DNA from: Daucus carota subsp. sativus
Lineage: Eukaryota > Streptophyta > Magnoliopsida > Apiales > Apiaceae
Reading direction: 5' to 3'
Length of the DNA stretch: 64,000 nucleotides
Assembly (NCBI RefSeq): GCF_001625215.2
Contig: NC_030383.2
Coordinates: 48,356,380-48,420,379 of the forward strand
Below the pieces are notes generated by a model. The model did no database searches and had not been told where the DNA came from. It worked only from the letters and a program-made list of their open reading frames with translations. A program made the translations under genes and the position numbers. Below are positions 1 to 64,000 of this stretch, in pieces (position 1 is the first letter of the stretch; every line of letters begins with the position of its first letter).

Positions 1-53
1 ATATGGTTAATATTTTGATTAAAATTTAATAAAAAAGTTAAAAAAATAATATT

Positions 54-470
54 ATTGGTCTAAAATTTAAAAGCTGTTTTTGATTGGTCCTAAAATATTT
101 TTCATTGATTGATTAACTCAATACTTTGGTTAAAATCTAATAGAAAGATAGTTGGAGAAGGAGTATAATTGTTCTAAAATTTAGGAGTGCCTTTTTTCTG
201 ATTGGTTAACTGGAGGCCATGCTTAAAATTTAATTAAAAGAAAGTTAGAGGTGGAATATTATTGGTCTAAAATTTAGGAGTGATTTCTGATTGGTGCTAA
301 AATAATTCCTTTTTTTTATTGGTTACCCGAGTCCCTGGTTAAAATTTAATAGAAGGAAAGTTGGAGGAGGAATATCGTTGGCCTAAAATTTAAGAATGGA
401 TTCTGATTGGTCCTAAAATAATTCATCTTTTTTCTGACTGTGGTAGACTCATGCATTATAATTTAGGATA
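54..470. repeat. Four diverged AT-rich tandem units
   Basis: A unit that starts with a variant of ATTGGTCTAAAATTTA recurs at about 54, 168, 261 and 376. The spacings are about 114, 93 and 116 bases. Each unit continues with a second 'gattggt-ctaaaat' block and then 'ggttaaaatttaatagaa'. The copies differ by substitutions and small gaps, so the array is old. There is no coding potential. It may be the inside of a decayed transposon or a short satellite relic. Confidence 0.7.
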
Positions 471-1320
471 GAATTTGCTAAACTTGTAAGATATTGTGTT
501 TCGACAGTATTGACTATAATGGTTAGTTATAATTTAAATATATTATTAAAATTGAATATATCAATTCAATGTGATAATAAATGATGTATAATTTTATTCC
601 GAATTTTTTACATATAGAGATTCGACAAATATATCAATGTATACTAGCCTAGGTTGACTAAAATTATAGATTATAGATAAGAAGAGATAAGGATGGTTTG
701 AAGTATGATATTTTCAAGACATTCATTATATTTTTTATTTTTAAGATGTCAAATCATTTTTAAGCTAAAAAATTTTCAGGAATGACTCTTGGCATACATG
801 TTCATGTTGTAAAACATATATATACATATTATTGTAACAATAGATTTTGTAAAACATGTTTTGCAAGATAATACGATTTAGATTTTGTAAAACATGTTTT
901 GCAAGATAATACGATTTATGAGATAGTTTGTTACAGAACGTAAGCAGACTAGACTACGAGAACTTCAATAAAATGGTGGACTCCATAAAACTTTATTCTT
1001 ACATCTAGTATATAATATTTTATTTTAAATCTTGTGGACTATGGACTCTACATAAAACTGATCGGTCACGATTAATTTAAAATATATAAATTATTATCAA
1101 TCCATTAAAATTAATAAAATAAATAAACTTTTTTACAATAAATATTAATTATATTATTTTTTTATAAAACGTTGTTTAATAAAAAAAAGAAAATAGTAAA
1201 ACTGAAAATGAAATGAAAAGCAGAAGCGTTAGGCAGTGGATCCAATATGTGGACCGTTGATATTCCAGTCACGCCACTTCACATAGTAACATATGTACAC
1301 ACATAAAAATATACTACTAG
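471..1320. other. AT-rich intergenic DNA upstream of the helicase gene
   Basis: No gene is supported here. The stretch holds the 38-bp tandem duplication listed separately and long A/T runs. The helicase promoter should lie in the last few hundred bases, but no clear TATA box could be picked out. Confidence 0.5.
842..917. repeat. Perfect 2 x 38-bp tandem duplication
   Basis: Bases 842-879 are repeated exactly at 880-917. The unit begins AGATTTTGTAAAACATG and ends ATACGATTT. There are no differences between the copies, which suggests a recent slippage or duplication event. Confidence 0.9.
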
Positions 1321-1450
1321 TAATTCATGTACGTCTCGGTTCTTGATCAGTCCTCAAGTGCACTTCCACTCTCTCATTCCATAAATATCATTTCACACCT
1401 TTTATACATACATTCCCTGTGTTGCATATTTGCCTTGCAAACCTCTTCAG

Positions 1451-1453
<3 letters not shown>

Positions 1454-1500
<47 letters not shown>
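1454..1500 (+). repeat. (CT)n microsatellite in the presumed 5' leader
   Basis: About 23 uninterrupted CT dinucleotides. It sits downstream of what looks like the transcription start region and about 1.4 kb upstream of the helicase ATG, so it would fall in the leader exon or the start of the leader intron. CT/GA tracts are common in plant 5' UTRs. Its length is probably variable between individuals. Confidence 0.9.
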
Positions 1501-1506
<6 letters not shown>

Positions 1507-2896
1507 GGGTTTCTTGAGCTTTTCACATTTCACAGTAACCGAGGTTAAAACCCTCAAAATCTTGCTGTTTTGTTACCTCTGACCCATTTTCTTGGTCAAA
1601 CTTTTTCAAATGCTGTTTTTATTCTGGGTTTTTTTCCAAGTATTTTTGTTTCTTTGTGCTGTACATGTGTTGGGTTTTTATTTTTGATGATTTTCAAAGG
1701 TGGAAATGGTAGAAATCTGTGTTTATTCACTCATTTTGTTGTTGTTGAAGCTGATAAAGTAATGTGTTCATGGTCCTGTATGTATTTTTGTGGGGATATA
1801 TGTATATCTTCTTGCATGGTTAGCTTTGTGTATTTTTGGGTTTTTCTATAATCATTTAATTCACATGCTTTGTTGAATGTGCTGTGTAGTTTGCTGATAA
1901 TCTTAATTATACATGGTTTTAAAACCCCATTTTATCTATTTATTTATTTGGCTTTTGTTTACGGCCCTGATATATTTTCTGAAACTAAAATGAGTAGCAT
2001 TTAGAACTACTCTGTTTAGAGAACTGTTTTAAGGATATTTGGTTACTAATGTAAAGGAAAGCGGCCTGGTCTATTGTTAACATTTGTATTTCTTGGTTTG
2101 ATGGACTCACTCAATATGCTTTTGTGTCCTAGGCTCCCACCCTTAGTTTAAACTATTGGGTTTAGGTGTGAATATATGTATTTTATATTTACTTTTCTTG
2201 TTACTTTTGTGCTTTACTCATCTTTGTGGATGGTGATTATTAAGTTGGCATGATATGTAGTTATTGCTACATTTTATGGAATTTGAGCCCATGAACCTTA
2301 AATGCTTTGTAATACTATGTTTTTTTCTAGAGCACCACCGACTTCCCACAAAATTTACCACATAAAGCAGAATTGGGTCTCAATAGCAAGAATTGTAGTA
2401 TTTATTTTAAACTGAAGTGGGCACAATATGTACTTATATTGCGCCTACCTAAATTTAGTATTGGTTTCTGTGTTTTATTTTTGAATGGCAGTCTTATGTC
2501 CTTTCAAATGCAAACTATATAGTATAATATTTGTTGTACACCATTATGTTGTGTTTGGTTGGGGAGATTGAAATGGAATGAGTGAAAATTATAGAAATAA
2601 GAGGGAATTTTCTTTAAAAAATTAATTTAAGTGCAAAATTGGTATGATGTGACTTGAGAACAATTTAGATTAGGAGAGAATGGAGCATTTTCTTCTCAAA
2701 TTGGGGTGTGATCTCTGGTATAGAATTTAAGGAATTGAATGGAGTTTTAAACAATTGTTCGTAACATAGTTTATGGTATTCCAGTTATTTACTGTCTAGT
2801 GTCTACCATGTCATGCTTTTAAGGACCCCTGTCATCTTGGAATTCTTGCTCAGTGTATATTTTCCTCCTGTAGTATCCTGAATAACAAGTTTAGTA
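1501..2896 (+). other. Presumed 5' UTR and leader intron of the helicase gene
   Basis: This T-rich stretch has no supported ORF; the short T-rich reading frames in it lack any family similarity. Its composition and position fit a long leader intron ending shortly before the ATG at 2897. Splice ends were not fixed: a donor near 1540 is only one possibility. It contains a MITE copy at 2544-2785. Confidence 0.45.
2544..2785. mobile_element. MITE copy, family shared with the element at 43391-43690
   Basis: The first 23 bases (2544-2566, ending TTTGGTTGGGGAG) are exactly the reverse complement of 43668-43690. The similarity continues through shared blocks such as GAGAATGGAGCATT, GTGTGATCTCT and AACAATTG, over about 240 bases. 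The distal inverted repeat is decayed or missing in this copy. The element lies in the presumed leader intron of the helicase gene. The superfamily is not determined. Confidence 0.75.
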
Positions 2897-7888
<4,992 letters not shown>

Positions 7889-8266
7889 TTACAAGAGTCC
7901 CTTGAATATTGTAGTAGATGCATACATAAGGGAAAGAAGTTATTTTGCTAGCATCTGGACGTCTACTTTGCCCTTAATATGCAAGTCCAAAATTTCCCTA
8001 GATTTTGGAACTTTCAAGTGCTAAGAGTTATGTGGTTTGTTGATATTTTTATCAGACATTACTAGTTGCTGGTGCTTTGGGTAAAGCAGGTTATGGTGGA
8101 TAGACATTAGTCATTACTAGTTGCTGGTGTTTTGGGTAAAGCAGGTTGATACCTTATGGTAGATGACATTGATCTGCCCTTATTTTGGAAGATCCATCTA
8201 TAGATTATTAGCTGCAAATGGGATCTGGCTGACACGTGTGAAATATGGCCTGCTATATATATACTT
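7889..8266 (+). other. 3' flank of the helicase gene
   Basis: Presumed 3' UTR and short spacer up to the MULE. A phrase of about 38 bases around 'ttactagttgctggtgctttgggtaa' is repeated at 8060 and 8115, a small local duplication. No other feature is seen. Confidence 0.4.
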
Positions 8267-8774
8267 GGGAAATTCCTAATGGTACCATTGTAGAATTGAT
8301 TTTTCCAAATGGTACCAATGACTATTTTGGGCTTCCAAGCGGTAACACCCAACTTTTGACTTCATCCCGCACATACCACTCTGTTAATCAAACGTTAATC
8401 AAGCTGTTAAGTAGTAACTAAAACCATATTTCCTTCCAAAATACTGTTACCAGCAAGTTAATACAATATCCAAAACAACCAACAAGTCTGAATCAATAAT
8501 GAACTACAGAAGTTTCACAAATGTCCCAAAATATGTTCTAACCATTTAAAGCATAATAAGCATAATAAAACAGGTCTGATTTAAGGCTGGGATTGAGATG
8601 GTGGACATTAAGACATGTTGATTTCAGTGGACTGTGATGTGTTGCCCTCTTTAGTCTGATCAGAAGCTTTCTTTTTCAGAGCTGCAGTTGCTTTCCCTGC
8701 CTTGGATTGATCCCTAATTCTTGGATGTCTAACCACTATTGGTCCACTCCCTGCTGCCTTCTTTTCTTTTGCAG

Positions 8775-10106
8775 TCAAACCTCCCTTGCAAGTTTTTGAA
8801 TTGTGGCTCTCTTCCCTTTCTGGTTTTCTCTTTCTTCCCTTCTCCTGTTTCTGCTTGGTCTCCTAACCCCTCTCTTCATTGCATGTGGCATGACAATAGG
8901 TAGATCATCATATGCAGGCCATTGGCTTTGGTCAGGTATGGGGTTAATGCTAAAACTATAAGAAAGCTTGTATGTCCTAACAGAGTACCATGCACTGACA
9001 ACATTGTGAGGATCAATCTTGGCATGAACCATAGCCCTTATGGCATGCCTACATGGGATGCCACTAATCTGCCAAGCTCCACAAGAACAAATCTTGTTAT
9101 TTAAAGATAAAGGAAAGTGAGATTTACCCTCATGAATTTCATACTCTCCTGGACTAGACATATATGCTTTGCAGCTTATAGTGTCCTTGCTAATAGCTTT
9201 CAACACCTTCTTTATCTTTGGACAAAGGTCATCATCCTTCCAAGTCATGGCAGCTTGACTTCTTGTGGCAATTCTTACCATGCACACTCTTCTAATACCT
9301 GTTTCAAGCAAATTATATATATAATTAGGAATATCAATGCAAAAATATGACATGAAGAATACAAACATTTATATACCTTCAAGTAAAGTCAAGACTGGTC
9401 TGCATCTATCAATTCCAAGAGTGGAATTGAAACTCTCCACAAAGTTTGAAGTGTTGGAATCATTACATACATTTGGATCAAATTTGTGTTTGCTCCAACC
9501 AGCAGGATCTCCTAGCTCTGCAAAAAATTTCATGACACTATCACCACCCACTTCTTTCAGCCTTTCCATTGCCTTCCTATATGTGAACTGTGATGTGGCA
9601 TTACAAGCCCTCCAAAAGAGAATATAGAGCAAGGGACCAGAAAATTGTTTTTTGTAATTTCTGGAGATGTGTCTACAACGATATCTCCTCTTTACAATTG
9701 GCCATACATCTAATAAAGTAATATCAATCCCCTGCAAGTGTACACATGATTATCATCTAAAGAGGAGATATTACTAAATGAATGTCTAAAATAAATATAG
9801 TTTGAAGGTACCTTTTGTCGATCAGAGATCACTGTCCAATCCTTTCTACTTGATTCTTTGAGAAGGTTGTAGAGATTCCAGAAAAACCATGACCAAGTTT
9901 CCTTGTCCTATCCTTTCTACTTGATTCTTTGAGAAGGTTGTAGAGATTCCAGAAAAACCATGACCAAGTTTCCTTGTCCTTAGCACTGACTATAGCATAA
10001 GCAAGTGGAAAAATCTCATTGTTAGCATCCAGAGCCACTGCTGACAGTAGAACACCTCCATAATCTCCCTTGAGGTGTGTTCCATCAACACCTATTAAAA
10101 ACTGTT
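8775..10106 (-). pseudogene. Broken MULE transposase (C-terminal two thirds)
   Basis: Minus-strand pieces read in order. 10106-9910 has the first catalytic region (VDGTHLKGDYGG, then ALDANNEIFPLAYAIV). 9736-9378 contains FVESFNSTLGIDRCRP. 9300-8775 has the SWIM zinc finger (CSCGAWQISGIPCRHA). The gaps at about 9812-9737 and 9376-9302 have good minus-strand GT-AG ends (AAG/GTACCT to TTGCAG; GAAG/GTATAT to AACAG), so they look like true introns. A 71-bp tandem duplication at 9839-9980 breaks the frame, because 71 is not a multiple of 3. The N-terminal DNA-binding part is absent. Together these make an inactive transposase gene. Confidence 0.85.
9839..9980. repeat. 71-bp tandem duplication inside the transposase
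   Basis: Bases 9839-9909 are repeated at 9910-9980 with no difference seen. The unit starts ATCCTTTCTACTTGATTC. It falls in the transposase core and shifts the reading frame. Confidence 0.95.
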
Positions 10107-10620
10107 AACTATCATACATAAACACATATACACCGATAAACTCGCACATATACACTGATAAACCCTAAAATAATTAATTAAGCCGCGAAAGAAATATATA
10201 TATGTATCAATTATATAGAGTAATTGAAGGTGAAATGCATAACTTATACTTTGATCAGTGTTAAATTAAGTAGCGAGTGGCTGTATTGTTCTGTATCTCG
10301 ATCAATCCCCTCCGTGCAGCAAAACCCTAATCCTGTGTGCGTGCAGAACCCTAATCCTATGTGCGTGTTTGATTCTGTGACATTAAACCCTCGTACCCGA
10401 CTAATGACCCAAATAGCTGTTTTTTTATTTTTAATTCATTTTATTTTAATTAATTTTTTTAATTAAATCATAATGGATTAACATTTTATTAACGTTAACT
10501 AAACGGAGTGGTATGTGATGGATGAAGTCAAAAGTTGGGTGTTACCACTTGGAAGCCCAAAATAATCATTGGTACCATTTGGAAAAGCCAATTCTACAAT
10601 GGTACCATTAGGAATTTCCC

Positions 10621-13600
10621 TATATATTTTAACTTTTTGGTTCCATGTTTTTTTTAATTTGTTTTTAATAGAGGAAGTATCCTTGGAAAAAAACTATTAC
10701 AGAATATATTAAATTTAATTCAACAATGTATATGAGAGAATAAAACTACTGTATTTTATTATTCAAAATAGAAAAAGTATTATTAAAATATTTGACTTAT
10801 GCTATTTGTTTGTGCTCTCGCTATCTGGTTGTTTTTTTATATTAATATTAAGGTTCGTTTAAAAAGATGTAATAATATATATACTCTTTATAATACATTT
10901 AACAATATAAGTATGTACGAAACGTATAATACAATATAATCAATTATTTTAAAGATAAAGTGGCACAATATTTGTATATATTAATCGAAAAATGTTTTCT
11001 TAATTATTTAATATGGACCTAAATAGTATACATGACTGGATCCTATATTTAGTTTATTTATATAACAAAAATAATAAAAATTCTATGATTTATTTATTAA
11101 ATATGGAAGCGGTATAAACAATCATGAGTAACTCTAGAGATTAAAAACCCTTTGATAAAAAAAATAAATTGACATATCAAAAATTAAAAATATAAATAAT
11201 TTCATAAAAATATCACACTCAACGCTATTGTCTCTTTGTATATAATTTTAGTCAACTTTTTATGGCCGACTATATTTGTTAAATCAATACATATATGTCA
11301 CAAATATCACGTAATTTGTTATTATATTAAAATAATGTTGATTCAGAATAGATAGAAAGATGTAAATTTTATATAATACTCCCTCTGTCCTCCTCATTTC
11401 TTTACATTACTTTTTGACACTCTTTTCAACACTCATTTAAAAAGTATAGTTTCATAATATATTTTTAAATTTTTTTTACAAATATAATTTTACTTATTTA
11501 TGATAATAACATGTTTATAATTTCACCTGAATATGCCTTATAAATAACAAATATTAGAATGGTACAAGATTATTTGTTGATTATTTTATTATTATTATTA
11601 TTTGTTCAACCCGATTATTATTGTTCTTAATGATATTTTCTAACACTATTAAACAAAAATTTCACAAAATAATAGAGAAAGTTGATGTATTAATTTATTT
11701 TTATTTCATTAATTTTTTCCAATAACTGGAATCCATTACCAGCACACAATAAAATAATAATAGAAAGATGATCTTTATAATAAGACATTTACAAGTTTTT
11801 AAATTTTTTAATGTTCCCCTTTAGTTTTAAAATAATTTAACTTGGAGTGAAGATTATGATTAGCAAATATACAAAAGTTATCATACCAAATACTCATCCC
11901 GTCCCATTTTAGTTGTCACTTTTAGTTTGTGCTGATCAAATTGACTAAAGTTTGACTCAAATTTATTAATTTTTATCAAGTGAAAAAATTAAAAAAAAAT
12001 ATGTCACCGAAAATAATTTTTAATCTATTTTAAATTTAATTTTTAATTTTTTAAAATAATGAAATAGTGACTTATAATCCTTCGTAAAAAATTAGTCAAT
12101 TTGACCAATAAAAATAGAAATGTGACAAGTAAAATGGGACGGAGGGAGTATTAATTTGGATATAGATATTCAGTTGGGACATCGCAAATTAATTTTACCA
12201 AATTAATTAATTACAGAGAATCATTTATTGAGAGGCAGTTATGAAATATCTATGAAATCTATAATATGAGATATTAGTAGGATATTAGTGATTCTGCCAG
12301 ATATATAATCTGAGATACCGGTGGGTCCTGAGCCAATTTATAGGTGATATTGTATTCAAATTTTTTGTATGTTTGTGGCATATGAATGACATGATCTTAT
12401 TTGCTTTCTCAAACCAAAAATCAATGAGATTTTCTGTAAAGATTTATCGTTTAGAATTGCAAAACGTAACTCTTCTATCTATCATGTCACAAATACGTAA
12501 TGCTTACCAAATAAATATAGCTCTTTGTTTATACTAATATCAATAGTATATTTTAGTGTTTCGGATTAAATTATAATGCTAATTAAATTTTTAACAATAT
12601 GAACTAAAATCATATTAATAACATATTTCTATAAAACAAATAAATTATTAACAAAATTAAGTTAGAAATTGTTTTTAAATAATTTCTAAATCATAGATAA
12701 ATTAACTTCGATACACTTATAATTTCTAGAGTGCATCAAGATATATATAATTTTTTTGTTATGTGCAGTGCATCTCATGGAAGGGCTCCTTAGGCTGTTT
12801 ATTTTTGGTGTAATAATATATTTTGATTGAAATAGGTTTTCGAACGAAGGTTCATGTTAAAAATATTAGGCTAAGTAACTGGACTTTATTAAATTTTTGT
12901 TGTCGTTTTTAGGGTAGACATGTTTTAAGTACGCTTTGCAGAGGGAATAATGGGCTCAATTAAGTTGGCTCATTAAATAATCGGTTAAATATTTCTAGGG
13001 CAGACCAATATACCAACCAGACAAGTTCGATTTATTGGGCTGTACTAAGTTCGTTAACTTTCCTGTACAATCAAGATCCTGAATCATAGCGTGGGTTGGA
13101 TATTCTCACGGAACAAACCAACATACGAAAGTTGGGTAACTTAATTGGGCCCGTTACAGAACCTTCTAACTAAACCTTCTAACTGAGGATAACAGTGACT
13201 TAAATAATCGATCCAATTTGACTCAATCTGTTATAAACGGTTACTTCAACTGGTCCATGCACGGCCTTTTAAAGAGTCCAATCCGAATTTTAACTGCTAA
13301 CAAAATTGTTTAACAATACAAGTACATAGTTCATTTATTCTCGTCCCAAAGACAACGTTACTTAGCATTTACTGTAGGAAACCATTTGACGTGCTAGGTC
13401 AATATATAAACGTTATAAAATCCGTTCAATATTAGGGTTCGACAAAGTCATAGGATGATTAAACTCTATAATAAAACTTAACTGACAATTGACAATGATA
13501 CAGTACAGGCATTTCTTTGTTGAGTATGCATGATATAAGTTAAAAAGCATGCTATAATAATTTCCTACCCATTTTTATCAACGTACAGAAATTAGTATAT

Positions 13601-14125
13601 ATGGTGGTAATAGATGAGGATTGTCTTTCTTGTTGGTTGGTTTTTAATTTTAATTTTTAAAATTTTATAGACAAAATTTTATTTTAGAAGATGTAAATTC
13701 GAGGATAGTGTATTTTTATTTAATTTTTTTGTACATTTTTTAAATTAAATTATAGATTTATAGCATAAAATATATATTAAATATTTATCAATTTTTTCTA
13801 AAAATTAATGTATAAAAATTTGAATAAAAAATTTAGCATTTTAAAGTTGTAACAGATAAATACTTTTTTTATTATTTGAGAATTAAATATAATTAATCAC
13901 ATATATTATGCATAATGTAAATATGATTCAATTTTAAAAATGTGTCGTAAGCCTTTTGTAAGATAAAACGCCATGCAAACACACAATCTCATCATTGCAT
14001 GGTCAAGCTGATGTTTGACTACACTAAGAAAATAAGATTTTACTCATTTCTCTACTTTGCTTCTCCACCGCCAGATCAAAATCCAAATAAACGGCCGTGA
14101 TGAGCCTAGCCACCCTGAGTCCCTC
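10621..14125. other. AT-rich intergenic DNA with a Stowaway MITE
   Basis: No supported gene in 3.5 kb. Apart from the Stowaway at 11889-12151, a lone Stowaway-like end (CTCCCTCTGTCCTCCTCATT) is seen at 11380 without a matching partner. The last 100 bases before the MYB gene hold its core promoter. Confidence 0.6.
11889..12151. mobile_element. Stowaway-type MITE
   Basis: The left end reads TACTCATCCCGTCCCATTTT and the right end, reversed, TACTCCCTCCGTCCCATTTT. The inverted repeat runs on for about 55 bases through GTCAAATTGACT-like sequence with mismatches. The CTCCCTCCGTCCCA core and TA flanks are typical of Stowaway (Tc1/mariner-derived) MITEs. Confidence 0.85.
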
Positions 14126-14133
14126 TATAAATA
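14126..14133 (+). promoter_or_regulatory. TATA box of the MYB gene
   Basis: TATAAATA, 106 bases before the ATG at 14232 and followed by a C/A-rich leader. The start of transcription would fall near 14158. Confidence 0.75.
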
Positions 14134-14231
14134 CAGACTCCTCTCTATGAACAGTGTATCACACACCATCTAGTTGCAGAGAAACATAACCATATAAACC
14201 ATCACTCTCACTTGTTCACTCCTCTCCAAAA

Positions 14232-15906
14232 ATGGTGACTGAATCCAACAACTACCGTCAGAATTTCGGCTTTGGACCAAACAGTTCCATGTTTGGTAAT
14301 AACCAAATGAATCCAATGAATCAGCAAGTGGCTTACAACATGTCACAAAGGGCTCCAATGAATCTGCACTTTCAGAATCCTGGCCGTCAGATTCCTGCCA
14401 TTGGAGGGTCTTCTGTGAATCCGCCTGCTCAGAATTTCTTTGCGGATCCGCCTCTGTTTGCTGCACCAGGTGGTCATGGTTCTGCTGCTGGTTACATGAC
14501 AAATAATGGATTGGTGCCTGCTGCATCCGGAAATGACTATCCGGGCTTGTTTCATTCCAGTGCATCACAGAATCCAGTGGCGGTCCAACCCCGTGCTTAT
14601 CCGGTTCCAGCAAATCCAGGCGTGGGGGCAGGCAGGGCACCGGGCAACCGAAAAGCCAAGAAGAGGAACCAGAGGAACCCTGGGAACAATATCAAAGGCC
14701 ATTGGATACCAGCTGAGGACAGGTAATTTTTTTAAGTTGTAATAAATTTAGAATCAATTAATTATGTGCACATAGAATAAATTATGCATTTTGATGAATT
14801 AATTATTCGAAAAGAAATTAATTAATTGAGATTTTGTGCAGAATGTTGCTGGATTTGGTGGCCAAGTATGGAAGCAGGAAGTGGAGTCTCATTGCTAGGA
14901 TGATGCCTGGGAGGCTTGGAAAGCAGCTGAGAGAAAGATACAACAATCATCTCAAGCCTGGCTTGAAGGTTTTGTTTTTCTTGATCTCTGCATTTTATCT
15001 TTCTAACTCTGTGCTTGTAAAATTAAATATTTATTAAGATTTAATTATCATAAACAAAACTATGCTCATACAACAATATCTGCCTGCCAACTAAGCAATT
15101 GATTAGTGGGGTCTTTGCTGTATACGTGGATTTATTCGAATGCCATTATTATTATAATCAGATGGATTTTGATGAATATTATATTTGTTATGGTCTTGGA
15201 ATTTAACTTTATTTCTGTTTCAAATTATCATACGACATTAACTGTATATTAATGTTATCTGCACTGTATCTTCAAAAGATTCCATTATATTTATTTTCGA
15301 TTATTTGTAAGTTTTTTCGGTTGTATCATATACGTGCTGTCACCTTTTTATTTTGCTTTTATTATGACACTGTGACGTGTGTATTTAGGATATATATATT
15401 CCTTTTGAAACATTTTAATTAATTGTGGGTCCATGTATGTTAAACAGAAAGAAGCCTGGTCCCCGGAAGAGGATATGAAGCTGATTAAGGCCCATGAGAA
15501 GATAGGCAACAAATGGGCCCAGATTTCAAAGCTGCTACCGGGCCGTAGCGAAAGTGATATCAAGAACCGCTGGAATGCCACCAAGAGGAAGTGCATCAAT
15601 GCCATATCCAAAACCCATACCAACCCAAAGCCCAGTTCGCTGTTTGAGAACTATGTGAAGAACATGTTCAACCGAATGGTCCTGAACAGCAGCCCAGTAT
15701 CAGCTGAATCCACTGTGATGACTGGGTCTTCCTCTGGAGGCAGCAACTATCAGATGGCTGTGACTGATGCTGATGGATCAGGTGGCGTTGATGATGGGCT
15801 GATGGACTATGGGCTGCAGTCTTCTTTTGATCCAAATGTGCTGGCTAATCATGGACAAAGCTCACAGTTTGAGTCCATGAGTTACATGGAAATGCTCCTT
15901 CAGTAA
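14232..15906 (+). CDS. R2R3-MYB transcription factor, MYB98/MYB118-like clade
   Basis: DNA-binding transcription factor, expected to be nuclear. Three exons, 14232-14722, 14842-14968 and 15448-15906, join in frame to 358 residues. The first 154 residues are a low-complexity Asn/Gln/Pro/Gly-rich region ending in a basic stretch (RKAKKRNQRN). R2 spans about 155-206, starting KGHWIPAEDR. R3 spans about 207-254, with KEAWSPEED and NKWAQISKLLPGR. The KGHW start, RKWS and KNRWNATKRK resemble the MYB98/MYB64/MYB118 group, whose studied members act in the female gametophyte and seed. Two residues in R2 are unusual: the Cys of the common KQCRERW motif is Leu, and the third Trp is Tyr (KQLRERY). The last 100 residues are acidic and Ser-rich, a possible activation region. 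The clade call rests on motif memory, not a tree. Confidence 0.85.
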
Positions 15907-18900
15907 GGGCTTGGGCTTGGGCTTTGTCATGGACCGGTTCTTTATTTATTGGTTTTTTTATCATCATTATAGGTTTCTATTCTTATTTTCGAACTTGGTG
16001 GTATCTTTTTTCTTTCCTGTGTAAGGCAGATACTCTGCTTTATAAAGTTAAAAGGTATCTCTCGGATATTTCTTTATGAATAAGCACATTATATGCTTCC
16101 TAATCGAACACAACTTTTATTATTTCGATGATCTCTTGGTTTTGTTTTGATGCTTATATTTCAATAATTTTATGGGATTGTGTAAACATCATATGCAAGT
16201 TGAATTTCTTTTGCTATTGATATCATAGATTATTAGATTATGTTGTGAGATATAAATGACGTAGAGGTGTCATAGAGACATGTCAGTCTAGCGGATTGGA
16301 CACGTCAAAAAGAAGTCATGACGGGCTCATGCCGGCTCGTGACAAATCAGGCAAATAACATCAAGCCGCTTGTCCGATTTGACTCGTGAGTTGGTTCGCG
16401 TTTTATTTCACGCACACATAATTTGTTCCTACTTATTTTTTCCTCTTATTCATTTGATTTTGGTTAGACGGTTGTTTTTACTGTTCAGTTTGTTTTGTTT
16501 ATTTTTTTATGCACCTCACACTAGTATGGCTCTAGAGTTGGTCCTGGTTGTGCGAGACGATTCACTATTTTTTTCCATTTAGCAATTATTTATTAATTTT
16601 AAATTTTATTTATTCATTTAAAATTCTCATATTATTGTATAAATTATTAGAAGTAGAAAGGGAATATACAATATTACTTTTATTAGAATATTTTGACTAT
16701 TACACATATATAACATATTTTTTTATATAGTAGTACTATGTTATAATAATTTATCTCTCCCCTCTTTTCTATCCCCCCTCCATCCCCATCTGTGTGTATG
16801 CGCTTGATAAGAATGTTAGAGTCAGATTTGAAATCTTAATAAATCCTAGAGAAATACTAAGGGAATAAATTTTAGAGGTGGCATTTGAACGATGATGAGG
16901 AGGATAATATTATAGACGATTTAGAAAAGTCGAGATATGTTCTTGTTCGGCGGCAAATGAATTACTCTTTTCTCTATCTACTTATGTTTGTAATTAATCA
17001 TGTGTTCAGTTTTTTCTATAGCCCGATTTATATTTTTATTGTTGTTGATTTGCTTATCCCGCATATTGATTTGAATCTGAATCGTGAGCTCTGATCTAAA
17101 TGCGTATATATTTGTTGAGAATATGGAGGTGTTCGATCGGTTGGTGTGAGTGAGTTTTTAATCAATTTAATATAGTTTATTGTGTAAAACTATTATGCAT
17201 ATTAGTATCATATCTGTTTTGATTGATGTGTTTACTCTGTTCGATGGATTAATTTTTTGTTTACGATTGAGTTGTCAAATTATGGTATGAAGTTTAGAAG
17301 ATTAATGTGAGTGTATGAATATCTGATATGCAAAAACTTTGTTCTGTCGTCATTTTTCTGTACCGTCTACTTATTTTTGTTATATTATGAGTTAAAAAGA
17401 AGAAAACTAAGACATGGTATACGTAATGTTCATATAGTAATGTCTTTTCATGTAATGTTATTGTGTTTTTATTTGTCTATCAGGTAGAGAATGACAATAT
17501 ACAAAACATGTTCTTGTCAATATTGAATGCTAATTGATTTTTATGATTAATATTGTAATATCTGTTGGTGGTTATGATTGATGATCTACAATTTTGGGCT
17601 TTTGAGTGATCATGTGTTTTTTATTATGTTTGGTGGTCATAATCGATGACATAAATTGTTTAACTGTATGAGAGACATAAGTTTCATATTACTGATATGT
17701 TCTTATGATTTTGATGAGTAATTATGAAATCTTTAATTAAACTGATTTCTTTTGATTTAAGTTGGAAGTTTTTTTAGCTCATTATTACCACTATATAATT
17801 GACTTTTATCGATGGTATCATTACATATACTTTAATCCATGGTAATCATGTACCACAGATAGAAGCAAAAAATGTGCATATATGATTACCATATATAGAA
17901 GGAAAAGATGTACAAAATATTATATGTGAAAAATCAAATGTACAGGGCTATCACAAATTGAAGCAAAAAATTTGATGTTACCATTTGTAAAATATCGATT
18001 ATGCAGTTGTACCGTATAAAATATCTCTATCATTAATTTGATTTAGTTTTAAATATTTGTATATATGTAGATTTTTAGAATGCAATATTTCAAATATACA
18101 CATATATTAGTTTCTAAATTAATTAATATATTTTAGTTTTGAGTTGAAAGTATTTGAATTGATACTTTTTATATATTGTGATTTAAATTGGTTGAAGGCG
18201 TTTTCTAGCCATCACTGTGAGTGCTTAAAATAACTATAAACTGAAAGCATGACCTAAATACTCAAAAAGACACGTGTACGAGGAATGCGTGTAGCTACAC
18301 TTCTAAGAACATGCTCTGATTACGCATTCAGATAATTTGAGTATCAAATACCCACGAATATCCAGCATGCATGTACCTTCTTTTTCTGATAATTTGTGTT
18401 ATAGATCTCTGGTTAGTACACGCATCATAGATATATATATGTAACACATACAACGGATGATGTGTCTCATATTGCATTAACTTTCTTGTTGTAGCAGCCC
18501 AGCACGAGATTATCCACAATCCACCGTGTCATCTTTGTAAGCAACCATACCAACACATGCTTCATTCATGAGTAGTTACAAAACATGTTCTACTCATTGA
18601 ACATACATGATTTTTATAATTTTCAATCAAATAGTGATTTTCATATAATATATTTGGTGAAAGAATACATTTCTCAATATTTTTATCGAGAAACTTAAGT
18701 GGTATCCACGGTCTCCATAGAACTTTTATATTATATATACGTACATACATATAATATCCGACATTTACTTGCATAGGATATCTGAGGTTGAACATTCTGG
18801 ATAATAAAAGAAGTATGTTTATATAATACAATGTATAGAGAAGAAGGCACATAAGTGAGGACGAGGGAGATGGATGAATTATATTTAGAGAATGAAGAAA

Positions 18901-19849
18901 TCAGATGGGTTAGTTACTTAACTGTGTATACGCATCCCCGTAATGCAAGAGTTAATGAGTAAAAAAGATGTTTTTAACGACACGCATTATTTAGCGCATA
19001 TAATATTAAGATATTGGTTAATTAGGACATTTTCTCAATTTAATTATGTTATTTTATATTGGAGTTTTAAATATTATGAAATTATATTAATGTTGAATTT
19101 TATCTTTTACTTAATTTTATACGATTCAGTCCCTGCCAATAAAATGAAAGCAATAATTTTACGTGTCTAACCAAAGAGAAAATTCAATGAGAATTTAGTT
19201 CGTCCGATACATACACGTCATGGGCATCCCATTGATTAGATTTTTAAGTTGTATTATCTATTAATTTTATTAGTTACTCCTATCTAGATTTTATTGGAAG
19301 ACTTATTTAATCTTATTGAATTTTTTTTCAAAAAAAATATTTTTAATATTTGAATTATTTTTTTTCTCAACCACACTGGTTATAGGATTCTATTTTAGGA
19401 CATTAGATTCTTATTGTCTAAATTAACGGAGATACTTTGTTTATCATTCCGTTTAATAATAGAAAATTTAAAATAAAAGAAATTTCTATTGATGCAGTAT
19501 ATCTTGTACTTATATGTACCTCTGTCAAAAAGAGAACAATACTCCTTAAGTAAAAGTGACTCATCAAAATATTAGATATGATCTTCAAAGGTAGATGAAG
19601 AGAAATCATATCGAAAAATATATATTTCAATACTAGTTTTCTTGTACACACGACACATTATTAGAAAAAGATCTTGAAACTTCGTAATTCATGTTCATGA
19701 TCAAGATTGGATTTTTCTTTCAATCTAGGATGCGCCTTAAAGCCCATTTGGGCATGCTCAAGCTCAAGAACATATGAATAACGAACCAAATATAATCTGA
19801 ATCCAATCATAAGAACTATTAAAGTCAAGTTTAGCTCATTTGAGCTTAT
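15907..19849. other. Gene-poor AT-rich intergenic region
   Basis: The first 200 bases are the probable 3' UTR of the MYB gene. After that I see no protein family, RNA gene or clear transposon end in nearly 4 kb. Open frames here are short, T-rich and unlike known proteins. The region is probably old, decayed repeat DNA. Confidence 0.5.
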
Positions 19850-20247
19850 TGTTGGAGCCAAAGTTCTGCCGGATGCCGAAGACTGAAAGTGACCTGAAAT
19901 AGAGAAGAATGCGAGGGATTGTCCCCCCGATTCACCTCCGGCGTGAGAATAAGTTAGTGGCTCTAGGAAGGGGTTTTGGAGAACTGCAAGCGAGTATGTA
20001 AAAGTGTATGTGAATGTGTATAGAGTTGCGAATGAATTTTACCACTGATTTACCCACTTTTTATAGGAGGAGGAGGTGCCCTGCTGTGTAACGTTCCCGC
20101 CCGATGCGGGGGGGGGGGAAGTTATGGTGAGTAAAGGAGGCGGGATTCTCTCGCCCCGACCGTTGCAATAGTAACGTTTAAGTTCAAGTAATGGGCTGGG
20201 CCTGCTTTTGGGCCTTGACGAAGTGGGCCAAGGCTTATGATCCAACA
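19850..20247 (-). repeat. 3' LTR of the truncated Tat element
   Basis: About 398 bases bounded by TGTTGGA and TCCAACA, a 7-base inverted terminal motif with the usual TG..CA ends. It is followed on the inner side by TGTCCCCAGGC, which on the minus strand is a purine tract (GCCTGGGGACA) that can serve as PPT. No second copy exists in the window, so the limits rest on the ends alone. A G12 run lies at about 20108. Confidence 0.7.
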
Positions 20248-20490
20248 TGTCCCCAGGCTTCGGTCGGGTTATAAACATGGCCGAAGCCTAAATTGTCTTC
20301 GACCGACCGACAGGGCGAGGCTCTAGAGTGGGAGCTAAGCAGTCGCCTCGGTCTGATTTCAAAATGCTCGGTCCGATGGACGTATGGTGTCGTTTGGGCG
20401 CTGGATGACGTGTCCTCGAGATAAGCGCTGAATCTGGGCCGTGCATTCCAAAGGGTGCCATTAATAGGGCGCGCCTTTTCATAATTTGTT

Positions 20491-20498
20491 TATAAATA
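20491..20498 (+). promoter_or_regulatory. TATA box for the antisense gene of the first Tat element
   Basis: TATAAATA on the plus strand, with a pyrimidine-rich leader after it. A leader intron probably runs from 20650 (AACAA/GTAAGT) to 21130 (TTTGCAG), four bases before the ATG at 21135. The promoter points opposite to gag-pol transcription. Confidence 0.65.
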
Positions 20499-21134
20499 CA
20501 AATCATTACCACCCGTTTCTTTTCATATTTCCAATATCCTCTTGTTTTCTTCTCAACTCTCCATTCTCTCAAGCTTCTTGCTCTCAGGCGCTAGTTGCCA
20601 ACCGGCGGTGGTTCTTTTTCCGGCCCCTTTCTCCCGTTTTCTCTAACAAGTAAGTTCCTCTTCCTTCCTCGTCGATTTCTTTTACTGTCTTTATAGAATG
20701 CTGCTATATACTGTCGATTCTTTGTATTTGTATTTCCTGGTGAAAGTTTTTCGCCGGTTTGTAAATATTTGTTTGTCGCCGGTATGTAGTTTTTCTGTTT
20801 TGCTGGTTCCTGGAGGTTTCTTATTCTTGTTGCATGCTTACATTGTGCTGGTTATCGTAGATTAGGATTGTGGTTGGGATTTTCCGGCGATTCCAACTTT
20901 ATGTCTTGCCGCCGTTTCCCCCTCCGCTTTGCTACTTTTACTTGTATTTTAATTTCTGGCGAGTCTTGAATGTGTGTCGATTTGCTGCTTGGGTTGGCTC
21001 TATAGGGTTAGGTTTAGTTAAGTCACGTTGGCCCGACCCGATTCGGCCCTCTGTACTCGGGCTTACTTCTTTTTCTTCTTTTTCTTTCTTTCCGAGTACA
21101 AGGCTTATGTTTGCCTTCTCTCGTTTGCAGGCAA

Positions 21135-22910
21135 ATGGATCGGTCGGGTGACGTTGTGGGGACCTCTTACTCGGCTACGGACCACTTCAGTGATGCGCTG
21201 AAGTTTCCAATGGCCAACTTTCCTTCCCTACTGACCGAAGCGGATCTGAAGTCGTTTCGGATAAAGTACCAGATACATCGGTCATGGGACATTTATCCGG
21301 CCACAGAGAGCGATTGCATCTACCAAACACCTGAGTCGGAGGAAGGACACAGGTGTGTGGGCATCTCCGAGAACGCCTTTAAGTGCGGCTTTCGGCTCCC
21401 GATGCTTCCCCTGCTGAAGAAACTTCTGAAGCAGACGGGGATCGCCTTAGGCCAGTTGGACCCGAACGGATTTACGTACATAAACGTATTCCAGCATCGG
21501 TGTCTGATGGCCGGCGTGTCTCCTCGGCCAGCTCTTTTCTGGAATCATCATGATTTCAAGAAAAATGCCAAGAGCAATGGCTTCTACACCATCGGCCGTA
21601 AGACCGGCCGACCAAATTGGTGTGAAACCAATTCAAGCAACAAAGGGACCCACGAAAGATGGTTCTATCTGGGGGGTCATTCGATCCATAAGTTTTCCAC
21701 GTGGAGGGAGGTCGACCCCTCGATCATCACCACTCCCCTTTTGGTCGGCAAGGACCTAGAGGACTTTGAGAAGTTAAGCAAAGTCCAGGAGCCGAACCGG
21801 ATCCTGCTATCGACGAGCCGGGAGAAGGAGTGGCTTTTTACTATTTGGGGTAGTGACGGTAGTTTCCCTGTTTCTCTTAGGCATTTCCTTCGTTATTCAA
21901 CTGTTTCTTTTATATCTGTGCATTGCTTTGACACTTGTTTCCTTGTGCAGTGTCTTCTCGGACGGAGGCCCTAAAGCGGAAGACGGCGAAGGCCATGGCG
22001 GCCAAGAAGGAGGCCGAAGCAAAGGCCAGGGGCGAAACAACAGTTGGTGCCATAGTCCAGGCGGATATGGCTAGGGAGAAGACTCCGGAGGTTGGTCGGG
22101 CGGATGGGACGACCGAGAAATCCTCCGAGGTCGTGAAAGTTCCGGCCCCCGAGGCTTCTAGGAAGAGGAATAGGCCGGACGGCTCGTCTGAAGTCCGGCC
22201 GTATGTTCCGGAGTGGTCGGTTCTGGCGACCGATTCAATTGCCATCATGGCCCCGGATCGGATCAAGGATGTTGCAGGCGATCTGTGCCGATCACAAGTC
22301 CTTCCGGCCGACCGAGGGACTTATGATTCAGCTACTGCTCTCCAGGCATGCGAGCAGCTGATGTGCTTCCTCTCCTTGGTAAATGTCTTGGTTTTTCACC
22401 TTTTCGTTTTATAAACCCTGAATGCACCTTTTAACTTGTCCAATTTTTGTGCAGGCTTCTCCTTGGGCAGCGGCGGTGACCGACAAGGTCCAGGATATGC
22501 AAAAGCAGATGGCCGGGGTCAACGCCCTCACTATCAGGGCCAATCTTGCTGAGGATACCCTGGCGGCCCTGAAGACGGAACTGAACGCCGCCCACCAGGA
22601 CCTGAAGGATCTTCGGGAGTCCGAAGGCCGTCTGAAGGGACAGGTCGACACCCTGACCAGGAGGGTTCAGCGCCGCAACTTGGCGTTGAAAGCTGCCCGC
22701 AAGAAGGAGAAGAAGGCAAAAAAGCTCCTGGAGAAGACCGAAGATCGGTTTCTGGACATAGGCTACGATGAGGCCGTTCGCCGGGCCCACAAGGAAGGGC
22801 TGGATCATAAGCTCCTTCTTGACGAGGGGGCTTCGGATCCAGTCGGCCGTGAGGACCCGGACGACCCAATCGCAGTCTCCTCTGATCCAGATTCCGATTA
22901 TTCGGAGTAG
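21135..22910 (+). CDS. Antisense ORF protein of Tat element 1 (Transposase_28-like), intact
   Basis: The gene runs against pol. Three coding exons, 21135-21858, 21951-22378 and 22455-22910, have GT-AG ends, intron phases 1 and 0, and join to 535 residues with no stop. The first 240 residues resemble the 'putative gypsy type transposon' family (Transposase_28), with ENAFKCGFRLPM and PNGFTYINVFQHRC as the clearest stretches. The middle is Lys/Ala/Glu-rich. The last 150 residues, roughly from VQDMQKQMAG, look like a coiled coil, followed by an acidic tail. I chose the ATG at 21135 because it directly follows the leader intron. The gene ends 726 bases from the end of pol, in convergent orientation. 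The function of such antisense ORFs in Tat elements is not known to me. It is unbroken although pol beside it is damaged. Confidence 0.8.
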
Positions 22911-22934
22911 TTTAGTCTGAGCAATTTGTTTGCC

Positions 22935-23300
22935 TTTGGGCTTTTGTTTGTAAGAACGATATGCCTTCGGGCTTGTACAAATATTTTGCCTTCGGGTTGT
23001 TAATTAATTTCGCCTTCGGGCTTGCTTTCAATACTTGGCTTTATCTCCATACATGTTTTTGCTTCTGATGTATGTCTTAGATAAGATATGTCTTCGACCG
23101 ATCGGTCTCCATACTCGTTTTGTTGTCGCAACTTTTAGGCCGACCATTCAGCTTTTATGCGACTGTATGTCTTAAACCGAAGGGTTTCGATACATGTTCC
23201 ATATATATTTCTTTTTTTTTTATATGTATGTCTTTGACCGTTCGGTCTCGATACAATTCTAGCAATTTTACGTCTGACCGATGAATCTCGATACACGCTA
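22935..23300. repeat. Degenerate repeats between the antisense gene and pol
   Basis: First come several copies of GCCTTCGGGCTT-like words (22938-23025). Then four looser units of about 40-80 bases follow at about 23086, 23164, 23224 and 23266, each with a variant of TATGTCTTTGACCG-TCGGTCTCGATACA. The core is close to palindromic (GACCGATCGGTC). This is where the two convergent transcripts would end. Confidence 0.65.
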
Positions 23301-23635
23301 ATTGAATTCGGAAATGTGCGTCTTTAGCCTTGAAAATTGGCTTCAGCACAATGCCTCGATCCCCCAATATTTGGAGGTTGTTATTATCTTTAAGTTACGT
23401 ATTCGATCGGCCCCATTGTAGATAAAAACAATCGTGCAAATATTAAGTTAAATCAAGGCCAACTCCTTCGGTCCCGTAATTTTGATCAGGTTGCCCCGAG
23501 TTACGGGATCGGTCGGAGTGTTAAGCAAGTTGAAATTGCTCAAAAAATTTGAAGTAGAAGCTTTTATTCATTGGAAGGGAAACAATTACATAATTGTAAC
23601 GAAGTAGTGAAAGTAAAATGTTCGGGCGGGAAGCC

Positions 23636-26600
23636 TTACTGATAATATTTCCGGAGCTGGGAAGCATGCCAAGTGTTCTTAATGGGGCTTCCATCCGGAG
23701 TGGCAAGTTTGTACGTTCCCGGCCGAACTATCTCAACAACAGTGTATGGGCCTTCCCAGTTTGGCATAAGTTTTCCTTGCTTCGTCGGCATGGAAGTAGC
23801 CAAGTCTCGGAGAACCATGTCCCCAACTCTGAAAGAACGCTTTCGGATACCCGAATCATAGTATTGAGATGCTTGCTGTAGGTATCGAGCATTCCTCTGA
23901 TGGGCAGCCTCTCTTTCTTCTTCCAGGAGATCCAAGTTGCCTCGGAGGCCAAAGTCATTGGTGTCGGGGTTGAAGACCTGGATTCGGTAAGACTCGAGGC
24001 CAACCTCGACCGGAACAAGCGAATCGGTTCCATAAGCTAGCCGAAACGGAGTGTCTCCTGTCGAAGAGCGAGGAGTGGTTCGGTATGCCCACAGGACCCA
24101 AGGGAGCTCTTCGGCCCATAGTCCCTTAGCTTCGCCAAGGCGCTTCTTGATTCCGTGAAATATGATCTTGTTAGCTGCCTCAATCGCCCCGTTTCCTTGG
24201 GGATGACCGACCGAGCTGAATTTTTGTTGAATGCCGAAGCTGGCCAAGAATTCCTTGAACTTCTTCCCAACGAACTGGGTGCCGTTATCGGATACACACA
24301 CCATCGGTATTCCAAACCTCACAATTATCTGCTCCAGGAAGAATTTCTTGGCAGCCTGTTCGGTGATAGCTGAGAGCGGTCGGGCTTCGACCCACTTTGT
24401 CATGTAATCAATGGCCACTATGCAATATTTGGCTTGCCGGGTGCTGGTCGGTAGGATGCCAACTATGTCGATGGCCCACATGGAGAAAGGTATTGGGCTG
24501 AGGACCGAAGTCATTTCTTCCGGGGGTTGCTTCGGAACATTGCTGTGGATTTGACACTGTCGGCATTTCTTTGAATAGTTGGCTGCATCTTCTCTGAGGG
24601 TTGGCCAAAAGAATCCCTGTCGGAGTATCTTTAGGGCTAGGGATCGGCCGGCCAGGTGTTCGCCACAGATTCCTTCATGAACTGTCTCCAGGGCTAAAAG
24701 CTGTTCCTCTGGATCCAAGCATCGGAGCAGGGGCTGAGAGACTGATCGCCTAAAGAGTCGGCCCCCGATCAGTGTGTAGCTAGCTGCTCGGTACTTTATC
24801 TTTTGGGCTTCCTTCTTCTCTAAGGGTAAGAACCCCTTTTCTAAGTATGCTCTGATGGGGGTCATCCAATTTATGCCTTGATGAATCTCCAGGCAAGCTT
24901 TCTTGTCGACCGAAGGCTTTTGTACCTCCGTCAAGTAGATGGACCCCGTCAAATTCTGGGTTTCGGCCGAGGCTAAGCGAGAGAGTGCATCAGCACGGCC
25001 ATTGTCCTCCCGACCGATGGCGCTTAACTCGAAGGTTTCAAAAAATTGAGTTTGTTCCCGAACCTTAGCGGCATAAGCCTTCGTTCGGGGTTCTTTTTGT
25101 TCATAATCCCCGGAGAAGTGCTTGACGACCAGCATGGAATCACTGAAAGCCCTCAAGTGCCGTACTTCCAGATTTTTTGCTAGACTCATTCCTGCCAGGA
25201 GGGCTTCGTATTCGGCCTCATTGTTGGTCAAAGGGAAAGTGAATCGGATGGCTTGACAAATCTCAAATCCGTCGGGAGTAGAAAGGATCAATCCAGCCCC
25301 ACATTTAGACCCGGCCACCGATCCATCTACAAACAACTTCCATTTTCCTGGAGTCCGGATGAGCTGTTCCTTCGGCTCCAAGTCCTTCGGCCCGGAAAAA
25401 ATGCACTCCACCATAAAGTCAACCAAGGCTTGGGCTTTAATGGCTGTTCGGGGAACGTACTCTAAGTCGTATTCCCCCAATTCTACAGACCAGGCGACGA
25501 CTCTGCCCGAAGCCTCCGGTCGGCTGAGGATTTTCTTCAAAGGCTGGTCGGTGACCACTTTATCGTTCGCCCTTGGAAATAGTGTCGCAATTTTCGGGAG
25601 GCCATAACCAGCCCATATGCGAACTTCTCGGCATTCGGGTATCGTGTTTCGGCATCCCTCAGCATATGAGACACATAGAAGACCGGATGTTGGTTCTTCT
25701 CGTGCTCCTTCACTAAGACCGCACCAAGGGTTCGGTCACTTACTGCCAAGTACAGCTGGAGGGTCTCCTTCGGATCGGGCCTCAGCAATAGAGGGGCTTT
25801 AACCAGATATTCCTTTATCTCTTCGAAGGCCTTTATGCAGTTCGGCCCCCACTCAAAATTCTTGGCTCCCTTCAAAACTTCAAAGAATGGGAGCGCTTTT
25901 TCCGCCGACCGAGAGATGAACCTTCGGAGGGCTGCCAGTCGCCCAGTCAGCTTCTGAATGTCCCGAATGGTCTTCGGGGCTTCCATTTCTAATACTGCCT
26001 TTATCTTCTCAGGATTCGCTTCGATCCCCCTTGCACTGACCATATACCCTAGGAACTTGCCACTACAAACCCCGAAGGTGCACTTGGCGGGGTTGATCTT
26101 CATGTTGTTCCGTCTTAGGGTCTCAAAGCATTCCTTGAGGTCATCGGCGTGATCTCGAAACAAGGACTTTACTATCATATCATCGACGTAGCATTCCATG
26201 TTTCTGCCTATCTGATCGGCGAAGACTTTGTTCACCATCCTTTGAAAAGTGGCCCCCGCATTTTTCAGACCGAAGGGCATCTTGATGTAAGCATAGGTTC
26301 CCTTCGGGGTGATGAATGCTGTCTTAGGAATATCCTCGGCATCCATGGCGATCTGATGATAGCCTGAAAACGCATCCAAAAAGCTGAGTATTTGATAGCT
26401 AGAGGTGGCATCTATCAGCTGATCGATGTTCGGCAGAGGGTAATGATCCTTCGGGCAATTTTTGTTGAGGTCGGTATAATCGACACACATTCTCCATTTG
26501 TTGTTTGACTTCTTGACCACCACCACATTTGCCAGCCATTCGGGATACTCAATCTCTTCAATAAACTTGGCCTCCAGTAACTTTTCCACTTCGGCCTCAA

Positions 26601-27345
26601 TCATCTTCTGCCTTTCCACAGCGAAGTTCCTCTTTCTCTGCTTAACGGGCACAGCCTGTGGATGGACATTTAGCCTGTGCCGAGCGATCGACTCATCCAA
26701 GCCGGGCATATCTTCGGGCCCCCAGGCAAAAACATCATGGTACCGACGGACCACATCAATCACCTTTTCCTTCAACCCTGGTTCCATATCTTTACCGATC
26801 CGAACCATTTTTCCCGAGCACCCTGCATATAATTCCACCTCTTCGGTCTCAGTGCCTGGTTCGGCTATCGGGTTTGAGAGATCATTTCCAAACTTCTCCA
26901 ACTCAATATGTAGGGCATGGCCGCTGCCCCCAGGACCATCTTCGGTTCGGCGCCGTTTGTTTCCTTCGGCGCCGCCTAGATCCTTGTCCTTCTCCAAGTC
27001 TTCCAGCATAATGATCCTAGCAGCCTTCTGATCACCTCTCATCTCTCCCACTCCCTTCTCGGTCGGGAACTTCAACTTGAGGTGGGGAATAGAGGCAATG
27101 GCTTCGAAAGCAGTGAGAACAGGTCTCCCCAAGATGGCATTGAAAGGACTCTCGACTCGGACCACATAGAACTTGACCTGTTTTTCTACAGTATAAGGGG
27201 ATTTACCGAGCAACAAGGGCAAGTGGATCGTACCTTCGATCGGGACGGGCTGATTGCCGAACCCATAGAGAGGTGCCTCATAGCAGGTATCGATCTGCTT
27301 GCCTTCTAGGTTCATCTTCTGGTAGGTGTTGAGTTTCACACATTT
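23636..27345 (-). pseudogene. Truncated, frameshifted Tat-type pol
   Basis: The minus-strand reading frame 27345-25537 covers the end of the protease region (FNAILGRPVL), reverse transcriptase (WRMCVDYTDLN; catalytic YVDD near 26190) and the start of RNase H. A one-base loss at about 25557 shifts frame; the continuation 25558-23636 holds the rest of RNase H and a second RNase H-like domain (LFVDGSVAGSKCGAG, TNNEAEYEALLAG). It also holds integrase, with an HHCC-like zinc site and catalytic Asp, Asp and Glu in AIDIVG, SDNGTQF and NGAIEAAN, and a C-terminal WEGPY region. Gag and the protease active site are missing. The remaining domains are well preserved, so the damage looks fairly recent. Confidence 0.9.
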
Positions 27346-27396
27346 TTCTTGGCTGTTAATATAATCAAATGAAAGGTTATGATTTCTAGTATTTAT

Positions 27397-27797
27397 GAGA
27401 GCAACTCCAATGCAATGCTATACTTGGTTTTATTGCTATATTATAGCATCAAAAGTAAAAAAACTCAACTCCAAAAGGGTGCTATATTTGGATGCATCCA
27501 TGCATTGATGCATCCTTGGTTCTATATTTGAAACCAAGGATGGATCCATCCATGTTGCCACATCATCAATACCTAGAAATTGGAAACTAGTTAATGAGTT
27601 AATGAGTTAGGTAAAAGTTAATGAGTTGGTTCTATATAGAAGTTAGGTAAAAGTTAATGAGTTGGTTAAATTTGAAACTAGTTATAGAACCTAGCATTGG
27701 AGTGCAAGTTTTATTTTAGCTCCAAAAAATATCTTTTTGTGCTATATTATAGCAATAGCAATAGATATATAGCATCTAGCATTGGACTTGCTCTTAG
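27397..27797. mobile_element. MITE with GAGAGCAACTCCAATGC-type TIR
   Basis: The left end is GAGAGCAACTCCAATGC and the right end, reversed, AAGAGCAAGTCCAATGC. Just inside, TGCTATA motifs also mirror each other. The inside has internal repeats ('agttaatgagttggt', 'tgcatccatgcattgatgcatcc'). This 'gagca-tccaatg' end is common in plant MITEs. The target duplication was not resolved. It lies about 50 bases from the broken end of the first Tat element. Confidence 0.8.
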
Positions 27798-27799
27798 AG

Positions 27800-28326
27800 G
27801 TATCCATTTGATATTTTTTATGACTTTAGTGACTCAAATGAGACCAAAACTTTCTGAGTGATCCACTTGATATTTTCTAGTGTAAAAAGTGACCTAATTG
27901 ATAATTAACCCGTAAAATAAACCTAACGTGAGATTGTGAACGGGATAAGCAGGCAAGAACTCTGCGGACAGACCACAAACTGCGTGTATATAGTTGGAAT
28001 TAAGATGGTACACGATGACGAAGCATGGGAGATATTAAAATATGGCAGAGTTGAAGATGAGGTGAATCTTTTTTTTTTTTTTTTTTGACGGATAGATGAG
28101 GTGAATCTTAATATATGGATTCTCATACACTTTTGACCCTTCGCCTAGATATTCCTGGATAACAAACATTTGGGAGCCCAGCAACACAGCTAGCCTCCTT
28201 TTGTTTCCCCTGATTTCTTGTCTTTTTATTCCTTAGTATCTTTTTTATACAAATATCTAAATAAGCAACCTAAATATCTATCATCTTCCCTTGCTCTTTT
28301 TAACATATCTTCTTCTTGAGTACACC
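27800..28326. other. Promoter-side flank of the DUF1589 gene
   Basis: No gene. It holds the T-tract micro-insertion at 28071-28093 and ends in the TATA box at 28327. Confidence 0.5.
28055..28109 (-). mobile_element. Micro-retroposon: T16 plus 7 bases between 16-bp direct repeats
   Basis: AGATGAGGTGAATCTT at 28055-28070 recurs exactly at 28094-28109. Between them lie 16 T and then GACGGAT. On the minus strand this is a 7-base body with a poly(A) tail flanked by a 16-bp target duplication, as expected from an extremely 5'-truncated LINE or SINE insertion. Confidence 0.7.
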
Positions 28327-28334
28327 TATAAATA
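28327..28334 (+). promoter_or_regulatory. TATA box of the DUF1589 gene
   Basis: TATAAATA, 91 bases upstream of the ATG at 28418, at a usual distance for a plant promoter with a short leader. Confidence 0.7.
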
Positions 28335-28417
28335 TACAACACTTGGACTCTCCAACTTCAACTTCATATTCATACAAATACACACATAGCTTTATAATTT
28401 ATATAGAATTTAAGGAG

Positions 28418-29151
28418 ATGGCAAACCAGATTCATGATCAAGTTCCTTGCTTGCATTGCCATCCAGAAAGCTTCATTAGAATGGTAATTATTTTTGGCTT
28501 TCCCACTTTAATATTAGTTGTTGCCAATCTTCTTATATGCTGTACTCAGGGCCGGCTCACTAGTAAGGCCAACTAAGAGTCTGTACCGCTTATTATTGTT
28601 ACATTATAAGCTTAGTTATTGATTAAGATATTTTCATATCTGTAGGTTCAGCATTTGATAGAGAGATGCTTGCTCTTAAACATGAGCCGGGAAGACTGCA
28701 TTGCTGCTCTACAAGAGCATGCAAACATAGACCCCATCATCACTATTACAGGTACGAATCCATATAAATCCATGCAGTGAGCCACTTCATTTAGTGATGA
28801 TGTACATATGTATGTGTTGTAAGCATTAAGATAAGTAATAGTAGGAGGATTGAATTGCAGTTTGGGAAGAACTGAGGAAAGAAAACTCGAGTTTCTTCGA
28901 GTCATACGACGTCCATGCAGCTTCCTCAGAAAATCAATCGATGATCAGCAGTAGCAGTGGTTAGTATTCTTCCATGACTACTCACTCCGGGCTTCTTAAC
29001 TGATCATATGGAATAGTTTTCTGTGACTTAATTTGATGAAATCTCTTTACTGATTGCAGGTGACAGTGGATCAAATGAACTTGAATCCAGTTTAACAAAA
29101 GAAGAGAAGACGTGGGGTGATCAAGAAGAATTATCATGTTGCCAATACTAA
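28418..29151 (+). CDS. Plant protein of unknown function 1589 family (A_thal_3526 domain)
   Basis: Four exons, 28418-28483, 28646-28751, 28861-28959 and 29060-29151, join in frame to 120 residues. The core of about 55 residues (from VQHLIERCLLLNMS through TVWEELRKENSSFF) matches what I know of the plant-only family 'plant protein 1589 of unknown function'. That family is a short helical domain followed by a variable tail. Here the tail is Ser- and Glu-rich and ends in SCCQY. There is no signal peptide or membrane segment. The biochemical role is not known. The ATG is the first after the TATA box at a suitable distance. The family call rests on remembered pattern, not a search. Confidence 0.8.
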
Positions 29152-30212
29152 CAAGAGACTCCTAGCTTCAGATAATACCGCTACTGTATATTGTACTTTG
29201 GCAACTCTGTTTTGTTAATTTAATCTCCTTTAAAAACCTTTGTGTTGCATACTTCCATAGAGGTGTGGATTAGATGTCCAAGATATGTTTTCCAAAACAG
29301 ACAAGATAACAGATATTTTATCAAATTATTTGGAGTCATGTGTAATCCGGCCTCTCGAACTAAAATTTTTAATCTTGCAAATAAACTCAAAAATTCGATT
29401 CAATTAAATTTAGTGTATATATCACACATATAGTGGTATAATTTGTAAGTGACTAAGTGGTGTGGAATAAAATTTTGTGTAGAACTTGCTATTATCATAA
29501 ATTTCAAAGGTTGAACTCGAATAAAATATTGAAATAACTTTAAGTTGGTTTTGAAGTCGATTAAATTATTACTATGTCTAATATGATATTATGATATTTT
29601 GAAGGAAGACCTGACTCACTCAGTTACTCGAAATTTCTATCATTCGAAATTCATCATATGTATATAATTAAAGAAAATAGAGAGAAATAATTTAAAATTT
29701 GTAAGTGATTAAACTGTGTGTGAAAGAATTAGAAGTCCGAAAATAAAACTAACATTGTCAGCTTTTCATAAGGGTTTCTGATTTTTCACGCAAACGGATT
29801 ACAAAAAACAAAAACATGTTCGGAAGCCGGATTTCCAGACAGGCATTCGGTTAAAATCTCTCACACAGTCGCAAAGACAGAAATGGTATACATTTGGACA
29901 GAGGTCGGTGCAGTTTTATAAATTAATTAAAAACAAATCTAAGTAAGAGTTTATTATTTTCAGAATAAATTTTTTGAATAATATATAATAAAAATGTTTT
30001 AAAATATACATTAAATAGATGCCAAATAATAAAGATGTGTATAATAATAATTTGGACCAATAAAAAATGACAGGACAATATTCTAGCGATTAATCGGGAA
30101 ATCGGGGATTAATCGAAAAGATTAATCGGAGCATTAATCGGACATATATTATTTCTAGGGGCGGTCGGAATACATTCTAGCGATTAATCGGAGCATCAAT
30201 TGGACATATATT
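29152..30212. other. Intergenic DNA left of the complete Tat element
   Basis: Probable 3' UTR of the DUF1589 gene, then AT-rich DNA. At about 29695-29815 there is a decayed copy of the hAT-like MITE found at 56064 (shared AAGTGATTAAACTG, then similar spacing of AGAA-TCC-GAAA and TTTTTCACGCAAACG). At 30080-30205 short GATTAATCGG words recur six or so times. The retrotransposon inserted at the edge of that cluster. Confidence 0.5.
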
Positions 30213-30641
30213 TGTTATAGAACTAAAAACGGGGGTGAGCGATTCGTGCTTTGGACTGGTCTCAGTGCGAGATGCCTACGTATCTTCTGCGTGGAGAAGA
30301 ATCAAGTCCAAAACGTAGTTCTAGTTACGAGGGGTAGAGCCCTTTATATAGGCGCTTCGGAGTTAGAAGTCGGATGGAAGTATGTTTCCGTGTATCAGAC
30401 TTCTTATCGAAGTATGCCTCGAGGCAAGAGATAAGATAGAACTCTTATCTTTCCGTTGCTGATATTTATTCGAACTCCGTGATGTTTATCCGCTAGAATC
30501 AGATGTATTGTAGAATTTAGACTTGTAACTAGACCTATAACTGGGCCTCTATTAATTAATTACGGAATTAATATCTCAGGCCCTATTTAACTGGGCTTTA
30601 GTATTCTGGGGCTTTTAATATCAAATACTATTTCCGACCCA
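30213..30641 (-). repeat. 3' LTR of the complete Tat element
   Basis: 429 bases from TGTTATAG to GACCCA. On the minus strand it carries a TATA box, TATATAAAG (plus 30342-30350). It differs from the other LTR at four single bases. Confidence 0.97.
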
Positions 30642-30646
30642 TATCA

Positions 30647-30662
30647 TTTGCCCCCCAACTTT
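30647..30662 (-). other. Polypurine tract
   Basis: On the minus strand AAGTTGGGGGGCAAA lies five bases before the 3' LTR, the expected place for the primer of plus-strand DNA synthesis. Confidence 0.8.
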
Positions 30663-31238
30663 CGACAAGTTTCGTAGAAACTTTTCAAAAGTTGCTGAGA
30701 CCTTATCGGCTTTCCGAGCTTCATTCATTACGCGAGAAAGCTAACTTCTGCCAATTCTTATCACCCAAGGTCTGAAGTTCCATAAATAGCGCAAGGATCT
30801 CACTGATCTTGACTACTTTGAAATAATTCGAGAGATGATTTGAATTGACTGTATAGTAAAGATAGCTCTGTTTCGTATCCTTCGGGATTGCATTTCATAT
30901 TTTGTTGGAATATCAGAAGATACGAGTCCTTTTTATCTGTACAACAAGTATCCTTTTCAGATGTATGCTTGTAATGGTGCTTTCGAGCATTTCCGTATTT
31001 TTTCAGGGCTAAATTCAAATTAATTGGAATTTTTATGATTAAATTCCAATTTTCTAGAATTTTTCGAGCCTTTAAATAATTTTCAAAATATTTTTTTGAA
31101 ATTAAGATCCCAATTTTACTATTTTTCCTGATTTTTCAGGAATTTTTCCTGTATTTTTCCAATTTTTAGGAATCCTCAGAATTTAATTAAAGAATTAAAT
31201 AATTCTTTAATTTGATCAATCAACCCTTGAATGGAATG

Positions 31239-31696
31239 TGTCTCCTGGGCGTGCTTTGCCACGCCAAGGAGACATATTCACTGCCACGCCTAGGAGACAT
31301 GTCTCCTGGGCGTGGTTGCTTTAAGCCAGCCAAGGCTGGTTCGTGTGGTGCTTCCTTGGCGTGTCTTGCCACGCCAAGGGGGCATGTCACCTACCACGCC
31401 AAGGAGACATATCTCCTTGGCGTGGATGAGTTAGCCACCCGTGGCTAAGTGCTATGTTGCTTCCTTGGCGTGCGTGGGCACGCCAAGGAGACATGTTTGC
31501 TCAGGGTGTCTCCTGGGCGTTGATGGATGAGGCCTATCTGGGCTGACCAAGATGATGCTTCCTTGGCGTGCCTTACAACGCCAAGGAAGCACGTTATTTA
31601 TCAGGCCTAGGAGATATGTCTCCTGGGCGTGGATGAGCGTAACTTTCCACAGATTGAAGAAATAGTTGTCCCTTAGGCGTGCTACGCCGCGCCTAA
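31239..31696. repeat. Cluster of about eight GC-rich palindromes
   Basis: The words CACGCC-AAGGAGACAT and their complement (TCTCCTTGGCGTG) recur in inverted pairs. Pairs are at 31239-31274, 31284-31315, 31354-31379, 31394-31425, 31462-31489, 31558-31589, 31605-31630 and 31673-31696. Those at 31284 and 31394 are near-perfect 32-bp palindromes with almost no loop. The surrounding DNA is AT-rich, so the cluster stands out. It lies between the 3' LTR and the antisense promoter. Confidence 0.9.
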
Positions 31697-32122
31697 AGAG
31701 CAAAGTTTTGAACCCACGCCAAGATAATATAGTCACTTTATGGCTTTAATGAAATGGCCATTTATTTTTCAAGTAAACGACGCCTTTGCTCAACAAGTGA
31801 ATGTTCCCTAGGCGTTGCATGCCCCGCCAAGGAGACATGGCAGGTGCCACGCGTAGAGGATGTGTTTTGGGAGCCAAGTAGCGTTATATGTTGTGGGCCT
31901 TAGTCTACAACTTGTCAGGCCTATTTAGCTTATTATTCTTTTACTTTATTTTTGTGAGTGTCTTCAGGAATTCTCGAGACCCTTCTAGAATAGGTACGAA
32001 TTTTTCAAATTTATGGGCTTCCCGCCTCTGACACGGCTTAATGACCGGCCCAAGGCCCATTTTACAGGCTGTAGCCAGTTCATTTTAGGGTTTACCGGCA
32101 AGTGAACCGGTTGTGGATTGCC

Positions 32123-32130
32123 TATATAAT
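32123..32130 (+). promoter_or_regulatory. TATA box for the antisense gene of the complete Tat element
   Basis: TATATAAT on the plus strand, 270 bases before the ATG at 32400, followed by a pyrimidine-rich leader (TTCACTTCTCATTTCACTCC). It would drive transcription opposite to gag-pol. Confidence 0.65.
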
Positions 32131-32399
32131 GGGTGACTGAGAGTTCACTTCTCATTTCACTCCAAAATTTCCAAGTTTAAGTGCTAGAAAACCCTCCCAC
32201 ACACTCTCAAAAATTCTCTAGTTTCTCGGCGAATTCTTAGGCGTATCTCCGGCAATCTTCAAGTTCTTTCCAGATTCCGGCCGATATTCAAGGGTTTTCC
32301 AGTTTTCCGGGCGATCTTCAAAAATTTCCCAGGTTCCGATCAATCTTCATCTTTTCTTCATTCATTTCTGGGTTTCAAACCTTCATCACAAAGATATCA

Positions 32400-34355
32400 A
32401 TGGCGGATTCTTCATCCTCTCAACAATCTCAACAATCTCAGCTATCCCAGCCTCCTGTGGCCACCGCCAAGGTCAATCGAGGTAAAAAATCTCTCGTCCA
32501 TGCAAGTGTTTTTTCTCTTCGTGACTTGCTTTCTGAATTCGGCCAAGCTTTTCCAAATTTACTCCATTTAGATGCATATAAATTTCCTTCCAAATATGAT
32601 CAAAAGGACGTTGATGCCATAGCCTATCTTTTTGGCATCAATGGGCCTTATAGTGCCGTGGCCCCAGGCCCAAATGACCGAGCCTGCTATCCCAAACCTG
32701 GGGCCCTTAGAATTTACAAAGAAACTTTTTACGCGGGCTTCAGATTGCCTCCTCCAGAGTTCGTTTTTAGACTTCTGGCCGAGGCCCGCGTTTGTCCGAC
32801 CCAACTCCAGCCCAATGGCTGGAAATTTATTTACTGCTTTTTAGTCCAGTGCAAAAAGCACGGCATCGAGCCCAGTGTCTCGGTGTTTAGATACCTCTTC
32901 AAATTCGTTAATGCGCCCAACGACGAGGGTTGGGTCAAGATCCAATATAGGACCTTGGCCCGTAGCATCTTTGTTTCAGGCTCCGCCCCTGACTCACTTC
33001 CCCACTGGAAGAAACAGTGGTTTCATTTATATTTAAATGAGGGGAATTGGGCCGACTATTTTTATTCGGACTTTAGCAAAGCCGAAGATGGGCCTGTTAG
33101 GTCCCTAAGGTTGGGGGTGGAGGAAGAGGCCGCAATAAAAATCTTGACCGGGGACTGCCTCCACCATTGCTCCGTCCTTGTTTCTGAGGCCTCGCTCCAG
33201 GAACACGGGCTTAGCGATTTGGGCCCCGAGGGTATTTTACTTTTACCCCTTCCTTTTTTTTTTTTTTTTTGGGCCGTATCTATTTATCATGTGTTCTAAT
33301 TATTTCTTGTCTTTGTGTTCGCAGCCCAGGAAAGATTGAACACAATCTTTGCAAAAAGGGAGAAGGCCGCGGCGAAAGCTGTACCGGCCGAGGTCCAGCG
33401 GGTCAAGAGGCCCAGGAAGAGTGGGGCCCAAGAGGTAGTGGAGAGGGTCCCTACCTTTTTGGCTCCAAGGCCCAAGACTGTGGATGAGGACCCGAGTCCT
33501 TACGTGGTCCAATGGGGCCTTTTAAACAAGGACACGATTGTGGGGGACGCCCGGGCCGCTGCGGAGTGGTCCAAGAACGTGGTGACCCCTCGCGACCGGG
33601 CCCACGTGGTGGAGTCCTCAGAAGACCTCCAAATAGAGATGTTGGGGGCCCAGGCTGTGGCGACGGTAAAGCCCATTTTTCTTTCTATGTCATTTCTTTA
33701 CTTAGAAATATTTCTTCCGTTATGTTTTACTTAGTCTTTTTTGCTTGCTTTCTCGCAGATGAACACCTATCTCCAGGCGGCCGTCCACAACCTGAAAACG
33801 GTGAGGGCGGAGAAGGCGATCGCGGAACGCGACCGCGATCGTTATTTCGAAGCCTCAACTGCCAACTTCGAGCAGTTCAGGAGGGTGGAGGCCGAGTTGG
33901 TGGCCGAGCAAGAGAAGGTACGGTCGTTGGAGGCCGAGCTGGAGAGGGTGCGCCGGGAGGCGATTGCGGACTATAAGGCGTAGCCGGAGTTCGCCGATCT
34001 CCTTGCGGCGGAGTACGACTCTTCCTTCCACGAGACCTTCAAATCTTGCTGGGAGAGAATCATAGATGAAGTGGGGGCCCAAGTCGAGGGGGTCACACTG
34101 GAACGGTTCCCGGTTCCTGTACTTCCCGGAGAAGAAACCCCTTCTCCGATGGCGGTAGAGGATCTCGGTGACTCGCACCCATTCGATTCCCAAGATGGTG
34201 GGGTCCCTACTGAGACTCTTGTGATCGAGGATCCCAAGCGGATCGAGGAGGGTCTCGAGGAGGAGGTCGAGGCCCAAGATGAGGAGACCCGGGAGGAGGA
34301 GGCCCAAGAGCAAGAGAAGGCCCAAGATGACATCTTTGATGACGGGCTTCCCTAG
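32400..34355 (+). CDS. Antisense ORF protein of Tat element 2 (Transposase_28-like), with an internal TAG
   Basis: Plus-strand gene inside the minus-strand element. Exons 32400-33231, 33325-33665 and 33759 onward have GT-AG ends and intron phases 1 and 0, the same as in the other Tat element. The N-terminus is Ser/Gln-rich. Then comes a Transposase_28-like region (YKETFYAGFRLPPPEF, PNGWKFIYCFLVQCKKHG), a basic middle part (KREKAAAKAV), and a coiled coil rich in Glu and Arg. A TAG at 33981-33983 stops the frame after 465 residues. The same frame then stays open to 34355 with a strongly acidic tail. So the TAG may be a recent nonsense change or a natural end with a decayed extension. The frame reading on from 33231 into the intron ends at 33299 and is not the gene. 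The role is unknown. Confidence 0.75.
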
Positions 34356-34827
34356 ACTAGGCCTTCCTTCAGCCCTGCGCGGCTTATTTTGGAAACTATT
34401 ATTCGGATATTTATACCCTTCGGGATTTTAACTTATATTAAATTCTCTTTTGTCTTACTTTTTTAATCTCGCATATTCAGCATTCTTTACTTAGAATACT
34501 TTTGGTAAGATTAATTTAAATCTCAGAATAATCCTCGGGATTTTAATCAGAGTTGTTCTTACTTAAAATTTTTAAACTCTGAAACTGACTATTTCAAGTC
34601 CAAACTTAGGATGTTCATCTTCAATGTGTAAGTTCGATCAGAATTTGCGAACTTTTCATCGAACAAAATACAAGTATAAGCAAAAATTACTTGGATAAAG
34701 AAGCTAGATAATCCTCAGGACTTTATTATAAAAGAAATAACTATTTCTGGAAGTCAACTACATGGCAGTGGTCAACATGACCTTATTTTCGTGGTAACTA
34801 CTAACTTTTGTTATCACAGAGTAGATA

Positions 34828-37800
34828 TTAAATATAATATATCTTTAAGTTGGTCGCATGCCAACTTCTAGGGACTTCAACTCCTTCCAAGGTTTGAAGC
34901 TTGTATGAGCCATGGCCTGTGACAGTCTTAACTTGGTAGGGGCCTTCCCAATTTGGAGCCATCTTGCCTTTGGGACCTACCCCTGAAGCCTCAATTTTTC
35001 TAAGTACCAGATCTCCTTCCCTGAAATATCGCTCCTTAACCCGTAGGTTATAGTAATAGGAAGCTCGTTTCTGGTTTTCCACAATCTTAGCATGAGCTTC
35101 GTCACGAATCTCATCGATCATATCAAGCGCCAGTCTCATACCTTCTTCATTGGCTCCCGGCTCGTACTGCTGGACCCTGGAGGATGTATGAGTGATCTCA
35201 AGCGGCACCACTGCCTCGGCTCCATAAGCCAGCTGAAAGGGGGTTGCCCCAGTTGAAACCTTGCAAGTGGTTCGATACGCCCATAGTATAGGAAGTATGT
35301 CATCGGCCCATGATCCCTGGGCCTTCTCAACTCTTTTCTTCAGCCCATCGAGGATTATTCTATTGGCCACCTCAGCTTGTCCATTAGCTTGAGGGTGAGC
35401 AACTGAAGTAAAGCGTAACTCGATCGAGTAGTCCTCACAATAACTTTTAAACTCAGCGTTATTGAACTGAGTCCCATTGTCTGTAACCATGACTCGGGGT
35501 ATTCCGTACCTGCAAATAATGTTTTCCCACACAAACTGAGCAACCTGCTTGGTGGTTATCTTGGCCAGTGGTTTGGCCTCAATCCACTTAGTAAAATAGT
35601 CAATAGCTACCAACAGAAACTTCCTTTGCGCGCTAGCAAGTGGGAAAGGTCCAAGAATATCCATCCCCCACATTACGAAGGGGATAGGAGTATTGATGGA
35701 TGTCAGCATCTCAGGTGGCTGTCGTACAACAGGTGCAAACCTTTGACAACGATCACACCTTTTCACATAGTCTTGAGCATGCTTTAGCATATCTGGCCAA
35801 TAGAATCCAAGGCGAGTTACTTTATGAGCCAATGCTCTTCCACCGAGGTGTTGGCCACATACCCCTTCATGAACTTCTCTAAGGGCTTCTCGAGCCTCAT
35901 CCGGCCTCAAACATCTTAAATAAGGGATCACAAACGATTTTCTATATAAGACCCCCTCAATGAGTACATACTTAAGGGCCCTTACCTGTATCTTTCGTGC
36001 TTCATCAGCATTAGGCGGCAGATGACCACTTTGTAAATATAACTTAATCTCATCCATCCAAGTGGCCCCTGTGTCAATGGGAGCAACTAACTTTGCTTCG
36101 ATGCTAGGGGTTCTTAAAACCTGATAATAAACACTTCCTGAGCATACCTCATCATCGGAGGATGCAAATTGCGATAAGGCATCAGCCTTGGTATTCTCCT
36201 CCCTTGGCACATATTCTACCAAGCATTCTTCGAATAGTGCCATCTGGGTCTTTACAATCCTTAGATATTTCAGCATAGTCTCCTCACGGGCTTCAAATTC
36301 ACCATTCACTTGGAAGACTACAAGCTTTGAGTCACCACAGACCTTCAAATTCTTTACCCTCAAGGTTCTAGCTAGACCAAGTCCAGCTATCAATGCTTCA
36401 TACTCTGCTTCATTATTGGTGGTCGGAAAGTCTAGCTTAATAGCATATTCCACAGTAAAGCCATCAGGGCTTTGGAGTACAAGCCCTGCACCACTACCTT
36501 TTGTTTTTGAAGCCCCGTCAAAAAATAGTAGCCAATATTCTTTAGGTTTTTCTTCCTTAGTAGGTTCTTCTACCTTGTCTCCTTGCCCCCCAACTTCCTG
36601 GTTGCTAATGGTGCATTCAACTAGGAAGTCAGCTAAGGCCTGAGCTTTAATCGCCGTTCGAGGTTTGTATCGGATATCAAATTCTCCAAGCTCAATGGCC
36701 CACTTGATCAATCTTCCACTAGCCTTAGGGCTATGTATAACATTTCGGAGAGGTTGGTCTGTCAGGACTTCTATCTTATGAGACTGAAAGTAAGGTCTCA
36801 ACTTCCTCGAGGTCGTAATCATGGCCAAAGCAAACTTTTCGATCACTGAGTAATTGAGCTCCGCTCCATGCAGAACCTTGCTCACATAGTATACTGGTTT
36901 CTAGACTTTGGATTCCTCCCGAACCAAGACGACACTTAGCGCTTGTTCCGAGACAGCTAAGTATACATACAGGGTTTCACCCTCTACGGGTTTTGATAAG
37001 AGTGGTGGCTCTGCCATATATTTCTTTAGATGTTCGAAGGCCACTTGGCTCTCATCCGTCCATTCAAAATTCTTAACCTTCTTTAATGCTTTGAAGAAAG
37101 GCAAGCACTTGTCTCCTGACTTGGATACAAACCTCCCCAAGGCTGCAATTCTTCCTGTCAGTTTCTGAACATCCCTTACACTCTTTGGGGGTTCCATATC
37201 TAGGATAGCTTTTATCTTGTCGGGGTTGGCTTCAATACCACGCTTTGAGACCATTAGACCCAGGAATTTCCCAGAACCGACCCCAAAGGCACACTTAGCT
37301 GGGTTTAACATCATCTTATGCGTCCTCAGGACTTCAAAGGCCTCTTTAAGGTGTTCAAGGTGATCCGCTTTGTTCAAGCTTTTCACCAACATATCGTCTA
37401 CGTATACCTCCATAGTCTTTCCAATCAGATGTTTAAACATCTTGTTTGCAAGGCGTTGGTACGTTGCTCCTGCATTCTTAAGTCCAAAGGCCATAACCAA
37501 ATAACAAAATACACCAAAGTCAGTGATAAACGATACCTTGGGTACATCGTCCTTGTCCATCCGGATCTGATTATATCCGCTGAAACCATCCATGAAGCTC
37601 AGCATCTCATGACCAGCGGTGGCGTCTATTAACGTGTCTATCCTTGGAAGAGGGAAACAATCCTTGGGACAAGCATCATTCAGATCAGTGAAGTCTACAC
37701 ACATCCTCCACTTTCCATTGGCCTTCTTGACCATAACAGGGTTCGCCAACCATTCTGGAAATTGTATCTCTTCGATAAAACCTGCTTCCAACAACTTATC

Positions 37801-40266
37801 GACCTCTTGTTTAATGGCTTCTTGCCTTTCAGGGGCGAAGTTCCTCTTCTTCTGTTTAATAGGCTTCCTTACGGGGTTTACATTCAACTTATGTGTTATG
37901 AATGAGGGGTCGATACCTGGCATATCAGCCGCTGTCCAAGCGAAAACATCACGGTTGTTCCTCAAGAACCTCACAAACTCTTGTTTCAAATCTTCCTGGA
38001 GTAATGCTCCAACATAAGTGACCTTTTCAGGCTCTTCTGTATACAATTGGATTGGAACCAAATCTTCGGCAGGCTTGCCTCTCCTTTCCTCTTCTTCTCG
38101 GACATCAAGGTCCTCTATCGGTAATACTTGCCCCCCGGCTCCTCCAGATCTTAATGCCCCAATATAACAGCTTCGGGCCATTTTCTGGTCTCCTAATTCT
38201 TCCCCAATTCCGTTCCTAGTCGGGAATTTGATCTTCATGTGGTAAGTAGATGGGATTGCTTTAAAAGCATGTATTCCAGTCCTCCCAAGGATGGCATTAT
38301 AGGTTGATGAGGCTTTAACGACCAAGAAATTTACCATGCACGTGGCTTGTCTGGGTTCGGTACCCATAGTTACTGGAAGTTGGATCATGCCTTCAATTTT
38401 GGTTTCCACATTGTTGAAGCCATATATAGGCATGTCTGAGGGTGTTAACTGAGTATCAGAATACCCCATCTTTTCATAAGCATCATAGAACAAGATATCC
38501 ACCGAGGCTCCATTATCAACAAGCACTCTCTTTACGGACGAGTTTCCAATCACTGGGGTAATTACTAAAGGGTCATCATGAGGAAATTTCACCTTTTCAA
38601 GGTCGATATTGTCGAATGCTAGAGCATAATCAATTTTTGCCCGCTTCGGAGGTTCTCCAACTATATTCATCACTTCCCTTGCATAAGCCTTTCTTGAATT
38701 GCTTGAAGTGCTTGCAGCGGTAGGTCCTCCGGAGATTATATTAATAACAGGCCCTCGAGGCTGAGTTCTTTTGTCATCATTGTCTCTTCCACGATTATCA
38801 CCGTCTCGATGATTCTTGTCTCCATCCTTGGTAAATTTGGATAACTTGCCTCTTCGGATCAAGAACTCAATCTCATCCTTCAACTGTCGGCAATCATCAG
38901 TCTTATGTCCTGTATCCTTATGAAATCGACAATACAGGTCTTTGTTTCGTTTCTCCGGGTCGGTCCTTATAGGCTTCGGCCATCTTACACTTTCATCCTT
39001 TTCGATTTCCAGTAGGATTTGGCTTCTCGGGGCATTGAGCCTAGCATACTCCGTGAATCTTGGTCCCGCCTTCTTCTTAGCAGGAGATTTTTCATCGTCG
39101 TCCCTCTTGGGATATTTGTTCTCAGCATTGTACTCGGCGTCGTTTCCGCGTTTCTTGAAGTTGGTATTCGGTCCCTGATTGTTCTGGGATTTTCTCAAAC
39201 TTTCCTCCGCCTTTATATACTTTCCGGCTCTCTCTTGTAAATCGTTCATATTGTCCGGAGCCCTCTTGGCTAGGGATCGGCGAAAATTGTCATCAGTGGT
39301 GCCTTGTTGGAGGGCAATCATGGCCACCTTCTGATCAAGGTCTGGGACCTTCAAGGCTTCTTTGGTAAAACGATTCATATACTCCCGGAGTGATTCGTTC
39401 TTACCTTGATGCAAATTCATTAGGGAGGCCGAGCTCTTAGCATGTGTTTTGTTTCCAACAAATTGCCCTATGAAAGCCCTGCTCAAGTCAGCAAAACAAG
39501 AGATAGAATTAGGGGGTAGGCGACTATACCAATGTTGGGCCATCCCACTCAAGGTTTGGGGGAAAGCTCGGCACTTGATTGCTTCAGTGACGGGCTGGAG
39601 TAACAAAGCGTTCATGAAGGTTCGAACATGATTAGCGGGATCACTCGTGCCATCGTAAGCTTTTATGGTTGGGAGCTTGAATTTTCGGGAAATCCTTGCA
39701 CTCATGATTTCTTGCGTAAAAGGGGGAACCGGGTTATCAGGATCGCCTGCTGGTAACAAGTGAATTTGATTCATCACGGTTTGACGAGGGTTTTCATCCC
39801 TAGATTCCGGGGGTTGCATCCTTGCCTGGTCTCTTTTTAACCGTGCGATTTCCTCTTCATAGGCCCGGATCCTTTCCTCATAAGTTATTGGCCCCCGGGG
39901 CTCATTAGTTTCTTGCCTATGGCGGCGTCGACGGTGTCGATCAGCATCTCTCCTCCTTCGAGGGGGTGTATCATGCTCCTGCTCCGATTCGGAAGAGTCG
40001 TAGTCAGTTACATGCACATAGTCATCTCTTGTGCCTCCACGGGTGGTTGTAGTGACCGTTGAGTAATGTGTGCCGACGTCGGTGATGGTTGCAATTACTC
40101 GAGTCAGAGGGGGCAGCGAGCCAAAAGTCAGGGGAGTAGTAGTTTGAGCAATGGTCGTACCAAGCGGGAGGGTGGTAGTTACAGGGGTTGATTCAGTCGA
40201 GACCCCGGTGGTGGTTCGACTGCGTGGAACATGGATTTCAGAGCGTGGTCCGGTTGGGTTTGTCAT
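34828..40266 (-). pseudogene. Tat-type gag-pol with one in-frame stop
   Basis: The minus-strand frame starts at the ATG at 40264-40266, 35 bases inside the PBS-side LTR edge. In order: an Arg-rich acidic N-terminus, the capsid region (from YDGTSDPANHVRTFMNALLL), a CCHC-like knuckle (CRFHKDTGHKTDDC), protease with a DNGAS active site near 38514, RT with YVDDM near 37400, and RNase H. A TAG at 36901-36903 interrupts RNase H. The frame continues at once on the other side with more RNase H, a second RNase H-like domain (LLFFDGASKTKGSGAG, TNNEAEYEALIAG) and integrase (GMDILGP, TDNGTQF, NGQAEVAN). The end is at 34828. There are no frameshifts. The dual RNase H and integrase without chromodomain fit the Tat lineage. 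Confidence 0.93.
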
Positions 40267-40278
40267 GGTTGTTGTTTC

Positions 40279-40300
40279 CTTTCCCACAGACGGCGCCAAA
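40279..40300 (-). other. Primer binding site
   Basis: On the minus strand the LTR end is followed by TTTGGCGCCGTCTGTGGGAA. TGGCGCCGT fits the 3' end of plant tRNA-Asp (..ACGGCGCCA), while the following bases fit less well. The same TTTGGCGCCGTCTGTGGG string is familiar from other plant Tat-lineage elements. Confidence 0.8.
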
Positions 40301-40729
40301 TGTTATAGAACTAAAAACGGGGGTGAGCGATTCGTGCTTTGGACTGGTCTCGGTGCGAGATGCCTACGTATCTTCTGCGTGGAGAAGAATCAAGTCCAAA
40401 ACGTAGTTCTAGTTACGAGGGGTAGAGCCCTTTATATAGGCGCTTCGGAGTTAGAAGTCGGATGGAAGTATGTTTCCGTGTATCAGACTTTTTATCGAAG
40501 TATGCCTCGAGGCAAGAGATAAGATAGAACTCTTATCTTTCCGTTGCTGATATTTATTCGAACTCCGTGATGTTTATCCGCTAGAATCAGATGTATTGTA
40601 GAATTTAGACTTGTAACTAGACCTCTAACTGGGCCTCTATTAATTAATTACGAAATTAATATCTCAGGCCCTATTTAACTGGGCTTTAGTATTCTGGGGC
40701 TTTTAATATCAAATACTATTTCCGACCCA
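40301..40729 (-). repeat. 5' LTR of the complete Tat element
   Basis: 429 bases, TGTTATAG to GACCCA. The promoter TATA (TATATAAAG) is on the minus strand at plus 40430-40438. The right flank is the ATATT target duplication. Confidence 0.97.
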
Positions 40730-41295
40730 ATATTATTTCTAAATTATTATAATTAAATGTAATTTAATAATTTTATCTACTTTTCACTACTAGTAGAGTC
40801 AATCTGGTAAACAATATTATAATATCATATATTAAATAAATACTTGATACATGTAATACAAAATCGTTGATTAAATATATATATATTATATATATACACA
40901 CACACATCAATTAGTCTCTTATATATAATATAAGAAATATTAAATAAATATATTAGTCATTTTATTTTTTTTATAGGATATTAAGTTAAGTACAAGTGAA
41001 TACTTAATTTCTTATAATATAATCCTAATTTTAAATTTTATTTATTATAAATATTATTATTTTTGTTATTGACCACATGGACCACTTAGGCGGGATGTTG
41101 ACAACGATCCATTTTTTTTTAAAAAAAACCTAATTAATTATATGTTTCGGGACCACCTAACACGTAGGCAACGCCTGTACGACCTACACCCATTTTTGGA
41201 ACACTGTCCCCGAAATTATAGTTCAGAATCACTTATGTACACCAAATACACTATTCTAGTATTCTATAACATATACTTTCCGTTTTAATTTTATA

Positions 41296-41833
41296 CTAGC
41301 CTTTAACCCGTGCGAAGCACGGGCGGGTATACAACTCGTAATTTATTATTTATAATTTAAATTTTAATATTATTTTATTAGTATTTTAGTATTCATGAAT
41401 TGAATTTTAATTAAATTATATTAACTAACTAATTATATTTTCTTGAAAAAATTCAGCTTCTATAATTTATTTATTATCTATTTATAAATATTTTGTTGTT
41501 ATTAATATGTGGATACTATATTTGTCGTGTAACGGATTAGAGTTAAAAAGAGTTATATGAAGGATCTTGTTTAAAAAAAAAGATATTCAAAATTGTATAT
41601 TTATAACTTTATTTTTAACATCATTATAATTTTTTCCTGAAATATTATATGATGATGTATTATGATGAGTGTTTTTAGTATATGAAATTGTTTAACAGTG
41701 TATGCACATGTTATAGAATTCTAGTTTGAGAAGGAGAGTACCAAATAAAAAAACATAACTAAGACATGACCATACCAAAATTTTGTACGACTACGAATTA
41801 TACCCATGTTGGCTTATTATAGTATAGTATAGA
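41296..41833 (-). mobile_element. Short non-autonomous Helitron
   Basis: On the minus strand the element begins TCTATACTATACTATAATA at 41833, preceded by A. It ends in a GC-rich hairpin (41323-41307, CCCGTGCTTCGCACGGG), then seven bases, then CTAG at 41299-41296, followed by T. TC at the start, a hairpin before CTRR at the end, and insertion between A and T are the marks of Helitrons. At 538 bp, with no Rep/helicase coding, it is non-autonomous. Confidence 0.88.
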
Positions 41834-41968
41834 TTACAAATTATTCAATTTTAAACATAGTTTCTTTTAAAAATACTTTATTTCAAACTAGTTGTAAAAC
41901 TATATTTTGACCAAGTTTTAAGTAATTGTTTGAAAGTATTCTTTAATCTATATTTAGATTTTAGAGTT

Positions 41969-42376
41969 AAGTTCTATGTAGTCCACATATTTACTGTAGT
42001 ACCGTACACCACGCATGTTCTGCAACTATAAAATGGCATAAAAACATTGCAAAATGTATGAAACTTGTTATTTTGTGAAATACATTCTATAAATATCACT
42101 ATTTCATGAAAAATATTGAAAATCATTTATGTTCGACAAGTAGAACACATATGTTTAAATATGTTCTGCAAACTTAACATGTTTTGCAGAATAATGTGTT
42201 TTTCACTATTTAACTTGTAGAATGTTCAGGATTGTCAAAAATTTTAACAAAATAATGATGTTTATAGAACGTGATTTGCAAAATAACACATTTTGCAATG
42301 TTTTTATGTCATTCTATAATTGCAGAACATACATGGTCTACGGTACTACAGTAAATATGTGTACTACATAGAACTT
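41969..42376. mobile_element. Foldback MITE with TIRs of about 90 bp
   Basis: Left 41969-42060 and right 42288-42376 are inverted copies: AAGTTCTATGTAGTCCACAT against a reversed right end AAGTTCTATGTAGTACACAT, continuing through ACTGTAGTACCG and GCAAAATG. The middle is AT-rich and non-coding. No clear target duplication was found. Long TIRs suggest a MULE-type MITE, but this is only a guess. Confidence 0.85.
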
Positions 42377-43390
42377 TGTTCTTAGATTTTAATTTATAAC
42401 ACATGTTATTACAAAAATACACAGATAAATACATACGTGGTCTAATTAGTACTAACCGCGTGTGTCTGAGACCGACAGAATCCATTCACATCACGTCTCT
42501 CATTTCGATCCCTGGCTTACTCGAGCAGTCCAGATAAAAAGACCCAACGACTAACATTGAATTCCACATGTGATTCTAAATTACAATAATATTCTACTCC
42601 CAACTAAAATCTCTTAAATTATCATCTGAAATTTATGTTGAACTCTTGTCATATACTCCTCTCCTTGTAAACGCAAATCCTACATAGTGTTAAGGTAAGT
42701 TGGACTTTTCCCTTCACTTGATGGTTTTTTATTTTACTTTTGCAATCTTTGATGAATGTTTCTGCTGTATTTATGGTTTTATCTGGCACCCCTTTTGCAC
42801 TATTCTGTAATTTCTACGTTTCTATTGTATGTATAAATTTTGGTGTATCTTATATGTGTATGTATGATGATTCTCAGCTTAGCATCATTTCTTGAGTTGC
42901 TCCAACACTTTGAGAGAGTGTATTAGTGCATTAGTTTACACTGTTGCTGCACAATTTCCAAGTTTTAGGTAAATGGAAGCTTGATCTCAATTTTTAATTT
43001 TTTTTTAAAATTTGCGAAAACTTGATATTGGGTCAATAAAGTATAGAGAAAAATGAAAGATAAATTACTTGCAGGTTCATAACTCATAAGCTCTGGTAGG
43101 TTAGTGTTGGTCATTTGATTACATTATATCTGTGTTACATAACAAATATGAAATTTCTATGTATTTTAGATATGAATGATATTAGTCTTGGGTAAAAAAG
43201 TTTCAACGCTCAAAGTTTAGGAGCCTGATTGGAATAGTAAATAGAGGAGTTTTGTTGGCTAATTTTGGGAACTGAATGACCATTTTGCACATAATTCTGG
43301 AATGTTGATCAATGTTATTTGTCAGGGGAATTTCATTTTTCAGTAAAATTGATACATCTTTGTTATGCTTTAAGAGAAAACAACCTTGCC

Positions 43391-43690
43391 TAATTTTTGT
43401 TTGGTTGGGGTGAATGAGTCCGCGAGGAATGGAATGAAAAATGAACTATGTTTTGGGCAATTGTTAAGAAATTTCATTTCTTCTTCCATTCCATTTCTTA
43501 CATCATGTGCTAGAGATCACACCTGCAATTCTAGATGGAATGCTCCATTCTCTCCTACCATCAATATCTTCTCAAATCTCATCATAGCAATTTTGCACTC
43601 AATTTTTTTTTTCAAAATCTTCCTCCTATCTCTATTAGTTTCAAGTAATTTTACTTTCCATTGCATTCTCCCCAACCAAACACAACATAA
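43391..43690. mobile_element. MITE in the leader intron, same family as 2544-2785
   Basis: The left end contains TTTGTTTGGTTGGGGTGAATG and the right end CTCCCCAACCAAACACAACA, imperfect inverted repeats of about 20 bases. The body matches the copy at 2544-2785 in reverse orientation. It is about 300 bases long and lies before the coding start at 43876. Confidence 0.85.
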
Positions 43691-43875
43691 GTGTTAAAAT
43701 CCCATGTGCTTCGGATAAATGTTTTAAGAGTTGGTTACCAAGAACTTTGGGTGATAGGTGTCTTCATATTGAATATTTTTTTCAGGTTTGTGGTTGTTTC
43801 ACTAGGCACTTCTTTTGATCATTTGCTAAGTCACCTTACCACACCAAAAATTTAACCATGTTCTTTTCATGATAG

Positions 43876-46800
43876 ATGGAGCTACTGCTGGATGATGATT
43901 CAACATCCCTTGGTTATTGGTTGAACTGGAGATTCTTTCTTTGTGCACCAATAGTCATTGTATCCATGTGCGTAGCAGCATTTATAATTTGGAAATATGA
44001 ATATTCAGACCATTCTGAACCTGATAGTAAAGGGAATGGGCAAGAGAGTTCAGGGCTTTGGTATGCTGATGAAGTTTGGAGGCCGTGTGTGCAAGAGATT
44101 CATCCAATATGTTTGATGACTTACCGAATTATCGCATTTTGTTTGATTTTGACTGCACTTATTGTTGATATTGCTGTTCAAGGACAGAGCATGTTCCATT
44201 ATTACACACAGTAAGTTATCCATTTCTTACTATATTTTATATGTACATTTAGTAATAACGTTGTTGATGCAACCTATGCATAGTTTAGATATTCTCGACA
44301 GCCTATGTTATACAGATTATGAGCAAAATTTAACTACTTTTGGTTACACATATTTTCTGACTACAGGCTGTGATGTTTTTGGCTTTTGAATAGGTGGACT
44401 TTTACTTTAGTTGCCATCTATTTTGGGGTATGCTTGACAAGTCCAAATTTCGGATTATGCTTAAACCTGTTAGCCAGCTTCATTCACTATTAATTTAGTC
44501 ATGTCATTTAATGTTCTCAATCTCTCTGTAGTACGGATCACTGCTTTCTATACACGGATGTTTCCAGCATCACAAATCACGCACTGTATACAAGTTTAAT
44601 AACAATGAGGCCGATGCAGAAAAAGGACCTTATGCCTCTCTTGCATGTGGTGAAACTTTAAACGGGGTGCAAGAGAAAAAAGCCCAAAATTATCAGGAGA
44701 AATATTATGTTTTCAGAACTGCACTTGATTGTGGTCATGCATTTCAAGTTATGTTCCAGGTAAGTCTATCAACTTTAATGAATTAGGAGAACAAGGGGAT
44801 GACTAGTGGCTTAAAACTAACTTGGTTACATTATTAAAGCTCACTTCTTAATAACTTACTGCTTCATCTTCTAAATTCTATTTGCTTTTTTCTGGTGTCA
44901 TAATCTCTTGAATCATATACTTTCTACTTTGTAGACACACATGCTGTACATGTTTGACAAACATATTATAATGACTTTTACCATAGAACACCAACATGGT
45001 TTGATAGATGAGGTAAATCGTGGAACTGGTTCTTTTGCATACCTGAGCAGAGGATATTAGAAATATACTAGTAGCAGGTTTTGTTAATATTAACTGACAA
45101 GGAACTATGAATTTACTGCCAATTAAATTGGTACTGGGAAAATTAAATTTACAGTCCCTTAATTATACTTTCAGTGTGCAAATCATATTTACGAGTTATT
45201 AGTTATTACGCAGTTTTGAAATTAGTTGCATATGTTGATTCAACAAGTTGCTGAATACCTGTCTCTACTTTGACCTTAACAGATGACTGCTGGTGCAGTA
45301 ATGCTTACAGACTTTGTTTATTGGTGCATAATCTTTCCATTCCTCACTGCCAAAGATTACAAATTAAGTTTTGTAAGTTCTTTGTGGGTTTTAACTTATC
45401 TTGTACGTTGCCGTGCTCAACTCCAGTTTATAATGTGCTGACTTTCAAGTTTCATTAATTCATATATTATTAAGTAGGGATTATATTATGTACACTACAT
45501 AGCAAAGCAATTCATATATCATATACGTTGAGTACATAATAAAGCAATTTTATATGTTCAAATTAAATATGGAGTCTCTCATACAAAGGAATACCCAATT
45601 ACCAAAGGTTAATATTTGCTACCATTTTCAAAGTAGTTGTTATTGTTAAATTATAACAAAATATGGTTGTATTTGTCATTCTTTCAGGTCCGCAAACAGT
45701 GATGTAGATGTATATTTATTGAGAAAGAGAATTTCCGTTATGAAATTCACTTTTTACATAGAATTGACAGTTGACATCGAAATCGAAATTAGACACACAA
45801 ACAGAAGAACGAGAAAAACATTATAGAGTTTGAGTCAAGCTTCAGCCGAATTTGACTAGAAAAGAGTTGAGTAATGTGAAACTGAAATTCGCTCAAGTGT
45901 CTTATTAACCAAAATTCTTACTTGAGCTCGACAACAAGTTTAAGTTGAGCCTATTTTATACTCTCTCCCTTGCATAAAAAACTCTCTCTTAGTCATCCCT
46001 CGTACACCTGATGGCTGATGCACCGCATGCCTTTAGTTAAGTCCTCCCTTTGAGGCCCGGGTAACTTTCAGTTTTCAAAACCAAAATCTTCAGGTCACCA
46101 CTTAAGTATCACACTATCACTTAGACATGTCATGAGCCTTGTTTGCTCCTAAATTGATCAGTTATGTTTCTCAGCTTGATAGTTCCTAATTTTGCTCAAA
46201 CATCTTGCTGGTTAAGGTTTTCTCCCTGTTCATATAAAAAACTAATATATATGTTAATGACAGTTGACAGTCGTTGAGCATTCTTTGAATGCCATTTTGA
46301 TCCTTGGTGATACAGCTTTAAATGGCATGGTAATATCTGAGTCTCCTTTTTTGTTGCCTTCTTCTTATTTCTTCTCTTCGTTTCTAAGAAATATCATTTT
46401 TATGCACAAATGTCTTGATGCAGCGGTTTCCCTGGTTCCGGATATCTTACTTTGTCTTATTGACCGGTGTTTATGTCATCTTCGAGTGGATTGTCCATGC
46501 CTATGTTTCAATGTGGTATATGCTAGTTTCCTTTATTGGTCTTTTCCCAATTAGAATAATCAGTTCCACACTAGTTACTCTCTTTTTTGCAGGTGGCCTT
46601 ATCCAATTCTCGATTTGTCCCAACAATATGCTCCTTTATGGTTAGTCACGCTATTTATCTAGAGTAGTGTTCTAAGAAACGATCTTGTCCTTTTAGACAC
46701 AGACGTTATACTTGAGGCATTAATGACTAATCAAAAATTAAAACAAATAGAAATTAGCGGAGCAGCAGGCACCCAGACGGCGAGGCAGATGCCATGGGAG

Positions 46801-47443
46801 ACCATGTGTTCTTTAGTTTGCATTAAAATAAAATAATATTATTTTAAATTACACCCAGACAGCGAGGCAGATGCCATGGGAGACCATGTGTTCTTTAGTT
46901 TGCATTAAAATAAAATAATATTATGTTAAATTATATATAAGAAAACCTTATGAAACATATATACAGCATTTGATAAATTGTCATATATATTTAAATTAAA
47001 AAAATTATAAGAATGAAGTGATCCTTCTAGGCATCTCAACCATTTAGACTCCTGCTTAATTGACTCAGTGCTCAGAAGTCACTTCCTAACTCCACCTAGC
47101 ATTTGACATTGGTATAGAACATTGAACAATATAATCAAGGATTACTTATGAGATGCATGTGTATACAACCAAATAAGAAAGAATTAGTAGTTGTTAAAGA
47201 TCTACGTGGATCCAGTATTTACAAAATGAACTAAGAACAATGAATTTGGCCCCGTTTTTTTATCTTAGGCTTGTGAACTATAATTTACTGCATGCAATCT
47301 CACTTTTGGCTGAAAAATGTTGCAGGTACTTGATTGTTGCATTGCTGCACCTTCCATGCTATTCCCTTTTTGCATTGATTGTTAAAGCAAAATACTATAT
47401 GTTGTCCAGATGGTTTCCTCAGTCTCTTGAATGCCTAAGATAG
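43876..47443 (+). CDS. Multi-pass membrane protein, rolling-stone/FAR-17a-AIG1-like, with an apparent frameshift
   Basis: Eight coding exons: 43876-44210, 44394-44427, 44532-44760, 45283-45372, 46264-46329, 46424-46515, 46593-46640 and 47326-47443. The product would be about 336 residues with six or so membrane segments; the first are near residues 17-40 and 82-105. Conserved-looking stretches are NAGAVMLTD-like (MTAGAVMLTDFVYW), GDTALNGMRFPWFRISYF and WWPYPILDLS. These resemble plant transmembrane proteins related to Drosophila rolling stone; the function in plants is not known to me. Exon 3 does not stay in one frame. The first part (YGSLLSIHG) and the last part (RTALDCGHAFQVMFQ) are offset by one base, and the unshifted frame meets TGA. 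The A6 run at about 44675 is a likely place. It is either a sequencing error, a real frameshift, or a misread splice. Confidence 0.7.
46770..46933. repeat. 2 x 82-bp tandem duplication in an intron
   Basis: Bases 46770-46851 recur at 46852-46933 with two or three differences. The unit starts CACCCAGACGGCGAGGCAG. It lies in the last intron of the rolling-stone-like gene, so it does not affect coding. Confidence 0.9.
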
Positions 47444-49242
47444 TTTATCTTTTCAGCAAGAGAAAGGATATGAGTGGTACACTAATACTGTGTAAAAGAA
47501 AAAGAAAGTTTATATTTTTATACAAAAGCAAATAATTGGATAGTATTCTTAAAGAGGATGTGTATTTTTGCGATAGCAATGAAGTGAAAGTTGATTTAAG
47601 CAACAAACTCTGAAACTGTAGTTGTAAACGAAGCTAAAGTTCCAACTGCATCTGCAGATGAGAATAGATCTCTTTCTCTTTGGGTTAGCATCTATAAGGG
47701 TATTTAAACTATATGCAGGGAGATACCTTGCAAGAGCAAAAAAAACAGGTGTTCCTTCATCAAAACATCTTAAGATTACATTGCTAGAGCATCAAAGACA
47801 CAAGTGTTACAGGTGCTTTCCTGATGGATCAGCAAAGTGGGAAAATAATTACGAACTTGATTTTTAATGCATCAAGGTAATTGGAAGTCACTCTTTTCCC
47901 CTACCTCAATCAAGAATAATTTAACTGGAGATGAAAACATAAACTAAGAATAAAACAGAATTTCGAATAGCATTGGAAGTGCAAAATAGCTAAAATACTT
48001 TTCACAACTTTTGCAAGTGATTACATTTTGGTTTTGTAAAAGGAAACATCTGACAAGGTAGAGCTATAATGATTCACCCTGGAAAGTAAACCGTTGCTCG
48101 AACCACCCTACTAGTGGCGCCAGGTAAATTGAAGCCTGGGAGTGTGTCATTGTGTCGTAGTGGCTTCTAAATAATGGTTTTGCCAACCACAGGAATCAAA
48201 CCCTTAATCTCAGTATCATATACTCCCTCCATCCCAAATTGTACGAGCCACTTTGACTAGCACGGTTCTTAATAAATGAATTTTTGACTTAATCTTAACC
48301 ACATGAAAAGAGGTGGTGGATATTAGATGAGAGTAGTTATGACTGTGTGATTGTAATAATCTTAAATAGATATCATAAATGGAAGAGTCATTCCTCATGG
48401 GACATCCAGAAAAGGAAAGTGGTACAAATGGAGTAGCATAGGAAGATCAATGTGACGGGAGCTTTACTGCTGCACCTGGCAACAGATTTTGAATCCTCAC
48501 ACTCGTTTTAATAATCATCTACAACTGCAAGCAACCTACTCTTCCTGCTCAAAGTTGCCACTTTTCCTGCCCAAAATAGCATATAGCGTAGAAAGATTAA
48601 TGTGAAGGGAGCTCTGAAGTGAAGGGCAGTCAAAATGGACAGTTCCGGTCAATGCCCCCAAAGTTCTTTTCATGGTCATGGCAACCCTCTCTTCCTGCCC
48701 AAAGTTGGCTTCAGAGCAGGATTGAGTTGTAAGACCCACATATGTTCCTCTTTGAGGCTTTCAAGTTGTTCTCTCTAATACCTTGCAATTCAGTAAATTT
48801 ACTCAGCTGTAAGTTTTACCTCTATATTGGACAAGCTGGCTCTTCAGATTTCCCTCCAAAACTTGAAGTCAGTTTGGTTTCATCAATACACAATTTCATA
48901 CTCTTAGGCTTTGAAGGGGGGAAAATGCTCAGAACTCAATCAAATTTTCAGCTCGAAGTGATTCCTGTTTTTTCTGGTCATATTAGAATTTCTACTTTTG
49001 TGGTCCACAATACACCATACTGAACTATATTTGCGCAAAATTTCCAGCTTTACATCTCAACTATAGCCTTAATACTGGGCTTGCTGTTCACTAGAATGTC
49101 ATCTTATATTAGGTATTTCACTGTGAAAAAAAAGCCAGTTGGGCGTCTAGTTTCCAGCCTCCTAACTGCTTCACTATAACCTATGCTTGTAATCCTCAAT
49201 TACGCAATATTTCACATGAGCTCTTAACGTATGCTTCTATTG
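47444..49242. other. Spacer between two convergent genes
   Basis: It holds the 3' UTRs of the genes on either side, a Stowaway MITE (48222-48437), and a diverged direct repeat of about 150 bases (AGGAAGATCAATGTGA.. at 48441 and AGAAAGATTAATGTGA.. at 48590, each followed by CTCTTCCTGC-CAAAGTTG). The short frame at 47658-47867 has no family similarity and is not called. Confidence 0.5.
48222..48437. mobile_element. Stowaway-like MITE
   Basis: The left end is TACTCCCTCCATCCCAAATT, then GTACGAGCCACTTT. The right end, reversed, is TACTCCATTTGTACCACTTT. TA borders and the CTCCCTCC start fit Stowaway. The right end is worn. Confidence 0.75.
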
Positions 49243-51459
49243 CTATAAAATCAGCATGTCTGACTGCAATGATTCTAGAACCCCATATATCTCTGCTGTT
49301 TGAGAGTGACATCCATCCTGAGAATAAAATATATGTATCTCATTCTTCAGTTCAAGCCAACTACATCCACCGCTTTTTTTTAACCCTTTCTCCTTCATCA
49401 GCTGTCTAGTATGCATAACATCAGTCCACCTACCAGCTGATGCATAAACATTTGACAAAAGAATGTAACCTCCAGACTTTTTCTCGCCCAGTTCATATAT
49501 CCTTTTAGCTGCTCTTTCTGCTATTTCATCTTCACTATGTATTTTGCAGCCACTTAGTAAAGCTGCCCATGCATTTACTTCAGTTTCACTTGGTGTACTT
49601 TTAATAAATCTTTCTGCCTCGGAAAGCCGTCCTGCACGAGACAGCATATCTACCACACAGGTATAGTGTCTCTCCTTTGGCTCTAAATTATAAACATCCT
49701 TCATCAAACCAAAATAACAGAGCCCTTTATCAACTAGACCACAATGGGAACATGCAAATAGAACTGCTGACAGAATCAGCTCATTTGGTGCAACAGATGA
49801 ATTTCTTAGCATTTCTTCGAACAGAGAAATAGATTCTTCTGCGAAGCCATTTTCTGCAAGTCCTTGAATCATAGCTGTCCATGTAATCTCATTCTTTCTT
49901 GGCAATATATCGAAAATATTCCTAGAGCTGTCAATGTCTCCACATTTTGCATACATATCAGTTAGTGCCGTTCCAACAAAAGTATTAAGTTGAAGTCCAA
50001 GTTTAACAATTTTACCATGTAGATTTTTCCCTGTCCCTAGTGAAGCTATGCTAGCGCAAGCACATAACACACTTGCACAACTAGATGGATCAGGAATTTC
50101 GCCAGACAAAAGCATCACATTAAACACCTCGAAGACCTTGTCAAATTGTTCATTCTCTGAGTAGCCAGCAATCATACAGTTCCAAGAGGCAATATTTTTC
50201 TTTGGCATTTGATCAAAAAGGTCCCTAGCTTCATCAAGATGGCCATTTAAACTATAGCCGCTAATCATTGAATTCCAACAGACAACATTCTTCTCTTCCA
50301 AAGTTTCGAACACTGAGCGTGCATCTGCAATATTCCCACATTTACAGTATAAATCAACAAGTGAACTACAAATGAACACATTTCTTGTGATCCCAGTTTT
50401 TAGTGTCCTTGCATGGACACTCATTCCTGCTTTCATCGCCTCAAGAGTAGCTAATGCATTAATAACACTAGAGAAGCATGAAATATTCGGCGTGAACCCA
50501 CTATTAACCATCTGAGAGAACAGTTTCACTGACTCTTCAGTATAACCACACTGACTGTACCTTGAAATCATTGCACTCCAAGCAACCTCATTTCTTTCAG
50601 GCATCTCATCAAAGATCCGGCGAGCTTCTCTCAAGTCACCCTTCTCAACATACATGTCCAAGATTGCAGTCCAAGAAACAACATCTCTCTCCCCCATTTG
50701 ATCAAAAATTCTCATGGCCATATCTTTTTCACCAAGCCTCAAATGAAACGTAACAAAAGAATTAGAAACTGAAACATTATCCTCAAAACCAGATTTAACA
50801 ACTAAACCTAAAACACTCCTCCCCAAACCAAAATCACCTAAATCTGCACAAGCTTTTACAACAGAGGTAAACGTAATATCATTCGGCAAAACACCAGCTT
50901 TCAGCATTTCCAAAAACAGCTTCATTGCTTTCGCAGTCAACCCATTTTGTACCAACCCACTAATCCCTGCTGTCCATTTATAAACATCCTCAAATGGGTT
51001 CCTATAAAAAAACCACATTGCTTCTTCCACTCTACCATACTTAAAAAACCCAGAAATCATAGCAGTCCAAGAAACCTCATTTCTCTGTGGCATTTCATCA
51101 AACAACTTACGGGCTTCATCAAGTTTACCCCAGTCTACATTAGCACTGATCAAACAATTGTGGCCAACTAAATTAAACCCATTGAAATCTTTTATAATTT
51201 GATCAGCTTCAAAGGTTTTTCTACATTTAAGATACATAATAAGCAATTTAACTGCTACATGATTGTCATATGAGATGCCCATTTTCATTAAGTGACAATG
51301 AAGAACAGTCCCTTGAGTAGACAAGCATTGTTTAGAAAAATCCTTTAAAATAGATAAACTTGTTTGTATGTATGCTCCGATGTTTTTTGCTGGATTGATA
51401 GCTTGGAGAGTTTTGAAAGCACCTCTCATAATGTAAGCAGCAGTTAAGGTAAAAGACAC
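49243..51459 (-). CDS. Pentatricopeptide repeat protein, PLS class with E/E+ domain
   Basis: Intronless frame of 738 residues, as is usual for plant PPR genes. Repeats fill about residues 60-640, with recurring ARKLFDEMPQRNEVSWTAMI-like units, showing the alternating P, L and S pattern. The C-terminus has the E and E+ features (SGGYILLSNVYASAGRW, then GLKKSGGCSWLE) and ends at LQSDMLIL without a DYW domain. Proteins of this class bind specific RNA sites in mitochondria or plastids and mostly take part in C-to-U editing with a DYW partner. The N-terminus is basic and hydroxylated without acidic residues in the first 20, which fits an organelle targeting peptide; I cannot tell which organelle. 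A second Met at residue 11 (51429) is an alternative start. Confidence 0.9.
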   Translation of the reverse strand: MSFTLTAAYIMRGAFKTLQAINPAKNIGAYIQTSLSILKDFSKQCLSTQGTVLHCHLMKMGISYDNHVAVKLLIMYLKCRKTFEADQIIKDFNGFNLVGHNCLISANVDWGKLDEARKLFDEMPQRNEVSWTAMISGFFKYGRVEEAMWFFYRNPFEDVYKWTAGISGLVQNGLTAKAMKLFLEMLKAGVLPNDITFTSVVKACADLGDFGLGRSVLGLVVKSGFEDNVSVSNSFVTFHLRLGEKDMAMRIFDQMGERDVVSWTAILDMYVEKGDLREARRIFDEMPERNEVAWSAMISRYSQCGYTEESVKLFSQMVNSGFTPNISCFSSVINALATLEAMKAGMSVHARTLKTGITRNVFICSSLVDLYCKCGNIADARSVFETLEEKNVVCWNSMISGYSLNGHLDEARDLFDQMPKKNIASWNCMIAGYSENEQFDKVFEVFNVMLLSGEIPDPSSCASVLCACASIASLGTGKNLHGKIVKLGLQLNTFVGTALTDMYAKCGDIDSSRNIFDILPRKNEITWTAMIQGLAENGFAEESISLFEEMLRNSSVAPNELILSAVLFACSHCGLVDKGLCYFGLMKDVYNLEPKERHYTCVVDMLSRAGRLSEAERFIKSTPSETEVNAWAALLSGCKIHSEDEIAERAAKRIYELGEKKSGGYILLSNVYASAGRWTDVMHTRQLMKEKGLKKSGGCSWLELKNEIHIFYSQDGCHSQTAEIYGVLESLQSDMLIL

Positions 51460-52259
51460 ACAAATAAAACGAACAAAGACAGAAGAATTTGCAAGTTTTT
51501 TTCGATCTTAAATAGTGGATAGATTAATGCAATGTTAATCATTAATTCTCAAATATATAATTTATGTAATTATATACTCATAACACCCAAATTCATAAAA
51601 AACGAGGATGTAGCTTATTTGTCGAATTAACTTATACCAAAATTATTTTACTATACAATATAACAGAGTTCCTTAAGACTTATTTATTAATTTCATTGAA
51701 ATCAGATTGTTAGCACCGTGTGAATCAAACTTAGCACTACACTTGCAACAATTTTTTATAGAAAAAATGACTTCTATCATCTTCTCCAAAAGATAGTCCA
51801 GCCATATTTGATCAGAATCTTCAAGCTAGATCTAGACAATAAAAGCAGATCAATTTAGAGCGCGAACCAGGAAATGATTCTCAAGTTTCCAGGTTGATAG
51901 GATAATATGTGGAATACAATCGACTCCAGACTTTTTAATCTGAATTAAGCCGTATCTGAACATGTCATGGTATTTCCTGAACCAGCAGCAAACTCTGGCA
52001 TGTTTATTTGAAAGGCCAGCTAAATGCTAATGCAAACCAAAGCATCGGTTCTGCAACATGTAAAAAAAGAAGAAAATCCAGCACGAGATACATGAGGCTA
52101 GAGTGTCAAAAATACATGTAGAAAGAGTTGCAAACGGGGAAGAGAAGATACTATTTCTAGAAAAGGTTTTAATACAAGTATGTTCAACAATTTACAACTG
52201 AATTTCAGTACAAGTCGGCCACTAAACAAAGCCAGCCCATCCCACACCATCGGGCATCA
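51460..52259. other. Short spacer between the PPR gene and SirB
   Basis: It contains the PPR promoter region and the 3' UTR of SirB, both on the minus strand. No TATA box, RNA gene or transposon was identified. Confidence 0.45.
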
Positions 52260-54903
52260 TCAGTAAAGCTGACATCTGCCAGTTCCAGCACAAACTGAAC
52301 ACTCATCTGCATCTCCAGCAACATGGCTCAAGCAGTGTTGAATTCTGTCATTCACAACATCCTACAGTTGCAGATCTTACAAGATTAGAATGATTTACTT
52401 GAAGCTTAATACTGTTTTTTTGTGTGTGTGTTCCCTATTTTTTGGCATGTAAAAGTAAAATTTATTTCTTCAAGTTTACTACATACTCCCTCCATCTCCC
52501 ATTTTAATAGTCTTGTTTGTCAACAAAAAAAAAAATCCCACAATCTTTGTCCTCTTCTTTATTCAATACAAATTTAATACTGGTTCCAACGTTGAATATC
52601 ATTAACCCACACAACTTTCAAAAATTGCCATGCAAATGACTATTAGATTTTAAGAAAAAGGGCATTTCTAGTGTGTGCCCAAGCACACATTAACAACTAC
52701 TTTTTACTTTGGGTGGAGATTTTTGTGCATACGGTGTCCCATCATTATTAATGAGATTGGAGCCAATAAAAATCCGTCATTTAACTAAAAAGTTGTTGTT
52801 ATTGTGCCCACGCCACACTGAAAAAATCGTTAATAAAATGGATGAAAATTTAATTATATTCTTGTGTAATTAATGTACTTATAATGATGAAAATGAGAAC
52901 AAAACATCAAGTTTAATACTTTTTAATATATGTGAAATTTGCAAATAAGACTATTAAAAAGGGATGGAGGAGTAACTATCATCGTTGTTCTCTACTACAA
53001 AAGTGAAAGTATAATCCACATAGACCAGTGTTTTAGTATACTTGGAGATTTAAATGAATAAGGAAATACCTTAAGATAAGAAATTGAGAAAAGAATATAC
53101 TGAATTCTAGGCTACACTTGCAAAAATGTTTTTTTTTTAATAGTACATTACTTTACTCAGATAGAATAATTACTCTGAAAGATTTTGAGCAATCAGATTA
53201 TTGATTAAAATATTAGTTGAAAAATAACAAACAGACTTTCAGATAAATGCAATTAGCTTTACCACAAGTAGCTCATGCAGTCCAAGAGGTGCAGTTATAA
53301 TATATGAAACACCTGGATGCTCCTTCGCAGCTTCAGCTGTCAATGAAGGGATATCCTGTAATTCAATATTGGTCGGAAAACAGCAGAAGTGTCAATATTT
53401 TGGTTATATGAGCTTATATATGATAGTGCAAACTCTGGTTGAAAGCAAAATAAAAATTTATAGGTATGCATATAATTAAGCAGCACAACTTCTCCAAAAA
53501 CATTATACTACTAATATTTTGTTAATAGGCTCACAATTACAGTAGTGACACCTTGTTATCATAATGGTACATAATTATCATTGCGACAAATTACCTGGTT
53601 CCAATGTCGTCCAGGAAACAGGAAAAACGGGCTAACAATAACACGATTGACCCCTTGTTGCACACATGAAGCAAAAGCGTCTTTAATGGATGGTTCTGCC
53701 AACTCCTAGTAATATCCAAAACCATATGAAGTGCTGTGAATCTGGTTTTAAAGAAGGGAAAATAACCATAATAGAGAATAAAAAACACAAAGCTGGTCTG
53801 TAATGACTTTGAAGTTCACCCGAAAAACAATAAAGTAGCTTATGTGAACTTGTAAATGTCAAATCCAAATTAAGATAAAACTCGCAATAAAAATTTAAAA
53901 CATGCGGAACAACTTAAATAGTGATATATACGATATTATGTGCATAAATGCAGTACTGAGGGGCACGATTTCATTATAATCAATTATGAAAAAAGAAATA
54001 CGAAGAAAAGGATAATCAAGATAGAAAATAGGCAAAGCACAAAGCCTTGCAACAGGAAGACTGAATAGATAATTTGGTTAATTGTTAGTGCCAAGAATTT
54101 AAGTCAAGATCTGCTAATCAAAATTAACACAAAACTAGACTAGAATCCTTCACAAGTTATAGTGTCCCTCATCAAAATCCAAGGGGTGCCCTTGCCCCTG
54201 GTTTCACCAATGCATGGTTTCCACAGCGCATATGTATCTACTCAAGCAATTAAGTATCTGTATCTATTATTTAAATTACAAAAGCTCGAAACATTATACC
54301 ACACAACTCGCTAGAACATGAGTGTTTACCATATGAGCAGGCTCGACAATCGGGTACCCAGTTCTATCTCTAAACATGATAACGAACTCATCTGAAAATC
54401 AAATATTTAATTACTTAACATATTTACAACTCATCAAACTGAAAAAAGCACAAAAATATCTTACTTAGCATAAGGTTCGACTCCTTCCTACGCGAACCAT
54501 GATCAACAATAATGACACCGTCTTTGCTGCCAATTCCACTTGTCTCCTGTCTAAACCCGCCATTCGAAGAGGCGAAACACAACCTTGTTGGTACGTTTCT
54601 CTTTGAATTATTACTTAATTTTACAAATCTTGGAAGTGCACATCTATTGTTTGATCCAGTTTCTCTTAATAAACAGCTACTATTTCCCCAAAAAAACAAT
54701 ATAATAACCAATTAATAAGCTGACTAATTCACACACGCAACACAAACTAAGCTTCTATATTGCGTTTTGAAGTCGATTATGGAAAGATAATTGAGCTTAT
54801 GGCATGTGCTTGGATGGGGAGGGAGAGGAGAGGAAAGGGGGGAGAGAGAGAGAGAGCGGTACCTCTTGGCATTGAATTGAGAAAGAAGAGACGATGAGTC
54901 CAT
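52260..54903 (-). CDS. SIRB: Sirohydrochlorin ferrochelatase, plastid (SirB)
   Basis: Inserts Fe2+ into sirohydrochlorin, the last step of siroheme synthesis, in plastids; siroheme is the cofactor of nitrite and sulfite reductases. Six minus-strand exons, 54903-54863, 54679-54465, 54391-54330, 53705-53595, 53355-53263 and 52361-52260, join in frame to 207 residues. The first 60 or so residues are Ser/Arg/Asn-rich with few acids, as in a transit peptide. The CbiX-type core starts at DGVIIVDHGSRRKESN, with the metal-site His in VDHGSR. EPAHMELAEPS spans exons 3-4, and SPFFLFPGRHW follows. The C-terminus, CSVCAGTGRCQLY, has the Cys residues linked to an iron-sulfur cluster in plant SirB. The ATG at 54901-54903 is the only in-frame Met before the transit region. 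Intron 5 (52362-53262) carries two nested MITEs. Confidence 0.9.
52486..52973. mobile_element. Stowaway-like MITE in SirB intron 5, interrupted by another MITE
   Basis: The left end is CTCCCTCCATCTCCCATTTT and the right end, reversed, CTCCTCCATCCCTTTTTAAT. Both continue into AATAGTCTT-TTTG, an inverted repeat of about 33 bases. A second element sits inside at 52660-52832. Confidence 0.8.
52660..52832. mobile_element. Small foldback MITE nested in the Stowaway
   Basis: TCTAGTGTGTGCCCAAGCAC at the left (52667) pairs with GTGCCCACGCCACACT near the right end. AACAACT and AGTTGTT lie inside. The right edge reads GAAAAAATCGTTA. The same outer words occur in the element at 58021-58163, so the two belong to one family. 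Confidence 0.7.
54820..54856. repeat. GA-rich simple repeat in SirB intron 1
   Basis: GGGAGAGGAGAGG then (GA)n, ending six bases before the exon 1 donor (in minus-strand terms a CT tract right after the splice donor). Confidence 0.8.
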
Positions 54904-55033
54904 TGATAATCTGAAGATTTTCCAGTTTCTGCAGCTTCTCAAGTCTTGATAAGCCACTCTGCAACCAGCGACGCTGTTTTAAGCCTGTAAACTCTTGTTT
55001 CTCATCTTTACTCCTTCAGTGCCGTTCATTAAG

Positions 55034-55495
55034 AGGGGTGTATTGGATTGGGATTTTAAAGCATTTTTTTGCATTCATGAAATCCGAGGGTATTCGATTG
55101 GGATTGTTTGAAATCCATTAAAATCTTGAGGTATTCAATTGGGATTTTAAACTATGCTACAAAATCTAGTGGTATTCAATTGGGATTTTAAATTATGCTT
55201 TAAAATCCGATGGTATTCAATTGGGATTGTTTAAAATCCATTAAAATCTGATGGTATTCAAATGCTGATGGATTTTTTTTCATTTCATAAAATGATGGAT
55301 TTTGTGGCATTCTTCAGTGTATTTTAAGTTTTTTGAAATCCCACCAAATTCAATGGGATTTTGAAGCATTGTACCTAAATCCTATCAACTCTGCGACATT
55401 TCATCAAGAATCCGCAAAAAATCAAAATCCCATACAATCCATTAAAATCCATAGACTAAAAACAATGTATTAAAATCTCAATCGAATACACCCCC
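55034..55495. mobile_element. MITE with GGGGTGTATTGGATTGGGAT-type TIR
   Basis: The left end is GGGGTGTATTGGATTGGGAT and the reversed right end GGGGTGTATTCGATTGAGAT, each followed by TTTAA. The inside has about four copies of GGTATTCAATTGGGATTTTAA at about 50-base spacing. It is about 460 bases long and non-coding. The target duplication is unclear. Confidence 0.85.
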
Positions 55496-56063
55496 GTAAC
55501 CCTCTCCTGAAATATATTTCTCTGATTTATTTTTTAAATTAACAAAAATAAAAAATTAACATCTAAATTTTTATACGAAAAAGTTGAAATCATATTTTAT
55601 AAATATTTTAATACCAATCCAGCAGTGGAGTATATAGAACTAAATGGGATATAGGAAATATGAGTTTACATTTCTCTTATTATATAATATAATGCTAATT
55701 CGAGAATAATAAAAATCATAAATTTATATATGTATTTATATATTTTTAGCGTGTGTATTATTATATTTCATTTATTTATATTACAATAAATAGTATGAAT
55801 TTATATTATTATTTATTATAATATATTAGAATAATACAATATAATTTATTATTGTATAGTAATTATTAGAATATATAGCAAATAATTATAATTATATATT
55901 TAATTTTAATAATTAATTATAATTTTCCATACCCATGATAACCATATTTTTCCCATCAATCCCCAAGTCATTTTTATTAAAAGAAATTAAAACTAGTCAC
56001 TTCTTTATCTTCACTCCAACATTATAATTTTATAGTTTTTTTTTTACGAAAAGCGAAAAACTT

Positions 56064-56312
56064 AGGGGCTGTTTGGGTGAGTTTAAAATAATTGTTTTTT
56101 GCTTAAAGTAAAAAAGTGAAGTAGAAGTCAGAAGCAACTGAAGATTTATAAGTGATTAAACTGTTTGGGAAATAAGTAGAAATCCTGAAACAAAAACTAG
56201 TAATCCTAACTTCTTTTAAGTGCTTTTTGACTTTTTACACAAACAGTACAAATAAGAGCTTCTAACTTATAAACCCAGAAGCCGGCTTTATAAGTGTTTG
56301 CCAAACACCACC
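56064..56312. mobile_element. hAT-like MITE
   Basis: It begins GGGGCTGTTTGGGTGAG and ends TGTTTGCCAAACACCACC; reversed, the end is GGTGGTGTTTGGCAAACA. Short, G-rich TIRs with TGTTTGG are typical of hAT MITEs. No clean 8-bp duplication was seen. A decayed relative lies at about 29695-29815. Confidence 0.7.
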
Positions 56313-56630
56313 TTAATAAATAACTAAAACCCAGTCGAGACAAACCCTCGAACTGTCAATTACAACCTGATTAAAAAACAAAAAACGAGCTAAACATATA
56401 GCCGCTTTGTTTTCAAATAACTTAACAAATAGAATATTTAAATTCTTTAAACTAAAAGGTATTAAAATCAAATCTCGAACAATCCAACCTACATTAGTTG
56501 TGAATATAGCAACATCGCAATTGACCTTCACATAAGTAGCAGCATCTGTAACCCAATGTTCATCAGTTACATCAACCGATATTGGACCAACAAATGACCT
56601 CAAAAGATGAACAATTTTATGTCGTGAAAG
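56313..56630 (-). pseudogene. RNase H-like relic
   Basis: The minus-strand frame contains VKVNCDVAI, then VGWIVRDL, and a hydrophobic C-terminal part, a pattern like the RNase H domain (RVT_3) that follows reverse transcriptase in plant LINEs and host proteins. The spacing of the acidic residues is poor and no RT is nearby. The flank is interrupted by the hAT element at 56632; the sequence resumes at 57354. Confidence 0.4.
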
Positions 56631-56631
56631 G

Positions 56632-57345
56632 TAGGGGTGTAAATGAGCCGAGCCGAAGAGTGCTCGTGTATCGTTTGTTAAAAAATTAGCGAACTCGAAC
56701 TCGAGCTCGAGCTTGGATCGAGCCAAAAATATTGTTTGAGGATCGACTCATTAAGGAATAATTATGTTCACGAACGGCTCGCGAACCGCTCACGAACATG
56801 TCTCACGAGCTGTCTCACGAGCTTTTGCTCACGAACCGCTCATTAACTTACGCTCACGAACATGTCCTACGAATTTTTGCTCACCAACCGTTCATTAATT
56901 TTGTTCACGAGCTTGTTCAATAAACTTTGCTAACGAGCTAACTTATACTCATACATTTATTTACGAGCTTGTTTGTTATTTAATCTAATTAAAAAAATAA
57001 ATTAAAATTCTAACAATATTTTAATTTATGCTCTAAGAAATCATAAATTCATAATAAATCATTCATTAATGAAACTCCCACATCCACGAGCCATGTTTAC
57101 GAACCATGTTCACGGGCTAGTTCACGAACTAAGCTCACGGGCCAAGTTCACGAACTCATAATTCGAACTTGTTCGCGAACTATCGAGTCGAACTCTACTG
57201 TGCTCAAGTTTAGCTCGTTTATAAAACGAACCTTAAAATTATGCTCAAAATCGACTCATTTATGAATCGAACTGAGCTCGAACCGAGCTTTTTTCGAACC
57301 GAACACCGAGCGGTTATCGAGCGTATCAACTCATTTACAGCCCTA
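56632..57345. mobile_element. Non-autonomous hAT element with 8-bp TSD
   Basis: TIRs TAGGGGTGTAAATGAG and (reversed) TAGGGCTGTAAATGAG are flanked by GTGAAAGG at 56624-56631 and 57346-57353, a perfect 8-bp duplication as made by hAT transposases. The 714-bp inside is non-coding and filled with variants of GCTCACGAAC and CGAGCT, which give it many internal inverted repeats. Confidence 0.92.
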
Positions 57346-58020
57346 GTGAAAGGTGAGCTTTTACGATATTCACCACCGTGCCATATCTGATACAAGCATC
57401 ACGGATTACCCAAAATATCATCTAACTCCTTAGAATTGTTACCGAGACCCATAACAAAACACACAAAAACATCAAAACAGACACAAACATCCCAGAAAAA
57501 TGGGCATGACCTTGATGACAAGGTACTCCAAGAACTCACCCAAAAAGATTAGATATTGGTTTTATTGATAAAACTAATAAATATGAGAGAATATTGTAGA
57601 GCGAAGATGATTAATCAAGAGAGGGGATGAAGGATGAAGAGCGGAGAAATGAAATCTAGAACTTGGAGTCGACTCTCAAAACTGCAAACCCTAATTTTGA
57701 GAGATAATTTTATAGTTAATATGTAAGATATTTAAAAAAAAATCCATATTAATTATTAATAAAATTTTATTTGACACCCTTATTTCTTGTCGGACATTCC
57801 AGAAATACACTACTATGGACATCCCCGGCACTCAGAGAAGGTGAACGTCTGGAACATTACTATCGAGGAATACCAGAAAATCTATGCATATAATATATGA
57901 TGATAAATTATTTATTTACACATATTTGGATTGATTGTATTATTACTCTTAAAATAATATTTATTTTTAATTATGTAATAATATATTCATTTGATAGTTT
58001 ATAATTACTATCTCGGTTTG

Positions 58021-58163
58021 TCTAGTGTGTGCACATGGACACGCTAAGCGCGGAAATTTTTGTATTTGAGAGATTTTGATTGATGTGGTTGGTGTATAAA
58101 AACCAATCAAAAGATATAAGCACAAAATTTTCCGCGCTTAGCATGTACCATAGACACATTAGA
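58021..58163. mobile_element. 143-bp foldback MITE
   Basis: 58021-58062 and 58123-58163 are inverted copies: TCTAGTGTGTGCACATGGAC against the reversed TCTAATGTGTCTATGGTACA, then CGCTAAGCGCGGAAA matched by TTTCCGCGCTTAGC. The outer words match the element nested in SirB intron 5. Only about 60 bases separate the arms. Confidence 0.85.
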
Positions 58164-59513
58164 AAAATCGTTACTATCTTCAGGTATAGGGACAGCACAT
58201 GCAGAACTTTTAGGGCAGGCTCTGATCAAACATTTCTGGATTTCAGCTGTTGAGGTCAGGGACCGGGGATTCGAATTCGTTTTATAAATGATTCTCATAT
58301 ATCAAACATGAAAAATATCTATGTCCGTATGGATTTTTTTTTTTTTCATTTTCGAGTGAGCGCTTATCTCGAATTCGCCTTCCCCAAAAATCACATCAAA
58401 ATCGATCGTGGAAAAGGAATTGGATGCTACGATGTTATTAGAGCTTTCTATCAAAGATACTATAACGAACAATTCATATCGAATGAGATTCAATCGAATA
58501 TATTCAAAGAGGAGTCCATTACAAAGAATGTGCACACGTTGACAGTATTTTTTTCGGCTAACGAGTAACGACACAGATCCAAATTTATCATCTAAAATTT
58601 TTTCTTTAACGCGATATTAATGGCATGAGGTCACCTAAATAATGACACATGATATCTAAAATTAATTTATGAATAGATTCAGATACTTAAGCATTTTTTA
58701 AAAAAAAATTTCACTTTTACATGGCTGTCGCTTTGACGTCGGGTGTTTAAAATTGTATAAAAATATAAGTTTAACATTTTACAATCAGATTTTACATAGT
58801 ACAATACTTTATTAATTTTTCTGAGAATATAAATTTTAGTATTACTTTTAGGCATAATATAAGTATAATTATATATGCATCCATAAATATTTTAGAAAGG
58901 AAGACTATTTTAGTTTAGTTTATAAAAAGAGATCAAATTTTATTCACCTTAGAGTTTGTATCTGATTTCGAGATTTAGGACTCAAAAATTGTTTTCAGAA
59001 ATTGTTTGTTTCGGGCTCCTTAGGGACCTAGTTTTGTTCCTTTTAGAGTCTTATTTGATTCGTGGGAAAAAATTAAATAAAAATTTGTTGAGAACGTTTG
59101 TCACAAAAATATATTATTGTGAAAATTAGACAAATTTTTAGTAATTTTTTGATCTCTGTATAGTTAGTTATAACATATACAATTAATTATATCGATAAGA
59201 TTTGATAATAAAATATAAGACAGCTTCCTAAAAAAATATAGGAAATTTACCATTTTTCTAAAATAATTTGAGTTTAAAACTGTCAATAATAAAAATTGTC
59301 TTCACATTGTTTCCAAGTAATTTCTAACATGTTTTTTTTCAAAAACAACAAAGATTGTGTGCAATCGCAATATTTTAAATATATTATATAATCGAAAAGT
59401 TAAAATATATATAATTTATTTTAGAATGTTGATTAGAGATTTCCAGAATTATATATAAATAATTTATAAAATTTCATAAATATTGGATTAATTTGATTAA
59501 AAGAATTCAAAAC

Positions 59514-59558
59514 AGGATATATAATTTTTTTTTTTTTTGAAACTAGGATATATAATTT
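59514..59558 (-). mobile_element. Second micro-retroposon: T tract plus GAAACT between 14-bp repeats
   Basis: AGGATATATAATTT at 59514-59527 recurs at 59545-59558. Between them are 11 T and GAAACT. As at 28055, this reads on the minus strand as a tiny body with a poly(A) tail and a target duplication. Confidence 0.6.
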
Positions 59559-60153
59559 AAAACTAGATATATCATTTAAATTTTAAGTACACTTTAAATT
59601 ATGCGGAAATAGGTAGTAATAGACAGATGATGTATACGTAATACAAGCACCGAGCTCATGGTAATTGCCTAATTGGTGCATCACGAGAAGCGTGAACTTG
59701 CCATTTTCTAGGCATGTGCATATATACATGCAAGTCCGTTTGATACCAAGCAAATGTAAATTGGACAAAGATCTTTTTTTTATAATATTCTTTCATTTAC
59801 TTTGTCAAGTCATTGCACAAAGCTTCACTCTTTCTTTATAAAATTTGTGAGTAATGTATGTGTCGTTATGGTGGTTAGAGTAGTTAGCGGTTGAGACAAA
59901 CCAAGTACTTATAATTAATTCCCTTCATTATATGGACCTACGAGAAATGAGGTTGCCCTCCAGTCCCAGGCTCCCAAGTCCCAGCCTCCCAGGTTATGTA
60001 AATCTGAATCTAGAATGGTCGGTCCGCGGGACCCTCTGAATCTTGTATGTGGCACAAAGTCGGCCAACTACTGCAACTTAATCCTTTTCAAGGGGCTCAA
60101 ATTACGCGCTTTGACGTTAGGTTACTCTCGTGTCTTGATCTTTGCTCTTCTTA

Positions 60154-60484
60154 AAATAAAAACTATCAATATCATTCACATTTTTAATTTTTTGGGTGTT
60201 TTATTTGATTTTAAAAAAAAAATAAACAGTACATAATTTTTAAAAATATAAAAATATTATTTAAAATTTTAGAAATCATAATCTTTCATTTGGATGTAAT
60301 AGCAGACATAAAAAATATGTTAAACTCAATATATAATAATTAAGAATTTCGGCTAACGATATAGTGTTGTAAAAAAAATTCAAACGAGTACTCATTTAAG
60401 TCAAATTTGCAATGAGTGACCTATTTTTTGGACCCCTACTTGATATTTTTACCCAAATAAAAACTATCAATATCATTCATATTT
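60154..60484. repeat. 30-bp direct repeats 301 bp apart
   Basis: AAATAAAAACTATCAATATC plus ten more bases at 60154-60183 recurs at 60455-60484 with one mismatch. The segment between is AT-rich and non-coding. It could be an insertion with an unusually long target duplication or an old segmental duplication. Confidence 0.75.
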
Positions 60485-61019
60485 GTGTCTTGTTTTTTTT
60501 TTTTTGATAAGAAAATGATTTAGGAGTTTTATTCAACTGAATTTTTAAAAAATATTTTTTTCATTCATAAAATTCGAGAATATTGAACTCAGATTTTAAA
60601 ATATCATAATTTTAAGATATTCAATCATTAATATATTTATATAAAGGGGAAGCACAAGTATAAATATATAACTTTTTTTTCTGAAAATAAATTCTTACGC
60701 TCGTATGACAAATTCCAGAGCTTTTTATAAATATAAACACTATATTAGATTTAAAAATTATATTAAATTAAACTGAAAGAGCCGAACACCTGTGGCATGT
60801 TTAAACTAAAAGATGGACTGGGGTTGGTCAAGTAGTGTGTTATTTAAATCAATCAGTGTCCACCGATTATCGAGCGAAGGACGTCCTTCTTCATGGATAA
60901 TCTTTCTTATAAAATTTAGTATCGCTTTTGGCCCTTTGATCCAGTGTCCAGTGACACCTAACAACCTTAAAGAAAGTAGTTGCAACTTCGTCGAAGTATC
61001 TTGACAATAAAAATTGTTC

Positions 61020-61026
61020 TATAAAT
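61020..61026 (+). promoter_or_regulatory. TATA box of raffinose synthase
   Basis: TATAAAT, 177 bases upstream of the ATG, followed by a C/T-rich leader. It is the best candidate in this AT-rich stretch. Confidence 0.6.
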
Positions 61027-61196
61027 TTGATACCTCGCACTCCCATAATTTTGCTTCATAAAACACACTCAATATCTCATTGATCTCTCCTTGTATACAT
61101 ACTCTTATTCTTGTTTGCACAACAATTCACCACATAATTTCAGTTGTACCTGCTTTCTCTACTAGTTCATTTGCCTTCTTAATTTGATAAAAAAAA

Positions 61197-63780
61197 ATGG
61201 CTCCAGTGGTTTCTGATATTAGTAAGGAGACTGATCACTGCAAGAAGCAGTCAATCACTTTGGAAAAATCATTTTTCTTGGCTAATGGCCATTTAGTTCT
61301 CTCTGATGTCCCTGTTAATATAAGTACTTCCCCGGCCTCTACCGGTTGCTTTGTTGGCTTTGATGCTAATGAAGCCAAGAGCAGGCATGTAATGCCGGTT
61401 GGCAAGCTTCAAAACATCAAGTTTATGAGTATTTTCAGGTTCAAGGTCTGGTGGACAACTCACTGGACAGGAACAAATGGTGGAGACCTTGAACATGAAA
61501 CTCAGATACTTGTTCTGGATAAGTCTGATTCTGGTCGCCCTTATGTTTTGCTTCTTCCGCTGCTGGAGGGGCCTTTTCGTGCATCCCTCCAACCTGGAAA
61601 AGATGATCATATAGATGTTTGTGTTGAAAGTGGCTCTACAAAAGTCCTGGAGTCATGTTTCCAAACTGTTGTGTACATGCAGTCCGGAGATGATCCGTTT
61701 GAGCTGATCAAAGAGGGAATTAAGGTTGCTAGGTCACATCTAGGAACCTTTAAGCTTCTAGAAGAGAAAAGTCCTCCAGGTATTGTGGACAAATTTGGCT
61801 GGTGTACTTGGGATGCGTTTTATCTGAACGTGCATCCTCAGGGGGTCATGGAAGGAGTGCAAGGGCTCGTTGATGGGGGGTGCCCACCTGGCCTTGTCCT
61901 AATTGATGACGGGTGGCAGTCCATCTCCCACGACGAGGATCCAATCGCATCAGAAGGTACTAATAGAACTGCAGCTGGGGAGCAAATGCCTTGTAGGCTT
62001 ACAAAGTTTGAAGAGAATTACAAGTTTAGGGACTATGAGAGTCCTGAGCAGCTTAGTGGCCGTAACAAGGGTATGGGGGCTTTTGTTAGGGACCTGAAAG
62101 AGAATTTTAAGTCTGTGGATTATGTCTATGTGTGGCATGCACTTTGTGGATATTGGGGCGGGGTTAGGCCTAATGTTTCAGGCCTGCCTGAATCCAAAGT
62201 TGTGCCTCCAAAGTTGTCCCCGGGGCTGGCGATGACAATGGAAGATCTAGCAGTTGATAAGATAGTAAATAATGGTGTTGGCTTGGTTCCGCCAGAGCAA
62301 GTCGAACAGATGTATGAAGGTTTACACTCACACTTGGCATCTGTTGGGATTGACGGAGTGAAAGTTGATGTTATCCATGTAAGTAATTCATAGATTACTT
62401 TCACTATTGAATGGTACAAGGCTAGATATTAATTTATAGATTTAGTTAATGACATTTTATTTCTGTTGAATAGTTGTTGGAAATGCTCTGTGAAGAATAT
62501 GGTGGCAGAGTGGAGCTTGCAAAAGCATACTACAAAGCATTGACATCATCCGTGATGAAACACTTCAAGGGAAATGGTGTGATTGCTAGCATGGAACACT
62601 GCAATGACTTCATGTTCCTAGGCACCCAGGCAATCGCCCTGGGCCGTGTTGGTATGTTTGCTCCTCTTTGGCCATGTAATTCTTAATTTCGGACAGTGAC
62701 TTATTCTAGATCTTATAACTGTGGTTCAAGCTTGTAATGGTTCGTTTGATCACAGGCGATGATTTTTGGTGCACTGATCCATCTGGAGATCCCAACGGCA
62801 CATTTTGGCTACAAGGCTGTCACATGGTGCACTGTGCTTATAATAGCTTGTGGATGGGCAATTTCATCCAACCTGACTGGGATATGTTTCAGTCTACACA
62901 TCCCTGTGCCGAGTTTCATGCTGCCTCTCGTGCCATTTCTGGTGGCCCAATTTATGTCAGCGATTCTGTTGGACAGCACAACTTTCAGCTTCTCAAATCT
63001 CTGGTTTTGCCTGATGGTTCAATCCTGCGCTGCAATTATTACGCCCTTCCTAGTCGAGATTGTCTCTTTGAAAATCCACTCCACGATGGAAAGACCATGC
63101 TTAAGATCTGGAATTTGAACAAGGTAAAAAAAACGCTTTTACTAGTAAAAATATTTGGTTCGCTATTATTGTTTATGTGACTTTGTGTAACATTCTTTCT
63201 TGTTTGTCTGTAACAGTATACTGGAGTTCTCGGAGCATTTAATTGCCAAGGGGGAGGATGGAATAGAGAAGTCAGGCGCAACACAAGTGCCTCGAAATAT
63301 TCTCATGCTGTGACTGCTTTGATAAGCACCAATGATATTGAGTGGAAGAATGGAAAGACCTCAATAAGTATTGAACAAGTTGATGTATTTGCAATGTACA
63401 TGTTCCGCGAGAGGAAACTGGTGCTCCTAAGATCAACCGAAAGCCTAGAGATCTCACTTGAGCCGTTTAATTTTGAGCTCATAACTGTCTCTCCTGTTAT
63501 AACATTGGCCAGCAAACGCGTTAACTTTGCTCCTATTGGACTAGTGAACATGCTCAACTCAGGTGGCGCGATCCGGTCATTAGTGTATGATGATGATGCT
63601 AATTCTGTACAGATTGGAGTGAAGGGAACAGGGGAAATGAGGGCGTTTGCTTCGGTGGAACCAAGAGCTTGTTTGATTAATGAAGAACAAGTTGCATTTG
63701 TGTACCAAGAGAATATGGTCATGATCCAGGTGCCATGGCTTAATGATTCTGGGATTTCTGTTATTAAATATATGTTTTAA
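61197..63780 (+). CDS. Raffinose synthase (galactinol-sucrose galactosyltransferase), RS5-like
   Basis: Transfers galactose from galactinol to sucrose to make raffinose, normally in the cytosol; raffinose accumulates under cold, drought and in seeds. Four exons, 61197-62378, 62474-62651, 62756-63123 and 63217-63780, join in frame to 763 residues, the usual length for raffinose synthases (stachyose synthases carry an extra stretch of about 80 residues, absent here). It is a glycoside hydrolase family 36 protein: KVWWTTHW, DKFGWCTWDAF and LVLIDDGWQS lead into the barrel. Likely catalytic acids are in the DGVKVDVIH region (nucleophile Asp) and DDFWCTDPSGDPNG. RVGDDFWC spans the exon 2/3 border, which supports the splice. 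The C-terminus ends SVIKYMF. Overall it resembles Arabidopsis RS5 (SIP1). All conserved motifs I recognise are intact. Confidence 0.93.
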
Positions 63781-64000
63781 TGTTTTAATCCGAGTTCAGG
63801 CTTCTATTTGTAACTTGACAAGAGTTCAATCTTCAGCAACCTATGCAGGCCTGCAGCTATGCTTGTGTACTTGTTTGCATTATATTAATGATTTATTTTC
63901 TTGTATAAATTGTTTTTCCAAAAGAATTTATCCACGTCTACAGCAGCTTAAATGTATTTCTGTATATTTTCATCAGGGTCAAATATGAACTCCATATGAA
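63781..64000 (+). other. 3' UTR and flank of raffinose synthase
   Basis: AT-rich sequence directly after the stop codon. No canonical AATAAA was found; the window ends here. Confidence 0.4.

Follow-up and report, generated by a model that had tools for sequence, protein, structure and literature searches.

Evidence for a probable spliced antisense gene under protein-level selection in two Tat/Retand-type retrotransposons

Two diverged retroelements, here termed A and B, present plus-strand reading frames opposite to pol, raising the question of whether these frames constitute spliced genes with a selected product or chance ORFs. An initial annotation of the window, the whole 64,000-nt stretch of DNA analysed here, had favored the former, proposing for both elements a single shared structure with its own TATA box, GT-AG introns in phase 1 and then phase 0, and a Transposase_28-like N-terminus.

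Element A is read on the minus strand. Its 3' LTR (19850..20247, minus strand) was delimited through match ends and flank divergence: 10 of the 40 scored matches to 19830-20700 span only query positions 21 to 418-424, each of them lying ~9 kb from a longer match, and the flanks of A-family copies diverge left of ~19850. Two pol ORFs (23636..27339, minus strand) present Pfam matches to RT, RNase H, a second RNase H and integrase, and all 30 A-family copies have the pol C-terminus downstream of the antisense gene. Similarity is lost beyond ~27.4 kb, and neither gag nor the 5' LTR of element A was found. The element is truncated, with the 3' LTR as the only LTR found, a point that the initial annotation had missed.

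Element B retains both LTRs on the minus strand, the 3' LTR (30213..30649) being 98.6% identical to the 5' LTR detected by self-BLAST at 40301..40738 (40301-40738 in the comparison). Its gag-pol region (34828..40299, minus strand) comprises two ORFs (34828-36885 and 36901-40299) with Pfam matches to gag, RT, RNase H, a second RNase H and integrase. No clear target-site duplication was seen around the element. Three copies of an 85-nt direct repeat (31236..31637, unstranded; family D3 of the repeat search) lie between gene B and the 3' LTR, and the same search listed no such direct repeats for element A. In both elements the second RNase H is an RVT_3 match located between RT_RNaseH and rve, the position seen in the Ogre/Retand members of the Tat clade, and it probably corresponds to the aRH domain described in the available text of PMC6317226. 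Both elements also carry an antisense Transposase_28 ORF between pol and the 3' LTR, an arrangement described as a Retand hallmark (PMC11963269). By domain content, with RVT_1 matches as the evidence for RT, both elements are of the Tat/Retand type.

The plus-strand gene of element A comprises three coding exons for a 535-aa product, with introns in phases 1 and then 0. Its TATA box (TATAAATA, 20491..20498, plus strand) lies ~240 bp inside the internal region, and TATAAATA is conserved in 29/30 A-family copies. Coding exon 1 (21135..21858), which contains the Transposase_28 domain (PF04195, E 7.7e-8), measures 724 nt in 27/30 copies and presents a dN/dS of 0.040. It is followed by the phase 1 intron (21859..21950; GT-AG in 30/30 copies, length 85-110), by a second coding exon encoding a linker with a basic patch (21951..22378; 428 nt in 29/30 copies, dN/dS 0.093) and by the phase 0 intron (22379..22454; GT-AG in 29/30 copies, length 75-78). 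Coding exon 3 (22455..22910, stop included; dN/dS 0.044) encodes a charged, coiled-coil-like region and spans 456 nt (or 455) in 28/30 copies; the 455-nt value corresponds to search matches one base short in 13/30 copies, in which the terminal stop is not seen. Conservation of donor (GTAAG, 29/30 copies) and acceptor (TTTGCAG, 30/30) sites further predicts a leader intron in the 5'UTR (20650..21130, plus strand). This predicted intron was absent from the initial annotation.

Gene B, also on the plus strand, presents the same arrangement of three coding exons with introns in phases 1 and then 0. Its TATA box (TATATAA, 32123..32129) lies ~1.5 kb inside the internal region, and CTATATAAT at this site is conserved in 12/13 B-family copies, as is AGGGTTTA within a box located upstream of it (32083..32098; 12/13 copies). 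Coding exon 1 (32400..33231; dN/dS 0.050) again contains the Transposase_28 domain (PF04195, E 7.4e-12). The remaining features are the phase 1 intron (33232..33324; GT-AG in 13/13 copies, length 82-95), coding exon 2 with the basic-patch linker (33325..33665; 341 nt in 11/13 copies, dN/dS 0.040), the phase 0 intron (33666..33758; GT-AG in 13/13 copies, length 93-116) and coding exon 3, defined by translation (33759..34355; dN/dS 0.098 across copies). The copy of gene B in the window is broken by an in-frame TAG in exon 3 (33981-33983), which had previously been overlooked. The exon coordinates, TATA boxes and PF04195 matches thus bear out the gene structure that had been proposed for each element.

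If these were chance frames, whether leftovers or base-composition artefacts with a coincidental intron pattern, no constraint on the encoded protein would be expected. The comparison of dN/dS across genome copies proposed in the initial annotation was carried out within one 441-Mb plant genome, that of the window, on 30 copies of family A and 13 of family B; pairs less than 3% apart were excluded, here as in the noncoding, pol and family C comparisons. For the spliced product it yielded 0.058 over 411 pairs in A and 0.072 over 77 pairs in B, values far from 1. Per-exon values range from 0.04 to 0.10 in the spliced frame and from 1.45 to 4.42 in the other two frames of the same strand, whereas noncoding control stretches from A-family copies, read in six frames, range from 0.57 to 0.92. 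Some copies are broken (6/30 A and 6/13 B, including the window copy of B), and constraint is weak in the low-divergence family C (dN/dS 0.31-0.44), as relict frames would predict. Set against dN/dS, frame-keeping indels, conserved splice sites and the noncoding controls, these observations leave chance frames scarcely credible, and the claim of a selected product holds.

The frame under selection is preserved only if the introns are removed. Exon lengths are mostly frame-keeping across A and B copies and intron lengths drift; reading through without splicing is possible for intron 1 and intron 2, respectively, in just 1/30 and 6/30 copies of A, and in 1/13 and 2/13 copies of B. The transcripts of both genes are hence predicted to be spliced. 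Intron divergence (22-27% per site) is lower than that of synonymous sites (dS 0.63-0.78). In searches with exon-joined B and A queries, in each of which 40 candidates were scored (of 46 and 170 first-look candidates, respectively), none of the blocks listed (118 for A, 119 for B) extends past a junction by more than 9 nt. The matches listed include no contiguous intronless retrocopy and therefore offer no trace in the genome of a spliced transcript.

A distinct possibility is that the antisense RNA itself acts, either through convergent transcription generating dsRNA or as an antisense regulator of gag-pol, with the protein being incidental. Antisense transcription is described for Grande and Retand, and a role for the RNA is discussed, in the available text of PMC7264820. 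Yet selection operates here at the protein level and is confined to the spliced frame, the noncoding controls giving 0.57-0.92, which makes such an explanation highly improbable. On the basis of dN/dS and these controls, the RNA-only role was accordingly rejected, as were chance ORFs. An additional RNA role alongside the protein is compatible with the data.

The proteins encoded by A and B are, as initially noted, only weakly alike, with 22% identity over 431 residues (BLASTP, E 5e-13). The codon split by intron 1 (residue 242 in A, 278 in B) falls in the same column of this alignment and intron 2 does not align; in an alignment of proteins from eight families, the introns of gene A do not occupy the same columns as those of gene B. 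To extend the comparison, 22 further TRP28 loci were hand-picked out of 150 scored matches. The modeling script returned no two-intron reading for L004, L005, L006, L008, L051, L052, L054, L055, L056, L057 and L060; intron 2 was afterwards set by hand in L005, L054, L055 and L056, and L006, L008 and L057 were included in within-family alignments. Intron 2 was hand-placed for family C and for L061, where it was shifted by hand, and the automatic (1,0) model of L063, with doubtful boundaries, was excluded from the support for its family. With these provisions, phases (1,0) are supported in 7/8 TRP28 families sampled, partly via hand-placed or second-ranked models: in family G the (1,0) model ranked second, slightly below a (0,0) model, and in families E and G the D residue used as intron 2 anchor is weak, with several D residues close by. 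Family F (L062) is the exception, with phases (1,1) and intron sites elsewhere. Introns are thus retained in other A and B copies and in most other TRP28 families sampled. The idea of one shared structure stands for the phase pattern in seven families, but not for family F or for the intron columns of A and B in the eight-family alignment.

Taken together, the data make it quite probable, as judged from sequence, that each element carries a genuine spliced antisense gene encoding a protein with a function of its own. This accessory gene, located between pol and the 3' LTR, would be driven by its own internal TATA promoter and would contain introns that are GT-AG on the antisense strand only. 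Its pre-mRNA would be spliced and the mRNA translated into a protein in which a Transposase_28 domain at the N-terminus is joined by a basic linker to a charged, coiled-coil-like C-terminus. The introns would survive retrotransposition because the genomic (sense) RNA carries them backwards. A basic patch was detected in exon 2 of 8/9 proteins examined, a measure that, like that of heptads, was made without a null model. The likeliest role for the product is that of a coiled-coil accessory protein that acts in the nucleus to regulate the element; it may oligomerise and act on the element's own cycle through DNA or chromatin binding; considered alone, a regulatory role has about an even chance. 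AlphaFold2 modeling of the gene B exon 1 product, for which the gene A exon 1 product was the sole other row, yielded a mean pLDDT of 37.8, and no relative of the gene B exon 1 protein was found in a viral contig collection. A PDB sequence search returned four dehydrogenase chains (E 0.029-0.42), taken as chance matches.

The protein might instead be part of the particle or pre-integration complex, such as a nuclear import or chromatin-tethering factor, expressed from a separate antisense mRNA. Its constraint is close to that of the pol C-terminus by medians (0.050 for the latter), a yardstick that hinges on the median because pol gives 0.168 as a ratio of means. The long, charged, coiled-coil-like C-terminus would suit a structural part, and nuclear entry of the pre-integration complex is one possibility raised in the available text of the review PMC7264820. 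With a separate promoter and RNA, it would nonetheless be less obvious how the protein is packaged in stoichiometric amounts with gag-pol, and we regard this option as rather unlikely. Counted against the preferred explanation, a spliced antisense gene with a protein-level function, were the broken copies, the family C ratios, the family F layout and the pol ratio of means, together with the lack of a listed intronless retrocopy, intron divergence below dS and the missing null model for patch and heptads.

The function and origin of the antisense ORFs of Retand, an abundant retrotransposon lineage of plants, are presented as open questions in the discussion of PMC11963269, and a call to search for antisense and spliced transcripts was made in an earlier review (PMC7264820). 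The spliced gene model converts undefined ORFs into a defined gene open to cloning, tagging and testing, and suggests that ORF-based surveys split it. That layout and protein appear to have been kept by selection suggests that the elements use an extra, possibly nuclear, protein. Somewhat short of even odds, we tentatively propose that most of the singly catalogued antisense ORFs in Retand elements of flowering plants (TRP28, Smc-like and others) represent exons of a single, ancient multi-exon gene. This gene would have entered with its introns, and hence from DNA or from RNA read in the opposite direction; the spliced model speaks against an origin by capture of a mature mRNA. The replication cycle would shield the backwards introns of the gene from loss, and these would restrict the protein to the antisense RNA.

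The HBZ gene of HTLV-1 is spliced. Like A and B, it is an antisense retroelement gene, and it encodes a nuclear regulator (PMC11963269, PMC7264820, as far as their available text goes). The HBZ promoter lies inside the 3' LTR, whereas the TATA boxes of A and B are internal (~240 bp and ~1.5 kb, respectively) and their domain is Transposase_28; no homology is claimed. Ogre, another Tat-clade element, also has an intron, in this case in a spliced gag-pol (PMC6317226). Closer in layout is gene23 of maize Grande, likewise an antisense accessory gene, which sits between pol and the 3' LTR, has an upstream promoter of its own and encodes a protein reported as nuclear (PMC7264820, on Gomez-Orte 2013); the available text of this review does not mention introns, and gene23 is likened to A and B by description only. 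Antisense TRP28 ORFs, and an own promoter in maize Grande, were therefore already known (PMC11963269, PMC7264820), as the initial annotation had acknowledged for the ORFs. The conserved exon-intron structure was not encountered in the literature searched, which includes the available portions of PMC11963269, PMC7264820, PMC6317226 and PMC12786077 and covers the key papers in part. The nearest counterparts are the Retand ORFs surveyed by Vicient (2025; PMC11963269), where the antisense Transposase_28 ORF is a Retand hallmark present in all but two clusters, short ORFs counted, and where other antisense ORFs present coiled-coil-type matches such as Smc. These TRP28 ORFs share domain, place and antisense orientation with genes A and B; the survey counts single ORFs, the word 'intron' being absent from its main text, whereas here they are treated as exons of one gene whose introns are conserved and on which selection has been measured.

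The two Tat/Retand-type LTR retrotransposons of the window, elements A and B, are read on the minus strand and belong to the Ty3/gypsy group. Element B is bounded by LTRs at 30213-30649 and 40301-40738 (98.6% identical, minus strand). In element A, pol and a 3' LTR (about 19850-20247, minus strand) were identified, and neither gag nor a 5' LTR was found beyond about 27.4 kb of the window. In both elements, a match to a second RNase H separates the RT-linked RNase H from the integrase, a placement described in PMC6317226 as a mark of the Ogre and Retand elements of the Tat clade.

Between pol and the 3' LTR, each element encodes an antisense, plus-strand gene with intron phases 1 then 0. The coding exons of gene A lie at 21135-21858, 21951-22378 and 22455-22910 (535 residues), and those of gene B at 32400-33231, 33325-33665 and 33759-34355. 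These models agree with the antisense genes and intron phases proposed in the initial annotation. The three-exon structure stood for the coding exons of both genes, but that annotation had missed a predicted additional leader intron in gene A (20650-21130, plus strand) and an in-frame TAG at 33981-33983, with which the window copy of gene B would encode 465 residues. The proposed Transposase_28-like (TRP28, PF04195) N-terminus corresponds to matches in exon 1 (E 7.7e-8 in gene A, 7.4e-12 in gene B), and the proteins are as weakly alike as had been claimed, with 22% identity over 431 residues (BLASTP, E 5e-13). The codons split by intron 1 (residue 242 in A, 278 in B) are paired in this alignment, and intron 2 falls in a gapped region.

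Elsewhere in the window, a 2.1-kb segment carrying an ORF for a SWIM zinc finger lies between inverted 136-nt arms (91% complementary) at 8267-10620; this arrangement looks like a Mutator-like element or a derivative. A 738-residue ORF with PPR repeats and an E motif (49243-51459, minus strand) represents a host pentatricopeptide gene, and an ORF at 61197-62393 (plus strand) matching the first half of the raffinose synthase profile only (E 5.5e-158) is probably one or more exons of a host gene. An 82-nt tandem duplication (98% identical) was observed at 46770-46933.

The genome searched for copies (441 Mb, 11 contigs) includes the window, and 40 candidates were scored per gene. The family A set comprised the window gene and 29 further copies (30 of the 41 matches listed), and the family B set the window gene and 12 further copies (13 of the 40 listed). 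Exon lengths were conserved in family A, with 724 nt for exon 1 in 27 of 30 copies, 428 nt for exon 2 in 29, and 456 nt for exon 3 in 28, counting 455 where the match ended one base short (13 copies). In family B, exon 1 was in frame in 12 of 13 copies, exon 2 measured 341 nt in 11, and exon 3 had a length divisible by three in 12. Introns 1 and 2 spanned 85-110 and 75-78 nt in family A, and 82-95 and 93-116 nt in family B. The predicted introns are kept in the other copies, with GT-AG boundaries for introns 1 and 2 in 30/30 and 29/30 A copies and in 13/13 B copies for both. The spliced frame was open in 24/30 A and 7/13 B copies, and both families contain intact copies. The reading frame requires intron removal; unspliced read-through stayed in frame without a stop in 1/30 (intron 1) and 6/30 (intron 2) A copies, and in 1/13 and 2/13 B copies.

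Genome searches with a junction query, consisting of exon 2 and 100 nt of each adjoining exon, revealed no junction crossing longer than 9 nt among the listed blocks (118 for A, 119 for B), which came from 40 scored candidates per gene. Nearly all block ends mapped to query positions 100 and 528 (A) or 100 and 441 (B). Since the blocks stop at the predicted junctions, the conserved blocks are the predicted exons. No intronless retrocopy was present among the matches listed in the exon-joined searches for A and B.

In the spliced frame, the exons show strong selection at the protein level. For pairs with a divergence of 3% or more, pairwise Nei-Gojobori dN/dS was 0.058 for A (411 pairs) and 0.072 for B (77 pairs), far from the value near 1 against which the suggested selected product was checked. 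By exon, it was 0.040, 0.093 and 0.044 in A, and 0.050, 0.040 and 0.098 in B. The other two same-strand frames yielded 1.45-4.42, the minus-strand frame mirroring the codons 0.11-0.20, and the remaining two minus-strand frames 1.12-8.65. In control LTR, leader and intergenic stretches, taken from A-family copies only, all six frames gave 0.57-0.92. The last 254 pol codons (30 copies, 402 pairs) had a median of 0.050, with 0.168 as the ratio of means. Judged by medians (0.058 in A), the constraint on the antisense product is hence similar to that on the pol C-terminus. Exon values were 0.048, 0.144 and 0.095 in B relatives (6 pairs), 0.058, 0.267 and 0.122 in family G (3, 3 and 1 pairs), and, in family E, 0.118 for exon 1 (15 pairs) and 0.212 for exon 2 (1 pair). 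The little diverged family C ran counter to this trend (0.31, 0.44 and 0.44; 7, 9 and 9 pairs). Separately, introns in families A and B (e.g. 21859-21950 and 22379-22454) differ at 22-27% of sites, below the synonymous dS of 0.63-0.78.

Twenty-two more TRP28 loci (L001-L008 and L051-L064), hand-picked among the 150 matches that were scored out of 864 first-look candidates, formed eight families with A and B at 60% identity; families aligned by BLAST shared 22-57% identity. A gene-model script blind to phase, run on the 24 loci, placed two introns in the top model of 13; 10 of these were in phases (1,0), including L063, with doubtful boundaries. Intron 2 of family C and L061 was hand-placed at GTGAGT donors. 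Phases (1,0) apply to A, B, C, E, L061 and L001, where intron 1 lies 132-142 residues after the TRP28 PN motif. Family G probably has these phases too, at 113 residues: the top model of L053 was (0,0), with a (1,0) model 4 points lower of about 2870, and its (1,0) sites are common to L053 and L008. In an eight-family alignment, both introns occupied common columns for B, L001, C and L061, L007 shared the intron 2 column only, and the introns of A, G and F were out of register. Intron 2 lies 22-23 residues after a D in seven of eight families; in E and G, this D anchors the position only weakly. In family F (L062 and L063), introns occur at places other than those in the remaining families, and the L062 model has phases (1,1), with intron 1 at 87 residues from the PN motif; one branch has hence seen the structure either rearranged or newly gained.

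The TATA boxes claimed for both genes were found in the internal region, outside the LTR: TATAAATA for gene A, conserved in 29/30 copies, and CTATATAAT for gene B, conserved in 12/13. The gene A leader intron retains its donor in 29/30 copies and its acceptor in 30/30. A further box, AGGGTTTA (32083-32098), precedes the TATA box of gene B by about 30 bp; it is kept in 12/13 copies and resembles the plant telo-box.

These genes are probably transcribed antisense from an internal promoter and then spliced. The protein may act in the nucleus and oligomerise via exon 3; exon 2 contributes a basic patch (four or more K/R within ten residues, present in eight of the nine proteins, a measure without a null model). 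TRP28 has been predicted to bind DNA (PMC11963269). The introns survive each replication round because the replicating RNA carries them reversed, and the presence of introns speaks against the capture of a mature mRNA.

Among Retand elements, antisense TRP28 ORFs are an established hallmark, accounting for 57 of 104 antisense ORFs in PMC11963269 and occurring in all but two clusters once ORFs below 600 nt are included. The word "intron" does not occur in the main text of that article, and neither the conserved exon-intron structure nor the selection values were found in the part of the literature that was covered. The antisense gene of maize Grande is reported to have its own promoter and to encode a nuclear protein (review PMC7264820). 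In genes A and B, conserved TATA boxes point to a promoter.
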